From NCBI GenBank assembly GCA_902794475.1, contig CADBHR010000001.1, forward strand, positions 1 through 64,000: DNA of 64,000 nucleotides, given 5' to 3'. This stretch comes from an uncultured Methanobrevibacter sp. GTDB taxonomy: Archaea > Methanobacteriota > Methanobacteria > Methanobacteriales > Methanobacteriaceae. Position numbers and translations under genes: made by a program. Positions 1-64,000 of the stretch are shown one piece after another (position 1 is the stretch's first letter; every line of letters starts with the position of its first letter). Under the pieces are notes generated by a model. That model did not search any database and was not told the origin of the DNA. It was given only the letters and a program-made list of their open reading frames with translations.

Positions 1-88
1 TTAAAGAGGGAGCATTTGAAAAGTATTCCCAATCCCATTTATGCAATTCATCCACGACCTTGAAGAGGTCATGGTATTCTTGCATCAT
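1..88 (-). CDS. Possible N-terminal fragment of an unknown protein running off the left edge
   Basis: From an ATG-ATG pair at 88-83 the reverse strand stays open to the window edge (about 29 codons), with an in-frame stop just upstream. The peptide begins MMQEYHDLFKVVDELHKWD and has ordinary codon use, richer in G/C than the flanking spacer. I do not recognise it and see no clear ribosome-binding site. A short forward reading (1-63, ending at TGA) is an alternative. Low certainty. Confidence 0.25.
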   Translation of the reverse strand, partial: MMQEYHDLFKVVDELHKWDWEYFSNAPSL

Positions 89-167
89 TTGATAAATATT
101 TTTGTTTTTAAATTATATAAAATGATTTTTCTAAATACCCTACTGCTCATCTCAAAGTTATTGAAAC

Positions 168-194
168 TTGAATAACTCAGTTATTTAAAAAAAA
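168..194 (-). terminator. Hairpin and oligo-T tract downstream of the first LicD gene
   Basis: An inverted repeat AATAAC-TCA-GTTATT (171-185, extendable to about 9 pairs with one G-T) lies beside an A-run at 187-193. On the reverse strand the A-run reads as an oligo-T tract about 40 bases after the LicD stop. Archaeal termination relies mainly on oligo-T, so the T-run is the stronger part of the call. Confidence 0.35.
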
Positions 195-229
195 TCAGAT
201 TAAAAAATAAATAGAGATTGATTGAGAAA

Positions 230-1198
230 TTATTTTCTAAATTCTGCATTAACTTCTCTCAACATTTTAATACATTTTTCAAACACTTCTTCATTGTTGG
301 TGTTATACCTGTAATAACCTATTCTGTCATGCCTATATAATGATTTAGGTACGCTTAGGTAATCTTTATAGATTTTTTTAAGATGATGATGAACATCATT
401 CGGACAGGGATACATTTTTCCTGCAAATTCAATTTCACCAAGAGGAAACATTTTATCTGCTTCATAAACATCCAAATCATATATTTCATCAGGACCGCAT
501 GGACCGTCACAACCCGGAAGTAAATATTCAGTGGGTTCATAAGTGAGGTTTAAATCTTCATAATAGGTATCCAAACAGAATTGCGTGTTGAAAAATCTTT
601 TTTTATGATTGAAATATTTAGTTTTACTTTCTAAAAAAACATCATCCAATGTATCCAAATCAAATTCTTTTATATAATCGTATGGAAAGACATCAACATT
701 GCCAAGTACAGGTTTATTTTTGCCGCTTTTGTCAACTTTATGGCGAACATATACCTGAATAAACTTTCCAACCCCCTTCATTCTTAAATGAGGCCTGTAT
801 CCCACTTCCACAATTTCAGCCAATCCATGTTTTTTGACTTCACGAGTGATGATTTTGTCTAATTTTAGGTAATCCTCTCTTAGCATACCTATATCCACAT
901 CATCATCCCACGGAACAAAATTTCCATGACGAGCAGCGCCCAATAGATTGCCATAATCCAACCACCACGGCAGGTCATGCTCATCGCACACATGGCCCAC
1001 AAATTCCAATACCTCCGCCGAGGTAGTTTGGAGATATTTGATTAAAGGTCTTCGATTGTTGAGCTCATAATCAACAAACAATGTTTTGCATAAAAAATTG
1101 GAAGAATCAATATACTCTTCAGTATACTTTTTATATGAATTCATTTCATCCCTAAAATCTTTAAATTGATCTTTTAAGGAAGGATTATCATTATTCAT
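230..1198 (-). CDS. LicD family phosphotransferase (untagged, second gene of a LicD pair)
   Basis: This 322-residue protein belongs to the LicD family, enzymes that transfer phosphocholine or related phospho-alcohols from a CDP carrier to glycans; eukaryotic FKRP/fukutin relatives transfer ribitol-phosphate. The core is visible as WWLDYGNLLGAARHG (about 78-92) followed by the acidic nucleotidyl-transfer motif WDDDVDIG (97-104), and FPYDY near 170. It starts at ATG with GGGTG about 8 bases upstream. It lies 10 bases after the tagged LicD gene 1209-2192 and is probably co-transcribed. Its closest relative in the window is the LicD at 21443-22405. The transferred group cannot be told from sequence. 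Confidence 0.85.
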   Translation of the reverse strand: MNNDNPSLKDQFKDFRDEMNSYKKYTEEYIDSSNFLCKTLFVDYELNNRRPLIKYLQTTSAEVLEFVGHVCDEHDLPWWLDYGNLLGAARHGNFVPWDDDVDIGMLREDYLKLDKIITREVKKHGLAEIVEVGYRPHLRMKGVGKFIQVYVRHKVDKSGKNKPVLGNVDVFPYDYIKEFDLDTLDDVFLESKTKYFNHKKRFFNTQFCLDTYYEDLNLTYEPTEYLLPGCDGPCGPDEIYDLDVYEADKMFPLGEIEFAGKMYPCPNDVHHHLKKIYKDYLSVPKSLYRHDRIGYYRYNTNNEEVFEKCIKMLREVNAEFRK

Positions 1199-1208
1199 TT
1201 AAACACCC

Positions 1209-2192
1209 CTATTTTACTTCCCTTATTCGTTGAATGCATTGTCCGAATACTTCATCATTGTCGGCATTATATCTGTAGCTGTCAACTGTATCATGCCTTG
1301 GAATTATGCGAGGAATATTTAAATAATCCCCATATACCTTTTTAAGATAATATCCGGAATCTTTAGGGGAATTGAATTGAACTTCACTAAAACTGATCTC
1401 ATTTAATGGGAAAACTTTATCTGATTTCAAAACAAAGAATTTATAATAGTCATTTTTCCCACAGGCCCCATCAATACCTGGAATAATATAATCACCAGAG
1501 TCTAATGAAAGGTGTAACTCCTCATAATACTTTTCAAAATCATTTTCTATATTTAAGCTCTTTTTACACTTGTTATATTTTTTTGATGTTGATTTTTTGG
1601 AATACTTGGTTAAATAATCATAAGGATAAACATTCAAACAGGAAATGTCTCCGCCATTCTCATTTTTAACAAGAATTTTAATAAAAGAGTTAGGTTCTTT
1701 TTCAACTTTCAAAATGTCATCCAAATCCATTTTTTCAATTTCGCCGGAAATAATGTCTTTAAATTTATTATAATTAGCTCTCATCATTCCAATGTCAGTA
1801 TCATCATCCCATGGTACAAAACTTTCATGGCGAACGGCACCTAAAAGACTGCCGTAATCCAACCAGAACTCCAAATCATTTTCCCTGCAGATCTTGGAGA
1901 TTAGAATCAACAGCTCTTTTGATAATGTTTGAACATAACCCAAAACGTTTCGAGGTTCATTCAATTCATGGTCAACATAGACATTCTTCAACAAATAGGT
2001 AGTTGAATCCATATGGTCATTGGTTTGATTTTTAAATTCTTCAAACTCTTTTTTTAGTTGTTTGAATTCCTTTTCAATTTTAGCGACATCCTCAATATCT
2101 CCTGCAATATATTTTTCATACTGATTTTTGTAAAAATTATAGCTATTGCTTCTGCTTAAAATCATATTTTCAATTTTTTTCTTAAAAGACAT
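1209..2192 (-). CDS. LicD family phosphotransferase with N-terminal SRSNSY tag
   Basis: A LicD-type phosphotransferase of about 327 residues from the internal ATG (MSFKKKIENM). A start at 2204 adds four residues, but the paralog at 22418-23446 conserves MSFK, so I prefer 2192. Residues 8-27 carry the tag NMILSRSNSYNFYKNQYEKY, followed by a charged helix (about 36-60) that should form a coiled coil. The LicD core has WLDYGSLLGAVRH and WDDDTDIG (128-135). It is the first gene of a tagged/untagged LicD pair repeated near 22 kb. Substrate unknown; a cell-surface glycan is inferred from context. Confidence 0.85.
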   Translation of the reverse strand: MSFKKKIENMILSRSNSYNFYKNQYEKYIAGDIEDVAKIEKEFKQLKKEFEEFKNQTNDHMDSTTYLLKNVYVDHELNEPRNVLGYVQTLSKELLILISKICRENDLEFWLDYGSLLGAVRHESFVPWDDDTDIGMMRANYNKFKDIISGEIEKMDLDDILKVEKEPNSFIKILVKNENGGDISCLNVYPYDYLTKYSKKSTSKKYNKCKKSLNIENDFEKYYEELHLSLDSGDYIIPGIDGACGKNDYYKFFVLKSDKVFPLNEISFSEVQFNSPKDSGYYLKKVYGDYLNIPRIIPRHDTVDSYRYNADNDEVFGQCIQRIREVK

Positions 2193-2268
2193 TATTTTCC
2201 CCATTTAATTAACTATACCCAGGAATTATATGCTCAAATAACCTTCCAAATACAATGAAATATTTTTT

Positions 2269-4188
2269 TTAGGAGTCATTATTTTTTAAACTGATTTTTC
2301 TTCCTTCTTGTCGACCATATCTTTCATAATGCAATAAAGGATTCATCCCATGCTCCCTAACATCAGGATGACACTCATAATACTCATCAGTGCTGAAATC
2401 AGGACCCGGATTATAACCTTTGGTATAACCAATATTCAAATAATGATAAACAGAATCATCAAAACCGCTTAAATCATAATTACTCTCATACCAATCCTTA
2501 TCAAAATAAGGAGACTCTAAAATCATGTTATAATCATTTTGATGACGCCTATTAGAAAAATGAATTTTTCGCTTTTCTTTTCTTCCTCTTAACTCATAAT
2601 GAACCAAAGGATTATCCAATACCTTTTTAACATCACGATTACGGTCAAAATACTCCTGAGTGCTAAAATCAGGACCAGGATTATACCTCTTAATATATCC
2701 GACATGCAAATAATGATCAACAGAATCTACACCTTCAGCAATATCATAGGTATGTTCATACCACTCCCTATCAAAATACGGGGAATTCAAGATCAAATCA
2801 TAATCCCTTTCATCTCTCTGTTCAAGTGAAATCGGTCGATTCTCATTTCTGCCATATTTTTCATAGTGAAACAAAGGATTCATTCCATGCTTCTCTACAT
2901 CCCTATTGCTCTCAAAATACTCATTGGTACTGAAATCAGGACCTGGATTATAACCTTTGGTATAACCGATATTCAAATAATGATAAACAGAATCATCAAA
3001 ACCGCTTAAATCATAATTACTCTCATACCAATCCTTATCAAAATAAGGAGAATTCAAAATTAAATCATAATCCTCTTTATGTCGCTTATCCGAAAAATGA
3101 GTTTCTCGCTTTTCTTTTTTTCCGATTAATTCATAATGAACCAAAGGATTATCCAACACTTTCTTAACATCACGATTACAGTCAAAATACTCCTGAGTGC
3201 TGAAATCAGGACCCGGATTATACCTCTTAATATATCCGACATGCAAATAATGATCAACAGAATCTACATCATCATCAATATCATAGGTCCTATCATACCA
3301 CTCCCTATCAAAATAAGAAGAATTCAAAATCAGACCATAATCCCTTTCATTTTTCTGCTCAATAGAGATATACCGGTTTTCATTTCTGCCATATCTTTCA
3401 TAATGCAATAAAGGATTCATTCCATGCTTTTTAACATCCTTATTGCACTCATAATACTCTTCAGTGCTGAAATCAGGACTAGGATCATAATTTTTTTCAT
3501 ATCCAATTAAAAGATAATGAATCACCGAATCGGTATTGTCCTCAAAATCATAGGTATCCCTATACCACTGGTCATTAAAGTAATCGGAATTTAAAATTTT
3601 GAAATAACCATTGATTTTAGGAAAAACCCTCTGAAAATTAACATCATTTACGAAATGATAAAATTTATTTGATTTCAGCCTAAATAAATCATTTAAAATA
3701 AATTTTATTTGATTGAAAACAGGTTCATCCACAATTGGAAAAACTCTACCATAATCCCTTAATTCTTTAACACGTTCCTTTAATGTAAAAATATAGTCAT
3801 AATTCATCAAGTTTTCCAATTTATTCCAATTATCCTTAACAATTGCAATTTTTATAGCATCATCTTTTAATACAGTGGAATCAAAATCACAATCGTCACA
3901 GATAAAAATATGGTTAGAAAAATCGCTATTTTTTCTAAAAGAAAGTCTAAGCTTAAATTTCTTAATTAAAATTACAATTAGATTATCTGTTGATTTTTCA
4001 ATTGACTCATAGTCCTTTAACATTTGAGAATCAGCAAAATTATTATTAATCAAATCTTTTTCTTTTGTAAAATATGAAATATCAAATGTTTTATAGATAG
4101 TTTTAAAGTCATATTCCATTAAATCACAAGTTAACAAGTAATGCTCAATATCATTCTCATCAATATGTTTTTTTAAAGTATTTTTCAT
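2269..4188 (-). CDS. Repeat protein with five ~89-residue HYL/G..E.R modules
   Basis: This 639-residue protein has a unique N-terminal part (about 1-194) with no motif I recognise, then five tandem modules. Each module contains FDxxWYxxxYD, DSVxHYLxxGY, NPGPDFST-EY, DVKKxxxNPLxHY and GRxExR. Each therefore holds two copies of a shorter unit (HYLxxG...E.R...FD/FS..Y) that is common beside glycosyltransferases in bacterial rhamnan and capsule loci. Modules 2 and 4 resemble each other, as do 3 and 5. No GT2 or GT4 catalytic motif is visible, so a binding or scaffold role is inferred. No clear ribosome-binding site precedes the ATG. It faces the forward methyltransferase-kinase gene across a 254-base divergent spacer. 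Confidence 0.75.
   Translation of the reverse strand: MKNTLKKHIDENDIEHYLLTCDLMEYDFKTIYKTFDISYFTKEKDLINNNFADSQMLKDYESIEKSTDNLIVILIKKFKLRLSFRKNSDFSNHIFICDDCDFDSTVLKDDAIKIAIVKDNWNKLENLMNYDYIFTLKERVKELRDYGRVFPIVDEPVFNQIKFILNDLFRLKSNKFYHFVNDVNFQRVFPKINGYFKILNSDYFNDQWYRDTYDFEDNTDSVIHYLLIGYEKNYDPSPDFSTEEYYECNKDVKKHGMNPLLHYERYGRNENRYISIEQKNERDYGLILNSSYFDREWYDRTYDIDDDVDSVDHYLHVGYIKRYNPGPDFSTQEYFDCNRDVKKVLDNPLVHYELIGKKEKRETHFSDKRHKEDYDLILNSPYFDKDWYESNYDLSGFDDSVYHYLNIGYTKGYNPGPDFSTNEYFESNRDVEKHGMNPLFHYEKYGRNENRPISLEQRDERDYDLILNSPYFDREWYEHTYDIAEGVDSVDHYLHVGYIKRYNPGPDFSTQEYFDRNRDVKKVLDNPLVHYELRGRKEKRKIHFSNRRHQNDYNMILESPYFDKDWYESNYDLSGFDDSVYHYLNIGYTKGYNPGPDFSTDEYYECHPDVREHGMNPLLHYERYGRQEGRKISLKNNDS
2290..3600 (-). 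repeat. Tandem coding repeats with a 537-bp higher-order period
   Basis: Five ~268-bp coding repeats lie inside the gene. The sequence around 2465 (ACCGCTTAAATCATAATTAC) recurs at about 3002, and the one at 2604 recurs at 3141, both offset by exactly 537 bp (179 codons). The higher-order unit is thus a pair of modules, and the two pairs are nearly identical at DNA level, which suggests a recent duplication. Confidence 0.85.
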
Positions 4189-4442
4189 ACTAATTACATT
4201 TAATAAATTATCTTTAATTGATATAAAATCACCACAATTGCATTATATCTAATTACTTCAATTATTATAATATATAATCATCATTATATTTAAATAATAA
4301 ATTATTTTCATGTTTCCGAAAAAGACTATTTCGGTATATTCTCGGTAATTTTAATTGATTGCTTGTTTTTTGAAGGAAATTATATTAAGAACAAAAATTA
4401 AAATAATATATGAAATATTTCTTTAAATTTGTGTGATTTTAG
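4189..4442. promoter_or_regulatory. Divergent spacer between the repeat protein and the methyltransferase-kinase
   Basis: This 254-base, very AT-rich spacer must hold promoters for both flanking genes. On the forward side a TATA-like ATAATATATG lies at 4403-4412 and a GTGAT ribosome-binding site at 4432-4436, six bases before the ATG at 4443. On the reverse side several TATA-like stretches (about 4260-4300) prevent a firm choice. No open reading frame or repeat was seen. Confidence 0.45.
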
Positions 4443-6251
4443 ATGGCAACTATTAATAAAAAATTTTATAATAATGAAACTGAGTACAGTGACGGTTCAA
4501 TTGAGGATGAAATACTAAATATGGTTAAAAGTACTGACGATTTGGAAGGAATTCTGATTAATGATTCACGCTGGCCTGTATTTTATCATTTATCTTATTT
4601 AAGGGAAAACTTATTAAATTGGTATCCTTTTAAAGAAGATAGCAATCTTTTAGAAATTGGTGCTGGTTGTGGAGCATTGACCGGACTGTTCTGCAATAAG
4701 GTTTCAAAAGTTACAGCCGTTGAACTAACTGATAGAAGATCACAAATAATATATAATAGGCATAAAAATTATTCAAATCTTGAAATTTTCCCAGGTAATC
4801 TCAATAATATGGAATTTGAGGAAAAATTCGATTATATCATTTTATGCGGCGTCCTCGAATATGCCACTCGATTTACACCAACAGATAAACCTCATGTTGA
4901 TTTTTTAAAAAAAATAAAGAGCATGTTGAGTGAAAATGGAGTGATTTTAGTTGCTATTGAAAATAGAATCGGATTAAAATATTTTTCAGGATCCAAAGAA
5001 GACCATGTGGGAAAAGGTTTTGTGGGAATTGATAATTATCCGAACAATGATGATGTCAAAACTTTCTCTCGATTCGAAATAGAAGAAGTTATTAAGGAAG
5101 CAGGCTTTAATAATTATAAATTCTTTTATCCATATCCTGATTATAAATTTCCAACTATTATTCACACTGACGATTTAATTGAAGAGATTCCTGTTTTGAC
5201 AAATGCTCCAAATCATGATTATCAAAAAATTAAACTATTTAATGAGGGAAACCTGAATTTAACATTATCAAAAGACAATATTTCTAAATATTTTGCTAAT
5301 TCATTTTTAGTTGAACTTAGAAACAGTAATGATACTCAACAATCAGAAACTGTTAAATATTCTAAATTAAGTGCTCGTAGAGAAAAGGAATTTAGAATTG
5401 GAACACAAATCTATCAAAAAGATGATGAAATTCTTGTATCCAAATTTCCATTGAATTCCACTTCCGAAAAACATGTTGAAAAGATGCACAATTACTCAAA
5501 AAATGATTTTGGTAAAATAAAATGTTTAAATAGTGTTTTGGAAAATAAGAATTTAGTTTATCATTATCTTGATGAATTAAATTTATCCAATATCTTAACG
5601 GATTTATTGCTTAAAGATTCAACCAAAAAACAGGCTATTGATGAATTAAAAAACATTTATGACTCTATTGAATTCAATTCTTCTAAAAAGGATAATTATC
5701 ACACCCCTGAATTTTCAAAGGTATTTGGAGATGAACAAATTGATGAAGCTATGCATTGTCATGAAATATCCAATTTAGATTTCATTTTTAATAATTTATT
5801 TTATGTAAATGATGAAATCATAGCTATTGATTATGAGTGGTGTTTTGATTTTCCAATTCCTATTGAGTACATATTCTGGAGATCGCTAAATTTTGAATAT
5901 TACCATAATGATATTTTTAAGAAACTTTTAACAATTGAAGAAATTTTTGACGATTTAAAATTAAATAAAGAATGGATTCCTACATTTAAAAAATGGGAAA
6001 ATCATTTTATGAAGTATGTAGGAGGACCAGTTCTTCCAAAACAAAAGATTGTAACTGGAGAACAAATTCTTCATGATTTAAAACATTACAAAAAATTGGC
6101 TAAAGATAAAGAAAAAGAGATAAAAAAACTAAAAAAACAGAATAAAAAACTTAAAAAAAGTAATTCAAAATTAGAAGATAAGTTAAAAATAATGGAAGAG
6201 TCAACTTCTTGGAAGATTACTTCCCCATTACGTAATGTAATGAAAAAATAA
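4443..6251 (+). CDS. WbdD-like methyltransferase-kinase with coiled coil and C-terminal SWK tag
   Basis: This is a 602-residue multidomain protein. Residues about 45-240 are a class I SAM methyltransferase with motif I LLEIGAGCGA (69-78). Residues about 320-510 look like a protein-kinase/APH fold: a candidate beta-3 lysine K334, a D446-x4-N451 catalytic loop (LDFIFNN) and IDYEW with D463 in the DFG position. A Lys-rich coiled coil (about 535-585) ends in STSWKITSPLR. This order matches E. coli WbdD, which caps O-antigen chains by phosphorylation and methylation and whose coiled coil sets chain length. A similar capping role is an inference. The forward hydrolase-like gene follows 78 bases later with the same tail. 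Confidence 0.75.
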   Translation: MATINKKFYNNETEYSDGSIEDEILNMVKSTDDLEGILINDSRWPVFYHLSYLRENLLNWYPFKEDSNLLEIGAGCGALTGLFCNKVSKVTAVELTDRRSQIIYNRHKNYSNLEIFPGNLNNMEFEEKFDYIILCGVLEYATRFTPTDKPHVDFLKKIKSMLSENGVILVAIENRIGLKYFSGSKEDHVGKGFVGIDNYPNNDDVKTFSRFEIEEVIKEAGFNNYKFFYPYPDYKFPTIIHTDDLIEEIPVLTNAPNHDYQKIKLFNEGNLNLTLSKDNISKYFANSFLVELRNSNDTQQSETVKYSKLSARREKEFRIGTQIYQKDDEILVSKFPLNSTSEKHVEKMHNYSKNDFGKIKCLNSVLENKNLVYHYLDELNLSNILTDLLLKDSTKKQAIDELKNIYDSIEFNSSKKDNYHTPEFSKVFGDEQIDEAMHCHEISNLDFIFNNLFYVNDEIIAIDYEWCFDFPIPIEYIFWRSLNFEYYHNDIFKKLLTIEEIFDDLKLNKEWIPTFKKWENHFMKYVGGPVLPKQKIVTGEQILHDLKHYKKLAKDKEKEIKKLKKQNKKLKKSNSKLEDKLKIMEESTSWKITSPLRNVMKK

Positions 6252-6329
6252 TAAGATTATTTTACTGAATGAACTAATAAAATATTTTAATCTATTAAAA
6301 ATAATTAACTATTTATATCAGTGATTTTT

Positions 6330-7442
6330 ATGACAAATAAACGATTTGAATTAACTGAAGAAATGATTTCATCTATTGATTATAGCATGAACAAACTAGT
6401 TGATAAAAATATTAAATTAAACTTTAATGAGATTTCTTCATTCGAGTTTCCTTTAGATGAACCTTTCGGATTACAGGTATCCTACAACGATACAATTTAT
6501 TGTTTAATAATTAAATTTTCATCAAAAAACAAAAATTTGATATGTACAGGCCCAGGTGCTTATGAAAGAGACATAATAAAGGATGGAGAACTACTAACAC
6601 CTCCATTTTTCAGCAGATGGAGTTGGTATAAATTTTTCAAAGAATCATACATTGCATATGCAGACCCTATGTTCTTTTATGGAGAAAAAATTAAGATTGC
6701 ATGGCTTATCGGTACTAAAGAACATTGGTTTTTACAAGATTTATCTAAAATCATTGAAGAGTTATGTAAAAATCAAGAGATAAAACACAACAACATACTA
6801 TTTTACGGATCATCTGGAGGAGGATATACCTCAGTTGTCCTAGGAACACTGATAAAAAATTCACAAGTCTTAATTAACAATTCTCAGTTATTTGTAATGA
6901 ATTATTGGGAAAGCATGGTAAATCCTGTATTTGACCTATTATACGAATCATTTGTAGGAATGACTAAAGATGAGATAATTGAAACAATCAAACATAGATT
7001 GGACGTGATAGAATTATTCAAAAAAGAAAATTACGCTCCATTTATAACATATTATGTGAATGTAGAATCTGAATGGGACATCAAACTTCATGGAATGCCG
7101 TTTTTAAAAGAAATTTACAAATTGAAGCAATTTAATGGACTTGATGTAGTTTATTATCGTGAAATTAAAAATGTTCCGCATGAACCTATGAATTCTAAAA
7201 AAACCATCAGAGTGATTAGAGAATACTGTAAGAATTATTTATATAACTCTAAAGAGGATATGAAATCAAAAGAAAATCAAAATATATACATTGAAGGCAA
7301 ATATATTCCAAAACTTCAAAAACAAAACAAAAGACTCAAAAAGAAAAATAAAAAATTGAAAAAAGAAAATAAAAAGTTATTAAATTCAACAAGCTGGAAA
7401 ATAACTTCCCCTTTAAGAAAAATCAAAAAAATATTTAAATAG
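6330..7442 (+). CDS. Alpha/beta-hydrolase-like protein with C-terminal SWK tag
   Basis: The protein has 370 residues from ATG 6330; the GTG at 6321 is itself the GTGAT ribosome-binding site, four bases before that ATG. The sequence YGSSGGGYTS (about residues 162-171) fits the G-x-S-x-G nucleophile elbow of alpha/beta hydrolases, and a His in NVPHEPMN could complete a triad. The C-terminus is a Lys-rich coiled coil (about 325-350) followed by NSTSWKITSPLRKIKK, the same tag as on the gene before it and on many glycosyltransferases here. It may be an esterase or acyl-transferring enzyme acting on the glycan; this is inferred. The exact family is not recognised. Confidence 0.6.
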   Translation: MTNKRFELTEEMISSIDYSMNKLVDKNIKLNFNEISSFEFPLDEPFGLQVSYNDTIYCLIIKFSSKNKNLICTGPGAYERDIIKDGELLTPPFFSRWSWYKFFKESYIAYADPMFFYGEKIKIAWLIGTKEHWFLQDLSKIIEELCKNQEIKHNNILFYGSSGGGYTSVVLGTLIKNSQVLINNSQLFVMNYWESMVNPVFDLLYESFVGMTKDEIIETIKHRLDVIELFKKENYAPFITYYVNVESEWDIKLHGMPFLKEIYKLKQFNGLDVVYYREIKNVPHEPMNSKKTIRVIREYCKNYLYNSKEDMKSKENQNIYIEGKYIPKLQKQNKRLKKKNKKLKKENKKLLNSTSWKITSPLRKIKKIFK

Positions 7443-7449
7443 AACCTCT

Positions 7450-7457
7450 AAAAAAAA
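7450..7457 (-). terminator. Oligo-T terminator after the acyltransferase gene
   Basis: An eight-base A-run on the forward strand reads as T8 on the reverse strand, about 25 bases past the stop of the acyltransferase at 7482. It sits between two convergent genes. Confidence 0.4.
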
Positions 7458-7481
7458 TGAAGATAAACTAATGGGAGTAAT

Positions 7482-8579
7482 TTAAGTAAAACTACTTCCA
7501 CTAACTTTCTTTAAATAAGGAATCTTACTCATTGTCAAAATTATTAACCATGAAACAACTAAAGTCACAATCAAAAGTATTGTATAAAAAATTGATGGTG
7601 GCAAATAATTTTTAAAAATTAAATGAGCAAAAGCATCCTTAACAATCATATGGCATAAATAAATTCCATAGCTGCAAAAACTAATTGAAAAAATTATTTT
7701 ACTAGCTTTACCCTGAACAATTTTATTAAAATACTTATTGAGTTTTCCTTTTGACTCAGAAAAATACCTGAAAAATAAAAATACTGAAATAACTAAACTT
7801 ACATTTAAAAAACTAAATGGGGATACTGGAGTATAATTATTTAAACTAATTGAATTAATTGCATTAAAATAAACTTCAAGCAAGTATAATAATATTGAAA
7901 GAACAAAAAATATAATTACTAACTTATTCTCATTAATTTTCAATGATTTTAGAACTCTATTGTTTGTAAAATCATATGATTTTAAATAAAATCCAAAAAT
8001 TGCAAAAATTATAAAATACACATAATTATAAGGTCTAGATAATGATGGAATTAAGTTAAAATGGAAAAAAACTAAAAATAAAATAGAAGCAATCAAACCT
8101 AATTTTAAAAAAATTTTATTAAATTCTGTTAGTTTATTTAAAATAAATATTAAAATATAAATTATCAAAATCATATGTACAAACCAAAAAGCAGCAGCAC
8201 TTCCAGTTGGATTAAACGAAATGGTTTGTAAAATAAATTGATATGGGTTACTATAATGCCAAAAAGTAATTTCAACGATTAAAAATATTAAAATCCAAAA
8301 GATATAAGGAATAAGAACTCTGTTGAATCTCTTTTTAATAAAATCTTTAATCGAATCCTTTTTTGTTATTAATAATGCACCACTAACTACAATAAATAAA
8401 TCCACACTCAAACTTCTTAATGAATTTAACAATAAAGAATAATACCATAATTTAGTATTGAAAATATCTACATTTACAACTAATCCACCAAAGCAATGAC
8501 ACGCCACTACACCAAAAATTGCAAATGCACGAATTAAATCGAAATAAATGATCCTTTTAGATTGAAACTCTAATACCAT
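7482..8579 (-). CDS. Acyltransferase 3 family membrane protein
   Basis: A polytopic membrane protein of about 365 residues of the acyltransferase-3 (OafA/WecH-like) family, which O-acylates surface sugars using acyl groups brought across the membrane. The family signature YFDLIRAFAIFGVVACH (Asp, Arg and His in the first helix) is at the N-terminus and about ten hydrophobic helices follow. The reading frame extends to an ATG at 8594, but the ATG at 8579 (MVLEFQSKR) leaves a leader length like that of its paralogs at 29500 and 52682; the choice is uncertain. It lies downstream of the GT39-like gene, same strand, and probably acetylates the polymer made by neighbours. Confidence 0.85.
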   Translation of the reverse strand: MVLEFQSKRIIYFDLIRAFAIFGVVACHCFGGLVVNVDIFNTKLWYYSLLLNSLRSLSVDLFIVVSGALLITKKDSIKDFIKKRFNRVLIPYIFWILIFLIVEITFWHYSNPYQFILQTISFNPTGSAAAFWFVHMILIIYILIFILNKLTEFNKIFLKLGLIASILFLVFFHFNLIPSLSRPYNYVYFIIFAIFGFYLKSYDFTNNRVLKSLKINENKLVIIFFVLSILLYLLEVYFNAINSISLNNYTPVSPFSFLNVSLVISVFLFFRYFSESKGKLNKYFNKIVQGKASKIIFSISFCSYGIYLCHMIVKDAFAHLIFKNYLPPSIFYTILLIVTLVVSWLIILTMSKIPYLKKVSGSSFT

Positions 8580-8650
8580 AATATCCGTCCACATACATTT
8601 AGATTAAAATATTTCATTACATTCCTTCCAATACAGTAAATAACCAATAA

Positions 8651-10453
8651 TTAAAAATTTCTCTCATATAACTTAGTTGCTCCCTTTTGATAGATTTTAG
8701 TGTAATTTTCATGTTTCCATTTAGCACTAGTGATAATATAATCATACTTAGTTTGATTAAACTCTTTTAAATCAAAACCTAAAAATACCCAGTTTTCCGC
8801 ATTAGACCCCGAAATGTTCACTAAATCAACATCTTTATTGAAATACCATTCATAAGGCCTTATTCCGCCTGATGCTCCAATTTCTTTATCCATATAATTA
8901 TCATCATAGTTAATTAAATAATTAGCAACCGAATCTATTTGTAAAGCTGAATCATCAAACTCTACTGTACTGGTAAAATTAAAGATCATGAATAACATCA
9001 GAATTATGAAAATTATGGTTAAAAACCTTGATATGAAATGGTTATTATCAACTTCAAACTTATTTTCACTTAAATTAGGATTATCAAAACCATTTTCAAG
9101 GAATTTCAAAACATGTTTCAAAGAATAAATAACAAAATATACAAATGCCGGAAATGTTGGTAAAATATATCTAATGGCTTTTACATCCATTAAAGAAAAT
9201 ACAATTAAATAAAATGCAAACAGACAAAAACAAGTTAATGATATGCCTATATTATCAATATTTCCATAATATCTCTTTGCTAAATGCATCAAAATTATGC
9301 AAATAGTCCAAATTGAAAATAAAGTTATCAAATAATTAGTTTTTAATCCAATAAATGAAATACAACATAAAACGAAAATTAATAAACAGAGAAACTTATG
9401 TTCAAAAACTTTTCCAAAAAAGCATTTAATAGTATTAGCGGATTTTTTCACTTTTAATAAGAATCCGGATATCAAAATTAGGAGTATTAGATATGCCATA
9501 GGAGAAGGACTGGTAAACTTTGGAATCAGCCCGCTGAATGTTATTTTATTACAATATAAAAAATGGAGGTAATGTGTTATATAAAAAAGTTTATCTTCTA
9601 TATAATTAACTTGACCAGCAGGATTATTTGAAGTGAAATGATTAAAAGATCCTGAAGCCATTCCAAAATAAGTCAAATCTGAACCCATGGACAATAGAAC
9701 ATGGAAAACATACAGTAACAATGATAACGAAATGATTCCAGAGATACAAATCCATTTAAATTCATTACCTTTAATAAAATCTAATGATTTTTTAATAAAT
9801 AATCCTCTGTCATATATCATATTCTTAACTAATTCAATTATATCATGATTTTTAAATACATATAAAGCAATTATAACTACTATATATGCATTTGTATATC
9901 TGGTGAAAAATGACAATATAGCTGAAATTCCAGCTAAAACATAAAATCTATTATCCTTATCTATGGCAAATATGAAAATTAAAGTCCATATTATCATAGA
10001 AACAGCAGGAACGTCCAGCAATCCACATGCAAAATACAACAAAGTTAATGAAAAACTGGAATATAAAAGTGCACCTGTGAAACTTAATAAAGGTGAAAAC
10101 CTAATTTTAAGAAGGACATACATTCCTAAAATTCCTAAAATTCCAAAAAATCCCGTTACAATAAATATTGAAAGAACATCAACAAAGCCCAATCTAAATA
10201 AAATCGAAGTTAAAAAACAAATCACGGGCGAATTCGCCAAATATATGGGAGTAGAAATATTATTAACATTTAAACCTGCAAAATCTAATGCAGCTGCTAA
10301 ATAAACATAAAGATCAGAACTGAAAGCACCTCTTGTTTGATGATATCTAATCATCATTATAGTAATTAACAGACTAATCACAAGCAATATTAACAGATAA
10401 TATTTGTCTTCCTCATACAAATTTATTTTATTAAAGAAACTTGAAATACCCAT
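8651..10453 (-). CDS. GT39-like polytopic glycosyltransferase (dolichyl-phosphate sugar dependent type)
   Basis: About 600 residues with some 11-13 membrane helices and a short extracytoplasmic C-terminal domain. The first loop has TRGAFSSDLYVYLAAALDFAG in the place where GT-C enzymes (ArnT/PMT type, GT39) keep their catalytic acid. Such enzymes move a sugar from a polyprenyl-phosphate carrier on the outer face of the membrane. The frame opens at GTG 10474, overlapping the upstream gene, but a GTGAT site at 10465-10461 points to ATG 10453 (MGISSFF). The TGA stop of the double GT2 gene lies at 10462-10464, so the genes are translationally close-coupled. Confidence 0.7.
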   Translation of the reverse strand: MGISSFFNKINLYEEDKYYLLILLVISLLITIMMIRYHQTRGAFSSDLYVYLAAALDFAGLNVNNISTPIYLANSPVICFLTSILFRLGFVDVLSIFIVTGFFGILGILGMYVLLKIRFSPLLSFTGALLYSSFSLTLLYFACGLLDVPAVSMIIWTLIFIFAIDKDNRFYVLAGISAILSFFTRYTNAYIVVIIALYVFKNHDIIELVKNMIYDRGLFIKKSLDFIKGNEFKWICISGIISLSLLLYVFHVLLSMGSDLTYFGMASGSFNHFTSNNPAGQVNYIEDKLFYITHYLHFLYCNKITFSGLIPKFTSPSPMAYLILLILISGFLLKVKKSANTIKCFFGKVFEHKFLCLLIFVLCCISFIGLKTNYLITLFSIWTICIILMHLAKRYYGNIDNIGISLTCFCLFAFYLIVFSLMDVKAIRYILPTFPAFVYFVIYSLKHVLKFLENGFDNPNLSENKFEVDNNHFISRFLTIIFIILMLFMIFNFTSTVEFDDSALQIDSVANYLINYDDNYMDKEIGASGGIRPYEWYFNKDVDLVNISGSNAENWVFLGFDLKEFNQTKYDYIITSAKWKHENYTKIYQKGATKLYERNF

Positions 10454-10461
10454 TTTAATCA

Positions 10462-12354
10462 TCACACATCCCACAAAGGAGTCTTGTATCCTAATTTTTC
10501 AGCCAATTCAGGTTCCCATTGATTTTTTGAAAACATCAAATCAAATTTGTCTTTGTTCTCTTTAAGTTTCTTTGTTGACTGTTGAAATTTATGATACACT
10601 TTGGCATCGGAAGTTTGATATATTCTTAATCCTAAAATATGGCGAACAAAGTTTGAAAATATCCTGTCTGAACGAAAGTGCCTGCCTAATTCAGAGTCAA
10701 GACCTAAACTTTTATCATATATTTCACGTTTAATGTAAGTGCAGAAGAATGGGGCAAAATTCAACTCCAAAATCTCTCCATCATGATACAGAGGAACGTT
10801 AATAATATTTTTATGTGTTCTGGATGGAGTCACATCACATTCATAATTGAAATTAGCGTAAGGAACATTATATTTAATTCTAGGATCGCTGTTAAATAAG
10901 ATTTCCTGAGGAACAATAAGCCCGCAATCATCAATATCATAAGCGTAAAACTGCATCGCTTCCAATGCCCCTTTTGTTAAAATAGCATCATTGTTTAAAA
11001 GCAGAATATCGGAATCATTATCCGCTATGGAAATTCCCTGTTCTACTGCATATGTGAAACCATAGTTTATATCATTTTGAATCAGCTTGATTTTATCCTG
11101 TGAAAACATGGTTTTTAGATATTCCCGAACTGCATCATTAGAATTATTATCTACAACAATTATATCTATTAAAGGAGAATTGAAGGATAAAATTGCGTCA
11201 ATGCACTCTTTAAGGTCATCCAATAATTCATAGCTAGGGATGACTATACTGACCTTTTTATCCAGTTCATATTTTAATGAGAAATCTTTATTATTATCAA
11301 TCAACTCATGAACTAATTCAATATTTTCCTCATCATCCGGACTTTTTAAATTTGTTTTTGATTGTAAAACAGGTATTGAATACATCTTATGATTTTTTGA
11401 CATGTTTAAAATGAAATGCCAATCTTCCAAAGACTGTAAAGATTCCTCAAATTGAATCTCATCCACTAAAGATTTTTTATGGGCAAACGCACTTAATGAA
11501 ATATAATTTTTATTGAACAATAATGATTTGCTGTATACACCGAATTTTATTGCTGAAACTTTATTCCAGTCAGAATCATAAATTAATTGACCTGAATATA
11601 TCACATCAGCATCAGATACTTCGAAAAATGCTCCCATCATTGTTTTTAAGTATTCCTCACACCATTCATTGCCGATATCTATATAAAAAATGTATTCCCC
11701 ATTTGCCTTATCCAGTGCCAGATTTCTGCAATAGGAGAAACCCTTTCGTTCATCATTCCTAATTATTTGAACATTGGATTGTGTGATTGAATTCAATTCG
11801 GATGCAGTCTCATCTTCACTAGCATCATCGACTATAATCAGTTCATAGTTAGTGTAAGTTTGATTGAAAACACTCTGAAGAGTATCAGAAAGTTCAGATT
11901 CATTATTAAAAACCGGAAGTATGATGGAAACCAACGGTCGATAATTTTCAACATTTCCCTCCAGATATTTTGCTAAATGATCCATAAATGCAAAGCATCG
12001 TTTATCTTCATTTGAAAAAGGATATTCAATTACTGGTGAAACGTAAAACTTTGATAGAATACCTTCAAAATCAAAAAAGAGATAATCCTTTTCATATTTA
12101 TTAAATAATCTGTCCTTGGCTTTTTTAAGTTTCTTATTACGTTTTTTTAGAGAAACCAATTTAGACTGTTTCTTCTTCAAGTCCTCTTCCAAAGAATCAA
12201 TCTTAGCCTGTTTCTTCTTCAAATCCTCTTCCAAAGAATCAATTTTAACTTGCTTTTTCTCCAAATCCTTTTCGGATTTCTTTAATTTTTCATAGCTCTC
12301 TTTATAGAACTGATAGCTATTGCTTCTCTCCAATAATTTTTCGTTAAGCCCCAT
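10462..12354 (-). CDS. Double-domain family 2 glycosyltransferase with N-terminal SNSY tag and coiled coil
   Basis: This 630-residue protein begins with the tag LLERSNSYQFYKESYEKL (7-24), followed by a coiled coil with three 14-residue repeats (KxQ-KIDSLEEDLKK, about 32-75). Two GT-A family 2 domains follow: the first with SIILPVFNNES and VDDASEDE, the second with SIVIPSYE, VDNNSND and LLNNDA. The tandem arrangement resembles rhamnosyltransferase-like enzymes in bacterial surface polysaccharide loci, so it may add two sugars in turn. It is the only glycosyltransferase here with the LicD-type N-terminal tag rather than the C-terminal SWK tag. AGGTATTTT precedes the ATG. Confidence 0.8.
   Translation of the reverse strand: MGLNEKLLERSNSYQFYKESYEKLKKSEKDLEKKQVKIDSLEEDLKKKQAKIDSLEEDLKKKQSKLVSLKKRNKKLKKAKDRLFNKYEKDYLFFDFEGILSKFYVSPVIEYPFSNEDKRCFAFMDHLAKYLEGNVENYRPLVSIILPVFNNESELSDTLQSVFNQTYTNYELIIVDDASEDETASELNSITQSNVQIIRNDERKGFSYCRNLALDKANGEYIFYIDIGNEWCEEYLKTMMGAFFEVSDADVIYSGQLIYDSDWNKVSAIKFGVYSKSLLFNKNYISLSAFAHKKSLVDEIQFEESLQSLEDWHFILNMSKNHKMYSIPVLQSKTNLKSPDDEENIELVHELIDNNKDFSLKYELDKKVSIVIPSYELLDDLKECIDAILSFNSPLIDIIVVDNNSNDAVREYLKTMFSQDKIKLIQNDINYGFTYAVEQGISIADNDSDILLLNNDAILTKGALEAMQFYAYDIDDCGLIVPQEILFNSDPRIKYNVPYANFNYECDVTPSRTHKNIINVPLYHDGEILELNFAPFFCTYIKREIYDKSLGLDSELGRHFRSDRIFSNFVRHILGLRIYQTSDAKVYHKFQQSTKKLKENKDKFDLMFSKNQWEPELAEKLGYKTPLWDV
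12166..12291 (-). repeat. Three 42-bp tandem repeats encoding two-heptad coiled-coil units
   Basis: The coding sequence repeats with a 42-bp step (12166 and 12208 begin matching copies), giving three 14-residue units KKQxKIDSLEEDLK. The third copy is diverged. Each unit is exactly two heptads, so gain or loss of a copy keeps the coiled-coil register. Confidence 0.8.
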
Positions 12355-12445
12355 AAAATACCTTCATATGGATTATTTTTATTATTTTATGTAATTAAAA
12401 ATGTGTATTTTCTTTCATATACATATTATCATATTGAATAATGTT

Positions 12446-13624
12446 TTACTTAAAATTACGAATCCTTCTAAACGGCTTTGTCATTTTCCAGCTTTTTGAA
12501 TTCATTAACTGCTTATTTTCCTTTAAAATATCATTATACTCTTGTTCTATTTGATTTTTCTCTTTTTCAAGTTTTTTATTTTCCTTTTTTAACTTTCTTT
12601 GATTTCTTTTAAGTTTTTTAATCTTATTGGTCAAATGATAATTCTTCATTAACAGATTAAATTCCTTGTAGGTTTCCGCTTCCATCACATTTTCATAAAC
12701 CTTTTTATTATACTTCTCCAATATGCTCATTAAGTTTTCATGACCTGCAAAATCAGACAAATCAGACAGGTCTTTTTTATATTCCTCTAAAAATTGATTT
12801 TTGTAATCATCATGAATCTGATTAAACCTGAATAGTTCCAAACGCACTCTCCAGTTATATAAGTAATGTTTATATCTGTCAACTAGACCATATTTGATAA
12901 ACACTGAAAAAATCCCTTCAAAAGCGGGAAAAATATTTAAGAAACGTTTGTCCTTAGATTCCTGAATGGAAGTTGAATGAATTCTGCGGACATATAATGT
13001 TTCATCATAAAAGCAAATCCTTTCAGATGCAAACAGCATGTCCCAGAAAAATAGATTATCGTGAAAGATGATGCCTTCGGCAAACTGCGCCCCACACTTT
13101 TTAATAAAATCCAGATTATACAGCTTTCCCCATGGAGTGGCGGATATTTCAAATATTAAATCGCCCAAATCATTATAGGAGAATACCTCATCACCTACCT
13201 CCTGATATACATTCTCCATTGTGAAATACTCTTCTTCAAAATATTTATCTGTATCAGAATCATAATCAATAGCTTTAAACAATAAAAAATCGACATCTTT
13301 TTGTCTTATTAACTCATAAGTTTTTTCTAAAGCATCGGAATATAAAATATCATCAGAATCTATAAACAACAAATATTTTCCGGTGGCTTTTTTTAATGCC
13401 ACATTTCTAGCGGTGCCTCCGCCTTTATTTTCCTGGTGGAAAACCTTGATGCGACTATCCTTTTTTTCAAAATCCCGAAGAATTTCCAAGGAATTGTCTT
13501 TTGAGCCGTCATCAACACACAAGAACTCAAAATCATCAAAAGATTGATTTAATACACTGTCAATTGATTCTTTCAGGAATTCTTCACAGTTATATACGGG
13601 CATGATTACAGAAATTTCAACCAT
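12446..13624 (-). CDS. Family 2 glycosyltransferase, class A, with coiled coil and SWK tag
   Basis: A 392-residue inverting GT-A glycosyltransferase. SVIMPVYNCEEF begins the nucleotide-sugar binding fold, VDDGSKDNS gives the donor-binding Asp pair, and FIDSDD is the metal-binding DxD motif. The acceptor region has GIIFHDNLFFWD and VRRIHSTS, shared with the genes at 14984 and 39409 (class A). A coiled coil (about 330-372) leads to NSKSWKMTKPFRR. GGAGAT lies six bases before the ATG. It is followed by the double GT2 gene across a 91-base gap. Sugar and linkage cannot be assigned. Confidence 0.85.
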   Translation of the reverse strand: MVEISVIMPVYNCEEFLKESIDSVLNQSFDDFEFLCVDDGSKDNSLEILRDFEKKDSRIKVFHQENKGGGTARNVALKKATGKYLLFIDSDDILYSDALEKTYELIRQKDVDFLLFKAIDYDSDTDKYFEEEYFTMENVYQEVGDEVFSYNDLGDLIFEISATPWGKLYNLDFIKKCGAQFAEGIIFHDNLFFWDMLFASERICFYDETLYVRRIHSTSIQESKDKRFLNIFPAFEGIFSVFIKYGLVDRYKHYLYNWRVRLELFRFNQIHDDYKNQFLEEYKKDLSDLSDFAGHENLMSILEKYNKKVYENVMEAETYKEFNLLMKNYHLTNKIKKLKRNQRKLKKENKKLEKEKNQIEQEYNDILKENKQLMNSKSWKMTKPFRRIRNFK

Positions 13625-13804
13625 ATTATCTCCAAAGTAAACAATTTATACAATTTGATTATTTTGATGAATAAACATTTAATTAAACTTATTTTATGAA
13701 TATATCAAAGTTACAGGGTTATCTTATTTAATTTTTAATTATTATTAATCTGTTTTTTACTTTATTTAACTTTTTTTAAGCAATGGGCAAATCAATGAAA
13801 ATAT

Positions 13805-14965
13805 CTATTTTAACTTCCTGAGAGGGTTTGCAAAAGATGAAGCCACCTTAAAAGATTTTGAATTTTTTATTGACTTGATTTCTTTTTTTAATGACCTGTT
13901 TTTCTTTTTATATTTCTTAATTTGAGAATAAAGATATTCATTTTCTTTTTTAATCAATTCCAAATCCTTATGAGTAATGACCACTTCAGATTTATCATCA
14001 TCAATCATAGGTATTGGAGATAAAAACTTATAGTAATTATCTATATGTTTTCGCCTTAAATGTTTCAAAACGATGTTTTCATCAAGCCTTAAAAGCATTT
14101 CCTGAATCAATGGCCTTAACTCATGCATATGTTCTTCATGACCATCCCTTCTCAAAATATTATAAATGTAAGCGAATGCCCTTAAATAGACCTGTTTTAA
14201 AACAAGCTCATCCTTGCAGCCATATTTCTCAACTATATCGAGATTATCCATCATTCTTCGGATAGGAATTGTGAAATCGTTTAAGGCATTTGATGAAGAA
14301 TTCGGATTGGTTTCACGATAATTGTAATAAGGAACATGCCTATAAATTATCCTTTTAGCTGAAAATGCTGTTTCATAAAAGAAAGGATTGTCAACCCATC
14401 CTGCCCCTTTTTCTTCAATAAATCTGATATTATTCTCTTTTAAAAAGCTATTTTTATAAATTCCTGCCCATATTGAAGGATGCCCATTAATGATTAGAGG
14501 CTGTTCAAGCATCGTAAAGGCATCAGTGTTTTTTATGCTTTTTTTAGATTCATTAATTTTTTTTGCTTTTTCTCTATCAGGACTATCGTAGAAATGATAA
14601 AATGTTGATTTGACAATGTCTGCATCATATTGCCTGGCCAAATCATATAAATCAGCAAGCATGTTTTTTTCTATAAAATCATCTGATTCCACTATTGCTA
14701 TGTATTCTCCGTTGGAATTATCCAAGCCGATGTTCATCTGATATCCGTAGCTTCTTTTATCTGAATTGAAGATGGTGATTCTTGAATCTTCAGCAGCTAA
14801 CTGATTTAAAATCTCAAGGGTCTTATCATCTGATCCTGCATCTATACATAATATCTCAATATCTTCAAGAGTTTGGCCAATAACACTTTCCACACATTGC
14901 TTAATGTAATCCTGTGAGTTCAGTGAAGGAATTAATACAGATATAAACGGTTTATCATTATCCAC
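13805..14965 (-). CDS. Family 2 glycosyltransferase, class B, with variant tag
   Basis: About 386 residues if translation begins at GTG 14965 (VDNDKPF). A TTG at 14980 would add five residues, but GGTGG at 14978-14974 fits the GTG start, and the paralog at 17465 begins MSLDKPK. GT2 motifs are SVLIPSLNSQ, IDAGSDDKT and VESDDF. Class B marks are RSYGYQMNIGLDN, HPSIWAGIYK, GWVDNPFF and RETNPNSSSN. The C-terminal coiled coil ends in NSKSFKVASSFANPLRKLK, where the usual W is F and extra residues separate the two halves of the tag. Confidence 0.83.
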   Translation of the reverse strand: MDNDKPFISVLIPSLNSQDYIKQCVESVIGQTLEDIEILCIDAGSDDKTLEILNQLAAEDSRITIFNSDKRSYGYQMNIGLDNSNGEYIAIVESDDFIEKNMLADLYDLARQYDADIVKSTFYHFYDSPDREKAKKINESKKSIKNTDAFTMLEQPLIINGHPSIWAGIYKNSFLKENNIRFIEEKGAGWVDNPFFYETAFSAKRIIYRHVPYYNYRETNPNSSSNALNDFTIPIRRMMDNLDIVEKYGCKDELVLKQVYLRAFAYIYNILRRDGHEEHMHELRPLIQEMLLRLDENIVLKHLRRKHIDNYYKFLSPIPMIDDDKSEVVITHKDLELIKKENEYLYSQIKKYKKKNRSLKKEIKSIKNSKSFKVASSFANPLRKLK

Positions 14966-14983
14966 TATAACAACCACCAAACA

Positions 14984-16132
14984 CTATTTTAACTTTCTTT
15001 TGGCCGAACGTAATGATTTTGTTATTTTCCAACTATTTGAATTTAAGACCTGATTATTTTTCTCCTTGAGTTTCTTATTCTTCTCTTTTAGTTTTTTATT
15101 CTTATCCTTGAGCACCTTATTTTTCTCTTTGAGGTCATTAATATCGAATTTGCTTACCTGAATTATTATCTCCTTAGGATCATCCATTTGCTCAAGTAAA
15201 GTTAAAATCAGCTTGTTTCTTTCATCAATTGTTTCGCAAAAATCGTCGAAGAAGTCTTCCTGCCTCAATTCATCAATATTCTTTTTAAATTCAGTTAAGA
15301 ATACATCTCTTAATTCTGGCTTTATTCTGAAAAGTCTAAAATAGGCAATGCGAACCCGGCGATTATACAATTCCTCTTTAAATTCCTCAAAAACACCATG
15401 TTTTCTAAAACATTGCCAAATTAATTTATAAATTTCAAATGTATCTAAAAAACGCATATCTCCCGCTTTTGTTGATGATGCAGAATGCCATCTTCTAATA
15501 AACAGGTGCTGGCGCAGGAAAGTGATTCTCTTGGCGCTGAAAAGCACATCCCAGAAAAATACGTTATCGTCAAAAATCAGACCCTCAGGAAACTTTGCGC
15601 CGCAATTTTCAATAAATTCCCTCCTATACATCTTACTCCAGGGAGTAACCGCTATTTTAAATAAGAATTTCTTAACATCTTTCCAGCTAAAGACACTATC
15701 TCCCACAACATCGGCCAGTTTATTCATGCTGTAGTTTTCTTTTTCTATGTACTCATTCGTATCCATGTAGTAATTGATGGCCTGAAAGAGAACAAAATCA
15801 ACATCCTTTTCATCACCAACCCTTACAGTGTCTTCAAATGCATTTAGCTTTAAAATATCATCCGAATCCATTAAAAAAAGATATTCTCCTTTTGCAAGTT
15901 CCATACCTCTATTTGTTGCCACGGCATGTCCTGCATTTTCTTGAGATATGACAGTGAATCTGCTGTCCTTTTTAGCATATTCATTTAGAATTTCCAAAGA
16001 GTTATCGGTCGAACCGTCATTCACACAAATTATTTCGATATCATCTAAAGTCTGATTAACTATACTGTCCAAACATTCTTCCAAATAATCTTCAACATTG
16101 TACACCGGAACAACAACTGACACCTTAACCAT
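14984..16132 (-). CDS. Family 2 glycosyltransferase, class A, with coiled coil and SWK tag
   Basis: A 382-residue GT2 enzyme with SVVVPVYNVEDY, VNDGSTDNS and LMDSDD. It shares GLIFDDNVFFWDVLFSAKRI and RRWHSAS with the class A genes at 12446 and 39409. Near the C-terminus, repeated KEKNKKL heptads (about 335-362) precede NSNSWKITKSLRS, so the coiled coil is especially regular. GGTG lies nine bases before the ATG. Only 18 bases separate it from the next start, so it is probably in one transcript with the genes at 13805 to 19978. Confidence 0.85.
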   Translation of the reverse strand: MVKVSVVVPVYNVEDYLEECLDSIVNQTLDDIEIICVNDGSTDNSLEILNEYAKKDSRFTVISQENAGHAVATNRGMELAKGEYLFLMDSDDILKLNAFEDTVRVGDEKDVDFVLFQAINYYMDTNEYIEKENYSMNKLADVVGDSVFSWKDVKKFLFKIAVTPWSKMYRREFIENCGAKFPEGLIFDDNVFFWDVLFSAKRITFLRQHLFIRRWHSASSTKAGDMRFLDTFEIYKLIWQCFRKHGVFEEFKEELYNRRVRIAYFRLFRIKPELRDVFLTEFKKNIDELRQEDFFDDFCETIDERNKLILTLLEQMDDPKEIIIQVSKFDINDLKEKNKVLKDKNKKLKEKNKKLKEKNNQVLNSNSWKITKSLRSAKRKLK

Positions 16133-16179
16133 AATCTACACCATAAAATAATAAATATCTTTTTTAAACGAAATAATCA

Positions 16180-17451
16180 TTAGCTTGTAAGAATCTCATA
16201 ACATTTTCTTAACTGATATTTTGAAAAGAAATCATCGCTACCAATCCAACTATTGTTAAATACCATTTTCGCATTTTTTCGAACAGTAAGGGTACCATGA
16301 GTATTTATATTGAAAATGAATTTTTTGACTTTGAACTCCATTAATTCCTTCTTAAATCTTAAATCATTGTTTAAGTATTTGACACAATTTGACTTGAAGT
16401 CCTCAAATGAATAAGCATAAATCACCATAAAATACTCTTCCAATACAATTTCATCAATTGCTTTGGTATCATATATATCAATTTGAAGAAAATCTTTAGT
16501 TATCTTTTTAAACAATTCCTCAGAACCGAATTTCAACAAAAGATTAAACTTGGCCGGAACAATAAACCTGACATAGTTAAAATCACTTTCATCAAACGAT
16601 TTATTATCGATTCCCCAGACATCATTGAAAATCTCGATTATGTCTGAGTCCTGATTATTACCTTCCCATGTCAAAAACCTGAATAAATGAATCTTATAGA
16701 AATCTGAAGTGTCATCAAGCCCTGCGTCGGTTAAAATTTCACAAACATCCTTAAAATGTTGGATATACTGTTTTTTCTTATCATAAGTTCTGATTTTCTC
16801 ATTCACTCCTCCGCCGACAGTGTGATTATATCCATATAATGTCAACGGAACTGTTCCTATTTCTGAAATATTTGCAAATACGTTAGCTAGAAATATTGGA
16901 TCTTCACCGGCCCTGATATCTGGAAAATCAATATTGTGTGACTTTAAAAATTCCAGATTGAAAATTGCCTTAGTAAAACAATATGGAATTCCATAATCTT
17001 TTGGATGAATGACTCCATAACTATCAAAATAAGCATAATCCCCTATTCTATAATGAGGATTTCCTTTATCCTGGTAATTCTGGTCAAGCATTGTGAGGTT
17101 AGCAGAAACCATAACCAAATTTTTCTCGATGGCTAAATTGTACATCTTCTCCAAACATTCTTCGTCAAGAAAGACATCATCGGCATCCAAAAATCCGACA
17201 AACTCACCGGATGCATTTTTCAATCCATTGTTACGAGCAACAGCAGGACCCTGATTTTCTTGAGAAACAACCTTTAAAATATCATAAGAATCCTTAAGTT
17301 CATTTAAAACTTCTAATGAATTATCAGTGGAACCATCATTGACACATATAAGTTCAATATCTTTTAAGGTCTGCTTTGAAACGCTTTCAACTGTTTTTGC
17401 AAGAAATTCACCGGCATTATAAACAGGTACGATAATAGAAACTTTAGTCAT
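16180..17451 (-). CDS. Family 2 glycosyltransferase, class C, without tag
   Basis: A 423-residue GT2 enzyme with SIIVPVYNAGEF, VNDGSTDNS and FLDADD in place of DSDD. Class C features shared with 18692 are YGIPYCFTKAIF, a GxDPIFLA-type stretch and LYGYNHTVGGGVN. Unlike its neighbours it has no coiled coil or SWK tag; the C-terminus is about 100 residues of mixed helix and strand ending RKCYEILTS. GGTGG lies four bases before the ATG. The acceptor is unknown. Confidence 0.83.
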   Translation of the reverse strand: MTKVSIIVPVYNAGEFLAKTVESVSKQTLKDIELICVNDGSTDNSLEVLNELKDSYDILKVVSQENQGPAVARNNGLKNASGEFVGFLDADDVFLDEECLEKMYNLAIEKNLVMVSANLTMLDQNYQDKGNPHYRIGDYAYFDSYGVIHPKDYGIPYCFTKAIFNLEFLKSHNIDFPDIRAGEDPIFLANVFANISEIGTVPLTLYGYNHTVGGGVNEKIRTYDKKKQYIQHFKDVCEILTDAGLDDTSDFYKIHLFRFLTWEGNNQDSDIIEIFNDVWGIDNKSFDESDFNYVRFIVPAKFNLLLKFGSEELFKKITKDFLQIDIYDTKAIDEIVLEEYFMVIYAYSFEDFKSNCVKYLNNDLRFKKELMEFKVKKFIFNINTHGTLTVRKNAKMVFNNSWIGSDDFFSKYQLRKCYEILTS

Positions 17452-17464
17452 TATTCCACCATAA

Positions 17465-18691
17465 TCATTTGAAAACTCTTTTGATGCCCCTTAATGGCTT
17501 TGTCACTTTCCAGCTTGAAGAATTGATTACTGAATCATACTCTTTCTTGTAGCTTTTACCTTTTTTCTTTTTCTTAAGCTTTTCATTCTTTTCCTTGAGT
17601 TTTTCATTCTTCTTTTTGAGTTTATTGATTTCCTTCTGCTGTGATTCGATAGCATTAATAAAGAATTCATGTTCCATACTCAAATGCTCGAATTCCTTTG
17701 AAGGAACTTCAATTACATCCCCATCTTTCAAGGTGTCAAATGGAGATAAGAAAGAATAATATCTCCTAAGATCAGGAATGCTGAAATTTGACCTTACTGT
17801 AAACGGTTGCAATCTTTCCATCATCTCTACAATATAAGGTCTTATTTCAGGCAGATTCTCTTCATATCCATCTCTTGCTTGAATGTTATTCATATAAATG
17901 TTAACTCTCCAATAGACACTTCTTAAAACCTCTTCGGTTTTGCATTCCGGATACTTATCAAGAACATCCAAATTATCAAGCATTCGTCTGATAGGTAATG
18001 TAAAATCTGTTAATTTGTTTGAAGATGAATCCGGATTGGATTCCCTATAATAATAGTAACCTTCATCAGTGTAACGTATTGTTTTTGCCAAACATAGAGT
18101 CTCATGGAAAAACGGATTATCTACCCATCCTCCGCCGGGAGCTTCCATAAACTTAATGTCATTGATTGAAAGGAAATCCCTTTTGTAAATTGCAGACCAT
18201 ATGGAAGGATGCCCTGTTAATACATATCCGCAATCCTTAAGATTAAATGGTTTGTCATCAGGAATTTTCTGTTTGAATCTGTTTCTGTCCTTATAAATCT
18301 CTCCGGTATCCTCATTAACATAAATAAAGCTGGATTTGATTAAATCATATTCTCCATTATTGGACAGCTTATATAATTCCTCAAACATTTCAGGAGCAAT
18401 ATAATCATCAGTTTCAACAATTCCAATGTATTCTCCCTTAGCTTCAGCCATTCCCATATTCATTTGATGGCCGTAACTCTTCTCATCTGAGTGGAGCAGA
18501 GTAATCTTTGGATTCTTATCAGCATATTCCTTTAAAATATCCAGGGTTCCATCAGTTGACCCCGCATCAACAATAATTATCTCAATATCCTCTAAAGTTT
18601 GATTAACAACACTGTCCATACACTCTACAATGTAATCTTTAACATTCAGTGTAGGCATGATAATTGAAACTTTTGGTTTATCTAATGACAT
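17465..18691 (-). CDS. Family 2 glycosyltransferase, class B, with coiled coil and SWK tag
   Basis: A 408-residue paralog of the class B gene at 13805. Motifs are SIIMPTLNVKDY, VDAGSTDGT and VETDDY; class marks are KSYGHQMNMGM, GHPSIWSAIYK, GGGWVDNPFFHE and RESNPDSSSN. The C-terminus has Lys/Glu heptads (about 345-380) and NSSSWKVTKPLRG. GGAGAT sits just before the ATG and overlaps the TAA of the gene upstream (stop 18692-18694), so expression of the two is closely coupled. Confidence 0.85.
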   Translation of the reverse strand: MSLDKPKVSIIMPTLNVKDYIVECMDSVVNQTLEDIEIIIVDAGSTDGTLDILKEYADKNPKITLLHSDEKSYGHQMNMGMAEAKGEYIGIVETDDYIAPEMFEELYKLSNNGEYDLIKSSFIYVNEDTGEIYKDRNRFKQKIPDDKPFNLKDCGYVLTGHPSIWSAIYKRDFLSINDIKFMEAPGGGWVDNPFFHETLCLAKTIRYTDEGYYYYRESNPDSSSNKLTDFTLPIRRMLDNLDVLDKYPECKTEEVLRSVYWRVNIYMNNIQARDGYEENLPEIRPYIVEMMERLQPFTVRSNFSIPDLRRYYSFLSPFDTLKDGDVIEVPSKEFEHLSMEHEFFINAIESQQKEINKLKKKNEKLKEKNEKLKKKKKGKSYKKEYDSVINSSSWKVTKPLRGIKRVFK

Positions 18692-19978
18692 TTATCTCCC
18701 TCTCAACTTTCTTTTTAAGACTCTGATTGGAGAAGTAATCTTCCAACTTAATGAATTAGCATACATCTTTGTCAATTTCTTTTGTTGTTTTAAATCTTTT
18801 TTAAGATCTGAATTTTTATTCTTTAATTTTCTATTTTTCTTTTTTAATTTAAGATTTTTATCAACTAACTTTTCATATTTCATTCGCAAATCAAGATAAT
18901 CGGTTTCCAGATACCTGCGAGTGAAATCATCAATATTATCGGCAGTTTGGAGAATGAATGATTTTCTCATCAAATCCTTGGATATCTTTTTATTTTCAAG
19001 CAAATTTAGTTTTAAAACCTTTTCTCTTGTTTCATTGAGCAATTTTTCAGTTGGACATTCATACACATGATGAATCCATTGGGAAGCAAGGAATACATTA
19101 TAATCATCCAGATAATCCTCAAAGTAATGTCCATCCTCGCCGAATATGTCCATCACTATCTCATAAATGTTCCAGTCAATCGCATTATCCTTATACCTGA
19201 GATATAAGAATAATTCTTTTTTATATTCATAAGCCAGGTTGTCGAAACCTGCTTCATAAAATACGTCAAAAACCCCTTTGAATACCTTAAAGAAGTTTGT
19301 GATAAAATCATAATCGGAAAGTTTTTTATTGAATCCTCCGCCCACCTGATGGTTATATCCGTATAACCAGACCGGAATTCCATAAATCCTATCCACATTC
19401 ACAAGAGCCCTGGCTAAAAATAGCGTATCCACACCTCTTTTATATGGTGGAAAGCGAATATTATTTTCATTTAAAAATTCTCTTTTAAAGATATTTTTAT
19501 AAAAAGCAAAAGGAATCCCATATTGACTTGGAGAAAAGCTGGTTTCTTTATCACAGAATTTGTAAAGTTCACGCTTATAATGATGGGAATCTACAATCCT
19601 GTAATCATCTTCCACAAATTTAAGATTCCCTGCAACCATATCCGCATCGTTTTTAACTGCATATTTATACATCTTTTCCAATGCATCCTCATCGACATAA
19701 ATATCGTCAGCATCCAAAAAGGCAATGTATTCTCCGGTGGCCTCTTCAATACATTTATTAAGGGCAGGTCCTGCACCTTTATTTTCCTGTGAAAACACCT
19801 TGATAAAATCATATTTTGAAGCGAATTCCTTTAATATGTTATAGGAATTATCAACTGAACCGTCATTAACACAAACAATTTCAATATCCTTTAATGTTTG
19901 ATTGAAAATGCTTTCCATTGCATGTTCGATATAATCTTCCAAATTATAAACAGGCATTAAAACTGAAACTTTAACCAT
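18692..19978 (-). CDS. Family 2 glycosyltransferase, class C, with coiled coil and SWK tag
   Basis: A 428-residue GT2 enzyme with SVLMPVYNLEDY, VNDGSVDNS and FLDADD. It pairs with 16180 through YGIPFAFYKNIF and LYGYNHQVGGGFN, but unlike that gene it carries a C-terminal coiled coil (about 365-405) and NSLSWKITSPIRV. It is the first gene of the reverse-strand GT2 run and faces a LicD gene across a 332-base divergent spacer. GGAGAT lies before the ATG. Confidence 0.85.
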   Translation of the reverse strand: MVKVSVLMPVYNLEDYIEHAMESIFNQTLKDIEIVCVNDGSVDNSYNILKEFASKYDFIKVFSQENKGAGPALNKCIEEATGEYIAFLDADDIYVDEDALEKMYKYAVKNDADMVAGNLKFVEDDYRIVDSHHYKRELYKFCDKETSFSPSQYGIPFAFYKNIFKREFLNENNIRFPPYKRGVDTLFLARALVNVDRIYGIPVWLYGYNHQVGGGFNKKLSDYDFITNFFKVFKGVFDVFYEAGFDNLAYEYKKELFLYLRYKDNAIDWNIYEIVMDIFGEDGHYFEDYLDDYNVFLASQWIHHVYECPTEKLLNETREKVLKLNLLENKKISKDLMRKSFILQTADNIDDFTRRYLETDYLDLRMKYEKLVDKNLKLKKKNRKLKNKNSDLKKDLKQQKKLTKMYANSLSWKITSPIRVLKRKLRGR

Positions 19979-20310
19979 TAAATCTCCTCAAATCCTTATG
20001 CTATAAATTTATTATATTTATATTTTTTAATTCATATTATATAAAATTATGTTTATTTTATTAAAAAGATATTTTATTTTTCGTATTATTCAAAAAAACA
20101 AATACAGAATATAACAATTAATATTTTAAAGAAATTTAGTTAATAAATCCTGAAAAAAAATGAAAAAAAATTTTTATAGAACTTTTCTTTTTAAATGAAT
20201 ATTTTTTCAAAAGTTTTTTAAATATTAAATTTAAAATATAGTAATGATTAAAGATTTTAATTTAAACTAATAATTAAAATTACAAATAATATATAATACT
20301 GGTGAATATA
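19979..20310. promoter_or_regulatory. Divergent AT-rich promoter region between the GT2 run and a LicD gene
   Basis: This 332-base stretch has no coding potential and is mostly A and T, with long A/T runs (for example 20153-20172). TATA-like TTTTAAATATT (about 20215-20225) and TTTAAAATATAG (about 20230-20241) could serve the forward LicD gene. The reverse promoter is likely in 19990-20060. No clear operator or RNA element was found. Confidence 0.4.
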
Positions 20311-21342
20311 ATGGGTATTTTTAACAAATTAAAGCAATCAGTCCTAAATCAAAGTGATACCTATAGGCTTTATGAATGTGAATATAAAAAAAATAAAAAA
20401 CTTAAAAAAGACTTGAAAAAGACAAAAAAACGTGTAAAAAAATTAGAGAAAGAATTTAAAAAGTACAAGAAAGCCAATGATCTGATTATTCGTTCCTATA
20501 ATCAGCAGTTAAACACAATATTTTTATATACCGATTTTGAAGCTCAAAACTTTTTGAAATATAATCACTTGTTAAATATAGAATTGCTAAATTTTGCAGT
20601 AAACATATGTGAAAAATACGGTTTACAATATTGGCTAGAATATGGGGCTTTGCTGGGCGCTGTTCGTCATAAAGGATTCATTCCATGGGATGACGACATT
20701 GATATCGGTATGATGAGGAAAGACTATGATAAATTCTTAGAAGTATTGCCTCAAGAACTAAAAAACACAAAATTAGATGAAAGAATTAAAGTTACAATTA
20801 ATATTTCTCATGTAAAACCAATCCCATGTATTCAACTGTTATATCAAAGAAATGTTCCAGGATTACTTGCAGGTCTTGATATCTCTGCATATGATTTTAT
20901 AGATGATATTACTGACTGTAACAAAGAAACCTATTGCGAAATACAGAAAGTAGTTAGAACAAAAAACAAAAACGGCATACCAATATATGATGCAGTGAAA
21001 GACTATATTGAAAGATTCAATATCAGTTATGAAAAACAAGATTTTATAATTCCAGGTGTCGACGGATTTGTCGAAGCATTCAAGGCATATAAATTTTTTA
21101 TTGCTACATATGATCAGATATTTCCATTACAAGAAGTTAAATTTGAAGACCAAACTTATACTGCACCTAGAGATGTGAGATTTTATCTGGAAAAACAATA
21201 TGGAGATTATCTTGACATACCTCCAAAAATCCATACTCATCACTTCAGATTTAAAGTTTTAAGAGAAATGGATGATGGACTCGATATTTATAAAGAACAA
21301 GTTGAAATAGTTAGAAAAGCTAATGAAACATACAAGAAATGA
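20311..21342 (+). CDS. LicD family phosphotransferase with N-terminal tag and coiled coil
   Basis: A LicD protein of 343 residues from ATG 20311. The GTG at 20302 belongs to the ribosome-binding site GGTGAA (20301-20306), five bases or so ahead of this ATG. The N-terminus carries VLNQSDTYRLYECEYKKNK, a variant of the SRSNSY tag, then a Lys-rich coiled coil (about 27-56). The core has YWLEYGALLGAVRHKG and WDDDIDIG (126-133). It is most like the LicD at 27136. It ends convergently with the LicD at 21443, with a hairpin between them. Confidence 0.85.
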   Translation: MGIFNKLKQSVLNQSDTYRLYECEYKKNKKLKKDLKKTKKRVKKLEKEFKKYKKANDLIIRSYNQQLNTIFLYTDFEAQNFLKYNHLLNIELLNFAVNICEKYGLQYWLEYGALLGAVRHKGFIPWDDDIDIGMMRKDYDKFLEVLPQELKNTKLDERIKVTINISHVKPIPCIQLLYQRNVPGLLAGLDISAYDFIDDITDCNKETYCEIQKVVRTKNKNGIPIYDAVKDYIERFNISYEKQDFIIPGVDGFVEAFKAYKFFIATYDQIFPLQEVKFEDQTYTAPRDVRFYLEKQYGDYLDIPPKIHTHHFRFKVLREMDDGLDIYKEQVEIVRKANETYKK

Positions 21343-21361
21343 ATTCATTACTTGATTATTT

Positions 21362-21408
21362 AAAAAAAATGATTTGTAGATGCCATGCATCTACTTTCAG
21401 ACTTTTTT
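21362..21408. terminator. Bidirectional terminator between convergent LicD genes
   Basis: A perfect 8-bp hairpin GTAGATGC-CAT-GCATCTAC (21376-21394) is flanked by an A-run (21362-21369, oligo-T for the reverse gene) and a T-run (about 21403-21408, for the forward gene). The symmetric layout between convergent genes supports a two-way terminator. Confidence 0.6.
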
Positions 21409-21442
21409 CTACAATTTGAATTTTTTAAAAGTGAATTAAATA

Positions 21443-22405
21443 TTAATCAAAATGGGCATTGATTTCTCTCAGCCGATTATAACAATTCGTAAACACTTCT
21501 TCATTATTTTTATTATGTCTGAAATGACCTATTCTATTATGTTTCCTTAAATTTTTAGGAATTTTCATATAATTGGGATATAATTTATCTAAATAATAAT
21601 CAACTTCATTTGGACAAGGATAACTGTTGCCTGCAAATTCTATCTCATTTAATGGGAAAATTTTTTCCCTTTCATAAACAACTAATTTATACATACTTCC
21701 AGGGGTACACGGATTTTCCCATCCTGGAATGATATAATCAGTAGGTTCCCATGAAAGATCCATATCCTCATAAAATGTATCCAATGCATAATTTGCAATG
21801 AAATTTCTTTTTTGGAGATCCATGCATTTATCTTTTGCAGCCCTATACTTTTCCTCTAAAGTATTCTCATCATATTCCCTGATATAGTCATAAGGGAAAA
21901 TATCAACATTGCCCAATATGTATTTGAAATTGGCTATCTCCACTTCGCCTCTGGCTAAAACCTGAATAAACTTACGAATTCCGGATTTGAATGGTCTTTT
22001 TTTAACTTCTATCAAATCATCCAAACCATTATCCTTTACTTCATGGGAAATAACATTTTCAAAGCGGTCATAGTCTTCTCTCATCATCCCGATGTCCATG
22101 TCCTCATCCCATGGGATAAACTTTCCATGACGAAATGCCCCTAAAAGATTACCGAAATCCAGCCACCATTCAATGTCATGCTTTTCACAAACATTCTTAA
22201 CAAAATTCAGTACTTCAATGGACATTAATTGAAGATGGCCCAATAGAAATTTCGGCTGATTCAATTCATAATCCAAATAATATGTATTTAACAGATAAAC
22301 TGAAGAATCGATGAAATCCACAGTCTCCTTTTTATAAGCATTAAATTCAGCTTCCAACTCTTCCAATTCTTTTTGTAAATCGTTATTATGAGTATCCTTT
22401 TTCAT
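21443..22405 (-). CDS. LicD family phosphotransferase (untagged)
   Basis: About 320 residues from ATG 22405 (MKKDTHNN); a GTG at 22414 would add three residues and has no better ribosome-binding site. The LicD core shows WWLDFGNLLGAFRHG and WDEDMDIG (99-106), with GNVDIFPYDYIREYD shared with the LicD at 230-1198. It lies 12 bases after the tagged LicD at 22418, the same order as the pair at 230/1209, so the two-gene unit appears duplicated. Confidence 0.85.
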   Translation of the reverse strand: MKKDTHNNDLQKELEELEAEFNAYKKETVDFIDSSVYLLNTYYLDYELNQPKFLLGHLQLMSIEVLNFVKNVCEKHDIEWWLDFGNLLGAFRHGKFIPWDEDMDIGMMREDYDRFENVISHEVKDNGLDDLIEVKKRPFKSGIRKFIQVLARGEVEIANFKYILGNVDIFPYDYIREYDENTLEEKYRAAKDKCMDLQKRNFIANYALDTFYEDMDLSWEPTDYIIPGWENPCTPGSMYKLVVYEREKIFPLNEIEFAGNSYPCPNEVDYYLDKLYPNYMKIPKNLRKHNRIGHFRHNKNNEEVFTNCYNRLREINAHFD

Positions 22406-22417
22406 AATTAACACACA

Positions 22418-23446
22418 TTAATCATTATTTACTTCTTTTAATCTGTCAATACATTCACCAAATAACCTAGGGCTATCAAAATTATATCTAAATTTATCAA
22501 CATTTACAGGAATGGAAATAATTTTTGGAAGGTTATAATAATCATTATAAAGTTTTTTTAGATAATGCTTATCGGTATTAGGTGCATAAAACTCATTATC
22601 ACCAAACCTGACTTTTTTCAATGGGAATACCTTTGATGTTGTAAAAATAAAGAAATCATCATCATATTTACTTCTATCTATACCAGGAATAATAAAATCA
22701 TCCTGTTCATAAGACAAGTTTAAAGATTCATAATAAACATCCAAGCTAGATTTTAAGTCAGAATTATCCAAATCCTTGAAAAAATTGTTTTTGCATTTTT
22801 TATATTCCTTTTTTAAAACCTTTTTAGTATACTCGCCTATATAATCATAGACAAAAACGTTTAAAACAGACAAACTTGATTCAACACAATCAGGGTGATT
22901 AATAGATATCTTCAATGACCCTTTAATATGTTCGCTGTTCTGTTCTTTATTTATATAATCAACACAAACAATATCAGTCAATCCTTTATCTGATATTTCA
23001 TCATTGAATTTATCAACAAACTTGAAATAATCAGACCTCATCATTGCTATATCAATTTCATCATCCCATGGAATGAAATTTTCATGACGGACAGCACCTA
23101 AAAGAGTACCAAAGTCCAACCACCATGTAATCTCATTTTTACTGCATACTTCTGATACGAACAACAGCAATTCGGATGATAAATCCTGAATATTCTTTAA
23201 AACATTAATCGGTTCATTCAATTGATAATCAAAAAAAGCGGTACCGAGCAGATATGATATGGATTCCATCTGATTATCTGTAACACGTTTAAAAGTGTTC
23301 AATTCCTTTTTCATCTCAGTTAAACGTGCCTCGATTTCAGGATTTTCATTTTTCGGCAAACTATTTTTTTCATATTGCTCTTTGTAGAATTTATAGCTAT
23401 TGCTTCTACTCAATATCATATTTTCAAGCTTTTCTTTAAAACTCAT
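22418..23446 (-). CDS. LicD family phosphotransferase with N-terminal SRSNSY tag
   Basis: About 342 residues from ATG 23446 (MSFKEKLENM), preceded by AGGTAAC; ATG 23461 would add five residues. The tag ILSRSNSYKFYKEQYEK (11-27) nearly matches that of the LicD at 1209, but the following helix is shorter. The LicD core has WWLDFGTLLGAVRHEN and WDDEIDIA (127-134), where the third acidic position is Glu rather than Asp and the usual Gly is Ala. It heads the second LicD pair. Confidence 0.85.
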   Translation of the reverse strand: MSFKEKLENMILSRSNSYKFYKEQYEKNSLPKNENPEIEARLTEMKKELNTFKRVTDNQMESISYLLGTAFFDYQLNEPINVLKNIQDLSSELLLFVSEVCSKNEITWWLDFGTLLGAVRHENFIPWDDEIDIAMMRSDYFKFVDKFNDEISDKGLTDIVCVDYINKEQNSEHIKGSLKISINHPDCVESSLSVLNVFVYDYIGEYTKKVLKKEYKKCKNNFFKDLDNSDLKSSLDVYYESLNLSYEQDDFIIPGIDRSKYDDDFFIFTTSKVFPLKKVRFGDNEFYAPNTDKHYLKKLYNDYYNLPKIISIPVNVDKFRYNFDSPRLFGECIDRLKEVNND

Positions 23447-23500
23447 AATGTTACCTGACATGTTTGATTTTCAAAAAAAGGAATATAACTAAAGATTAGC

Positions 23501-24139
23501 TTACAATTTCTTTGCTACAATTCTAATAACATATGGATTATCATCCTTATGGACAGCAAGGTTATTATCCTCAATTTTATACTCAATTGAAAAATTCCTG
23601 TCCTCTAGTTTTTTGGTGATCTTATCCAAATCCATATATCTTCTGTAATGTGTTGTGAAATTTTCTGTTTCAGATAACGCTTCGCCTTGCTTAAACATTG
23701 GATCATTGAGACTTCTTGCTTCAAGTAAAAACAATCCACCATTTTTTAAGTTATCTTTTATCCAATCAAGAGCATTATCTTCTTTTCTTTCATTTATAGA
23801 ATGGAAAGTGAATCTGGAATATACATAATCAAAATCATTTTCTTTAATTTGATCATGTTCTGTATTTTTTAAGTCTGTAAAATCATCACAGAAAAAATGT
23901 ATATTGTCTGACTTATAGTGTTCATTTAAAAAATCAATTTCGCTTTGAACCTGGTCTACAGCCATTACATTAATATTATTTTTTGAGAAAAATATACTAT
24001 CTCTTGCATTTCCACAGCCTAATTCAATTAAATCTTTATTTTCATCTAAATACGGTAAAATAAACTCTGCAAAAGTAGATGCATCAGTTGGTTTAGAATT
24101 ATCCGCATAATAATTAGTCCAATATTCTTTATCGTTCAT
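23501..24139 (-). CDS. Class I SAM-dependent methyltransferase
   Basis: A 212-residue single-domain methyltransferase. Motif I is LIELGCGNARDSIFF (about 37-51), motif II is the acidic VMAVDQ, and YSRFTFHSI lies at the motif IV position. The layout is like TehB and related small-molecule or sugar methyltransferases. A TATA box (TTTAAATA on the reverse strand, 24170-24163) lies 24-31 bases before the ATG with no ribosome-binding site, so the transcript is probably leaderless. In this context it may O-methylate a sugar; that is inferred. Confidence 0.75.
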   Translation of the reverse strand: MNDKEYWTNYYADNSKPTDASTFAEFILPYLDENKDLIELGCGNARDSIFFSKNNINVMAVDQVQSEIDFLNEHYKSDNIHFFCDDFTDLKNTEHDQIKENDFDYVYSRFTFHSINERKEDNALDWIKDNLKNGGLFLLEARSLNDPMFKQGEALSETENFTTHYRRYMDLDKITKKLEDRNFSIEYKIEDNNLAVHKDDNPYVIRIVAKKL

Positions 24140-24162
24140 AATATAGATATTGGTATTGATAG

Positions 24163-24170
24163 TATTTAAA
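24163..24170 (-). promoter_or_regulatory. TATA box for a leaderless methyltransferase transcript
   Basis: TTTAAATA on the reverse strand spans -31 to -24 from the ATG at 24139, the usual archaeal TATA-to-start distance, with no Shine-Dalgarno sequence between. Confidence 0.5.
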
Positions 24171-24214
24171 CTTACTATTAAATATCAATTTTATAACAAA
24201 TTTTTTGGAATTTT

Positions 24215-24235
24215 AAAAAAATATTTTTAAAAAAA
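24215..24235 (-). terminator. Oligo-T tracts after ugd
   Basis: Two A-runs on the forward strand (about 24215-24221 and 24229-24235) give reverse-strand T-runs immediately after the Ugd stop at 24236, fitting an archaeal oligo-T terminator. Confidence 0.5.
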
Positions 24236-25558
24236 TTAACAACCAATTTGGAATAATTCAAATCCTTTCCGGGTAATCTTTTTATCGTAAATATTTCTTC
24301 CATCAAATATTACTTTTTCATTTAACATTTCAGATAACAATTCAAGATTAGGATTTCTAAACTCTTTCCATTCGGTTATCAGTATTAATCCGTCACAACC
24401 GTCAACAGCATCATAACGATTATCAACAAATTCAATAGAATCCCAATAATCCTCACCGATTTCTCTTCTAAATTCTTTAGTTGCCTCTGGGTCATATGCC
24501 TTTACTTTTGCTCCTTTGTCGATAAGTGACCTGATTACTACAAGTGATGTAGCTTCCCTTACATCATCTGTCCCAGGTTTGAAGGAAAGTCCCCAAATTC
24601 CAAAAGTTCGACCGTTTAAATCATCACCAAACCTATCGACTACCTTATTTACAAGCACCATCTTTTGTTTTTGATTAACCTTTTCGACATTGGACAATAT
24701 CATCGGTTCATATCCGTTGCATTGGGCGGTGTTTATCAATGCCTGAACATCCTTTGGAAAACAACTTCCACCATAACCGCAACCGGCATAAATAAAATCG
24801 TATCCGATACGCCTGTCAGATCCGATTCCCAATCGCACCTGCTTGACATTTGCACCAGTGACTTCGCAAATATTGGCAATCTCATTCATGAATGAAATTT
24901 TAGTAGCAAGCATTGCATTGGCAACATATTTGGTCATTTCAGATGATTTGACATCCATTAAAATAAATCTATCATGATTTAGGACAAATGATGAATACAA
25001 TTCTTTTAAAGTTTCAAAAACCTCATCATTTTCAGCACCAATTACCACACGGTCAGGATGCATGCAGTCTTCAATTGCCCTTCCTTCCTTTAAGAATTCA
25101 GGATTTGAAGCTATTTCGATTTTTACTGGAGAATCATTCTCATCCAATATATTTTCAATGTGCTCTTTAACTTTAAAACAAGTGCCTATTGGAACAGTTG
25201 ATTTTATAACCACCAGTGAGTCATGAGATATGTTTTGGGCAATGTCTGTTGCAGCTGAAAAGATATAATCCAGATTTGCGCTTCCATCCTCCGCCATAGG
25301 GGTTCCCACAGCAATGAAAATTATATCTGTTTCATCCAATGCATCTTTAATCTGTGTAGTGAAAATTAAATCACCTTTTTTCTGGCCATTTTTTACCATT
25401 GTTCCCAAATGAGGTTCAAAAATAGGCAAAATACCATTTTTTAATCCGTTGATTTTTTCCTCATCGATATCTACACAATAAACTTTATTTCCCATCTTTG
25501 AAAAACATGCACCGGTTACAAGTCCAACATAACCAGTTCCAATAACCGTAATATTCAT
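24236..25558 (-). CDS. ugd: UDP-glucose 6-dehydrogenase
   Basis: A 440-residue NAD-dependent enzyme of the UDP-glucose/GDP-mannose dehydrogenase family, which oxidises UDP-glucose to UDP-glucuronate in two steps. The N-terminus MNITVIGTGYVGLVTG is the NAD-binding fold, GYGGSCFPKDV holds the catalytic Cys (about 258), and SFKPGTDDVREA marks the C-terminal domain. Length is normal for the family. It supplies a uronic acid donor to the glycosyltransferases around it. It is divergent from the TagB-like gene at 25608, sharing a 49-base promoter spacer. UDP-N-acetyl-sugar dehydrogenase activity cannot be fully excluded. Confidence 0.9.
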   Translation of the reverse strand: MNITVIGTGYVGLVTGACFSKMGNKVYCVDIDEEKINGLKNGILPIFEPHLGTMVKNGQKKGDLIFTTQIKDALDETDIIFIAVGTPMAEDGSANLDYIFSAATDIAQNISHDSLVVIKSTVPIGTCFKVKEHIENILDENDSPVKIEIASNPEFLKEGRAIEDCMHPDRVVIGAENDEVFETLKELYSSFVLNHDRFILMDVKSSEMTKYVANAMLATKISFMNEIANICEVTGANVKQVRLGIGSDRRIGYDFIYAGCGYGGSCFPKDVQALINTAQCNGYEPMILSNVEKVNQKQKMVLVNKVVDRFGDDLNGRTFGIWGLSFKPGTDDVREATSLVVIRSLIDKGAKVKAYDPEATKEFRREIGEDYWDSIEFVDNRYDAVDGCDGLILITEWKEFRNPNLELLSEMLNEKVIFDGRNIYDKKITRKGFELFQIGC

Positions 25559-25607
25559 AAGTTAATTTTTATTTAATCAAATATATATAATATATTAGGT
25601 GTAACCA
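25559..25607. promoter_or_regulatory. Compact divergent promoter of ugd and a TagB-like gene
   Basis: The 49-base spacer contains AAATATATATAATATATTA (about 25579-25597). On the reverse strand this TATA-like run is about 21-30 bases before the ugd ATG, with no ribosome-binding site, so ugd may be leaderless. On the forward strand GGTGTAACC lies just before ATG 25608. One TATA tract may serve both directions. Confidence 0.5.
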
Positions 25608-26891
25608 ATGGGAAAATATAAAGATTTGCAGAAATATATTTCCGAATATTTTAAGGATGAATCCAAAAAAGATTTGGAACGAGGATTATTTTACTCCAAT
25701 CCAGAATTATTCTATGAAATAGCCAAATATAGAAAATATGGCATGCCAAAGAAGTATAGGCAAGCTATCAAAAAATATGACGTGAATAAAGAGTTATTTT
25801 TCTTTGAAAGTAACTTGGCAAGGCAATACACCGGCAATCCTCGCTACATTTATGAAAAGATGATTGAAAAATATCCTGATTTTACCTATGTCTGGGCATA
25901 CAATGGTGATGCAAGCAAAATTCCGGGAAATCCAATAATTGTTGAGAGAAAATCAGACGAATATTACAAATATTTAGCCCAATCAGCTTTTCTAATCAAT
26001 AACACAATATTTCCCAACTGGTTTCACAGAAAAGAATCATTTTTCCTGCAAACATGGCATGGTACACCGTATAAGAAAATGCATTGGGATATTGAGCTTA
26101 AAAGCATGCACGCCAAAACCAAAGCTAATTTCTATGTAAAATCCCAAGGATGGAACGCCCTATTGAGTCCAAACCATTTTTCAAGCGAGAAATTTCAATC
26201 AGGATTCAAGTATTATGGGGAAATTCTAGAGTTCGGATATCCTGCAAATGATATCTTCTACAACAAAAAGGAATACTCCGAAATGAGGGAAAAAATCAGA
26301 AAGCAACTGAACATATCTCCCGACAGCATTGTGTATTTATACGCTCCAACTTGGAGAGATGGAGGATATATGGGAAATTCAATGTTCATATTCAATTTGC
26401 TATTTGATCCTAGGGAATTCTTAAATCATGCTCCTGAAAATTCAGTATTATTGATTAGAAGCCACCATATGAGCGATTCTCAAAAGGTGTTAAGTGAATT
26501 CGAAGACAGCATCATTGATGTGAGCAGCTGGGATGATGCAGTTGAGCTGATGTGTGCTGCAGATGTGTTAATCACAGATTATTCATCAATTGTTTTTGAT
26601 TGGTATTGCAGTAAAAAACCTGTGATTTATTTTGTTCCTGATTTAGATAAATATGTTAATGAATTGAGAGGAGCATACTTTGATTTAGAAGAAATAAATT
26701 GCGGAGCAATATGCAAAAGTGAAGAAGAGTTATATAATAATCTGGACGTTCTTGACGCTCCATTTTACAAGGATTTTTATGATAAATTCTGTTCACTTCA
26801 CAATGGAAATTCTACACAAAAGACAATAGATTACATGCTAAATAAAGACCATGAATCATTAAAAAGTAAGATTAAAAGAAGATTCAAATGA
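25608..26891 (+). CDS. CDP-glycerol glycerophosphotransferase family protein (TagB/TagF-like)
   Basis: A 427-residue enzyme of the family that transfers glycerol-phosphate from CDP-glycerol to a growing chain in bacterial teichoic-acid synthesis. Family motifs are LQTWHGTPYKKMHWD (about 145-159), LSPNHFSSEKF, LYAPTWRDGG and ITDYSSIVFDWY (about 326-337). A close paralog is at 42701. It uses GGTG seven or so bases upstream. The acceptor is not known; a glycan of the surrounding locus is inferred. The presence of such proteins in an archaeon points to a phosphodiester-linked wall polymer. Confidence 0.88.
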   Translation: MGKYKDLQKYISEYFKDESKKDLERGLFYSNPELFYEIAKYRKYGMPKKYRQAIKKYDVNKELFFFESNLARQYTGNPRYIYEKMIEKYPDFTYVWAYNGDASKIPGNPIIVERKSDEYYKYLAQSAFLINNTIFPNWFHRKESFFLQTWHGTPYKKMHWDIELKSMHAKTKANFYVKSQGWNALLSPNHFSSEKFQSGFKYYGEILEFGYPANDIFYNKKEYSEMREKIRKQLNISPDSIVYLYAPTWRDGGYMGNSMFIFNLLFDPREFLNHAPENSVLLIRSHHMSDSQKVLSEFEDSIIDVSSWDDAVELMCAADVLITDYSSIVFDWYCSKKPVIYFVPDLDKYVNELRGAYFDLEEINCGAICKSEEELYNNLDVLDAPFYKDFYDKFCSLHNGNSTQKTIDYMLNKDHESLKSKIKRRFK

Positions 26892-27135
26892 TTATTTAAT
26901 ATTGAAATTTATACAATCAGAATTAAATTTTAGATAATGTGAATCTTCATTCAATTTCTTGTTTTTCTTTTTTAATTACTTATTTTTGATTAATTCTTGC
27001 AATTTAATGCTATATATGACCATTACAAATTTAAAAAAAATCAAAAAAGTTTTAAATCTATGAAAAACTTTTTTAATAATAATAACAAATATAGGTATAG
27101 TTTTTTGTTAGATAACTTAAAGTGGGTTTTAAATA

Positions 27136-28158
27136 ATGTGTGCATTTAACAGAATAAAAAAATTCTTTTTAAATCGAAGCGACATGTATAGATTTTATGA
27201 ATCAGAATATCATAAAAATAACAAAAAAGTCGATAAAAAACTTAAAAAGAACGAAAAGAAAATTAAAAAATTAGAAAAAGATTTTAAAAAGTATAAAAAA
27301 AGTAATGATAAAATAATAACCGCATACAACTCTCTTTTCAATAGCTTATTTCTTTATAATGAAATTAAACCAAAAAGATTAGTACAATTATCACATGACT
27401 TAACATTGGAAATGCTTGATTTTATTGATAATATCTGTAAAAAGCATGATTTACAATGGTGGATGTATGCTGGAACTTTATTAGGCGCAATTAGGCATGA
27501 AGGTTATATCCCATGGGACGATGATATAGACATATGTATGTTGCGTGAAGACTATGAAAAATTCTTTAAGATTTTTCCTGAAGAAGTAGCCGAATGCGGT
27601 TTAACTAAAAGGGACATAACCATTACAAACACTAAATATAATAGAAAAAAAGACCGTTATTTACCATTCAGCAAAGTTGAATTTTGGGTATGGCCACATA
27701 ATTATTCATTTATTGATATCTTTCCAGTAGATTATGTCACTGATTTAGTGCCGGATTATAAATCCCTTCATAAAAAAGAGTGCAAGGATCTTATTGAAAA
27801 ATTAAAGTCCGGAACACCTAGAGAAGAAGCTTTAAAAGAATCATTTGAAAAATTACATGTTTCAAAAGATAAAACCGACCTTCTTATGTGTGGTGTTGAA
27901 GACACAACTTTTGCGATTGCAAGTAATTATGATACCATTTTTCCTTTAAAAACACTTAAATTTGAAGATAGAATGTACCCTTGCCCTAATGATTATATAA
28001 CCTATATTATAGGATTATATGGTGAAAATTATGTGAAAATTCCTAAAAATGCACATCCTCATGGTTTTTATGGATATTTATCTTCTCATGACAATGTTTA
28101 TGAAAATCTTGAAATATGTTTAGAAAAGTTGAAAAAAGCTAATGAAAGGTACAAATAA
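27136..28158 (+). CDS. LicD family phosphotransferase with N-terminal tag and coiled coil
   Basis: A 340-residue LicD protein. The N-terminus has FFLNRSDMYRFYESEYHKN (10-28), then a strongly Lys-rich coiled coil (about 29-57). The core shows WWMYAGTLLGAIRHEG and WDDDIDIC (127-134), with PHNYSFIDIFPVDY further on. It most resembles the LicD at 20311. A 244-base AT-rich spacer separates it from the TagB-like gene, so it probably has its own promoter. It ends convergently with the GT2 at 28201. Confidence 0.85.
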   Translation: MCAFNRIKKFFLNRSDMYRFYESEYHKNNKKVDKKLKKNEKKIKKLEKDFKKYKKSNDKIITAYNSLFNSLFLYNEIKPKRLVQLSHDLTLEMLDFIDNICKKHDLQWWMYAGTLLGAIRHEGYIPWDDDIDICMLREDYEKFFKIFPEEVAECGLTKRDITITNTKYNRKKDRYLPFSKVEFWVWPHNYSFIDIFPVDYVTDLVPDYKSLHKKECKDLIEKLKSGTPREEALKESFEKLHVSKDKTDLLMCGVEDTTFAIASNYDTIFPLKTLKFEDRMYPCPNDYITYIIGLYGENYVKIPKNAHPHGFYGYLSSHDNVYENLEICLEKLKKANERYK

Positions 28159-28200
28159 CTTTAAATCCTAAAAATACGTTGAAAAGTAAAATCAAGCAAA

Positions 28201-29427
28201 TCATTTTGTGATTTTCTTAATGTGATATTTCATCCAGCCGGAAGGAGTTTTAAGATAGTCCAAATCTTGATATAGCTTTTCATTTGTATTCTTTAGATTC
28301 TTATTTTTAGTCTTTAATTTTTCATTTCTCTTTTTCATATTTTGGACTTTCTTGTCTAACCTTTTATTTTTCTTTTTCAATCGATTAATTTCGGATTTCT
28401 TTTTGCGGTTATCAATCTTATCCTGCCTTTCCTTAGCAACAAGCGCTTTAAGACTGTCTTGACAGTCATTTAAGTATAAATCATATTTAACCATGTCCAA
28501 GTCATCAATAGTATTGAATGCACTGTCTGGCAAACTTTCAACAAATGATTTGACCTTGCCGAACATGATCTGCCTGAACTCATCATCACAACGGTCAAGC
28601 TCCCTGATAAATTGCAGAGCATCAATTTCAATCAGCTTTACATATAACGGGTCAAGCAGCTCATGATACTTTTCATTAGATTTGATGACATTTATGGTAT
28701 TGGATATTATGAAAATACGGTCATGAAGGTTTTTTGTATTGAATACTTTTTGAGTAATTGAATTGCTTGTTTTACCGCGTATCCTCCAATAGTATGTAAC
28801 ATCAGGTAATATCCCTACTGAATCGGTTGAACAGAAGAGCTGCATTGAAAACAGAATGTCCTGATACACCCTTCCTTCGGCAAAGGTGAAATTATGCTTC
28901 CTGAAAAAATCGCCTTTAATAAACTTGTTCCATGAAGTTGTATCGTAAACCAGTTCATTATGTTCCAGAATATTCGTATTGGTGAAAGTCTCTCCGGTAA
29001 TGGATTTTGAATGCAATACGCTTGGAGACTCATAGCCATTGTCATTAAACCTTATTGCATTGAAAACAACAACATCATTGTCATTTTCTTTTGAGAAATT
29101 ATATAATTTTTCATATGCATCCAAATCAATCTTATCATCGGAATCATAGAATACGATATATTCTCCGGATGCAATCTCCAAACCCTTATTACGACATATG
29201 GATGGTCCCAAACTAGCTTCATTGTTCAATATTTTAAATCTGGAATCTTTAGAAGCATATTCCTCAAGAATTTCAGGACACCCATCAGTTGAAGCATCAT
29301 TAATGCATATTACCTCAATATCCTCAAGGGTTTGATTAACCAAACAATCCAAACTCTCTTTAAGGTATTGTTCCGTGTTAAAAACAGGAAGAATAATGCT
29401 TACCAAAGGTCTTTCATCCGAACTCAT
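28201..29427 (-). CDS. Family 2 glycosyltransferase, class D, with coiled coil and SGW tail
   Basis: A 408-residue GT2 enzyme with SIILPVFNTEQY, INDASTDGC and FYDSDDK. It pairs with the gene at 44019 through VVFNAIRFND/VVFDAVRFND, YQDILFSMQLFC and TYYWRIRG. A long coiled coil (about 335-390) ends in TPSGWMKYHIKK, a distinct tail also found on 44019 (STSGWLKYKID) and probably equivalent to the SWK tag. GGTG lies about ten bases before the ATG. Confidence 0.85.
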   Translation of the reverse strand: MSSDERPLVSIILPVFNTEQYLKESLDCLVNQTLEDIEVICINDASTDGCPEILEEYASKDSRFKILNNEASLGPSICRNKGLEIASGEYIVFYDSDDKIDLDAYEKLYNFSKENDNDVVVFNAIRFNDNGYESPSVLHSKSITGETFTNTNILEHNELVYDTTSWNKFIKGDFFRKHNFTFAEGRVYQDILFSMQLFCSTDSVGILPDVTYYWRIRGKTSNSITQKVFNTKNLHDRIFIISNTINVIKSNEKYHELLDPLYVKLIEIDALQFIRELDRCDDEFRQIMFGKVKSFVESLPDSAFNTIDDLDMVKYDLYLNDCQDSLKALVAKERQDKIDNRKKKSEINRLKKKNKRLDKKVQNMKKRNEKLKTKNKNLKNTNEKLYQDLDYLKTPSGWMKYHIKKITK

Positions 29428-29499
29428 ATAACATACACCATTAAAAAAATATTAATTTATACTATTTTGTTTTTAACATATAAATATATTTAAAAAATA

Positions 29500-30579
29500 T
29501 CAGTGATAACCTGACCATTTGCCTAAATATGGAATCTTGCTAATCACAACAACTATCAGCCAGCTAACTATGAAAACAAATGCAATAGTTGCAAGCCACA
29601 ATAAAATCGCTGAAGGTTTGGCTAATACCACACCAGCCAATAATAATCCTAATACCAATTTAAAAGTATTGTTCATCAAATACATTCCATAACTGGCCTT
29701 ACTTACTGAGGTTATGAACCTGTTGACAACACTGTTTTCAAATAATTGCCTGATTTTTGAGTATATTCCTGAAGTACTTTTATGAATATACTTTATCATT
29801 ACAAACAGTGATCCGGCTTGCAGCAGCTGTACGAATGCCAGGTCAAGAGAAGATTTAATGATTTTTGATTTGGTTGCCTGATAGTCATGGAACAGGTTAT
29901 AAGGCATATGAAGCTGTCCACCCATCTTTAAAAGGGATGTGACAATGAATATCAGAAGGGCAATTGTGATAATCTTATTTACTGACATGTCAAATTCCTT
30001 AACGGACAGATAGTATCCTAATACTACAAAGGATATCGGGCCAATAAAGAAGCTCAAATCAATTGAATGGACCATATTAAGATACAGCATTATCTGATAA
30101 AACAGAGAACCTATCAGAATTACTACAACAAAATATTCCAATTCCTTCATTGTTGAATTCTGGACAACTTTATTTAATATTGGTATGAAGAAATACACTC
30201 CCACAATCAGCCAGAAATACCAGTTGTATGAAAATGGAAGGTTAAATACCTTGCCCAAATAGCTTGGATCATAATAAACGCCAATTATATAGATTACAAT
30301 CCTATGAATAATTAGGAACAGTATAAATGGAAGGATGATTCTTGTAAATCTTCTTTTGAAAAAGTCCCCCAATTCGATATCCCTATTCAAAAGGAGTGCA
30401 CCGGTCATCATCAGAAATACCGGAACGGCAAATCGTGTGATTTCGGAAAGACTGTATATTCTGTCTCCAATCAGGTCCGCTGTGTGAAACACTTGAGAAA
30501 CATGAAGAAAAATGATTCCTAGAATAGCTAAAAATCTTAGTGTATCATAATATTTTATTCTTTCCCTTTTGTGTGACAT
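29500..30579 (-). CDS. Acyltransferase 3 family membrane protein
   Basis: A 359-residue polytopic membrane protein. IKYYDTLRFLAILGIIFLHV is the family's first helix with its Asp, Arg and His. About ten helices follow and the end PYLGKWSG matches the ends of the paralogs at 7482 and 52682. Likely role is O-acylation of a surface sugar. It is 72 bases upstream of the class D GT2 and probably co-transcribed with it. Confidence 0.85.
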   Translation of the reverse strand: MSHKRERIKYYDTLRFLAILGIIFLHVSQVFHTADLIGDRIYSLSEITRFAVPVFLMMTGALLLNRDIELGDFFKRRFTRIILPFILFLIIHRIVIYIIGVYYDPSYLGKVFNLPFSYNWYFWLIVGVYFFIPILNKVVQNSTMKELEYFVVVILIGSLFYQIMLYLNMVHSIDLSFFIGPISFVVLGYYLSVKEFDMSVNKIITIALLIFIVTSLLKMGGQLHMPYNLFHDYQATKSKIIKSSLDLAFVQLLQAGSLFVMIKYIHKSTSGIYSKIRQLFENSVVNRFITSVSKASYGMYLMNNTFKLVLGLLLAGVVLAKPSAILLWLATIAFVFIVSWLIVVVISKIPYLGKWSGYH

Positions 30580-30642
30580 AAGTAGACCCGTTTTAAAATA
30601 AGTTAATAATAAATTTAAACTTAATGCTATATAATTTTTACT

Positions 30643-30650
30643 AAAAAAAA
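30643..30650 (-). terminator. Oligo-T terminator after the zinc-ribbon gene
   Basis: A-run of eight on the forward strand, read as T8 on the reverse strand 19 bases after the stop of the gene at 30669. Confidence 0.45.
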
Positions 30651-30668
30651 TGAAAATCAGTACTCAAA

Positions 30669-31265
30669 CTAGAATGTCTGAGTACCCGCTTCTGGAGACA
30701 GACTTACACTTTTTGTATCTAATAGCTTATCTCCAGATGCATCAAACAGATTTATTTCAGCATAATCAGGGAAATACCTATAGGCATCTGCACTGGATAC
30801 TTCAATAGTTCCGCTTGAATCCACTGTTACCGGAACCATATTTCCATTGTTTAACGTTGATCCGTCACGAGAGTAGAAAATTTGTACCGTTACCTTTTCA
30901 CCTGCAAATTCCGAACCCACCTTAATTGAAGCATAGGTTTTATCTTCCAGTTCGCCACCTGTTGTGAAGCTTCCACCCAATATGGTCATTGAATCGGAAT
31001 CATCATCATCTTCACCTTGAATCTGTTGGGAAACATCTGTACCCTGATTTGAATTGAATCCATAAATATAAACAAAAACCCCTGCAAGAATAATTGCAAC
31101 GATTATCAAAGCAATGATAAGGAATTTAGTGGAATCACTTTTTTCAGATTTATTATTCCCTGAATTAACCCTATTTTCTGGATTAATTTTTTTTAAAGGC
31201 GAACCACATTTTTTACAAAATTTTGCCGAATCCTTATTTTCACTATTACATTTAGGACAACGCAT
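30669..31265 (-). CDS. Zinc-ribbon membrane-anchored protein of unknown function
   Basis: A 198-residue protein. Residues 1-25 form a zinc ribbon (CPKC...CKKC), then a polar linker, one membrane helix (about 49-70, FLIIALIIVAIILAGVFVYIYG), an acidic patch and an extracytoplasmic beta-rich domain (about 95-198). Such zinc-ribbon/TM/beta proteins are common in Methanobacteriales but have no fixed function. GGTGAT lies five bases before ATG 31265, a textbook site. No link to glycan assembly beyond position is visible. Confidence 0.7.
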   Translation of the reverse strand: MRCPKCNSENKDSAKFCKKCGSPLKKINPENRVNSGNNKSEKSDSTKFLIIALIIVAIILAGVFVYIYGFNSNQGTDVSQQIQGEDDDDSDSMTILGGSFTTGGELEDKTYASIKVGSEFAGEKVTVQIFYSRDGSTLNNGNMVPVTVDSSGTIEVSSADAYRYFPDYAEINLFDASGDKLLDTKSVSLSPEAGTQTF

Positions 31266-31334
31266 TAACTATCACCTCATAAGCATCCATCATTTAATCA
31301 TAATTTGTATACCACATTAAATATAATTATCCCC

Positions 31335-32933
31335 TCAGTAATGTTTTAATGCAAATGATAAAACCATTGAAGCCATGAAGACAATCGATATCAATATGGC
31401 ATATTTATCAAATTCGTTATTTTTGATATCTCCATAGTTTATCTGGAAAACAATAGGTATCAATGCAAATAAAGGAATGTAATACCTTAATGAAATTCCT
31501 AAACCGTGACCTCCAACTTTTGCAAATGACAATAACTGAACAATGCATGTTCCGAAATAAACCAGTAATATTATAAAACCAGCTCCAAATCTTGTTTTCA
31601 GGTCAAATTTGACATTATTCGGATATGCAATCAGGACTATTGCCAAGAATATCTGAACTGCAGTATTGAGCAGGTAATACCTGTCACTATAATGAGGAAG
31701 CTTTGCACTATTGAAGAAATTGAAAAACTGGCCAGATAGCTTTAAAATTTCCTCATTCAAAAATCTGCTGAACACATTTAATGCATGTCCCGGATGATTC
31801 ATCAGATAATTAATCTGCAATGTTGAATTTACCGGCTGATATTTTGATCTCCATGAATGTGCCAACGTTGGAGTAACCTGATGAGACCAGGCGATACCAA
31901 TCAGGGCCACCACCGCAATACACAGCAACAATATTAGATTAATATGCTTTTTGGTTTCAAAGTTCTTACGGGGCACAAACAATAACAGGAATATGAATGC
32001 AAGATATGTCAGTTTACATAAACCCAAAAGCAGACAAATAACAGAAAATATTGCGATTTCATAGTTCTTAATTGACGAATCTTCTGCTTTATACATATAA
32101 ACGAAGTAGGCAACCGCCAATATTCCCAATCCAAATACCATCCCATCTATACTCGTGGATGACGCCTGATAAATAGTAATCGGAATGCATGCCACAACCA
32201 GCAATGGAACCTTAAGGCACGGGATTTTCTTAATTGCATATGATGCCAATCCTGCAAAACATAAAAGATTAAAAATTCTTCCAAGCCACAACATCCATAT
32301 AATGTTCAAATCCAATATTTTTGCAACCAGAATACCGATTGCCTGCGGCAAATAACCGAAAAACGGATTCTGCTCAAATGCTGAATCATAGATTTCCGGA
32401 GTATAGTTTATCTTATCCGTATCATGCTGCGCATCAAACACGTTCAGATTCCGCTCACCCGTAATCACATTTACGCTGTGAATCGTTTCGTAACCAACAC
32501 CCTTATTATACCTGTTCTCAAGACTGCCATTAGTGTGATTATATAAACTAGTGACACCCATCTCTTCACCGTTCCAGTGAGGGACAATTACCCCACGGGA
32601 TGTCATTTCCGAGCGTACAAAATGTTCCTTTTCATCACTAACACCACATATTGGTACAAGAAGGGAACAGATTAAACCAAAACATATTATCACTACAAAA
32701 GCCGTTTTATATAACTCATCATCGCTGTTATGCCTTAATGCATAACAAACGCAAAATATCCCCAAAATTGCTATAACCACAAATGTTGCAAGTTCAAATG
32801 CAGGATGATGAAGATCCTCCGGCTGAACCATTGATATAAACGCAATAGCAATTAGGATTAAATAAATTATACAATATTTTTTTGAGCTAAATAAAGTATC
32901 TTTATATTCAATGACTTTTCCTAAAATATCCAT
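31335..32933 (-). CDS. DUF2142 family polytopic membrane protein
   Basis: A 532-residue membrane protein with about 12 helices. GVSDEKEHFVRSEM after the second or third helix fits the DUF2142 pattern (acidic residues then His/Phe in the first large loop), which looks like a GT-C glycosyltransferase. Relatives occur beside GtrA and GtrB-like genes in polysaccharide loci. It follows GtrA by ten bases on the same strand, so the three genes 34304 to 31335 form one operon probably making and using a polyprenyl-phosphate sugar on the outer face of the membrane. Confidence 0.7.
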   Translation of the reverse strand: MDILGKVIEYKDTLFSSKKYCIIYLILIAIAFISMVQPEDLHHPAFELATFVVIAILGIFCVCYALRHNSDDELYKTAFVVIICFGLICSLLVPICGVSDEKEHFVRSEMTSRGVIVPHWNGEEMGVTSLYNHTNGSLENRYNKGVGYETIHSVNVITGERNLNVFDAQHDTDKINYTPEIYDSAFEQNPFFGYLPQAIGILVAKILDLNIIWMLWLGRIFNLLCFAGLASYAIKKIPCLKVPLLVVACIPITIYQASSTSIDGMVFGLGILAVAYFVYMYKAEDSSIKNYEIAIFSVICLLLGLCKLTYLAFIFLLLFVPRKNFETKKHINLILLLCIAVVALIGIAWSHQVTPTLAHSWRSKYQPVNSTLQINYLMNHPGHALNVFSRFLNEEILKLSGQFFNFFNSAKLPHYSDRYYLLNTAVQIFLAIVLIAYPNNVKFDLKTRFGAGFIILLVYFGTCIVQLLSFAKVGGHGLGISLRYYIPLFALIPIVFQINYGDIKNNEFDKYAILISIVFMASMVLSFALKHY

Positions 32934-32943
32934 AATAATTCCT

Positions 32944-33375
32944 TCATGTTTTTAATTTTGTTCCATAAAACATTACTCTTCGCGCAATAAAATTCCAAAA
33001 TAAAACAATTATTGCTGCAATTATCTTAGAAATTAAATAATATAATCCTAATACGTCAGTAAATAAGTATAATAAAATTTCTGTAAACACCAAACCGATT
33101 GTGCTGATAAGCAAAAATAGATTAAATTCCAGGACACGATTGTTAATGTTTTCCTGATTGAACACCCATTTTGTGCTCATTATATAGTTTACAAGTACAG
33201 AAATAATAAATGATAAAATACCTGAAATCAAATAATAGATTCCACAGATATCGCTAAAGAAATACAGGAAAAAGAAATCCACTACAAATGCAGTGCCTCC
33301 TACAAAAATGTATCTGAAAAATTGAAGGAAAACATTATCAGTTTTCTGCATGAACAGCTTATCAATCAATTTCAT
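32944..33375 (-). CDS. GtrA-like membrane protein
   Basis: A 143-residue protein with four membrane helices and the GtrA-family signatures FLQFFRYIFVGGTAFVVDF and FWNFIARRVMFY. GtrA-like proteins are thought to move polyprenyl-phosphate-linked sugars across the membrane. Its ATG overlaps the TGA of the GtrB-like gene (ATGA, 33372-33375), which shows translational coupling with the enzyme that would make the lipid-linked sugar. Confidence 0.85.
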   Translation of the reverse strand: MKLIDKLFMQKTDNVFLQFFRYIFVGGTAFVVDFFFLYFFSDICGIYYLISGILSFIISVLVNYIMSTKWVFNQENINNRVLEFNLFLLISTIGLVFTEILLYLFTDVLGLYYLISKIIAAIIVLFWNFIARRVMFYGTKLKT

Positions 33376-34304
33376 TCATCCTTTCTTTTTAGTTCATTCA
33401 ATAAAATCAAATGATGTTCGAAGTTATCAGCATGCTGCTTTTTCAAAACATGCAATATTACGCCTACAAAAAATGTCATTGTGGCAACCATGATTACTGT
33501 CGAAATCATGATGAGTGAAGGTATCTTTAAAACGTAACCTGTACTGAAAAACTTAAATAATATTGGGAAGAAGTAGATTCCTGCAATAATTAATAATATT
33601 ATTGAAGCAATAGTGAAAAAGAACAAAGGCCTTTGATCACGGATTAAGGAAAAAATCATCCTTATTACCTTAAAACCATCATGATATGTATTAAGTTTTG
33701 ATTCGCTTCCCTCAATACGGTCCTTATATTCTATTGGTATTTCAATAATGTTGAAATTGTTCATCAAAGCGAAAACGCTCATTTCAGTTTCTATTTCAAA
33801 TTCTTTTGATGAGATAGGAAACGATTTTACAAAATCATAACTGAATCCTCTCATTCCGGTCATAATATCCTTCAAGTCACTTTTAAAAAATGTATTGATG
33901 AATTTGCGGACCATCTTGTTACCTGTATTATGGAATGGCCTGTCGTTTTCTTCAAAATAAGTAGAGGACAGTCTGTCTCCGATAATCATATCTGCCTTCT
34001 TATCTAAAATCAGTTTTTCAAATTCAACTGCTGCCTTTGCAGGATAGGTATCATCGCCATCAACCATTATATAACAATCGGCATCAATGTCCCTAAACAT
34101 TGACCTGACCACATTTCCTTTTCCCTGCCGATATTCGTATTTTACAATAGCTCCTGCCTTTCTAGCTATTTCATCGGTGCCATCGGTGGAATTATTATCA
34201 TATACATATATATCAGCATGAGGCATCTCCCTTTTAAAATCCAAAACAACCTTTTCAATAGTTGCGGATTCATTATAACAAGGAACTAATATTGCAGTTT
34301 TCAT
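33372..34304 (-). CDS. Polyprenyl-phosphate glycosyltransferase (GtrB/Dpm1-like GT2)
   Basis: A 310-residue GT2 enzyme with AILVPCYNESATIEKV, VYDNNSTDGT and MVDGDDTYP, followed by two C-terminal membrane helices (about 228-250 and 265-288). This layout matches GtrB and dolichyl-phosphate-mannose synthase-like proteins, which load a sugar from a nucleotide donor on to a polyprenyl phosphate. GtrA and DUF2142 genes follow directly. It has no coiled coil or SWK tag, unlike the soluble GT2 enzymes here. Confidence 0.85.
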   Translation of the reverse strand: MKTAILVPCYNESATIEKVVLDFKREMPHADIYVYDNNSTDGTDEIARKAGAIVKYEYRQGKGNVVRSMFRDIDADCYIMVDGDDTYPAKAAVEFEKLILDKKADMIIGDRLSSTYFEENDRPFHNTGNKMVRKFINTFFKSDLKDIMTGMRGFSYDFVKSFPISSKEFEIETEMSVFALMNNFNIIEIPIEYKDRIEGSESKLNTYHDGFKVIRMIFSLIRDQRPLFFFTIASIILLIIAGIYFFPILFKFFSTGYVLKIPSLIMISTVIMVATMTFFVGVILHVLKKQHADNFEHHLILLNELKRKDE

Positions 34305-34638
34305 ATCTCATCAACCAATAAATAACATTAATAATTAAATTTAAGAAATAAATTGTATATAAATATTTGCTAAATTTGTAAAATAACAGTGAAAAATAAT
34401 TTATATTGATGAAAAAATTTGTTGTTAAACTATAATATCTCTTTTTTTATGAAAATTAGGAAATTTAATGCAATGCAGATACATGTAACTGAATCGAAGT
34501 ATTAAAAACTACACATAACACCAAATAATCAAAAAATCGTTAAAGTAAAATAAAAGTTACAAAGAAAATGCAAATTTAATTAATGCTAAATAAAATTATT
34601 TGATGGGTTTGAAAATATTAAAAAAGATGATTAAAAAA
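34305..34638. other. Intergenic region between the GtrB operon and the ABC transporter operon
   Basis: This 334-base AT-rich stretch has no credible gene. It must carry the promoter of the gene at 34304 (TATA-like sequences about 34345-34365) and the end of the transporter operon: A-runs at about 34620-34637 read as oligo-T on the reverse strand just after the stop at 34639. No other structure was found. Confidence 0.4.
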
Positions 34639-35322
34639 TTAATCATAGAATTTTCCCAAGAAATCTTTCATCCTCTGATTATCAGATGAAAATACTTCAT
34701 CAGGAGAGCCTTCCTCGACAATAACTCCACCATCCATGAAAATTATTGTATCTGCCACATTACGGGCAAAGGCCATTTCGTGAGTTACAATTACCATTGT
34801 CATATGTTCAGCTGCAAGCTCTTTAATGACAGTCAGAATTTCACCGGTCAGCTCAGGATCCAGTGCTGAAGTCGGTTCATCGAAGAATAGAATATCAGGA
34901 TTCATTGCAAGTGCACGAGCAATTGATACACGCTGTTGCTGACCACCAGATAATTCACAAGGGTAAGCATCCTCCTTGTCTTCCAGACCCATTTTTTTAA
35001 GCAAATCTCTTGCATGGGCAAAGACCTCAGTTTTATCTCTTTTTTGAACGCGCAATGGTGCATTGGTAATGTTTTTCATCACAGAATGATGTGGGAACAA
35101 GTTAAAGTTTTGGAATACCAATCCAAATGTTCCATCAAAATTAATTTCACCGCTATCCTCGGTTTCCAAATCGGTTATGCATCTTAGCAATGTAGATTTT
35201 CCAGAACCGGATGGTCCGATAATAGCTAAAACTTCACCTTTTTCAACACTTAGAGAAATATCCTTTAAGACCACATTATCATCAAAACTTTTTTTAAGAT
35301 TTTTAACTTCCAGTAAACTCAT
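34639..35322 (-). CDS. Polar amino acid ABC transporter, ATP-binding protein
   Basis: A 227-residue ATPase of the GlnQ/HisP/ArtP group. Walker A is GPSGSGKST (about 33-41), the signature is LSGGQQQRV (about 126-134), Walker B is [12 protein letters not shown], and the H-loop His is in IVTHEM. It powers uptake with the permease and binding protein encoded just upstream, in the order binding protein, permease, ATPase. Slightly short for the family, with a compact region between Walker A and the Q-loop. GGTGG precedes the ATG. Confidence 0.92.
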
Positions 35323-35330
35323 TTTACCAC

Positions 35331-35981
35331 CTATTCATAATAATCCAATCTACTTTCTAAGCGTTCCATTGCAAATGCCACTAAAACATTGAATACATAA
35401 TAGAATATACCTGCTACAAGCAATGCTGCAATTGAAGCATCAGCCGCTGCAATCTGTTTAGCTACAGTAAACATTTCAGGTATAGCAATTACAAATGACA
35501 GTGAAGTATCCTTTACTAAGGTGATTACTTCATTAGTTACTGAAGGAAGAATTACCTTAACCACTTGAGGCATGATGATTATAAAAAATGTTTCCAATTT
35601 TGAATAACCTAGTACTTGAGCCGCCTCATATTGTCCGCTGTTGATAGATTCAATTCCGCCCCTATAAATTTCAGCAAAGTATGCCGCATAATTCATAGTA
35701 AATGCAATAATAACTGCAATGAATCTGAAATCAGGAGATAAGCTCATACCAAATACATAGTATGGTGCAAAAAATACTACGATTAACTGCAACATCAACG
35801 GGGTACCTCTCATAATTGAGATATATACCTTCATCAACCATCTTAATGGTGAAAATTTACTCATTCTTCCTCCGGCAATTACTAAACCTAAAGGAAGAGA
35901 GAATAATAAGGTAAGTAAGAATATCTCAATAGAGGTAACCATACCTCCAAGCAATTGTGAAATAACATTACCTAATATCAT
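35331..35981 (-). CDS. Polar amino acid ABC transporter, permease
   Basis: A 216-residue permease of the HisM/GlnP type with about five membrane helices. The segment [20 protein letters not shown] (about 100-119) is the EAA loop that contacts the ATPase. It lies eight bases upstream of the ATPase gene and 29 bases after the binding-protein gene. The exact amino acid carried is unknown. Confidence 0.92.
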
Positions 35982-36010
35982 TTACCTAATTCTCCCGTAA
36001 CTAATTTAAC

Positions 36011-36844
36011 CTATTTAGATATTAAAGCGTCGTTAGAAATACCGTATTCTTTAGCGATTTTTGAAACGGTACCATCTTTAAACATTTCATCTAAAGTTGT
36101 TTGCACTTTATCTTTTAAATCAGTGTTTCCTTTTTTAAATCCAACACCATATTTCTCAGTAGTGATATATTGGTCCAATATTGAGAAATCATCGGTGTTG
36201 TTTTTGTTTTTGATATCGTATTCTGCTACACCAATATCCATAGCGACAGCATCACATGCACCGGATTCTAAATCCATGAATGCAGTGTTATAATCAGCCA
36301 CTTCTGTTAATGTTGAGAATTTGTCTGCAATAGTTTTGTTGTCGCCTTTAAGTGCTGCCAATGCAGAAGAGTCTTTTTGTGTTTCTACAGTTTTTCCGTT
36401 TAAATCATCAATTGATGAAATACCAGAGTTATTCTTAACAACAAATACCTGTTTGTTGTCAAAGTATGGATCAGACCATAAGTAATCGTTTTCCCTTCCA
36501 TCAATTGTGAATCCATTCCAAATACAGTCAATGGATCCAGATTCTAATTCAGCATCTTTAGCATCCCAATCGATTGGTTGAGCTTTGAATGTCCAATTGT
36601 TTCTTTCACAAACTTCTTTTGCTAAATCTAAGTCAAAACCAGTGTAGTTTCCACTATCGTCCTTAAATCCGTAAGGTGGGAATTCTGCATCAAATCCAAC
36701 AATGAAAGTGTTTTCATCATTTGCAGAGGCATCACCAGATGCTTGATTTCCACCTAAAAAGTCAAATAAACCCGCGCTTGCAGTACCCATAACTAAGAAA
36801 GTTACTAATACCAAAGCAAATATAATGCCTATCTTTTTATTCAT
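36011..36844 (-). CDS. Polar amino acid ABC transporter, substrate-binding protein
   Basis: A 277-residue secreted binding protein. A signal or anchor helix covers about 5-26, then a family 3 solute-binding domain begins FIVGFDAEFPPYGFKDDSG and contains GFDLDLAKEV, the usual amino-acid-binding pattern. No lipobox Cys follows the signal. It is the first gene of the three-gene operon. Its promoter region carries overlapping palindromes. Confidence 0.9.
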   Translation of the reverse strand: MNKKIGIIFALVLVTFLVMGTASAGLFDFLGGNQASGDASANDENTFIVGFDAEFPPYGFKDDSGNYTGFDLDLAKEVCERNNWTFKAQPIDWDAKDAELESGSIDCIWNGFTIDGRENDYLWSDPYFDNKQVFVVKNNSGISSIDDLNGKTVETQKDSSALAALKGDNKTIADKFSTLTEVADYNTAFMDLESGACDAVAMDIGVAEYDIKNKNNTDDFSILDQYITTEKYGVGFKKGNTDLKDKVQTTLDEMFKDGTVSKIAKEYGISNDALISK

Positions 36845-36900
36845 TTTAAAACACCAAAATAGTTATAACTATATAGTAGAAATTTTTATCTACTGATAGT
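36845..36900 (-). promoter_or_regulatory. Promoter and palindromic operator candidates for the ABC transporter operon
   Basis: On the reverse strand CTATATAGT (about 36877-36869) is a likely TATA box 25-33 bases before ATG 36844, with GGTG closer in. Three symmetric sequences overlap it: ATAGTTATAACTAT (36859-36872, perfect), ACTATATAGT (36868-36877, perfect) and AGTAGA/TCTACT (36875-36894). A repressor bound here would block TATA recognition. The regulator is not known. Confidence 0.45.
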
Positions 36901-36938
36901 ATTTTTGTTTAACAATATATATTAATGTAATCAATTTT

Positions 36939-37985
36939 TTAAAATTTTAAACTTTTTAGAAAACGAAGCGATTTTGAAAATTTCGAAGTTTTTGGTGATG
37001 ATGATTTTTTATTTTTCCTTTTATTATAATCAGAAATATAATCTGAATACGTTGGAGAATTGATAACCCTATTATACCCATTTAAAGCATATTTTTTCAT
37101 TTTAGTCTCATCTTTAATAGATATTTTTAAAAATTCCTCCCTAGCTCGATTGAAATAATCTTCAGGCTGTTTTGAAATCCTGTAAAGGAGAATTTGTGCT
37201 ATTTTGAAAAAGATAAACTCATTTTCAAGTTCTGAGTAATAGCCATTCTCTTTAAGAAAATCCTCAACCATATCAATATTTTCAAAAATATCTGATGCAT
37301 TTGCCGTTGAATTTAAAATTGAATCCTGATTTGACCTGTAAAAATAGAGGGATTCATTGACAAAGGACATCCTTGAAGCTCTAAGCATTACTTTTACATG
37401 AAAAGGAATATCTTCAAAGGACAAATTTTCTGGGAAATGAAAATCATCAAATGAATCTAAAAAGTCTTTTTTGTAAAGCTTAAGGCAGGCTGAAAATGCA
37501 GTGTTCATGACATGCTTTTTAACATCCCTATATGTAAATGTGAAATCAGAATAATCAATATCGCCAAAAATCTCATCAATTTTAAATTCAACACTTCTAT
37601 TGTGAACATTTTCATTGTCATCAAATGTTTGAAACTTGAATAGAACCATATCGGAGTCATTTGATGATGCATTAAAGTGGAGTTTCTCCAATGCAGTAGT
37701 GTCAAGATAATCATCAGAGTCCAAAAAGCAGACATATCTGGCATGGGCATGCTTTAAACCTATATTCCTAGCCGCTCCAAGTCCCTGATTTTTTTGATCA
37801 ATTATTTCTATTCTATTATCTTTTTGTCCGTACTCCTTTAGAATATCCAATGAACCATCAGTTGAACCGTCATTGACACATATTATCTCAATATCTCCAA
37901 AACTTTGATTGCAAACGCTATCCATGCATTTTTCCAGGTAATTTTCAACATTATAAACAGGTATGATAACAGATATTTCAGGCAT
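36939..37985 (-). CDS. Family 2 glycosyltransferase with basic C-terminal tail
   Basis: A 348-residue GT2 enzyme with SVIIPVYNVENY, VNDGSTDGS and FLDSDDY. The central acceptor region (NLSFEDIPFHVKVMLRASRM) differs from classes A-D. It lacks a long coiled coil and ends in a short basic segment, KTSKFSKSLRFLKSLKF, which may be a reduced version of the SWK tag or a simple membrane-binding helix. GGTG lies before the ATG. It follows the GT-B gene by 16 bases. Confidence 0.83.
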   Translation of the reverse strand: MPEISVIIPVYNVENYLEKCMDSVCNQSFGDIEIICVNDGSTDGSLDILKEYGQKDNRIEIIDQKNQGLGAARNIGLKHAHARYVCFLDSDDYLDTTALEKLHFNASSNDSDMVLFKFQTFDDNENVHNRSVEFKIDEIFGDIDYSDFTFTYRDVKKHVMNTAFSACLKLYKKDFLDSFDDFHFPENLSFEDIPFHVKVMLRASRMSFVNESLYFYRSNQDSILNSTANASDIFENIDMVEDFLKENGYYSELENEFIFFKIAQILLYRISKQPEDYFNRAREEFLKISIKDETKMKKYALNGYNRVINSPTYSDYISDYNKRKNKKSSSPKTSKFSKSLRFLKSLKF

Positions 37986-38001
37986 CCCAACACCAATAAT
38001 T

Positions 38002-39366
38002 TTAATTTTTAAGCTTTTTTATAGACCTTGATATTTTCCAGGTACTTGAAGATTTGATCTTCTCGTTTTCCTTTCTGATTTTTTTAACTTTACGCTTTAG
38101 ATTATTTTTATTTCTGTATTCACTTTCATACAGTTCATTTAAATTAGTGAACCTATCATTCAAGTAATCATAATCAGTTGAATAGGAATCATCATCATAT
38201 CCATAATCCTTTAGTATTTTAACCAATGTTTCGAGACATCCATTATAATCCGCCATGTCAGATTTATACTTTAAATCAAAACCTGACAAAGTGCTTCCCT
38301 TTTCATATAATGCCCATATGTCACTTCCGGAACCTAAATAATCCGAAAGCTTAGACGGCAAGTAGGGATTAACTTCAAAATTTCCATTTGTAGCCAAATC
38401 ATTGACGATTAAAACATCAAACTTGGTTGCTGCATTTAAAAAGTCCAAATATTCCAACGGCTTTTTAACAATGAACTTATCAGAAGGAATTAAACTTTTA
38501 ACCATATTCCGGTTGGACAAATACAAATAAACTCTAATTTTATCCTCATATTTATGATTTAAGGCTTCAACTGCATAGAATAAACTTTCAAAATGTCTTT
38601 TGGAATAGTAATCATTGCCAAAATAGGCCATGTTAATATAATCCTCATCCAAATCCAAATCAACGTCTCGGGCATGATAAAATTCATCATCCAATGTCGG
38701 ATGCATTTGAATTTCACTTTTATCCAAAACGAAACTTTTGACATTGCCCGGAAATTGATTCAGCATTACTTCTCTTTGGTTTTCATTTGTAAAAATAACT
38801 TTATCGGCAAACAAGTATACAAAATATTCAGCTATGAAATAGGCTGATGACTTGTTATCAATTAATTTAAAGTCATTTCCAGTGCTTTTATTTAAATTGA
38901 TTATTTTATTATTGATTTTTGAGACATAACTTTCATCATCAATAATCATTTCCTTATATGTTTTTGGTTCATTATCCAAATTAAGAATAAGAGGGTCTGA
39001 AAATTCAGCGGTCCAGAAAACCTCAGGATGATTAAGTTTATATTCATAGGCCAAAAAATGATTTGACATTAGCCATGATCTAGAATAAATTTTTTTATAA
39101 TCCCCTTCAATAGCGTTCATTCCTTCTTTAATGGATTGGAATATGCAATCTGCCCAGTCATTATCGCAACCCACATCAACCAACAGCCTGTTGGACACAT
39201 ACTCATCAACAAGCTTATCCAATTCGTTATGCTTTGGAGATTTGATTTTTGACTGCAGAACATCAACCATCTTGTTATTTTCAACAATACGCTTAAAAAC
39301 GGTTATTCCTGAAACAGATTCATCCGGAGGGAACAAAAAAGAAATGTATAATTCATCACAATCCAT
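38002..39366 (-). CDS. GT-B fold glycosyltransferase with coiled coil and SWK-like tag
   Basis: A 454-residue protein. The C-terminal nucleotide-sugar domain is suggested by NMAYFGNDYYSKRHFES (a GT4-style domain opening) and NPYLPSKLSDYLGSGSDIWA (about 365-384), which is the P-x-K-L-x-E/D-Y-L-G-S-G pattern of GT-B enzymes. The N-terminal half has no clear motif. A short coiled coil (about 418-440) ends in SSSTWKISRSIKK, the same tag with Thr for Ser. It shows that the tag is not limited to GT2 folds. No ribosome-binding site is obvious. Confidence 0.65.
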   Translation of the reverse strand: MDCDELYISFLFPPDESVSGITVFKRIVENNKMVDVLQSKIKSPKHNELDKLVDEYVSNRLLVDVGCDNDWADCIFQSIKEGMNAIEGDYKKIYSRSWLMSNHFLAYEYKLNHPEVFWTAEFSDPLILNLDNEPKTYKEMIIDDESYVSKINNKIINLNKSTGNDFKLIDNKSSAYFIAEYFVYLFADKVIFTNENQREVMLNQFPGNVKSFVLDKSEIQMHPTLDDEFYHARDVDLDLDEDYINMAYFGNDYYSKRHFESLFYAVEALNHKYEDKIRVYLYLSNRNMVKSLIPSDKFIVKKPLEYLDFLNAATKFDVLIVNDLATNGNFEVNPYLPSKLSDYLGSGSDIWALYEKGSTLSGFDLKYKSDMADYNGCLETLVKILKDYGYDDDSYSTDYDYLNDRFTNLNELYESEYRNKNNLKRKVKKIRKENEKIKSSSTWKISRSIKKLKN

Positions 39367-39408
39367 ATTATACTATTTAATATTACAATATTATAAAATT
39401 TTAGAAAA

Positions 39409-40524
39409 CTATTTCCTAAAAATCTTAGCAACCTTCCAACTTTTAGAACTTTTAAGAGACTTAAGCTCTTCCATGTACTTTTTGTTGGATTTCTTTAACC
39501 TGGAAATCTCCTTTTTATATTCCTTATTCTTCAGCTTTAAATCAAAAAAATTAACTGACAATTCAAACTCATAATAGTTATCGGAACCGATTGCAGAATT
39601 GTAAATCACCAAACTTCTCTCAGAACAGGAGTCAAGAGTGCCATATCTTTCCAATGTATCTTTATGATTGGAAAAATAATCCTTTAATTTAATAAAAAAT
39701 CCGTTTTTATATTCATCCTCAAGCTGTCTGAAGCGATGAAAGAAGTCAAAGCATTGCTTATCAAATATTTGAACATGAAATTCATCATATTCCCCAATTT
39801 CTTTTATATAATCAACAATTAAATCATAAATGTCCATGCAGTCTGTGAATCTTTCATGATATGAGTTTGTTATGGAATTGGAATGGATTCTTCGATGATA
39901 AAGGTGCCTATCTGAAAAATAAATTCTTTGAGCATTCAATAAGGTTTTAATTGAGAAAAGATTATCCTCAAAAATCAACCCTTCCGGAAATCTGATATCA
40001 GAAATCATTTCTTTTCTGAATAACTTTGAGGTTATGCTGACGGACACATCGAAAATGCAATCCTTAATGTCCTTCCAACTAAAAATTTCGTCTCCAACAA
40101 TTTCTTCTAAAAAATCCATCTCAAAATACGGTGAAGTCGATTCCTTTCCTGTTTTGTTATTGAAATTTGTTATCTTAAACATCAGCATATCCAGATTTTT
40201 ATCTTTGGAAGTATTGTAAAGATATTCAAGAGAATTTAAATCCAAATAATCATCGGAGTCTAAAAATAGAATGTATTCTCCTCGTACAATGTCCAAAGCA
40301 GCATTTCTAGCAACGCCGACACCAATATGACTTTGACTAATCAGCCTTATGCGGGAATCCTTTTTCCGGTATTCCTCCAGCATGTCAAGAGAACTGTCAC
40401 TTGAACCGTCGTTTATGCAAATGATTTCAATATCAGCCAATGTTTGATTAACCACACTGTCTATGCATTCTTTCAGGAAATCCTGAGTATTATAAACTGG
40501 GATGATTACTGAAACTTTAATCAA
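39409..40524 (-). CDS. Family 2 glycosyltransferase, class A, with coiled coil and SWK tag
   Basis: About 371 residues if translation starts at TTG 40524 (IKVSVIIPVYN), matching the short leaders of all its paralogs. The frame runs back to TTG 40551, which would overlap the upstream gene; no ATG is available, so the start is uncertain. Motifs are SVIIPVYNTQDF, INDGSSDSS and FLDSDDY. Class A marks are FPEGLIFEDNLFS and YHRRIHSNS. The coiled coil near the end leads to SSKSWKVAKIFRK. Confidence 0.82.
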   Translation of the reverse strand: MIKVSVIIPVYNTQDFLKECIDSVVNQTLADIEIICINDGSSDSSLDMLEEYRKKDSRIRLISQSHIGVGVARNAALDIVRGEYILFLDSDDYLDLNSLEYLYNTSKDKNLDMLMFKITNFNNKTGKESTSPYFEMDFLEEIVGDEIFSWKDIKDCIFDVSVSITSKLFRKEMISDIRFPEGLIFEDNLFSIKTLLNAQRIYFSDRHLYHRRIHSNSITNSYHERFTDCMDIYDLIVDYIKEIGEYDEFHVQIFDKQCFDFFHRFRQLEDEYKNGFFIKLKDYFSNHKDTLERYGTLDSCSERSLVIYNSAIGSDNYYEFELSVNFFDLKLKNKEYKKEISRLKKSNKKYMEELKSLKSSKSWKVAKIFRK

Positions 40525-40538
40525 TGACAACAACTCAA

Positions 40539-42704
40539 CTATTTTTTCCAAACCTTTTCAACGATTCTTTTAGAGGCATTTCCATCATCAATACTGCAGA
40601 ACCTTTCATAAAACTGGTCATATTTTTCCTTATATTCCTCTTTTAACTGATCGATATTTCGAATGGCATCAATTACCTCATCGGTAGTTTCAAGCAAAGG
40701 CCCCGGAACCTCCTTTCGAATATCTATGTAAAATCCTCTCAACACATTCTCATATTTGTCCAAATCATAAGTATAGTATAATATCGGCCTTTTAAGGTTT
40801 GCAAAATCAAAGAATACACTTGAATAATCTGTAATTAAAAGGTCGCTAATCAAGTATAATTCGGCAATATCATTATATTTGCTTACATCAATAGCAAAAT
40901 CTTCAACACCACTCAAATCAAGCTTATCAGCAATGAAATAATGAGTTCTAATTAATATGATGTACTCATCACTAAACGCTTCCTTTAATTTATCCAATTC
41001 CAATTTTAATTGGAATTTAATCAATCCTGCATCAATAAACTCATCATCCCTCCATGTCGGTGCATATAAAATGACTTTCTTATCTTCAGGAATGTTTAGA
41101 CTTGATTTTATCCGGTTAACCATTTCCTCATCGGCATTGTAGAGAATGTCATTTCTAGGATATCCTGATTCAAAAATTTCCTTCTGATATCCGAAACAGC
41201 TTTTCAGAATGTTTGTGGTATACCTGTTTGGAGATATCAGATAATCCCACTGTTTAGAAACATTAACGTAAGAATGTTTGATAAATGGATTCATCGTATA
41301 TACATTTCCAATATCCAAACCCAATTTTTTAAGTGGGGTGCCATGCCATGTGGAAACGATTACTTGACTATCCTTTTTATCTAAAGGATCAAATTGCCTT
41401 CCATTTATAACCCAATATTTGGAACGTGCAACCTCTTTAAAATACTCCAAGGAAAATCTGGTCACCCTTTTAGGATTTCCAGGAATCTTGACTTTTTTAT
41501 CATTCAACACCCATACAAAATCATAATCATCCTTATAATTTTCATACAGATATTCATATATGTATTTTGGACTATCGGAATAATAGTCTCCCTTAAAACT
41601 GCAAAAAATGATTTGATTCTTATTAATTCCTTTTTTATTGAAAAATTTATAGTATATTGCTATTTTAATTCTCAAACTGTTGTTCATATCAAAAAGCTTG
41701 TTAAAGTTAATTCGCATTTTAAGTAATTTGCGAAGCTTATTTTTATCCCTTGCCTGAAGGGCTTTCAATTCCCTTTTCTTGAAAAATGAAACTTTTTCAA
41801 AACTGACATCCTGAACCAATTCTGCATAAGCATCAAAGTATTCATTTCTCCATTTTTTATTGGAATCTGAATAAAATTTAATCGAATAAACATCATAAAA
41901 ATATCTGAATAACTTTTGATTCATTATCTGCTTTAACAAAGAATTATTAATTGAGTTATATGCATCTTTATAATTTTGTGCATAAACCAGAAATCCTCCA
42001 TCTTCCATTTCCTGATTTAGACATGGCAAGTTAAGAAAATCATCACTGACTCTTTTTGCATATAACGCATCCTCAACACCGACCATTGAATTGACATTAT
42101 TCATTACTTCAACCATAAATTCATAGTCGCATTGATGCCTTACGGATTCATCAAAATAGATATCTGAGATTTTTTCCCTCTTAATCAGACAGTGCAGTGC
42201 AGACAATACCTCAAATTTTTCGGTTTTATCGCCAACCAATAATCTTAATGAGAATTCCTCATCACTTAATTTATTTTTGGTTAACGGATAGATTTTATCC
42301 CGTGCAAGATTTTCAAGCTCCTCGCTGAAACGGTCCCTTATATACCCTGTGATGATTTTCTCACCATTAATAAAATCCGCATTTGTAGATTTTGCAACAT
42401 TTATAAGCTTTGACAGTCCATCAAGGTAAATGTAATCATCACTATCAATGAAATACACATATTCTCCATTTGCCATTTTTAATGCTTCATTTCTAGCTTT
42501 TGAAACACCAATTTCACTTTCAAAGGATTTTGTAATAATATTCAAATCATAATCATTCAACAATTCACCAATATCTTCCGTTAGTCCATTTAAGACCAGG
42601 ATAATCTCTTCATCATCTAAATTTTGCTCAGCCAAACTATCCAAACAGTCTTTTAAATATCTTTCTGGCCTATTAAATGGAATTATAATACTTATAAATG
42701 TCAT
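40539..42704 (-). CDS. Fusion of GT2 glycosyltransferase and CDP-glycerol glycerophosphotransferase
   Basis: A 721-residue two-domain enzyme. Residues about 1-230 are GT2 (SIIIPFNRPERY, YFIDSDDY), and about 365-720 are TagB/TagF-like (WVINGRQFD, VSTWHGTPLKKLG, LYAPTWRDDE and LITDYSSVFFDFAN). The fusion suggests one polypeptide adds a sugar and a phospho-alditol in turn, as needed for a sugar-phosphodiester repeat. The GT2 donor-binding stretch reads LVLNGLTED rather than the usual VDDGS, so GT2 activity may be altered. The ATG overlaps the TGA of the upstream gene by four bases (42701-42704). Confidence 0.85.
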   Translation of the reverse strand: MTFISIIIPFNRPERYLKDCLDSLAEQNLDDEEIILVLNGLTEDIGELLNDYDLNIITKSFESEIGVSKARNEALKMANGEYVYFIDSDDYIYLDGLSKLINVAKSTNADFINGEKIITGYIRDRFSEELENLARDKIYPLTKNKLSDEEFSLRLLVGDKTEKFEVLSALHCLIKREKISDIYFDESVRHQCDYEFMVEVMNNVNSMVGVEDALYAKRVSDDFLNLPCLNQEMEDGGFLVYAQNYKDAYNSINNSLLKQIMNQKLFRYFYDVYSIKFYSDSNKKWRNEYFDAYAELVQDVSFEKVSFFKKRELKALQARDKNKLRKLLKMRINFNKLFDMNNSLRIKIAIYYKFFNKKGINKNQIIFCSFKGDYYSDSPKYIYEYLYENYKDDYDFVWVLNDKKVKIPGNPKRVTRFSLEYFKEVARSKYWVINGRQFDPLDKKDSQVIVSTWHGTPLKKLGLDIGNVYTMNPFIKHSYVNVSKQWDYLISPNRYTTNILKSCFGYQKEIFESGYPRNDILYNADEEMVNRIKSSLNIPEDKKVILYAPTWRDDEFIDAGLIKFQLKLELDKLKEAFSDEYIILIRTHYFIADKLDLSGVEDFAIDVSKYNDIAELYLISDLLITDYSSVFFDFANLKRPILYYTYDLDKYENVLRGFYIDIRKEVPGPLLETTDEVIDAIRNIDQLKEEYKEKYDQFYERFCSIDDGNASKRIVEKVWKK

Positions 42705-44008
42705 TTGAACATCCTTTTACCGCTTCTCTTAATAAAATTTTTTAATTTATCCATTGATGATACCCTATTTTTATCAATGACATACTTTATAACTTCATCA
42801 GAAGAATTGCCGTTATGCAATGAACAGAACTCATCATAAAATTCCGCATAGAATGGAGCATCCCTTACATCAAGATTATCATACAATTCATCTTCACTTT
42901 TACAGATCACTCCACAATTCACTTCATTTATGTCAAAATAAACTCCACGGGTTTTATTTTCATATTCCTCCAAATCAGGAACATAATAGATTACTGGCTT
43001 TTTACTGCAATACCAATCAAAAACAATAGAGGAATAATCAGTTATTAAAATATCTGAAGCACACATTAGCTCAACTGCATCATCCCAGTCACTTACATCA
43101 ATAGCCCTTCCTTTAAGCACACTCAACTCCTTAGTTGCTTCACTCATATGATGACTTCTAATTAACAAAATTGAGTTTTCAGGAGCACTATCTAAGAATT
43201 TAACTGGATCAAACAGCAGGTCGAATTTGAACATTGAATGTCCCAGATGTCCTCCATCCCTCCATGTGGGGGCATATAGATAAACCAATGCATCATCAGA
43301 AATTCCTAACTTTTCACGTATCAAATTCCTTTTAGATTCATATTTTTCTTTATTGTAAAAAATATCATTAGCAGGATATCCTGATTCGAAAATTTTGCCT
43401 TCATATTTAAAACATGACCTGAACTTCTCGGTTGAATAATGATTCGGACTTAACAATACATCCCACCCTGTAGATTTTGCATAAAAATGGGGTGAAGACT
43501 TTTTAATAGGATTTCTAGGGTTATGCCTATCCCAATGCATTCTTTTATAGGGTGTGCCATGCCAAGTTTGTAAATAAAACGTTTCGGGCCTATGATACCA
43601 ATTCGGAAATGTGGTATTGTTAATTATAATCCTTGCTTGAGCCAAATACTTATAATAATCATCTGACTTTCTTTCGACAACAATAGGATTTCCCGGAATA
43701 ATGCTCTTATCCCCATGATATGCCCAAACATAAGTGAGATTTGGATAAAGCTCCAACATGCGCTCATAAATGTATCTTGGATTGCCCGTATACTGCTTTG
43801 CAAGATTACTTTCAAAAAAGAATAGATCATTATTAATGGGAAACTTTTTTGCAGCGTTCCTGTATCTTTTCGGAAGACCATAATTTCGGTATTTTGCAAT
43901 CTCATTAAATAATTCAGGATTTGTGTAAAACAATTCTTTTTCCAATTGTTTTCTGTCCTTATCTGCAAAATATTCCGAAATATGCTTTTGAGCATCCTTA
44001 TATCCCAT
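42701..44008 (-). CDS. CDP-glycerol glycerophosphotransferase family protein (TagB/TagF-like)
   Basis: A 435-residue paralog of the protein at 25608, alike along its whole length from KHISEYFADKDRKQLE onward. Motifs are LQTWHGTPYKRMHWD, LSPNHYSTEKF, LYAPTWRDGG and ITDYSSIVFDWY. The end is basic (KLKNFIKRSGKRMFK), which suits a membrane-surface enzyme. GGTGAG lies before the ATG. Overlap with the GT2-TagF fusion indicates coupled expression, so two glycerophosphotransferase-type enzymes are made together. Confidence 0.88.
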   Translation of the reverse strand: MGYKDAQKHISEYFADKDRKQLEKELFYTNPELFNEIAKYRNYGLPKRYRNAAKKFPINNDLFFFESNLAKQYTGNPRYIYERMLELYPNLTYVWAYHGDKSIIPGNPIVVERKSDDYYKYLAQARIIINNTTFPNWYHRPETFYLQTWHGTPYKRMHWDRHNPRNPIKKSSPHFYAKSTGWDVLLSPNHYSTEKFRSCFKYEGKIFESGYPANDIFYNKEKYESKRNLIREKLGISDDALVYLYAPTWRDGGHLGHSMFKFDLLFDPVKFLDSAPENSILLIRSHHMSEATKELSVLKGRAIDVSDWDDAVELMCASDILITDYSSIVFDWYCSKKPVIYYVPDLEEYENKTRGVYFDINEVNCGVICKSEDELYDNLDVRDAPFYAEFYDEFCSLHNGNSSDEVIKYVIDKNRVSSMDKLKNFIKRSGKRMFK

Positions 44009-44018
44009 TTACTCACCG

Positions 44019-45251
44019 TTAAATCTTTTTAAATAATCTTTTATAAATATTATCAATTTTATATTTTAACCAACCGCTTGTTGATTTGACAGTTTTTATT
44101 TCCTTTTTTAAGGTCTTATTTTCTTTTTTCAATTGATAATTCTTTTCAAGGACATAATTAACATCTCTTTGCTTTTTAAGTTTATCATTTTTGACTTTGA
44201 GAGAATTAGACAACTCCCTATTACGTGATTTCAAATCCTTAATTTCTTCTTTCAAATATCTTTGAGATTCAATTAAATCAATCAGATTATCCCAAAGGTC
44301 ATTTAAAAACAAAATATATTTTACTTTATCAATACCGTCCAAATCATCAAATACTTCAATAGGGAATTTTAAAACCAACGGCTTTACCTCATCATACATG
44401 ACCTGTTGGTATTCAGAACTGCAAGAATCCAATTGGTTTATGAACTGTATAATATCTATTTCCACTAATTTTTGATAAAAAATATTTAATAAACTTCTAT
44501 TTCTGCTATTGGAGTTTAAAAGTTTCAATATTTTATTGATTATGGTCATTCTGTCTTTAAGATTTTTTATTTCAGATACTGACTGTGTCACTGATTTCTT
44601 ATAACCATATCTGACTCTCCAGTAATATTTAACATCAGGATATACTCCAAGATTAACACTTGCACATAAAACCTGCATTGAAAACAACAAATCCTCATAT
44701 AAAACATTTTCTAAAAATTTAAAGTTATTTCGTTTGATGAAATCATTTTTAATGAATTTTGAGATGCTTGTATCATAAATCAAGTTTTTATGTTCAAATA
44801 CATTGGTTTTGGTATAAACCCTATCGTAGCCTGCTTTTGTATGCAAAACACTTTTCCACTCAATCATTTCATCATTGAAACGCACAGCGTCAAAAACTAC
44901 CAAATCATGATTATAATCATGTGCAAATTTATATAATTTCTCATATGCATCCCTTTGCATCAAATCATCTGAATCCAAGAAAGTAACATATTCACCGGTT
45001 GCTATTTCAAGACCCCTATTTCTTGAAATTGACTGGCCCTGATTAAACTTATTCTTTAACAGTTTTATCCTATCATCCATATTTACATAATAATTTAAAA
45101 TTTCGGAAGAGTTGTCATTTGAAGCGTCATCAATACATATTATCTCAATATCTTTTAGTGTCTGATTGCGTAAGCTGTCCAAACACTCCTCCAAATATTC
45201 TTCGGTATTATATACCGGTATTATTATACTAACTAAAGGATTATTTTTCAT
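44019..45251 (-). CDS. Family 2 glycosyltransferase, class D, with coiled coil and SGW tail
   Basis: A 410-residue paralog of the gene at 28201. Motifs are SIIIPVYNTEEY, IDDASNDNS and FLDSDDL; class marks are VVFDAVRFND, YEDLLFSMQVLC and KYYWRVR. A long C-terminal coiled coil (about 325-390) leads to STSGWLKYKIDNIYK. Both class D members thus carry the same variant tail, while classes A-C carry SWK. It lies ten bases upstream of the TagB-like gene. Confidence 0.85.
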   Translation of the reverse strand: MKNNPLVSIIIPVYNTEEYLEECLDSLRNQTLKDIEIICIDDASNDNSSEILNYYVNMDDRIKLLKNKFNQGQSISRNRGLEIATGEYVTFLDSDDLMQRDAYEKLYKFAHDYNHDLVVFDAVRFNDEMIEWKSVLHTKAGYDRVYTKTNVFEHKNLIYDTSISKFIKNDFIKRNNFKFLENVLYEDLLFSMQVLCASVNLGVYPDVKYYWRVRYGYKKSVTQSVSEIKNLKDRMTIINKILKLLNSNSRNRSLLNIFYQKLVEIDIIQFINQLDSCSSEYQQVMYDEVKPLVLKFPIEVFDDLDGIDKVKYILFLNDLWDNLIDLIESQRYLKEEIKDLKSRNRELSNSLKVKNDKLKKQRDVNYVLEKNYQLKKENKTLKKEIKTVKSTSGWLKYKIDNIYKRLFKKI

Positions 45252-45260
45252 ATTTCCACA

Positions 45261-47117
45261 TTATTTTAATAGAATTGCTATACTTCCATCGGAATCTTCA
45301 AATATTCTGATTTTTTTACCATTATAATCAATGGTCTGGTCTTTAAAATCAACGAATGCATCTTTTTTCAATTTAAAGTTTACATAGTAATTTTTTACAT
45401 ATAGAGAATACTTTGTATTTTCATCAAGACTGTATTTCCAAATTAATTCCAACTCATTTTGCAATTTAAGTCTTGTACTCATATCAACTGGAGTAAAGTA
45501 AACATCATCATATTTGTAATTTAATGTGACTTTATAACGAGCATTACCTGCCGTTTCTGGAATTAAAGTAAATGCATGCTCATCAACACGATACTTAAAG
45601 AAATTTCGGCAATACCCATTTACAATGGAAAAGTTTCCAAAATTTGTAAAAGTAAATTCTAAATATTTATTTTTATTTAATCCTACGATTTCATTATTGT
45701 CCTTCTTAAAGAATTTTTCTTTAAATCTAAACAATTCATAAGTATCATCACCATATTTGACCTTCAAATGAATATCGAAAACATTAATGTTTCTAATATC
45801 TTCAACATTGACTTTTCCGCTGTAAACATGGTCATCAGTTTCATCTAACATGAATTCGAAAACATTTTCTGCCTTTAAGGTATCAATTTTGGTTAATCCC
45901 ATAAATGAAACTTTTACCTCTTTGAGGTCTACATTTTGAGGTAATGCAATATTATTAAAGTAAATATATTTTGAATCGGCTGAAATCTCATCAATATTGA
46001 TAAAATTATCCTCAATTTTTTTGATTTCAAACAATTCATCAGGAATATTATATTCAGGATTATCAAAGTATTTTAAATTCCAATAGACTTTTCCATCACG
46101 TGTAACAGTTGAACGCTCGAATAAATCAAAATTCAAAAAGTCCTCCAACTCCTTATCCATGTCATTTAATATAAAGTAAAAGAAGATATTATATCTTTTA
46201 TCCAAATCATTATCATATATGTCATCAATATTTGATAATATGGATTTCATTTCTTTCAGGTATTCCCATTTGAAAGTTTCATCCTTAAGAATTCCTTTAA
46301 TTGGATAGAAAAACCTTTCCATATAAGTCTTAATTGCATAATTAAAGTATTTTTCCATGCCCGCTTCTTCAAAGTATTCCTTTGCATAGTAAAAAGTTGA
46401 CAATCGGTCTCTCATGTTTGGAATATCCTGTAAACTTTTACTTATTGAAGTGTCACTGTTTCCCTTGATAATATCTTCCTGATCACGTCTCCTCCAATAA
46501 TAAACGACATCAGGAATGATACTTATTTTATCCGCAAAGGAATATGCTCTAAACACCAGAGGCACGTCAGCATAGATTTTACCTGGAATCATGTAAATGT
46601 CATGTTCCTCAACTAGCTTACGCCTATAAAGTTTATTCCAATAGAAAACATCATAATAAATTTCTTTAAATTCATCAACAGTGAATGTGCGTTCTTCATC
46701 CCAAATATTATGTTTAAATACAATTTCCCTCTGATATTTTCCAACAAATTTGTTAGGTTTTCCGGCAACAATATCAGAATCGGTTTCTTTTGCTTTTTTA
46801 TATAATTTCTCATATGCATCTTCAACGACAACATCATCAGAATCTATAATTGCCACATATTCCCCTTTTGCAATTTTAAGACCGTTATTTCCTGCAACAG
46901 CCCCACCCTGATTTTTCTGATCAATAATTGTTATGTTATCATATTTTCTTGCATACTGTTTTAAAATATTTAAACTGTTATCAGTACTTTCATCATTAAC
47001 ACAGATAATTTCAATATCATCCAATGTTTGATTTACAAGTGAATCCAAACATTCATGTAGATAATATTCTGTATTGTAAACTAAAACCACTACTGATACT
47101 TTGTATTCATAACTCAT
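45261..47117 (-). CDS. Family 2 glycosyltransferase with C-terminal beta-rich domain
   Basis: About 618 residues from ATG 47117 (MSYEYKVSV). The frame reaches TTG 47132, but GGAGA nine bases before the ATG and the preceding stop at 47120 favour the shorter form. GT2 motifs are SVVVLVYNTEYY, VNDESTDNS (Glu for Gly) and IIDSDDV. After a helical part (to about 330), residues about 350-618 are beta-rich with FTNFGNFSIVNGY, similar to TNYGNLSIKI in the TagB-like protein at 49441. In bacteria, wall-teichoic-acid GT2 enzymes such as TarS also carry C-terminal beta domains for binding or trimerisation; the parallel is inferred. Confidence 0.8.
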   Translation of the reverse strand: MSYEYKVSVVVLVYNTEYYLHECLDSLVNQTLDDIEIICVNDESTDNSLNILKQYARKYDNITIIDQKNQGGAVAGNNGLKIAKGEYVAIIDSDDVVVEDAYEKLYKKAKETDSDIVAGKPNKFVGKYQREIVFKHNIWDEERTFTVDEFKEIYYDVFYWNKLYRRKLVEEHDIYMIPGKIYADVPLVFRAYSFADKISIIPDVVYYWRRRDQEDIIKGNSDTSISKSLQDIPNMRDRLSTFYYAKEYFEEAGMEKYFNYAIKTYMERFFYPIKGILKDETFKWEYLKEMKSILSNIDDIYDNDLDKRYNIFFYFILNDMDKELEDFLNFDLFERSTVTRDGKVYWNLKYFDNPEYNIPDELFEIKKIEDNFINIDEISADSKYIYFNNIALPQNVDLKEVKVSFMGLTKIDTLKAENVFEFMLDETDDHVYSGKVNVEDIRNINVFDIHLKVKYGDDTYELFRFKEKFFKKDNNEIVGLNKNKYLEFTFTNFGNFSIVNGYCRNFFKYRVDEHAFTLIPETAGNARYKVTLNYKYDDVYFTPVDMSTRLKLQNELELIWKYSLDENTKYSLYVKNYYVNFKLKKDAFVDFKDQTIDYNGKKIRIFEDSDGSIAILLK

Positions 47118-47119
47118 TT

Positions 47120-48436
47120 CTACATTCTCCAATCGATTAATGATTCTATCGCATCCAAATCAAATACTGGGATGTCCAGTTCATTTGAAATAGCCAATCT
47201 TTCTGAAAAGGAATCATCAATGAATATTGATGTTTTCTCATTATCCATATATTCAGATTTGTTATCCTCTTTAGTTAATCTAATAATCTCATCAAATAAA
47301 TTTATATCAATTTTTAAGCCTTTTAAGGTTTCATTAATGTCTTTAATGTGTTTTGTGATTAGAATAATCTCTTTGCCTTCATTAACACATTGATATAAAA
47401 ACATCATAAGATAAGTGTTAATCTTGCCTTTGACAAAAACAGTGTCATCAAAATCAAGATAAACCCTATCATAATCAATTTCATAGTTAAAACGATTAGT
47501 CAATGCCCTATCTATTGTCAATCTATTTTTATTTGCAATTATGCTTACATCAACTCCCAAATGGACATATAATGTTAATAATGGGAAGTTGATTCCAGTA
47601 TTTCGATGCAGTGCCATTGTTCCGGCGATTCTTGGAGCGATTTCCAATAGCTTATATTGATTGTTCCCATCTTTTTTGAGCTGGAAAAACCATGCTCCGT
47701 CAAAAGTCAATTTTGAATTGATTGTTTCTGCAATTTCTCTTACAGTTTCTTCCATTTTAATGGTTATTGCATTAACGCTGATTCCATCTTTAACACGGAT
47801 TCGTTCTCTCATTTCACAATATAACAATTCACCTTTAGCTGAAAAACAATCGATAGTGAATTCATCATTTGGCAAATATTCCACAGCTATTAAACCGGGA
47901 TTTTCAAAGAAATGATGCCTTAGGTCATCTACACTATTTGCAATTGCCACACCCTTTGCTCCCTGGCCAATATCAGGCTTTAAAAATATTGGAAATTCGC
48001 CTTCAGTAATGGATTTGACATGATTCAACTCATCAAAACTGTCTATTGAGATATCATACATCTTAGGTATGAAATCACAGCCCTTAAAATATGCATAAGT
48101 TTTACTTTTTGACCTGCAAATATCGCAGGTTTCATCATTTGAGACAACCACATGAGCATTCAGGTCATCCTTAAGTTCAGCGAGCTTTAAAACAACATCA
48201 TCATGAGAAGGATATATCAAATCAATATCATATTCATCAATAATCTTGTTTAAGTAATCCAACAGATTTTCATCATCAATGAAAGGAATATCTGGAATAT
48301 AATTTTCATATACAAATTTTCCATGATCATCGACACTTGAACCCCCGAACAGCTTAAAATCCTTACTGTATTTTAAAGCATTGTGGATTTCCAATCCTAT
48401 TTCGGAACCGCAAGGGAATACTAAAACATTTTTCAT
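47120..48436 (-). CDS. ATP-grasp ligase fused to a HAD-family phosphatase-like domain
   Basis: A 438-residue protein. Residues about 1-315 form a carbamoyl-phosphate-synthase-like ATP-grasp unit (N-terminal VFPCGSEIGLEI, FLKPDIGQGAKGV as the glycine-rich ATP loop, LEIAPRIAGT near the metal site). Residues about 325-438 are HAD-like with DFDDTVF (motif I), LITKH (motif II) and IFIDDSFSER (motif IV). ATP-grasp enzymes join a carboxylate to an amine or similar nucleophile through an acyl phosphate. It could attach an amino acid or make an amide on a uronic acid; this is inferred. The stop is two bases before the next ATG. Confidence 0.78.
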   Translation of the reverse strand: MKNVLVFPCGSEIGLEIHNALKYSKDFKLFGGSSVDDHGKFVYENYIPDIPFIDDENLLDYLNKIIDEYDIDLIYPSHDDVVLKLAELKDDLNAHVVVSNDETCDICRSKSKTYAYFKGCDFIPKMYDISIDSFDELNHVKSITEGEFPIFLKPDIGQGAKGVAIANSVDDLRHHFFENPGLIAVEYLPNDEFTIDCFSAKGELLYCEMRERIRVKDGISVNAITIKMEETVREIAETINSKLTFDGAWFFQLKKDGNNQYKLLEIAPRIAGTMALHRNTGINFPLLTLYVHLGVDVSIIANKNRLTIDRALTNRFNYEIDYDRVYLDFDDTVFVKGKINTYLMMFLYQCVNEGKEIILITKHIKDINETLKGLKIDINLFDEIIRLTKEDNKSEYMDNEKTSIFIDDSFSERLAISNELDIPVFDLDAIESLIDWRM

Positions 48437-48447
48437 AATATCCTTAA

Positions 48448-49431
48448 TTATTCGAAATTGTCATTGACTTGTTTAAGATAAATCGCTTCATTTTCCATGA
48501 TTTCGTTGATTTCAGGAAACTTCCTAAGTCTTCCCATCCTTTGATGGAATGTCAGAACCCTAGGAACTTTCCAGTAATCTCCATAATAATTATTCAGATA
48601 ATAATCTTTATCTTTTGGACCTGGAAACTCATATTTACCAAATTTAACTCTTTTGAATGGTTGAATACCATCAGTATTGAAAACTTGCAGTTTATTTAAT
48701 CTATTCGGACCTGCAGAACCTTCAACACCATTCAACATGAAAGGGGTTTGATCTCTTGTCAAATTCAAGCTTTCATAAACTTTAGCAATGGACGCTTCGT
48801 AATCGCCGTTACTGTCAACCAAATCATGATAGTATTGAAGCCTGACATCCTCATATAACTGACCAAAGTCTTCTCCATTATAGTCTTTCATGTAATCAAA
48901 TGGGAAAACATCCAATGCGGTTAAGTCAACACCATCTTTAAGGTCATTATAATAGAACAGCTGTAAAAATGAAGTTGCACCTTCGACAAAAGCGTTCCTT
49001 TGCCTGAAATTTATTTTGATTTTATTGTCCAAATTATTTCTTTCAAGCTCTTCTGGAAGAACATCAACAAATTCGTCATAATAGCTCCTCATCATTCCGG
49101 AATCCATATCATCATCCCAAGGAATAAAGCCATCATGTCTGATTGCTCCCAAAAACGTTCCTCCTCTCATCCACCATTCAAAATCATATTTTATACATAT
49201 ATTATCCATGAATCTTAATAATTCTAAAGACAAATCTCTGAAATTTTGAAGTAACGGGGACGGAGTCAAATCATAGTCCAAAAATAATGTATTTAAAAGC
49301 CTATTTGTTGAATTATTTTCTTTTTCAAGTCTTTCGACCTTTTTAGTTAGTTTATCAATTTGCTTTTTATAATGCTGAACTGAACCACTACTGTTTAAAA
49401 TTTTATTTCCAATCTTCTGTTTGATACCCAT
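48448..49431 (-). CDS. LicD family phosphotransferase with diverged N-terminal tag
   Basis: A 327-residue LicD protein. The N-terminus MGIKQKIGNKILNSSGSVQH resembles the SRSNSY tag but has lost its tyrosines, and a coiled coil (about 22-40) follows. The core shows WWMRGGTFLGAIRHDG and WDDDMDSG (105-112), with Ser where the others have Ile. GGTG lies eight bases before the ATG. It sits between the TagB-like gene 49441 and the ATP-grasp/HAD gene, with gaps of 9 and 11 bases. Confidence 0.83.
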   Translation of the reverse strand: MGIKQKIGNKILNSSGSVQHYKKQIDKLTKKVERLEKENNSTNRLLNTLFLDYDLTPSPLLQNFRDLSLELLRFMDNICIKYDFEWWMRGGTFLGAIRHDGFIPWDDDMDSGMMRSYYDEFVDVLPEELERNNLDNKIKINFRQRNAFVEGATSFLQLFYYNDLKDGVDLTALDVFPFDYMKDYNGEDFGQLYEDVRLQYYHDLVDSNGDYEASIAKVYESLNLTRDQTPFMLNGVEGSAGPNRLNKLQVFNTDGIQPFKRVKFGKYEFPGPKDKDYYLNNYYGDYWKVPRVLTFHQRMGRLRKFPEINEIMENEAIYLKQVNDNFE

Positions 49432-49440
49432 CGAAACACC

Positions 49441-51462
49441 TTATTTAAAAACTTTTTCAATAATCCTTTTAGCGGAATCACCTTTACATAAACTGCAGAA
49501 TCTTTCGTAAAATTCATCGTATTTATCACTATATTCACTAGAAACATCATCTATATTTTTGATAATATCTATCAACTCATCATTATCCTTTATAAGTGGT
49601 CCTGGAAGTTCTTTTTCCATATTTAAATACAAACCACGCACATTTTCAATATAATGATTCAAATCTGGTACGAAGAACAATATTGGCCTTCTTGAATGTG
49701 CATAATCAAAGAACACGGATGAATAATCAGTAATCAGAATGTCGGATAAAACATACAACTCTTGAATATCATCGTAACTTGACAAATCAATCGCAAAGTC
49801 CTTAAGCTTTTCGTCTATCCTTAAATTCTCAGACACCAAATGGTGCATCTTTAATATTACAACATATTCATCTGAGAATTCCTCATATAACCTCTCCAAA
49901 TCAATTTCTAAGTTAAAATAATGCTCCCATGACTCATTTTGCTCATCATCCTTCCATGTTGGAGCGTATAAAATTATCTTTTTATTTTCTTCAATGCCCA
50001 GTTTTGATTTTAGCTTCTTAACAAATTCGGCATTGTCCTTAAAGAAAATATCATTAATAGGATAACCATCCTCTAAAACTTCTTTATCATACTTAAATGC
50101 TCGTTTGAATATTTTTGTAGAATAAGGATTAGATGAAATTAAATAATCCCAATTTCTAGATTCATTATAGAAATTTTCCCTTCCTTGAACTTCAGGGCCC
50201 GGAATTGTAATGTCATATCCTAATTTTTTAAGAGGAGTGCCGTGCCAAGTCTGCAGGTATACATTTCCCGGCCTTTTTGTGTGAATCGGGAAAATGATAT
50301 TGTTAATCCAGTATTTTGATAATGCGAGATATTTATAGTAATCCCCCGGTTCAAACCTATCAACAATGATAGGATTTCCAGGAATAATCTCCTTATCATC
50401 TCCAGAATATGCCCAAACAAAGGTATACTCCTTATCCATTCCCATTTCAAGCATCGCTTCATACAGATATTTTGGATTGCCTGTATATGACTTTCCAAAA
50501 AAGCTTTCAAAGAAAATCATCTTTTCATTCAACTTATTTTTAGATGCATTGGAATATATGGTTCTTCCACATGCAATTGTATATGATCTCATCCAAGCGG
50601 ATTCCGTTGTAATCCATAAAGCCAGCGAATGTTTATTTTCAGTTGCATAATAGGAGTATACGGTATCTCCATCATTAATTTTAATTAAGAATCTGTCTTC
50701 ATCATTTTCAAAATATCTGAATGTTGACAGGTCAATCAGAGACTGATAATAAATGTCATCATCATAAATTCTTATATAAAAATCCATTCTCAAATCTAAA
50801 ATTCTTTCAGAGGAACTTTTAATATCATCAATAATACCTTCAAATTCATATTCCCTACTATTTGATTCATCAACATTAAAATTTAAGTCAAATACATTGC
50901 TTTGACTGTCACGACGATGATTTGCAATAATTGTGACCTTATCTATGGCGTTTATATCATCATTCAATAAAGAAAAATTACCCTTAATTAGAATTTTATT
51001 GCCTTCGGTGACTTTCAGCTCTGTTATTGAATAATCAAAATCAATATCATCTATTTTAATGGATAAATTTCCATAATTTGTTTTATAGGAGTTTAAAACA
51101 AGATTGTGTTCATAAGAAACTGCCTTGAAAAATTGATTATGGGAAGTGAAGAAAATTCTTTTTTTAAAAAAGATATTATTCATTTTAACTTTAAAATAAA
51201 GATCTAATGTGCCTTCTTGAGCCATATCCATCAATTCTGAAACTGAAAAAATTGCAGTAGATGATTTGACGGCACTAACAAGTCTTCTTCCACTTAACCT
51301 ATGTTTAATTTCAATGAATGAATTAGGAATAACTCTTTTATGAGTCTTAACAATTATTTCATCACCATTTAATTTCAAATCAACAGTGGGTCGAGTATAA
51401 TAACTAGCATATCTGTTAATAAATCTTTTTGCTAGATTTTTACTTTTACTTTTAATATTCAT
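49441..51462 (-). CDS. CDP-glycerol glycerophosphotransferase family protein with N-terminal beta domain
   Basis: A 673-residue protein. The N-terminus is basic, then about 30-270 is beta-rich (with NYGNLSIKIDDIDFDY) and about 300-670 is TagB/TagF-like (LQTWHGTPLKKLG, ISSNPYSTKIFKRAF, LYAPTWKDDE, LITDYSSVFFDYAH). Bacterial TagF-like enzymes often carry extra N-terminal domains of this kind. The beta part appears related to the C-terminal domain of the GT2 at 45261. GGTG lies before the ATG. Likely role is adding or polymerising a phospho-alditol on the surface polymer. Confidence 0.85.
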   Translation of the reverse strand: MNIKSKSKNLAKRFINRYASYYTRPTVDLKLNGDEIIVKTHKRVIPNSFIEIKHRLSGRRLVSAVKSSTAIFSVSELMDMAQEGTLDLYFKVKMNNIFFKKRIFFTSHNQFFKAVSYEHNLVLNSYKTNYGNLSIKIDDIDFDYSITELKVTEGNKILIKGNFSLLNDDINAIDKVTIIANHRRDSQSNVFDLNFNVDESNSREYEFEGIIDDIKSSSERILDLRMDFYIRIYDDDIYYQSLIDLSTFRYFENDEDRFLIKINDGDTVYSYYATENKHSLALWITTESAWMRSYTIACGRTIYSNASKNKLNEKMIFFESFFGKSYTGNPKYLYEAMLEMGMDKEYTFVWAYSGDDKEIIPGNPIIVDRFEPGDYYKYLALSKYWINNIIFPIHTKRPGNVYLQTWHGTPLKKLGYDITIPGPEVQGRENFYNESRNWDYLISSNPYSTKIFKRAFKYDKEVLEDGYPINDIFFKDNAEFVKKLKSKLGIEENKKIILYAPTWKDDEQNESWEHYFNLEIDLERLYEEFSDEYVVILKMHHLVSENLRIDEKLKDFAIDLSSYDDIQELYVLSDILITDYSSVFFDYAHSRRPILFFVPDLNHYIENVRGLYLNMEKELPGPLIKDNDELIDIIKNIDDVSSEYSDKYDEFYERFCSLCKGDSAKRIIEKVFK

Positions 51463-51478
51463 TAATAAAACACCATAA

Positions 51479-52597
51479 TCATTTCAATTCAATTTCAATA
51501 ATTTTACAAATCTTTTCAATATCATCAACAGTTAAATCCAAGTATAATGGAAGTGAAAGAATAGTGTCGCTGACATCCTTAGCAATTGGAGTATTTCTAT
51601 CAAAGTCATATGCCGGAAATTCATTACATGGAGGATAGAAATATCTCTTAGGAAAAACATTGTATTCTGGTAATTTTTCAAACAAATGAGTTTTTTCATC
51701 CAAAGAATTCAATTTAATTGTAAAATATGCATAATTATATTCCACATTCTCTTTAGGCCTCAAGACTTTAACTCTACCCTGATTTTCAAGGCCAGACAAG
51801 CATTCCAAGTATTTTTCATACAATACTTTTCTTTTTGAAATTGCATCACTAACATAATTAAGATTAATCAAACCCATTGCTGCTTCAAATTCATTCATTT
51901 TAGCATTTACACCTAAAAACTGCACTTCCTCCTTATCTGGAGTAATTCCAAAGTTTTTTAAGGCTTTAAATTTGTAAGTTAAATCATCATCACTGAAAAT
52001 CAATGCTCCCCCTTCAATTGTATTGAAGACTTTGGTTGCATGGAAACTGAACATGCTGATATCCCCATAAGATGCAATTGGATTATCATTAATTTTAACT
52101 CCAAATGCATGAGCTGCATCGTAAATTACCTTTAAATCATGTTTTTTAGCTATTTTTTCAATTTTATCAATATCACAGGGATTTCCAAAAACATGAACTG
52201 GAATAATTGCCGAAGTTTCATCGGTTATAAGATCTTCAATATTATCCGGATTCAAATTATAATTTTCAGGATCCACATCCGCAAAAACAGGTGTCAATCC
52301 ATTATTAATTATTGCCTGAGTGGTGGATGCAAAAGTAAAAGGAGTTGTAATGACCTCGCCGGTTAAATCCAATGATTTTATAGCCATCTCCAAAGCATTA
52401 TGACCATTAACAAACAACTCAATGTTGTCCACACTTAAAAATTCTTTTAGTTTCTCCTGAAACTCACGTTCTAAAGGACCGTTATTTGTTATCCAATTAT
52501 TCTCCCAGATTTCCTTTACTTTTTTTTCATATTCTTCGATGGGAGGCAATAATGGTCTTGTAACCAATATCGGTTCGTTAAATTTTAAATCGCTCAT
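51479..52597 (-). CDS. DegT/DnrJ/EryC1/StrS family sugar aminotransferase
   Basis: A 372-residue PLP-dependent aminotransferase that converts a keto-sugar nucleotide to an amino sugar. The PLP-binding Lys is in FSFHATKVFNTIEGG (about 185-199), DAAHAFG binds the cofactor ring, and ITTPFTFASTT is at the phosphate site. Length is normal. The dehydratase or reductase that would supply the keto sugar is not in this window. GGGAT precedes the ATG. A sugar such as a 4-amino-4,6-dideoxyhexose would be an expected product, but the substrate is unknown. Confidence 0.88.
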   Translation of the reverse strand: MSDLKFNEPILVTRPLLPPIEEYEKKVKEIWENNWITNNGPLEREFQEKLKEFLSVDNIELFVNGHNALEMAIKSLDLTGEVITTPFTFASTTQAIINNGLTPVFADVDPENYNLNPDNIEDLITDETSAIIPVHVFGNPCDIDKIEKIAKKHDLKVIYDAAHAFGVKINDNPIASYGDISMFSFHATKVFNTIEGGALIFSDDDLTYKFKALKNFGITPDKEEVQFLGVNAKMNEFEAAMGLINLNYVSDAISKRKVLYEKYLECLSGLENQGRVKVLRPKENVEYNYAYFTIKLNSLDEKTHLFEKLPEYNVFPKRYFYPPCNEFPAYDFDRNTPIAKDVSDTILSLPLYLDLTVDDIEKICKIIEIELK

Positions 52598-52681
52598 GAA
52601 ATCCCTACGTTAAAATTGATAATATAACTATTATATAAATAATCTGTTTTTTATAATATTAATACTTAAAGAATAATAGTA

Positions 52682-53773
52682 TTATTTCACACCTATTACA
52701 TCTTTTAGATATGGAATTCTATAACAAACCGCCATTATAGCCCATGAAATAAAAAACGTTGTGAAAAACAATAGTAGAATGAACGGTATAAAACTTAAAT
52801 CATGCATAAAATACCTATAGAAAATTTCCATAATCACTCTGTGAATGAGATATATTCCATAGCTATACATTGCAATAGAAAAAACAGCCTTTCTAAACAG
52901 GCCATCCGGATTATACAAAAAGTTCGGATGGAAATTGAATTTGGAGAAATTCTTAAACAGTAAGAATATTCCAATGCTTAAGACCACATTCATTATAGAC
53001 CAGCGGTCCATTAAAATAATATGCTTTGTATCTGAAAAGAGATACATGTGAACTGCTGCAAGTAAAAAGCCTATTATGCAAATCAATAAAGCCCAATATG
53101 GACTGTTAAATATTTTACGTTTAGTGTTTGCAAAATAATAACCTGCAACAACTAAACCTATCGGACCTGAAAAATAAGTTAATTCAATTGGGAACTCTTT
53201 AAATAATGTAAAGTCAAATATACAAGTAATCAACCAAATAACCAGGAAATATTCCAACTCTTCCAACTTTGAATTAAGAATCCATTTATTGAGAATAGGC
53301 ATTATCAGATAAACTCCAAAAATCATCCAGAAAAACCAGTAAGGAGTGAATCCCTTATTATCTGCCATATAGGAATGATACAAATAATGAATGAAATTAT
53401 TTAAATTAAAAGGGTCAATAGTGTGGACAAAAGTAAAATAATAAGAGAATGCCACAATAAACACACTTAATACAAATCCCCAGAATAGAAACGGTATTGT
53501 AATACGGGGAAGTCTCTTTTTAAGAAACGATTTGATATCCCAAACCCGTCCAAGCGACAATGCGCCGGACAACATTAAAAATAAAGGTACGCCTACCCTA
53601 AAAGTTGATCCTAAAAAACATGAAATAAACCACTTCCCAGAAGGGATAACAGCATATCCCGGTGCGGTCATGAACCTGGTACTGTTAAAGATATGGATTA
53701 TTACAACTGCAATGATTGCAAATGCTCTTAAGGCATCAAAATAAAAAATTCTTTGGGATTTATTATGTGTCAT
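52682..53773 (-). CDS. Acyltransferase 3 family membrane protein
   Basis: A membrane protein of about 363 residues from ATG 53773 (MTHNKSQ); a TTG at 53782 is a poorer start. The first helix RIFYFDALRAFAIIAVVIIH holds the family Asp, Arg and His, and about ten helices follow. It is closest in layout to the paralog at 29500, including the end YRIPYLKDVIG. It follows the cytidylyltransferase gene by 11 bases and is probably in the same transcript. Confidence 0.85.
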   Translation of the reverse strand: MTHNKSQRIFYFDALRAFAIIAVVIIHIFNSTRFMTAPGYAVIPSGKWFISCFLGSTFRVGVPLFLMLSGALSLGRVWDIKSFLKKRLPRITIPFLFWGFVLSVFIVAFSYYFTFVHTIDPFNLNNFIHYLYHSYMADNKGFTPYWFFWMIFGVYLIMPILNKWILNSKLEELEYFLVIWLITCIFDFTLFKEFPIELTYFSGPIGLVVAGYYFANTKRKIFNSPYWALLICIIGFLLAAVHMYLFSDTKHIILMDRWSIMNVVLSIGIFLLFKNFSKFNFHPNFLYNPDGLFRKAVFSIAMYSYGIYLIHRVIMEIFYRYFMHDLSFIPFILLLFFTTFFISWAIMAVCYRIPYLKDVIGVK

Positions 53774-53784
53774 GTCTTTCAATA

Positions 53785-54219
53785 TTATTTCAGATCAGAT
53801 AAAGATGCTCCTCTTTCCTGATATAACAATTCTCTGATTCTTGTTGATGAAATACCCTTGGTGTATGGGAAATAGATTATTTTGATATTGTTTTTTTCAA
53901 ATTCCTTTTCATAATTTTTCCATTTTTCGGTTCCATACCAGTCATCACCAACAAATAAATAGGAAGCGCCTAGTTTTTTACACATTTCCAACTTATCCAT
54001 ATTTTCCTGTGGAACAACAGCATCAACGTATCTGCATGCCCTAACCATCTCAATACGTTCATCATATGGTATGAATGCCTTTTTATTTTTATATGAAACC
54101 AATTCATCAACAGTAACGCCAACAATTAACTTGTCGCACATTCCTTTTGCATTTTTTAATAAATTTAAATGTCCAATATGAAATAAATCATATACTCCAG
54201 CGGTATATCCGATAATCAT
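53785..54219 (-). CDS. Glycerol-3-phosphate cytidylyltransferase-like protein (TagD family)
   Basis: A 144-residue nucleotidyltransferase. TAGVYDLFHIGHLNLL holds the HxGH site (about 14-17) and TKGISSTRIRELL is the second signature. TagD makes CDP-glycerol from glycerol phosphate and CTP, which the five TagB/TagF-like proteins here would use. Archaeal RibL (FAD synthetase) is related, and CTP:phosphoalcohol enzymes feeding LicD are similar, so the substrate is not certain; the genomic setting favours a CDP-alditol. Whether it uses sn-glycerol-1- or 3-phosphate cannot be seen. Confidence 0.8.
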   Translation of the reverse strand: MIIGYTAGVYDLFHIGHLNLLKNAKGMCDKLIVGVTVDELVSYKNKKAFIPYDERIEMVRACRYVDAVVPQENMDKLEMCKKLGASYLFVGDDWYGTEKWKNYEKEFEKNNIKIIYFPYTKGISSTRIRELLYQERGASLSDLK

Positions 54220-54278
54220 ATTATTCCTCGTTAAATTAAATCAATTATATATTATTTAGTTACTCATTAGTTTTATAG

Positions 54279-56651
54279 TTATGTCAGAATTTTTAAAAAC
54301 TCTTCAATCGCTTCTTTGTTATATTCTTCATAGCTTGATTTAAGCGGTTTGACTTTACCTTCAACAAAATCAGACATTCCTTTCAAGAGCCCCTCCTGTG
54401 AATTTTCAACCAAATGACCTCCATAAGAGCCCATGCTTTTAGTTGCTTCAATATCAGTTGCAATTATTGGAATGTCCAAAGTATCCGCTTCCATGATGAC
54501 CATAGGCCATCCTTCATGGAAAGATGATAAGATAAACAGGTCACATCTGGCCAAAATAGGCATCGGATTTGAAATGTTATTGATTAAAGTAATATTTTTG
54601 CCGCATTCAACAGAATCAACTAATCTACAAGTTTCATCAAATGAAACCCCATATCCTCCAATTATTATCAATTGGGAATCAGGATGATCCTTGCAAAATT
54701 CATTGAAAGCTTTAATTAATCTCTTATGGCCTTTTTCAGGGGAAAATCTGCCAATAGTAATGAATTTGTAGGCATCCTTTGATAACACCTCATGAATGTC
54801 ATTATTATAAACAACCGTATTTTCGTTAAGCTCGATTTCTTTTTTGGAGTTTTCCATGATTGATTTATAGTCATTTAAATTGTGAACAACTGAAACATTA
54901 TCCTTTCGTCCGCTGATTTTGCTTGTTGGTTCTATCAAACCTGGTGAAACCACACAGACATGATTAGCTTTCGAGTATGCCTCCTTTAAAATATTGAGGT
55001 TCTGATTTCCTTTGCATTTTGCCTCCTGAATCATGTCATTATGAACCCAAACGGATGAATTTAACCCGGATGATGCAAACATCAATGTCTCATCATGATT
55101 ATATCCATCAAAATCAATTACAGCATCAAACTTGACTGTTCCGAACTGTTTATCAAAGGACCTTTTAAACAATTTGTGAAGACTTTCCGGACAGTCTATT
55201 TCATCTTCTGAGAGATAAAATTTGTTATAATCCATTTTTTCCTTAACCGTTGGTGTCAAATTAAATCTTATGGGCAAGACCTCAACATTTTCAGGAATCA
55301 GCTCAAAGATCTCTTCATGATTTTCCAGTATATTCTCTTCCCATTGTTTGAATGTTATGAAAAAGTTATATTTTGTCCTATCAATACAATTTAGCAAATT
55401 AAAAAGAGATGAAGCAATACCGAACTTATACAACGCCCCAGCAAAGATTAAAATGTTGGGATTGTTATTTTCAATAGCCTTTTCACTGCAAACATTTTCA
55501 TCTAAAAAGATATGTCTGCAGATGTTTTGAACTGCATTCGGATTATCATACTGGCAAAATTTATCCAGAAATTCGGAATCGTCATAATTCTTAGGGGAAT
55601 TCAATTCAGTGACCAATTCATCAATTGTCTGCACTTTGGGAAACGGCAAATCAGACAATGGGAAATAGAATCCTCTATATGAGCAGTAATCTTCTTCATC
55701 ATAATTAAATAGAATAATTTTACGTCTAGTGTTTGCAAAATCAAAAAATACTGACGAGTAATCGGTTATCAATATATCTGCCAAATTAACGATATCATAG
55801 ATTTCATAGCCCTGAGGAAATGCTTTAATATGTTTGAATTTTTCAAAATCTATTTTTGCTTCGTTTAAAACATGTAATTTAGCGAATAATACCTGGTCAT
55901 CATTCAATTTCCCGTCAAGTTGTAATAAATAATTTTCAACATCACTTTTTTGACCCTCATTGTCACGGTCCATCAGGATTCCTCTGAATGTAGGCATATA
56001 AATAAATATCTCCTTGCCCTCCAAATCCAATAGCTTCCTTAAATCATTTGAATCGTTAAAGAAAATAGAATTGCGCGGATAACCTTCAAGCAATATCTTT
56101 CCGGGATAAATCCTTTCAATCATGTAAGAATTGAGCATCTTATCCATCATAAAATCATTCGGATATAACAGATAATCACTAGAAAGCAAAGGATGCTGCA
56201 CATTTCCGATTCTATGCTCTTCGGCAGTATTGTCCTTACCCATCACTTTCAATGGAGTTCCATGCCAAGTATTGACAAAAACCTGGCCTTCTCTTTTGAC
56301 ATATTTAGGTCTGATGCCCGAATCGGTAAAGATATATTTCGCCTTTTCCAGGGTTTTTGTGGCCATTGCCTCTTTAGTGATGATTTTATCAATTTTTAAG
56401 TTATAATTTTTCTGATATGCCTTTATTTTATCTACTACTTGGGGCTTTGCATGAACATGGATTTTTAAATCACCATATTTTCCAGTAGATAACTCTTCAG
56501 TTATCCTGAATATATTTCCAGTGAAATCAAGTCCGTCACGGGATTCCAAATAAACCAAATTATCGTCAATATCCTCATCATAATAATTATTAAAAATCAT
56601 GGAATTGACTGCACAATCCTTAAGATTACGTATTTTAGATTTAAACCCCAT
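54279..56651 (-). CDS. Fusion of CDP-glycerol glycerophosphotransferase and GT4 glycosyltransferase
   Basis: About 790 residues from ATG 56651 (MGFKSKIRN), with GTGAT three bases upstream and a start like MSFK/MGIK of LicD genes; the frame runs back to 56690 but that would overlap the next gene's stop. Residues about 60-380 are TagB/TagF-like (VNTWHGTPLKVMG, IYMPTFRG, LITDYSSVFFDFAN). Residues about 400-790 are GT4 (FITIGRFSPEKGHKRLI, LSSFHEGWPMVIMEA with the E-x7-E motif). This is the second glycerophosphotransferase-glycosyltransferase fusion of the island, but with the opposite order and a different GT fold. Confidence 0.85.
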   Translation of the reverse strand: MGFKSKIRNLKDCAVNSMIFNNYYDEDIDDNLVYLESRDGLDFTGNIFRITEELSTGKYGDLKIHVHAKPQVVDKIKAYQKNYNLKIDKIITKEAMATKTLEKAKYIFTDSGIRPKYVKREGQVFVNTWHGTPLKVMGKDNTAEEHRIGNVQHPLLSSDYLLYPNDFMMDKMLNSYMIERIYPGKILLEGYPRNSIFFNDSNDLRKLLDLEGKEIFIYMPTFRGILMDRDNEGQKSDVENYLLQLDGKLNDDQVLFAKLHVLNEAKIDFEKFKHIKAFPQGYEIYDIVNLADILITDYSSVFFDFANTRRKIILFNYDEEDYCSYRGFYFPLSDLPFPKVQTIDELVTELNSPKNYDDSEFLDKFCQYDNPNAVQNICRHIFLDENVCSEKAIENNNPNILIFAGALYKFGIASSLFNLLNCIDRTKYNFFITFKQWEENILENHEEIFELIPENVEVLPIRFNLTPTVKEKMDYNKFYLSEDEIDCPESLHKLFKRSFDKQFGTVKFDAVIDFDGYNHDETLMFASSGLNSSVWVHNDMIQEAKCKGNQNLNILKEAYSKANHVCVVSPGLIEPTSKISGRKDNVSVVHNLNDYKSIMENSKKEIELNENTVVYNNDIHEVLSKDAYKFITIGRFSPEKGHKRLIKAFNEFCKDHPDSQLIIIGGYGVSFDETCRLVDSVECGKNITLINNISNPMPILARCDLFILSSFHEGWPMVIMEADTLDIPIIATDIEATKSMGSYGGHLVENSQEGLLKGMSDFVEGKVKPLKSSYEEYNKEAIEEFLKILT

Positions 56652-56670
56652 TTTATCACAAAAAATAGTA

Positions 56671-57060
56671 TTAGTAACCGTAACCATCATCGATTACTAA
56701 TGAATCTACGCCATGATACTCCTTGTTGAATAAAGTTCCATTATAATTAGTGTGAACCGTATAATTTCCGTTGTTATATGTTGTTAAAACAACTGAAGCC
56801 CTACCTAAATCATCGGTTACAACATCATAATTATTTCCCCAACCTGAATCATCTAAAATCTTAATGTGAATAGGCTCACCGGGATAAACATTTCTATACT
56901 CATCAGTCAAGACTATTTGAAGCGCTTCCCCATTTTTCAATGAAGAATTACTAACCACATCAACTCTTGTGTTGTGGGAATTGGCCTGGATAAATAAAAA
57001 TCCTCCAATTACAATTATTAGAATTATAATCACTAAAGTAATAATGCTTTTTGATTTCAT
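56671..57060 (-). CDS. Small membrane-anchored Ig-like protein
   Basis: A 129-residue protein with one N-terminal hydrophobic segment (about 6-26, a signal or anchor) and an extracytoplasmic beta domain of about 95 residues (YPGEPIHIKILDDSG, TTYNNGNYTVH). The pattern resembles bacterial Ig-like domains in adhesin-like proteins of Methanobrevibacter, but this is one short domain. It lies 20 bases upstream of the TagF-GT4 gene and eight bases after the stress protein gene. Function unknown. Confidence 0.65.
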   Translation of the reverse strand: MKSKSIITLVIIILIIVIGGFLFIQANSHNTRVDVVSNSSLKNGEALQIVLTDEYRNVYPGEPIHIKILDDSGWGNNYDVVTDDLGRASVVLTTYNNGNYTVHTNYNGTLFNKEYHGVDSLVIDDGYGY

Positions 57061-57068
57061 ACTTTCAC

Positions 57069-57494
57069 CTAATCATTGTGAACCAATAGCACATCCCTAT
57101 CGCTTTTTTTAAGCACCTCTTCAGTTATACTGCCAAGCACGAATCTGTGAATTCCGCTCTTACCCGATGCGGATATAATAATTAAATCAACATCTTCTTT
57201 TTCTGCAACATTATTAATTTCTTCAGCCGGAAAACCAGTGACAACCATCTTTGTAACATTCATATCCTCATCAAATTTAGATGCCATACTATCTACAAAT
57301 CTATGGGCATCCTTTTTAAGTTTATCATTTACTTTTTTAACTTTCCTTCTGGATTGAAAAGCACTAGAGGTCAATCTACCTGCAACAGACAAAACAATTA
57401 CTTCACCATCTTCAGCAATTATATTCTTTACTCTTTCAACTTCCTGGTCTGCATAGGCCGAACCGTCTGTAGGTAATAATATTTTTTTATACAT
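57069..57494 (-). CDS. Universal stress protein (UspA family)
   Basis: A 141-residue UspA-fold protein. ILLPTDGSAYAD opens the fold and SGKSGIHRFVLGSITEEVL near the end is the ATP-binding pattern G-x2-G-x9-G-[ST]. Proteins of this family bind ATP and are induced by stress. GGTG lies seven or so bases before the ATG. It may be co-transcribed with the small Ig-like gene that follows. Confidence 0.9.
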   Translation of the reverse strand: MYKKILLPTDGSAYADQEVERVKNIIAEDGEVIVLSVAGRLTSSAFQSRRKVKKVNDKLKKDAHRFVDSMASKFDEDMNVTKMVVTGFPAEEINNVAEKEDVDLIIISASGKSGIHRFVLGSITEEVLKKSDRDVLLVHND

Positions 57495-57587
57495 ATGCTT
57501 GCACCTTTATTATATAAAAATAATTATTGATTTCATAGTTAATAATATTTTAGTGAAAATGAAATATTTGTGAAAAATGAGCATTCT

Positions 57588-57605
57588 AAAAAAAATTAAA
57601 AAAAG
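57588..57605 (-). terminator. Oligo-T terminator after the glutathione peroxidase gene
   Basis: Two A-runs (57588-57595 and 57598-57605) give T-runs on the reverse strand just after the peroxidase stop at 57610. Confidence 0.5.
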
Positions 57606-57609
57606 AAGA

Positions 57610-58149
57610 TTATAAAAGAGATTTTATAGCTTCTTTTACATCACTTAAATCTTCAGTTGGTTCGAATCTGCGAACCGCATTGCCTTCTCGGTCAACTAAA
57701 AACTTAGTGAAATTCCACTTGATGTCATTGTTGTCCTTGTAATGTCTGTCCATCATCTTGACAACAAGCTTAAGCTTTCCAGCACCTTTACCAGTCAAAC
57801 CAACAAAAGGCTGTTCATTCTTAAGATATTCAAATAATGGAGAGGCATCTTCACCGTTAACATCAACCTTTTCAAAGATTGTGTATGGAACAAGCCATTT
57901 GGATCGGCAAACTTCAGTGATTTCTTCAGTTGTTCCCGGTGCCTGACCTCCGAATTGATTGCATGGGAAATCAAGGATTTCAAAACCTTGCTCGTTGAAT
58001 TCGGCATATATTTCGTTTAATTCTGTGTATTGTGGAGTAAAACCACATTTTGTTGCTGAGTTTACTATTAAAAGTACTTTGTCTTTGTATTGTGATAGTG
58101 AAACTGTATTTCCGTCACCATCTTTTACTTCAAAATCATATACTGACAT
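57610..58149 (-). CDS. Glutathione peroxidase family protein (Cys type)
   Basis: A 179-residue thiol peroxidase of the GPx family. VNSATKCGFTPQY holds the peroxidatic Cys (about 35) where some animal enzymes use selenocysteine, FPCNQFGGQAPG is the second signature and IKWNFTKFLV supplies the Trp and Asn of the active site. Methanogens lack glutathione, so the reductant is more likely thioredoxin; that is inference. GGAGG precedes the ATG. Oxygen defence fits a host-associated anaerobe. Confidence 0.92.
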   Translation of the reverse strand: MSVYDFEVKDGDGNTVSLSQYKDKVLLIVNSATKCGFTPQYTELNEIYAEFNEQGFEILDFPCNQFGGQAPGTTEEITEVCRSKWLVPYTIFEKVDVNGEDASPLFEYLKNEQPFVGLTGKGAGKLKLVVKMMDRHYKDNNDIKWNFTKFLVDREGNAVRRFEPTEDLSDVKEAIKSLL

Positions 58150-58210
58150 AAAATGCCTCCTTGAAATTAAATTAACATTGAATCTATTTAAACCTATTGC
58201 TAAAAAAAAC

Positions 58211-58220
58211 TATAAATTAT
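58211..58220 (+). promoter_or_regulatory. TATA box for a leaderless cation transporter transcript
   Basis: TATAAATTAT spans -31 to -22 from the ATG at 58242, and no Shine-Dalgarno sequence lies between, so transcription probably starts at or next to the start codon. Confidence 0.55.
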
Positions 58221-58241
58221 GCTAAAATAAGATTTTAATAT

Positions 58242-59333
58242 ATGACAAGACAAGACAAAATAATAAAAACCAGTGTGATAGGAATAGTCGTCAACCTAAT
58301 TCTTGTTGCATTCAAGGCATTTGTTGGAATAGTGACAAATTCCATTGCAATTACATTGGATGCCGTCAATAACCTGACTGATGCGTTGTCTTCCATCATT
58401 ACAATAATTGGGGTGAAACTTGCCAATAAACCCCGTGACAAAAAACACCCATACGGGTATGGACGTATAGAATACATTTCATCTGCAATCATTGCGGCAA
58501 TCGTCTTATGGGCAGGAGTAACCGCATTCATGGAATCATGGCCCAAGATTTTTACCCCTGATGCTACAAACTACACCACCGTTTCACTTGTAATCATTGC
58601 AGTTGCCGTTATAGTAAAACTTGCATTGGGCCAATATGTGAAGCGTGTTGGTAAGGATATCAATTCACAGGCACTTGTAGCTTCCGGAAGCGATGCACTT
58701 TTTGATTCGATACTGTCACTGTCAACATTGCTTGCAGCAATAATCTCCATATATTTCCACATTTCACTTGAAGGGATTCTTGGAGTCGTCATATCCCTAG
58801 TAATCATTAAAGCAGGTGCCGATATGATTAAAGAAGTAGCCGACAGCATAATCGGTGAAAGAATCGATTCAGATTTATCCAAAAAAATCAAAAAGTCAAT
58901 ACGCGAACTGCCTGAAGTTTATGGAGCCTATGACTTGAGTCTGCATAATTACGGACCTGAAAAGATGTCAGGATCTGTACACATTGAAGTTGATGATACG
59001 CTAACTGCATTGGATATTCACAAGCTAACAAGAGCATTGCAACTAAAAATTTATGAGGAATTTACTATTTTCCTTACTGTTGGAATATATGCAAGAAATG
59101 ACAAATATGAGGATGTTCGCAACTATTTAGAAGAGATCATAAGCGAATATGAAGAAATACTTGAAATTCACGGATTTATAGTTATTGAAGAACAAAATCT
59201 CGTAATGTTTGACATCATCATGGAATTTGGTGCTGATAGGGAAATGATTGAAAACGAAATACGGGAAAAACTTAAATCAAAATATCCTCAGTTCAACTAT
59301 GAAATGATTGATGATTACGATGTGAGTGATTAA
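58242..59333 (+). CDS. Cation diffusion facilitator family transporter
   Basis: A 363-residue metal efflux protein. About five or six membrane helices (residues 10-215) include ITLDAVNNLTDALSS, the metal-binding Asp pair, and HPYGYGRIEYIS, the family signature; a second metal helix has SGSDALFDS. A cytoplasmic domain (about 215-363) follows. Asn in DAVNNLTD stands where zinc exporters have His (HxxxD), which suggests manganese or iron preference; this is inferred. Confidence 0.9.
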   Translation: MTRQDKIIKTSVIGIVVNLILVAFKAFVGIVTNSIAITLDAVNNLTDALSSIITIIGVKLANKPRDKKHPYGYGRIEYISSAIIAAIVLWAGVTAFMESWPKIFTPDATNYTTVSLVIIAVAVIVKLALGQYVKRVGKDINSQALVASGSDALFDSILSLSTLLAAIISIYFHISLEGILGVVISLVIIKAGADMIKEVADSIIGERIDSDLSKKIKKSIRELPEVYGAYDLSLHNYGPEKMSGSVHIEVDDTLTALDIHKLTRALQLKIYEEFTIFLTVGIYARNDKYEDVRNYLEEIISEYEEILEIHGFIVIEEQNLVMFDIIMEFGADREMIENEIREKLKSKYPQFNYEMIDDYDVSD

Positions 59334-59375
59334 TATATACTAGTTTAGACAAATAATATATCAAGGTGATAAACA

Positions 59376-59756
59376 ATGGAAAAAAATAAAATTGTTTTAA
59401 TTGCTATTGCAATTCTCGTGATTGTACTTTTAGCAGTTGGAATTTATATTGCCACCACTAACAGTGATTCATCAGTAAATAATGTTACTGCTAATAACAC
59501 TACTAAAAATACAACAGTTAATAACACAAATCATGTCATTATGATTGATAAAAACGGTAATGCTACAAATGACACTGTTGTTGGAGACAATTCACCAAGA
59601 AACGACACAAAGACTAACAATACAACTGCAAGGGTATATAATCCTCAAACCGATTCATATGTAACTGTAGTCGGCGAAGGTTATGACGTTGAAGTTGACA
59701 GATGGTACACATACGATACAGATGGTGTAAGATACTACAATACAAGAATTAAATAA
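59376..59756 (+). CDS. Small secreted or membrane-anchored Asn/Thr-rich protein
   Basis: A 126-residue protein with an N-terminal hydrophobic segment (about 7-27), then an Asn/Thr-rich stretch (about 31-85) with many N-x-[ST] sites for N-glycosylation, and a short C-terminal part rich in Tyr and Asp (VEVDRWYTYDTDGVRYY). GGTGAT lies five bases before the ATG. It follows the cation transporter by 42 bases. No known domain is recognised; a surface protein is inferred. Confidence 0.65.
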   Translation: MEKNKIVLIAIAILVIVLLAVGIYIATTNSDSSVNNVTANNTTKNTTVNNTNHVIMIDKNGNATNDTVVGDNSPRNDTKTNNTTARVYNPQTDSYVTVVGEGYDVEVDRWYTYDTDGVRYYNTRIK

Positions 59757-59763
59757 TTTTAAT

Positions 59764-59780
59764 TCTTTCTTTTTTTATTT
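59764..59780 (+). terminator. T-rich terminator between convergent small genes
   Basis: The run CTTTCTTTTTTTATTTT follows the stop at 59756 and overlaps the last codons of the reverse gene at 59775. Fits an oligo-T terminator for the forward gene. Confidence 0.4.
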
Positions 59781-60068
59781 TATGAATATGGAATTTGTCA
59801 AATTATCCCTATATGTTGTTTCATCCCTCAGCGATTCGATGTGATGGATGACATTCAATTTCAAATCCTCTAATTTTATACGGATTTCTATATCATTGAA
59901 ATCCACCTGAAACTGAAACAGATATTTCACTTCCATATCATAGTCATATATTGCCCAATTAGGTCCATTAATGTCTAAAAGTTGAATGGACCACCTATTC
60001 ATGATTTTGGTGATTTGTGAGGTTACATCGTCAACGTCAAAGTTTTCATCAAGAAAAATTTCCTTCAT
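59775..60068 (-). CDS. Small protein of unknown function (97 residues)
   Basis: A 97-residue protein with mixed helix and strand, no signal or membrane helix. The middle has NGPNWAIYDYDMEVKYLFQFQVD. Its ATG overlaps the TGA of the upstream 97-residue gene (60065-60068), so the two are coupled and may form a complex. Not recognised. Confidence 0.6.
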   Translation of the reverse strand: MKEIFLDENFDVDDVTSQITKIMNRWSIQLLDINGPNWAIYDYDMEVKYLFQFQVDFNDIEIRIKLEDLKLNVIHHIESLRDETTYRDNLTNSIFIK

Positions 60069-60358
60069 TGATACAGATCCTCAGATTCGTTTTGAGGAGC
60101 AAAATTAAGCTCGATTTCATCACGGTTGAATATGCCGAATGTGGTAATTTCACTTTTGCGAATGCTTAGTGCCTGACCCTCATTATTATCCTCAATTGAT
60201 ATCAAACTGACATTGAGCCATTCATCATCCTCGGAAAGGTAAGAGCAAGGCTCGAATAACTGAAATTTAGTAATAATTGTTAAAAGCAAGTCACTGATGT
60301 CTGCACTTTTACCTGTGTGTTCCTGATTTAGGTTTAAAATTTTGTCTTTCACATTCAT
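60065..60358 (-). CDS. Small protein of unknown function (97 residues), coupled partner
   Basis: A 97-residue soluble protein with an acidic composition and no motif I recognise. It ends in an ATGA overlap with the next gene and starts 65 bases after the stop of the zinc-ribbon/HExxH gene, all on the reverse strand, so the three may be one transcript. Confidence 0.55.
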   Translation of the reverse strand: MNVKDKILNLNQEHTGKSADISDLLLTIITKFQLFEPCSYLSEDDEWLNVSLISIEDNNEGQALSIRKSEITTFGIFNRDEIELNFAPQNESEDLYQ

Positions 60359-60423
60359 GAATGTAGTTATGTTGTTAAAATATAAGTCATTTTCTAAAGT
60401 GAAAATTTAATTTTAGATAACAT

Positions 60424-61668
60424 CTATCCTTCATGAATGGAGACGAGTCGGCCAATGTTTGAAGCAGCAACTTCACATCCGTCATTTAAAATCAGCCAGA
60501 TAGCCTTAATGAAACCTTCATCATTAAGAATTTGACAGTTTTCCAATACCAATGCTGCATAATTTGGCCTATCCAAAACATCAATTAAAAATTGTTCCTT
60601 TATTTCTTCACGCATTTCCTTGTCAATCAAAGATTCCAATATTTCCTTAATGGACACCGCAAAGGTATTTCCAATAGATTTTGTAATTTCAATTTCGTCT
60701 TTTGTCATTTCCCCATCCATTCTTTGTTCAATTTGAGTAAAGGAAGAGTAATCCTGAAAGCCGAAAATCGTAAAGCGTCCCTCAACGTTATGGGCAGCGT
60801 ATTCATCAATCAATTGGGTGAAATGGGTATATGACAATATAAATGTAACTAATGATTCAGTGAGGGAGTTTCGAGTGGAGTCCAATAATTTGCAAAGAAT
60901 ATGAATCAGTATTTCCTGGATTAAAAAATGAGACAATTCATGAATCAGAGTAGTGATTTGAAGGGATTTGGTTTGTCTGTCGTCAATGAAAATGGTGTCT
61001 GATTCAAAATAACCCAACTGACTTCCAGATGACTTGAATTCCACTTTAACAAAGGATTTTATAAACAATATTATTTTTTCAAGGATGTCAAGCTCATCAA
61101 AGTCTATCTCATTATCCTTAACCAAACTATTAAAATACACAAAAGCCTGGGATTTGATATCATGCAGAATAGTCGAATAATCGTCGATTGTAAAATCAAA
61201 TTCATTAATTTTTATGAGATTGTTCCCATTTAACAATTCTTCAAAGGACTTGTAATCATTTTGCCCATTGAATATGAAATGGGGATTTGATTCTATATCT
61301 CCAACATCAATCTTATCGGAAAATTCTTTGAGATGAACCAGACAGTGACGGCAGACAATTTCCTCCTTTGGATATCTGAGACCACATTTGGGACAATATT
61401 TGGAAAGTGTTGCCTCATCTAATGAAGATTTTAAAACAGCTTTGTCCTTTTCTACAACTTCATCAAAACTGTAATTATAATCCAGTTCATTGACAACATC
61501 AGCATCAATGCGGGACTCCTTGTATGAATCTTTATCCAATGAAACCTCTTTAAAATAACATTTTGAAAACATTAACGGCTTATATTCTTTTAAAACCTCT
61601 TTAATCAATTTTGATTTTTCACTATCCTCTCGACTATATCTTGACAGATTATTAATATTTCCGGTCAT
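60424..61668 (-). CDS. Zinc-ribbon protein with HELSH metallopeptidase-like motif
   Basis: About 414 residues from ATG 61668, with GGGGAT four bases upstream; a GTG at 61680 lies in that site and would add four residues. A zinc ribbon CPKCGLRYPKEEIVCRHC sits near residues 93-110. TTLIHELSHFLIQEIL (about 236-251) carries HExxH, the zinc ligand and catalytic Glu of metallopeptidases, and INDEYAAHN-type acidic residues follow (LIDEYAAHNVEG). It is not a known family to me. Proteolysis is a possibility, not shown. Confidence 0.6.
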   Translation of the reverse strand: MTGNINNLSRYSREDSEKSKLIKEVLKEYKPLMFSKCYFKEVSLDKDSYKESRIDADVVNELDYNYSFDEVVEKDKAVLKSSLDEATLSKYCPKCGLRYPKEEIVCRHCLVHLKEFSDKIDVGDIESNPHFIFNGQNDYKSFEELLNGNNLIKINEFDFTIDDYSTILHDIKSQAFVYFNSLVKDNEIDFDELDILEKIILFIKSFVKVEFKSSGSQLGYFESDTIFIDDRQTKSLQITTLIHELSHFLIQEILIHILCKLLDSTRNSLTESLVTFILSYTHFTQLIDEYAAHNVEGRFTIFGFQDYSSFTQIEQRMDGEMTKDEIEITKSIGNTFAVSIKEILESLIDKEMREEIKEQFLIDVLDRPNYAALVLENCQILNDEGFIKAIWLILNDGCEVAASNIGRLVSIHEG

Positions 61669-61750
61669 GAAAATCCCCACAAGTTGATAATATTTTTAAC
61701 TTAATTACTTAAAAATTTTTCACAAAATCCGATAAATTAGAAAACTTTAA

Positions 61751-61759
61751 TTTATAATG
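61751..61759 (+). promoter_or_regulatory. TATA box for the mtxX-uppS-tatD transcript
   Basis: TTTATAATG spans about -29 to -21 from the mtxX ATG at 61780; no ribosome-binding site lies before the ATG, so a leaderless transcript is likely. A second TATA-like run at 61761-61770 is too close. Confidence 0.45.
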
Positions 61760-61779
61760 AAATATATATAATTAAATTA

Positions 61780-62493
61780 ATGAAAACAATAGCTATTGGT
61801 GTTGGTGAAAACGAAAATATCATACAAGCTTGTCATATTTTCAAAGAAAAACACCCAAAAACGGATATAAAATTAATATATAGTGATGATGACTTGATAA
61901 AAGCTGTCTTAGACAATAATATCGATGCAGTAGTTCGTGGGTCCCTTCCTGCCTCCAATATCATGCAATATCTCAAGAAACAGTACCCGAAACTATCAAG
62001 AGCAACATATGTTAATGGAAATGGACATGAGTTTCTATTGTCTCCCGTTGGGATTGATGAGGGAAATACCATTGATGAAAAATATGAAATCGTTCTTAAC
62101 TGTATTGATTTTCTTAAAAAAGTAGACAAAAAACCTAAAATCGCAATTTTAGCCGAAGGAAGGGAAGATGACTTTGGAAGAGGTAGTGAAGTATCAAATT
62201 CAATAATCGACAGCAAAAAATTAACAAAACTAATTCAGGAAAATACTTCAGAAGATGTTGAAAATTACTTTATTTTAATAGAAAAAGCCATAAACAGCAA
62301 ATCCAATATTATCATCGCTCCTAACGGACGAGTGGGAAACATAATTTTCAGAACACTTGTTCTTCTTAATTCATGGCCAAGTCATGGAGCTGTAACATTC
62401 GGCATGGATAAGATTTACATTGATACAAGCCGAGACCAAAGCATTGATGGATATATCCGTAGTTTAATATTAGCAGATGAATTATCAAGATAA
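61780..62493 (+). CDS. mtxX: Methanogenesis marker protein 4 (MtxX)
   Basis: A 237-residue protein of the MtxX family (methanogen marker protein 4), found throughout methanogens and distantly like phosphate acyltransferases. Recognisable stretches are IGVGENENIIQACH at the start, DAVVRGSLPASNIM, FLLSPVGIDEG and PNGRVGNIIFRTLVL. The biochemical role is unsettled. The TAA stop overlaps the ribosome-binding site of uppS by one or two bases, so the genes are coupled. Confidence 0.85.
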   Translation: MKTIAIGVGENENIIQACHIFKEKHPKTDIKLIYSDDDLIKAVLDNNIDAVVRGSLPASNIMQYLKKQYPKLSRATYVNGNGHEFLLSPVGIDEGNTIDEKYEIVLNCIDFLKKVDKKPKIAILAEGREDDFGRGSEVSNSIIDSKKLTKLIQENTSEDVENYFILIEKAINSKSNIIIAPNGRVGNIIFRTLVLLNSWPSHGAVTFGMDKIYIDTSRDQSIDGYIRSLILADELSR

Positions 62494-62502
62494 GTGATGA
62501 AA

Positions 62503-63267
62503 ATGTCAGAAAACATACTTTATAGATTATATGAATGGTACATTACTCGTGGTTTAAATCCTGAAAAAATGCCAAAACATGTTGCTATAATTATGGATGG
62601 AAACAGAAGATACTCCAAACTTCAAGGAAACATTGATGTTGTTAAAGGTCACGAAATAGGAGTTGACACCTTAGAAAAGGTTCTTGACTGGAGTATAGAA
62701 CTTGGAATCGAAATCATTACCGTTTATGCTTTTTCAACAGAAAACTTCAACAGACCGGAACACGAAGTCGAGGGACTGATGAACCTGTTCGTCACAAACT
62801 TCAAAAGGCTAGTGGACCATGAGAAAATTCATAGAAATGAAGTTAAGGTGAAAGTTGTCGGCAGAACCGATTTAATACCTGAAAGCGTGCGTGAAGCAAT
62901 CAAGGAAGCGGAAGACGCAACTGCGCATTATAAAAAAAGATTATTTAATATAGCTATTGGTTATGATGGACGTTTGGAAATCATAGATTCAATTAAAAAG
63001 ATTATTGAACAGGTGCAATCCGGTGAAATCACCGTCGATGATGTTGATGAAGATCTTGTAAGCAAAAACCTTTATACTGAAGGTCTGGCTGATCCCAACT
63101 TGATTATCCGTACCAGCGGCGAAGAGCGTCTAAGCGGATTTCTGCTTTGGCAGTCATCCTATTCCGAGTTGTATTTCTGTGAAACTCTATGGCCGGAACT
63201 TAGAAAAGTTGATTTTATAAGGGCCATCAGGTCATATCAAGAGCGTGAACGCAGATTTGGAGTTTAA
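62503..63267 (+). CDS. uppS: Polyprenyl diphosphate synthase (undecaprenyl-type cis-prenyltransferase)
   Basis: A 254-residue cis-prenyltransferase that extends an allylic diphosphate with isopentenyl units to make the lipid carrier used for glycan assembly. [11 protein letters not shown] (about 28-38) is the diphosphate-binding motif, [16 protein letters not shown] the second region, and [18 protein letters not shown] and [15 protein letters not shown] the C-terminal signatures. GTG 62494 is open, but GTGAT at 62494-62498 points to ATG 62503. In archaea the product feeds N-glycosylation, pseudomurein and other surface polymers, including the island upstream. Confidence 0.92.
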
Positions 63268-63270
63268 ACA

Positions 63271-64000
63271 ATGATTGATACCCATTGCCACATTGATTTT
63301 AAGGACTTTGACAGTGACCGTGAGGATGTCATCAAAAGAGCCAAGGAAAAACTTGACCATGTAATCGTTTCCGGATACAGCAATGACAGCAACATGGATG
63401 TCTTGCAACTTTCAAAAGATTATGAAGGCTTTATCTATCCTACTTTTGGTTTTCACCCAGTTAGCTCACAAAACGCCACAGAATCAGACATCAAAACAGC
63501 CCATGAAAATATTGACAAATATCTTGATGATATTGTAGCGATTGGCGAAGTAGGAATGGATTACTTTTATGTTACAGACAAGGCATTACGTGAAAGGCAG
63601 CAGGAAATATTCAGAGGATTTTTAGAACTTGCAAATGAATACAAAGTACCGATTGTCATGCATGTGAGGGACTGTGAGAAAAAGGCAGTCAATATTATCC
63701 CCGAATATGAGGATATACCTTATTTCGTTTTTCATTGCTATGGAGGTAGCCTTAAGACCGCCAAAAAGATTATGAACATGGACAATTGCGTGATGAGCTT
63801 TTCCACAATGCTGTGCTATTCAAAACACCATCAGGATCTTATTGAAAAGATAGACCTTGACTATGTACTAACAGAAACCGACAGTCCATATCTTGCCATG
63901 ACAAAAGAAGAGAGAAACGAACCTGCAAATGTTGTCAATGCAGTTCATAAAATCGCTGAGATAAAAAATATGGACGTTGCGGCCGTTGATGAAATTACCA
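63271..64000 (+). CDS. TatD family metal-dependent hydrolase (cut by the window end)
   Basis: The first 243 codons of a TatD family DNase-like protein, still open at the right edge; family members are about 255-265 residues. MIDTHCHIDFKD holds the HxH metal site, AIGEVGMDYF the metal Glu, VPIVMHVRD the next His, FHCYGGS another, and LTETDSPYLA the Asp. It starts three bases after the uppS stop, so mtxX, uppS and tatD are one transcript. Confidence 0.9.
   Translation, partial: MIDTHCHIDFKDFDSDREDVIKRAKEKLDHVIVSGYSNDSNMDVLQLSKDYEGFIYPTFGFHPVSSQNATESDIKTAHENIDKYLDDIVAIGEVGMDYFYVTDKALRERQQEIFRGFLELANEYKVPIVMHVRDCEKKAVNIIPEYEDIPYFVFHCYGGSLKTAKKIMNMDNCVMSFSTMLCYSKHHQDLIEKIDLDYVLTETDSPYLAMTKEERNEPANVVNAVHKIAEIKNMDVAAVDEIT

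What the first reader, a model, noticed from the sequence alone, without database searches (positions are those of the whole stretch)
4443..6251. Archaeal protein with the domain order of the O-antigen chain terminator WbdD
Methyltransferase, kinase-like domain with K334, D446, N451 and D463 in catalytic positions, then a coiled coil and tail. In E. coli O8/O9a WbdD the same order caps the chain and its coiled coil acts as a length ruler while recruiting the polymerase. If true here, the coiled coil and SWK tail could play the same ruler and recruiting role for a methanogen polymer.
Basis: partly seen in the sequence, partly recalled or inferred. Interest (0 to 1): 0.62.

Follow-up and report, generated by a model that had tools for sequence, protein, structure and literature searches.

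The report
Archaeal methyltransferase-kinase, likely glycan capper
A gut methanogen carries an intact two-enzyme protein (methyltransferase plus kinase) of a recently characterised bacterial family that stops sugar-chain growth by adding a methyl-phosphate cap, which suggests that some archaea cap their surface sugars the same way, although no cap has been shown and its coiled-coil tail is shared with several neighbouring enzymes.

Summary
The 602-aa ORF at 4443-6251 is real. It has a class I methyltransferase, a confidently predicted kinase fold, a 48-residue helix and an SWK tail. K334, N451, D463 and E465 are invariant in 28 relatives; D446 is kept in 26 of 28. The nearest known relative is not WbdD: BLASTP E is 2.2, and profile comparison reaches only the methyltransferase. 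It is the Klebsiella pneumoniae O7 terminator ORF6^O7-N (PMC11231755), whose kinase domain is also APH-like and was unannotated. All six of its SAM residues are conserved here, and its catalytic Asp appears to match D446. Bacterial relatives usually sit with Wzm-Wzt exporter genes, often with rhamnose genes. The archaeal sequences form one clade. Most likely this is a methyl-phosphate glycan-capping enzyme gained from bacteria. Chain-length ruling is unproven: the window copy has no exporter beside it, its helix is about 7 nm against about 20 nm in WbdD, and the same helix-plus-SWK tail sits on at least five neighbouring proteins. That junction motif also occurs in WbdD at the end of its coiled coil, so the tail looks like a shared membrane or assembly module.

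The parts
4443..6251 (+). Gene for the 602-aa methyltransferase-kinase-coiled coil protein (P0001)
   Evidence: ORF and translation; full-length relatives
4485..5147 (+). Class I SAM-dependent methyltransferase domain, about residues 15-235, with Y15, Y48, G73, G75, E94 and Y140 equivalent to the SAM residues of ORF6^O7
   Evidence: Pfam, model, residue mapping
5340..6032 (+). APH-like kinase domain, about residues 300-530, with K334 (5442-5444), D446 (5778-5780), N451 (5793-5795) and D463 (5829-5831)
   Evidence: Conservation, kinase-only model and fold search
6057..6200 (+). Long helix 539-586, probable coiled coil
   Evidence: Model; Lys/Leu-rich sequence
6201..6248 (+). SWK tail, residues 587-602 (STSWKITSPLRNVMKK), basic and amphipathic
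   Evidence: Motif census, profile score
6321..7442 (+). Next gene on the same strand, 70 bases downstream, GTG start: weakly hydrolase-like protein with the same coiled coil and SWK tail; possible operon partner
   Evidence: 48% homologue near a Wzm-Wzt-like pair in a sister species, L089
12446..13624 (-). GT2 glycosyltransferase with the same coiled coil and SWK tail
14984..16132 (-). GT2-like protein with the same coiled coil and SWK tail
17465..18691 (-). GT2-like protein with the same coiled coil and SWK tail
18692..19978 (-). GT2-like protein with the same coiled coil and SWK tail

Best explanation
The gene encodes a bifunctional glycan kinase and phosphate methyltransferase of the ORF6^O7-N family. 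[quoted passage not shown] The helix and basic SWK tail hold the enzyme at the membrane next to glycosyltransferases that carry the same tail. Shown: domains, predicted fold, conserved active-site residues, homology to the bacterial family over both domains. Inferred: catalysis, glycan acceptor, terminal position of the cap, membrane attachment. The sugar is unknown; rhamnose is suggested by the family's gene company. Ruling of chain length by the coiled coil is possible but not supported for this copy.
For: Conserved kinase residues and APH-like fold, as in ORF6^O7, where D441A kills the kinase (PMC11231755). All six ORF6^O7 SAM residues conserved and D446 aligned with the catalytic Asp of the Pseudomonas homologue. 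Profile match to Citrobacter P0003 over both domains, E 1.2e-46, 478 columns. Gammaproteobacterial homologues directly after wzm-wzt; 16 of 27 bacterial loci have Wzm and Wzt. Archaeal clade groups with exporter-linked members in the methyltransferase tree (99/99). Four archaeal relatives are followed by RgpF, which is in only 2 of 61 relatives and both times beside this gene.
Against: No activity data for any archaeal or clostridial member. The ORF6^O7 sequence itself was not available. The window copy has no Wzm-Wzt, Rml or RgpF neighbours. K334 is not kept in the two gammaproteobacterial homologues, and D463 is Glu in one. The ORF6^O7 CBM-like domain is absent. The locus looks teichoic-acid-like (TagF, LicD), so the acceptor may differ.
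Confidence: 0.58

Rival explanations
1. It is a decorating enzyme: it adds methyl-phosphate to internal or side-chain sugars of a teichoic-acid-like glycan made by the TagF, LicD and GT2 genes around it, with no role in ending the chain.
For: The window is rich in LicD, TagF-like and GT2 genes, and no exporter or RgpF adjoins this copy. Coiled-coil-less bacterial relatives lie away from Wzm-Wzt.
Against: The one characterised family member modifies the non-reducing end, and close bacterial relatives are exporter-linked.
Confidence: 0.25
2. One reading: it works like WbdD in full, the coiled coil being a length ruler and the SWK tail recruiting the polymerase.
For: Same domain order. WbdD carries the same SxSW(K/R)xT junction at the end of its coiled coil. 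Bacterial members with a coiled coil are mostly exporter-linked.
Against: The tail is on at least five other window proteins, so it is not specific to a terminator. The helix is about 7 nm against about 20 nm. No detectable kinase homology to WbdD. The coiled-coil-less proteins are largely one clade, so the correlation may be a single event.
Confidence: 0.1
3. The kinase domain acts on a small molecule or lipid, or is no longer active, and the link to glycans is only by neighbourhood.
For: APH-like folds also phosphorylate choline, homoserine and antibiotics. No sequence model recognises a kinase here.
Against: The catalytic Asp, Asn and metal Asp are conserved across archaea and bacteria; ORF6^O7 is active without a recognisable kinase signature; the bacterial relatives lie in glycan loci.
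Confidence: 0.07

Closest known systems
ORF6^O7 N-terminal methyltransferase-kinase terminator, Klebsiella pneumoniae O7 (PMC11231755)
   Same: Methyltransferase, then an APH-like kinase that sequence searches do not recognise, then a coiled coil; six SAM residues conserved and catalytic Asp apparently conserved.
   Different: Archaeal; no CBM-like domain and no fused GT2 modules; no Wzm-Wzt neighbours; short helix ending in an SWK tail. ORF6^O7 itself was not aligned directly.
WbdD, E. coli O9a (PMC3482155)
   Same: Same domain order; D-x4-N spacing of the catalytic loop; SxSW(K/R)xT junction at the end of the coiled coil.
   Different: No detectable homology in the kinase; DYEW in place of DFG; much shorter coiled coil; lacks the roughly 100 residues that follow the junction in WbdD.
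Uncharacterised 'class I SAM-dependent methyltransferase' of Citrobacter braakii plasmid pF217-3 (P0003)
   Same: Homologous over both domains (E 1.2e-46); coiled coil at the C-terminus.
   Different: Directly after wzm-wzt with rmlBACD; no SWK motif at the end.

Membership tests
ORF6^O7-N type methyltransferase-kinase terminator | Methyltransferase with SAM residues Y28, Y66, G91, G93, E112, Y158 | tested here: met
   Equivalent Y15, Y48, G73, G75, E94, Y140, through the Pseudomonas homologue with identical numbering
ORF6^O7-N type methyltransferase-kinase terminator | APH-like kinase domain with catalytic Asp (D441) | tested here: met
   APH-like fold; D446 aligns with D443 of the Pseudomonas homologue. 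The D443-D441 equivalence is inferred, two residues apart
ORF6^O7-N type methyltransferase-kinase terminator | Sequence homology over both domains | tested here: met
   Profile comparison with Citrobacter P0003, 478 columns, E 1.2e-46; ORF6^O7 itself was not available
ORF6^O7-N type methyltransferase-kinase terminator | Coiled coil after the kinase | tested here: met
   Helix 539-586 in the model; oligomeric state not tested
ORF6^O7-N type methyltransferase-kinase terminator | Linked Wzm-Wzt ABC exporter | tested here: not met
   None near the window copy; a Wzm-Wzt-like pair lies on contig C59. Met in 16 of 27 bacterial relatives
ORF6^O7-N type methyltransferase-kinase terminator | Phosphorylates and methylates the non-reducing end of a glycan | not testable with these tools
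   Needs an enzyme assay and glycan analysis
WbdD (E. coli O9a) | Methyltransferase, kinase, coiled coil in this order | tested here: met
WbdD (E. coli O9a) | Sequence homology in both catalytic domains | tested here: not met
   BLASTP E 2.2; profile alignment of 71 methyltransferase columns only
WbdD (E. coli O9a) | Coiled coil holding the catalytic domains about 20 nm from the membrane | tested here: not met
   48-residue helix, about 7 nm against about 20 nm (PMC5082667)
WbdD (E. coli O9a) | C-terminal membrane helix and WbdA recruitment region | tested here: inconclusive
   Junction motif shared; the roughly 100 residues that follow it in WbdD are missing here
WbdD (E. coli O9a) | H132, H133 and R203 at the phosphate-methylating site | not tested
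   No reliable alignment in this part of the methyltransferase

The most novel reading that the evidence does not exclude
The SWK tail with its coiled coil is a common docking and membrane module that gathers glycosyltransferases, accessory enzymes and a methyl-phosphate terminator into one complex in archaea and bacteria, WbdD included; the methanogen thus makes an end-capped, length-controlled glycan with machinery taken from gut bacteria.
Probability: 0.2. Interest if true: 0.75.

Novelty: new member of a known kind. Interest (0 to 1): 0.47.

Why it matters
If the activity holds, methyl-phosphate end-capping of glycans, characterised in Gram-negative O antigens, would extend to an archaeon and to many gut Clostridia; no description of such members was found in the open library. 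The shared SWK tail gives a concrete, mutable candidate for what brings terminators and glycosyltransferases together at the membrane, a point that bears on WbdD-type systems too.

Tried and rejected
Pfam and PDB sequence searches do not see the kinase domain, alone or as a profile, and NCBIfam does not see it in the whole protein; weak hits to poxvirus N1, 14-3-3 and FTA2 in one member are treated as chance. The whole-protein fold search was swamped by methyltransferases, hence the kinase-only model. Viral contigs gave nothing. Descent from WbdD by sequence was not supported. 'Wzt' hits in L041 and at window 34642 are other ABC ATPases. Two separate transfers into archaea were considered because the methyltransferase is closer in identity to Campylobacterales L039 than to the other archaeal group; both trees put the archaeal sequences together. 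RmlC is in nearly all relatives, so rhamnose supply says nothing specific. No E. coli genome holds DNA similar to the Citrobacter gene.

Full report
Observation. Pfam and NCBIfam give only a class I methyltransferase. Relatives were gathered from the same genus and beyond and from one genome per species (33 loci, mostly Lachnospiraceae and other Clostridia, also Campylobacterales, Desulfosporosinus and six Methanobacteriaceae). In 28 kinase sequences K334, N451, D463 and E465 are invariant; D446 is kept in 26 of 28. AlphaFold2 gives pLDDT 91 for the whole protein and about 95 in the kinase core. Foldseek on the kinase alone returns APH(3')-Ia, MphH, LicA, homoserine kinase, PRPK, Rio1 and Syk. 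It is therefore very probably a kinase fold with its catalytic residues.

Not a WbdD by any descent that could be detected. WbdD from E. coli HS (O9) was fetched. BLASTP finds nothing (E 2.2), and profile comparison aligns 71 methyltransferase columns only. WbdD is not among the 50 structural matches shown for the kinase model; a rank further down cannot be excluded.

The better relative. K. pneumoniae O7 ORF6^O7-N phosphorylates and then methylates a terminal rhamnose; its kinase domain was unannotated, closest in fold to an aminoglycoside-type kinase, and inactive as D441A (PMC11231755). A tblastn search of plasmids found Pseudomonas asturiensis and Citrobacter braakii homologues, both directly after an ABC permease and ATPase pair (wzm-wzt), the latter with rmlBACD. 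The Pseudomonas protein has Y28, Y66, G91, G93, E112 and Y158 at precisely the published ORF6^O7 positions. These map to Y15, Y48, G73, G75, E94 and Y140 here, and D446 maps to its D443. Profile comparison with the Citrobacter protein spans both domains (E 1.2e-46). K334 is not kept in these two, and D463 is Glu in Citrobacter. ORF6^O7 itself was not in the collections, so this step is strong but indirect.

Gene company. Of 27 bacterial loci, 16 have Wzm and Wzt with the methyltransferase-kinase, often with Rml genes. Bacterial members with a coiled coil and enough flank nearly all have the exporter (L054 is an exception), and the versions without a coiled coil do not. But most of the latter form a single clade, so this may be one event. 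The archaeal sequences form one group in two trees (100/99). In the methyltransferase tree they group with exporter-linked members (99/99). I read this as one transfer from bacteria into Methanobacteriaceae, followed by a split into two archaeal groups. In the second group (L031, L032/L036, L035, L051) the gene is followed by RgpF, a rhamnan-synthesis family. RgpF is in only 2 of 61 relatives, and both times beside this gene. The window copy and L034 lack RgpF, Rml and exporter neighbours. A Wzm-Wzt-like pair is on contig C59 of the same genome, and no Wzt_C domain was found in this genome.

Coiled coil and tail. Helix 539-586 is about 7 nm, while WbdD holds its catalytic domains about 20 nm from the membrane (PMC5082667). 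The motif SxSW[KR]x[TS]x[PSG] occurs in 20 of 458 ORFs in the loci examined, in each case after a coiled-coil-like stretch and never in shuffled sequence. Loci were chosen for relation to this gene or its neighbours, so the count is not a genome-wide rate. Five further window proteins match it (the 6321-7442 product and four GT2-like proteins), and two more match loosely. The only match in 49 kb of E. coli HS is WbdD, at the end of its coiled coil (3 of 2000 shuffles of WbdD score as high on a profile of the window tails). The tail is therefore a shared module, plausibly a membrane helix and docking tag. It does not single out this protein as a ruler, but it does connect WbdD with these proteins.

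Mechanism. Shown: domains, predicted fold, conserved residues, homology. Inferred: phosphate then methyl on the outer sugar of a lipid-linked glycan, ending its growth, with the tail at the membrane beside tailed glycosyltransferases. My weights are 0.58 for the capping enzyme, 0.25 for decoration, 0.1 for a full WbdD-like ruler and 0.07 for a non-glycan or inactive kinase.

Novelty. No description of an archaeal member was found in the open library, which lacks most subscription papers. It is a new member, in another domain of life, of a recently defined kind.

Noticed in passing
window 1209-2204, 10462-12354, 20302-21342, 22418-23461, 27136-28158, 48448-49431: LicD proteins and one GT2 begin with a related stretch (such as SRSNSYNFYKNQYEK) followed by a coiled-coil-like segment: a possible N-terminal counterpart of the C-terminal SWK module.
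   Followed up: partly
window 38002-39366, 39409-40551: Two more proteins end in loose versions of the SWK tail (SSSTWKISRSIKK, SSKSWKVAKIFRK).
   Followed up: partly
window 2269-4188: A 639-aa protein is built largely of repeats of the type YFDxxWYxxxYD...HYLxxGYxxxYNPGPDFST; similar sequence opens a GT2 protein at L032 6373-7884. No clear Pfam match.
   Followed up: no
window 25608-26891, 40539-44008, 49441-51462, 53785-56690: Several TagF-like proteins and what looks like a TagD-like cytidylyltransferase (53785-54219) suggest a teichoic-acid-like polymer in a methanogen.
   Followed up: no
L052 (G063:C58:2955-4765): Methyltransferase and kinase are two separate adjacent genes here; L050, L065, L040 and L039 also read as split, some perhaps through frameshifts.
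   Followed up: partly
L048 8983-10671, L058 4807-6615, L064 7935-9653, L066 5685-9860: The SAM-binding motif of the methyltransferase is degenerate while the kinase residues stay intact: possible kinase-only members.
   Followed up: no
L037 437-2608: A clostridial relative close to the archaeal group has an extra segment of roughly 100 residues between kinase and coiled coil, perhaps like the CBM-like domain of ORF6^O7.
   Followed up: no
L042, L053, L054, L056, L059, L066: Long fusions: in several the methyltransferase-kinase is joined to glycosyltransferase-like sequence, in L066 to a cytidylyltransferase-like domain.
   Followed up: no
L089 5414-6574 and 9213-11486: A homologue (48%) of the window's 6321-7442 product, with its own SWK tail, lies 2.6 kb from a Wzm-Wzt-like pair in a sister species.
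   Followed up: partly
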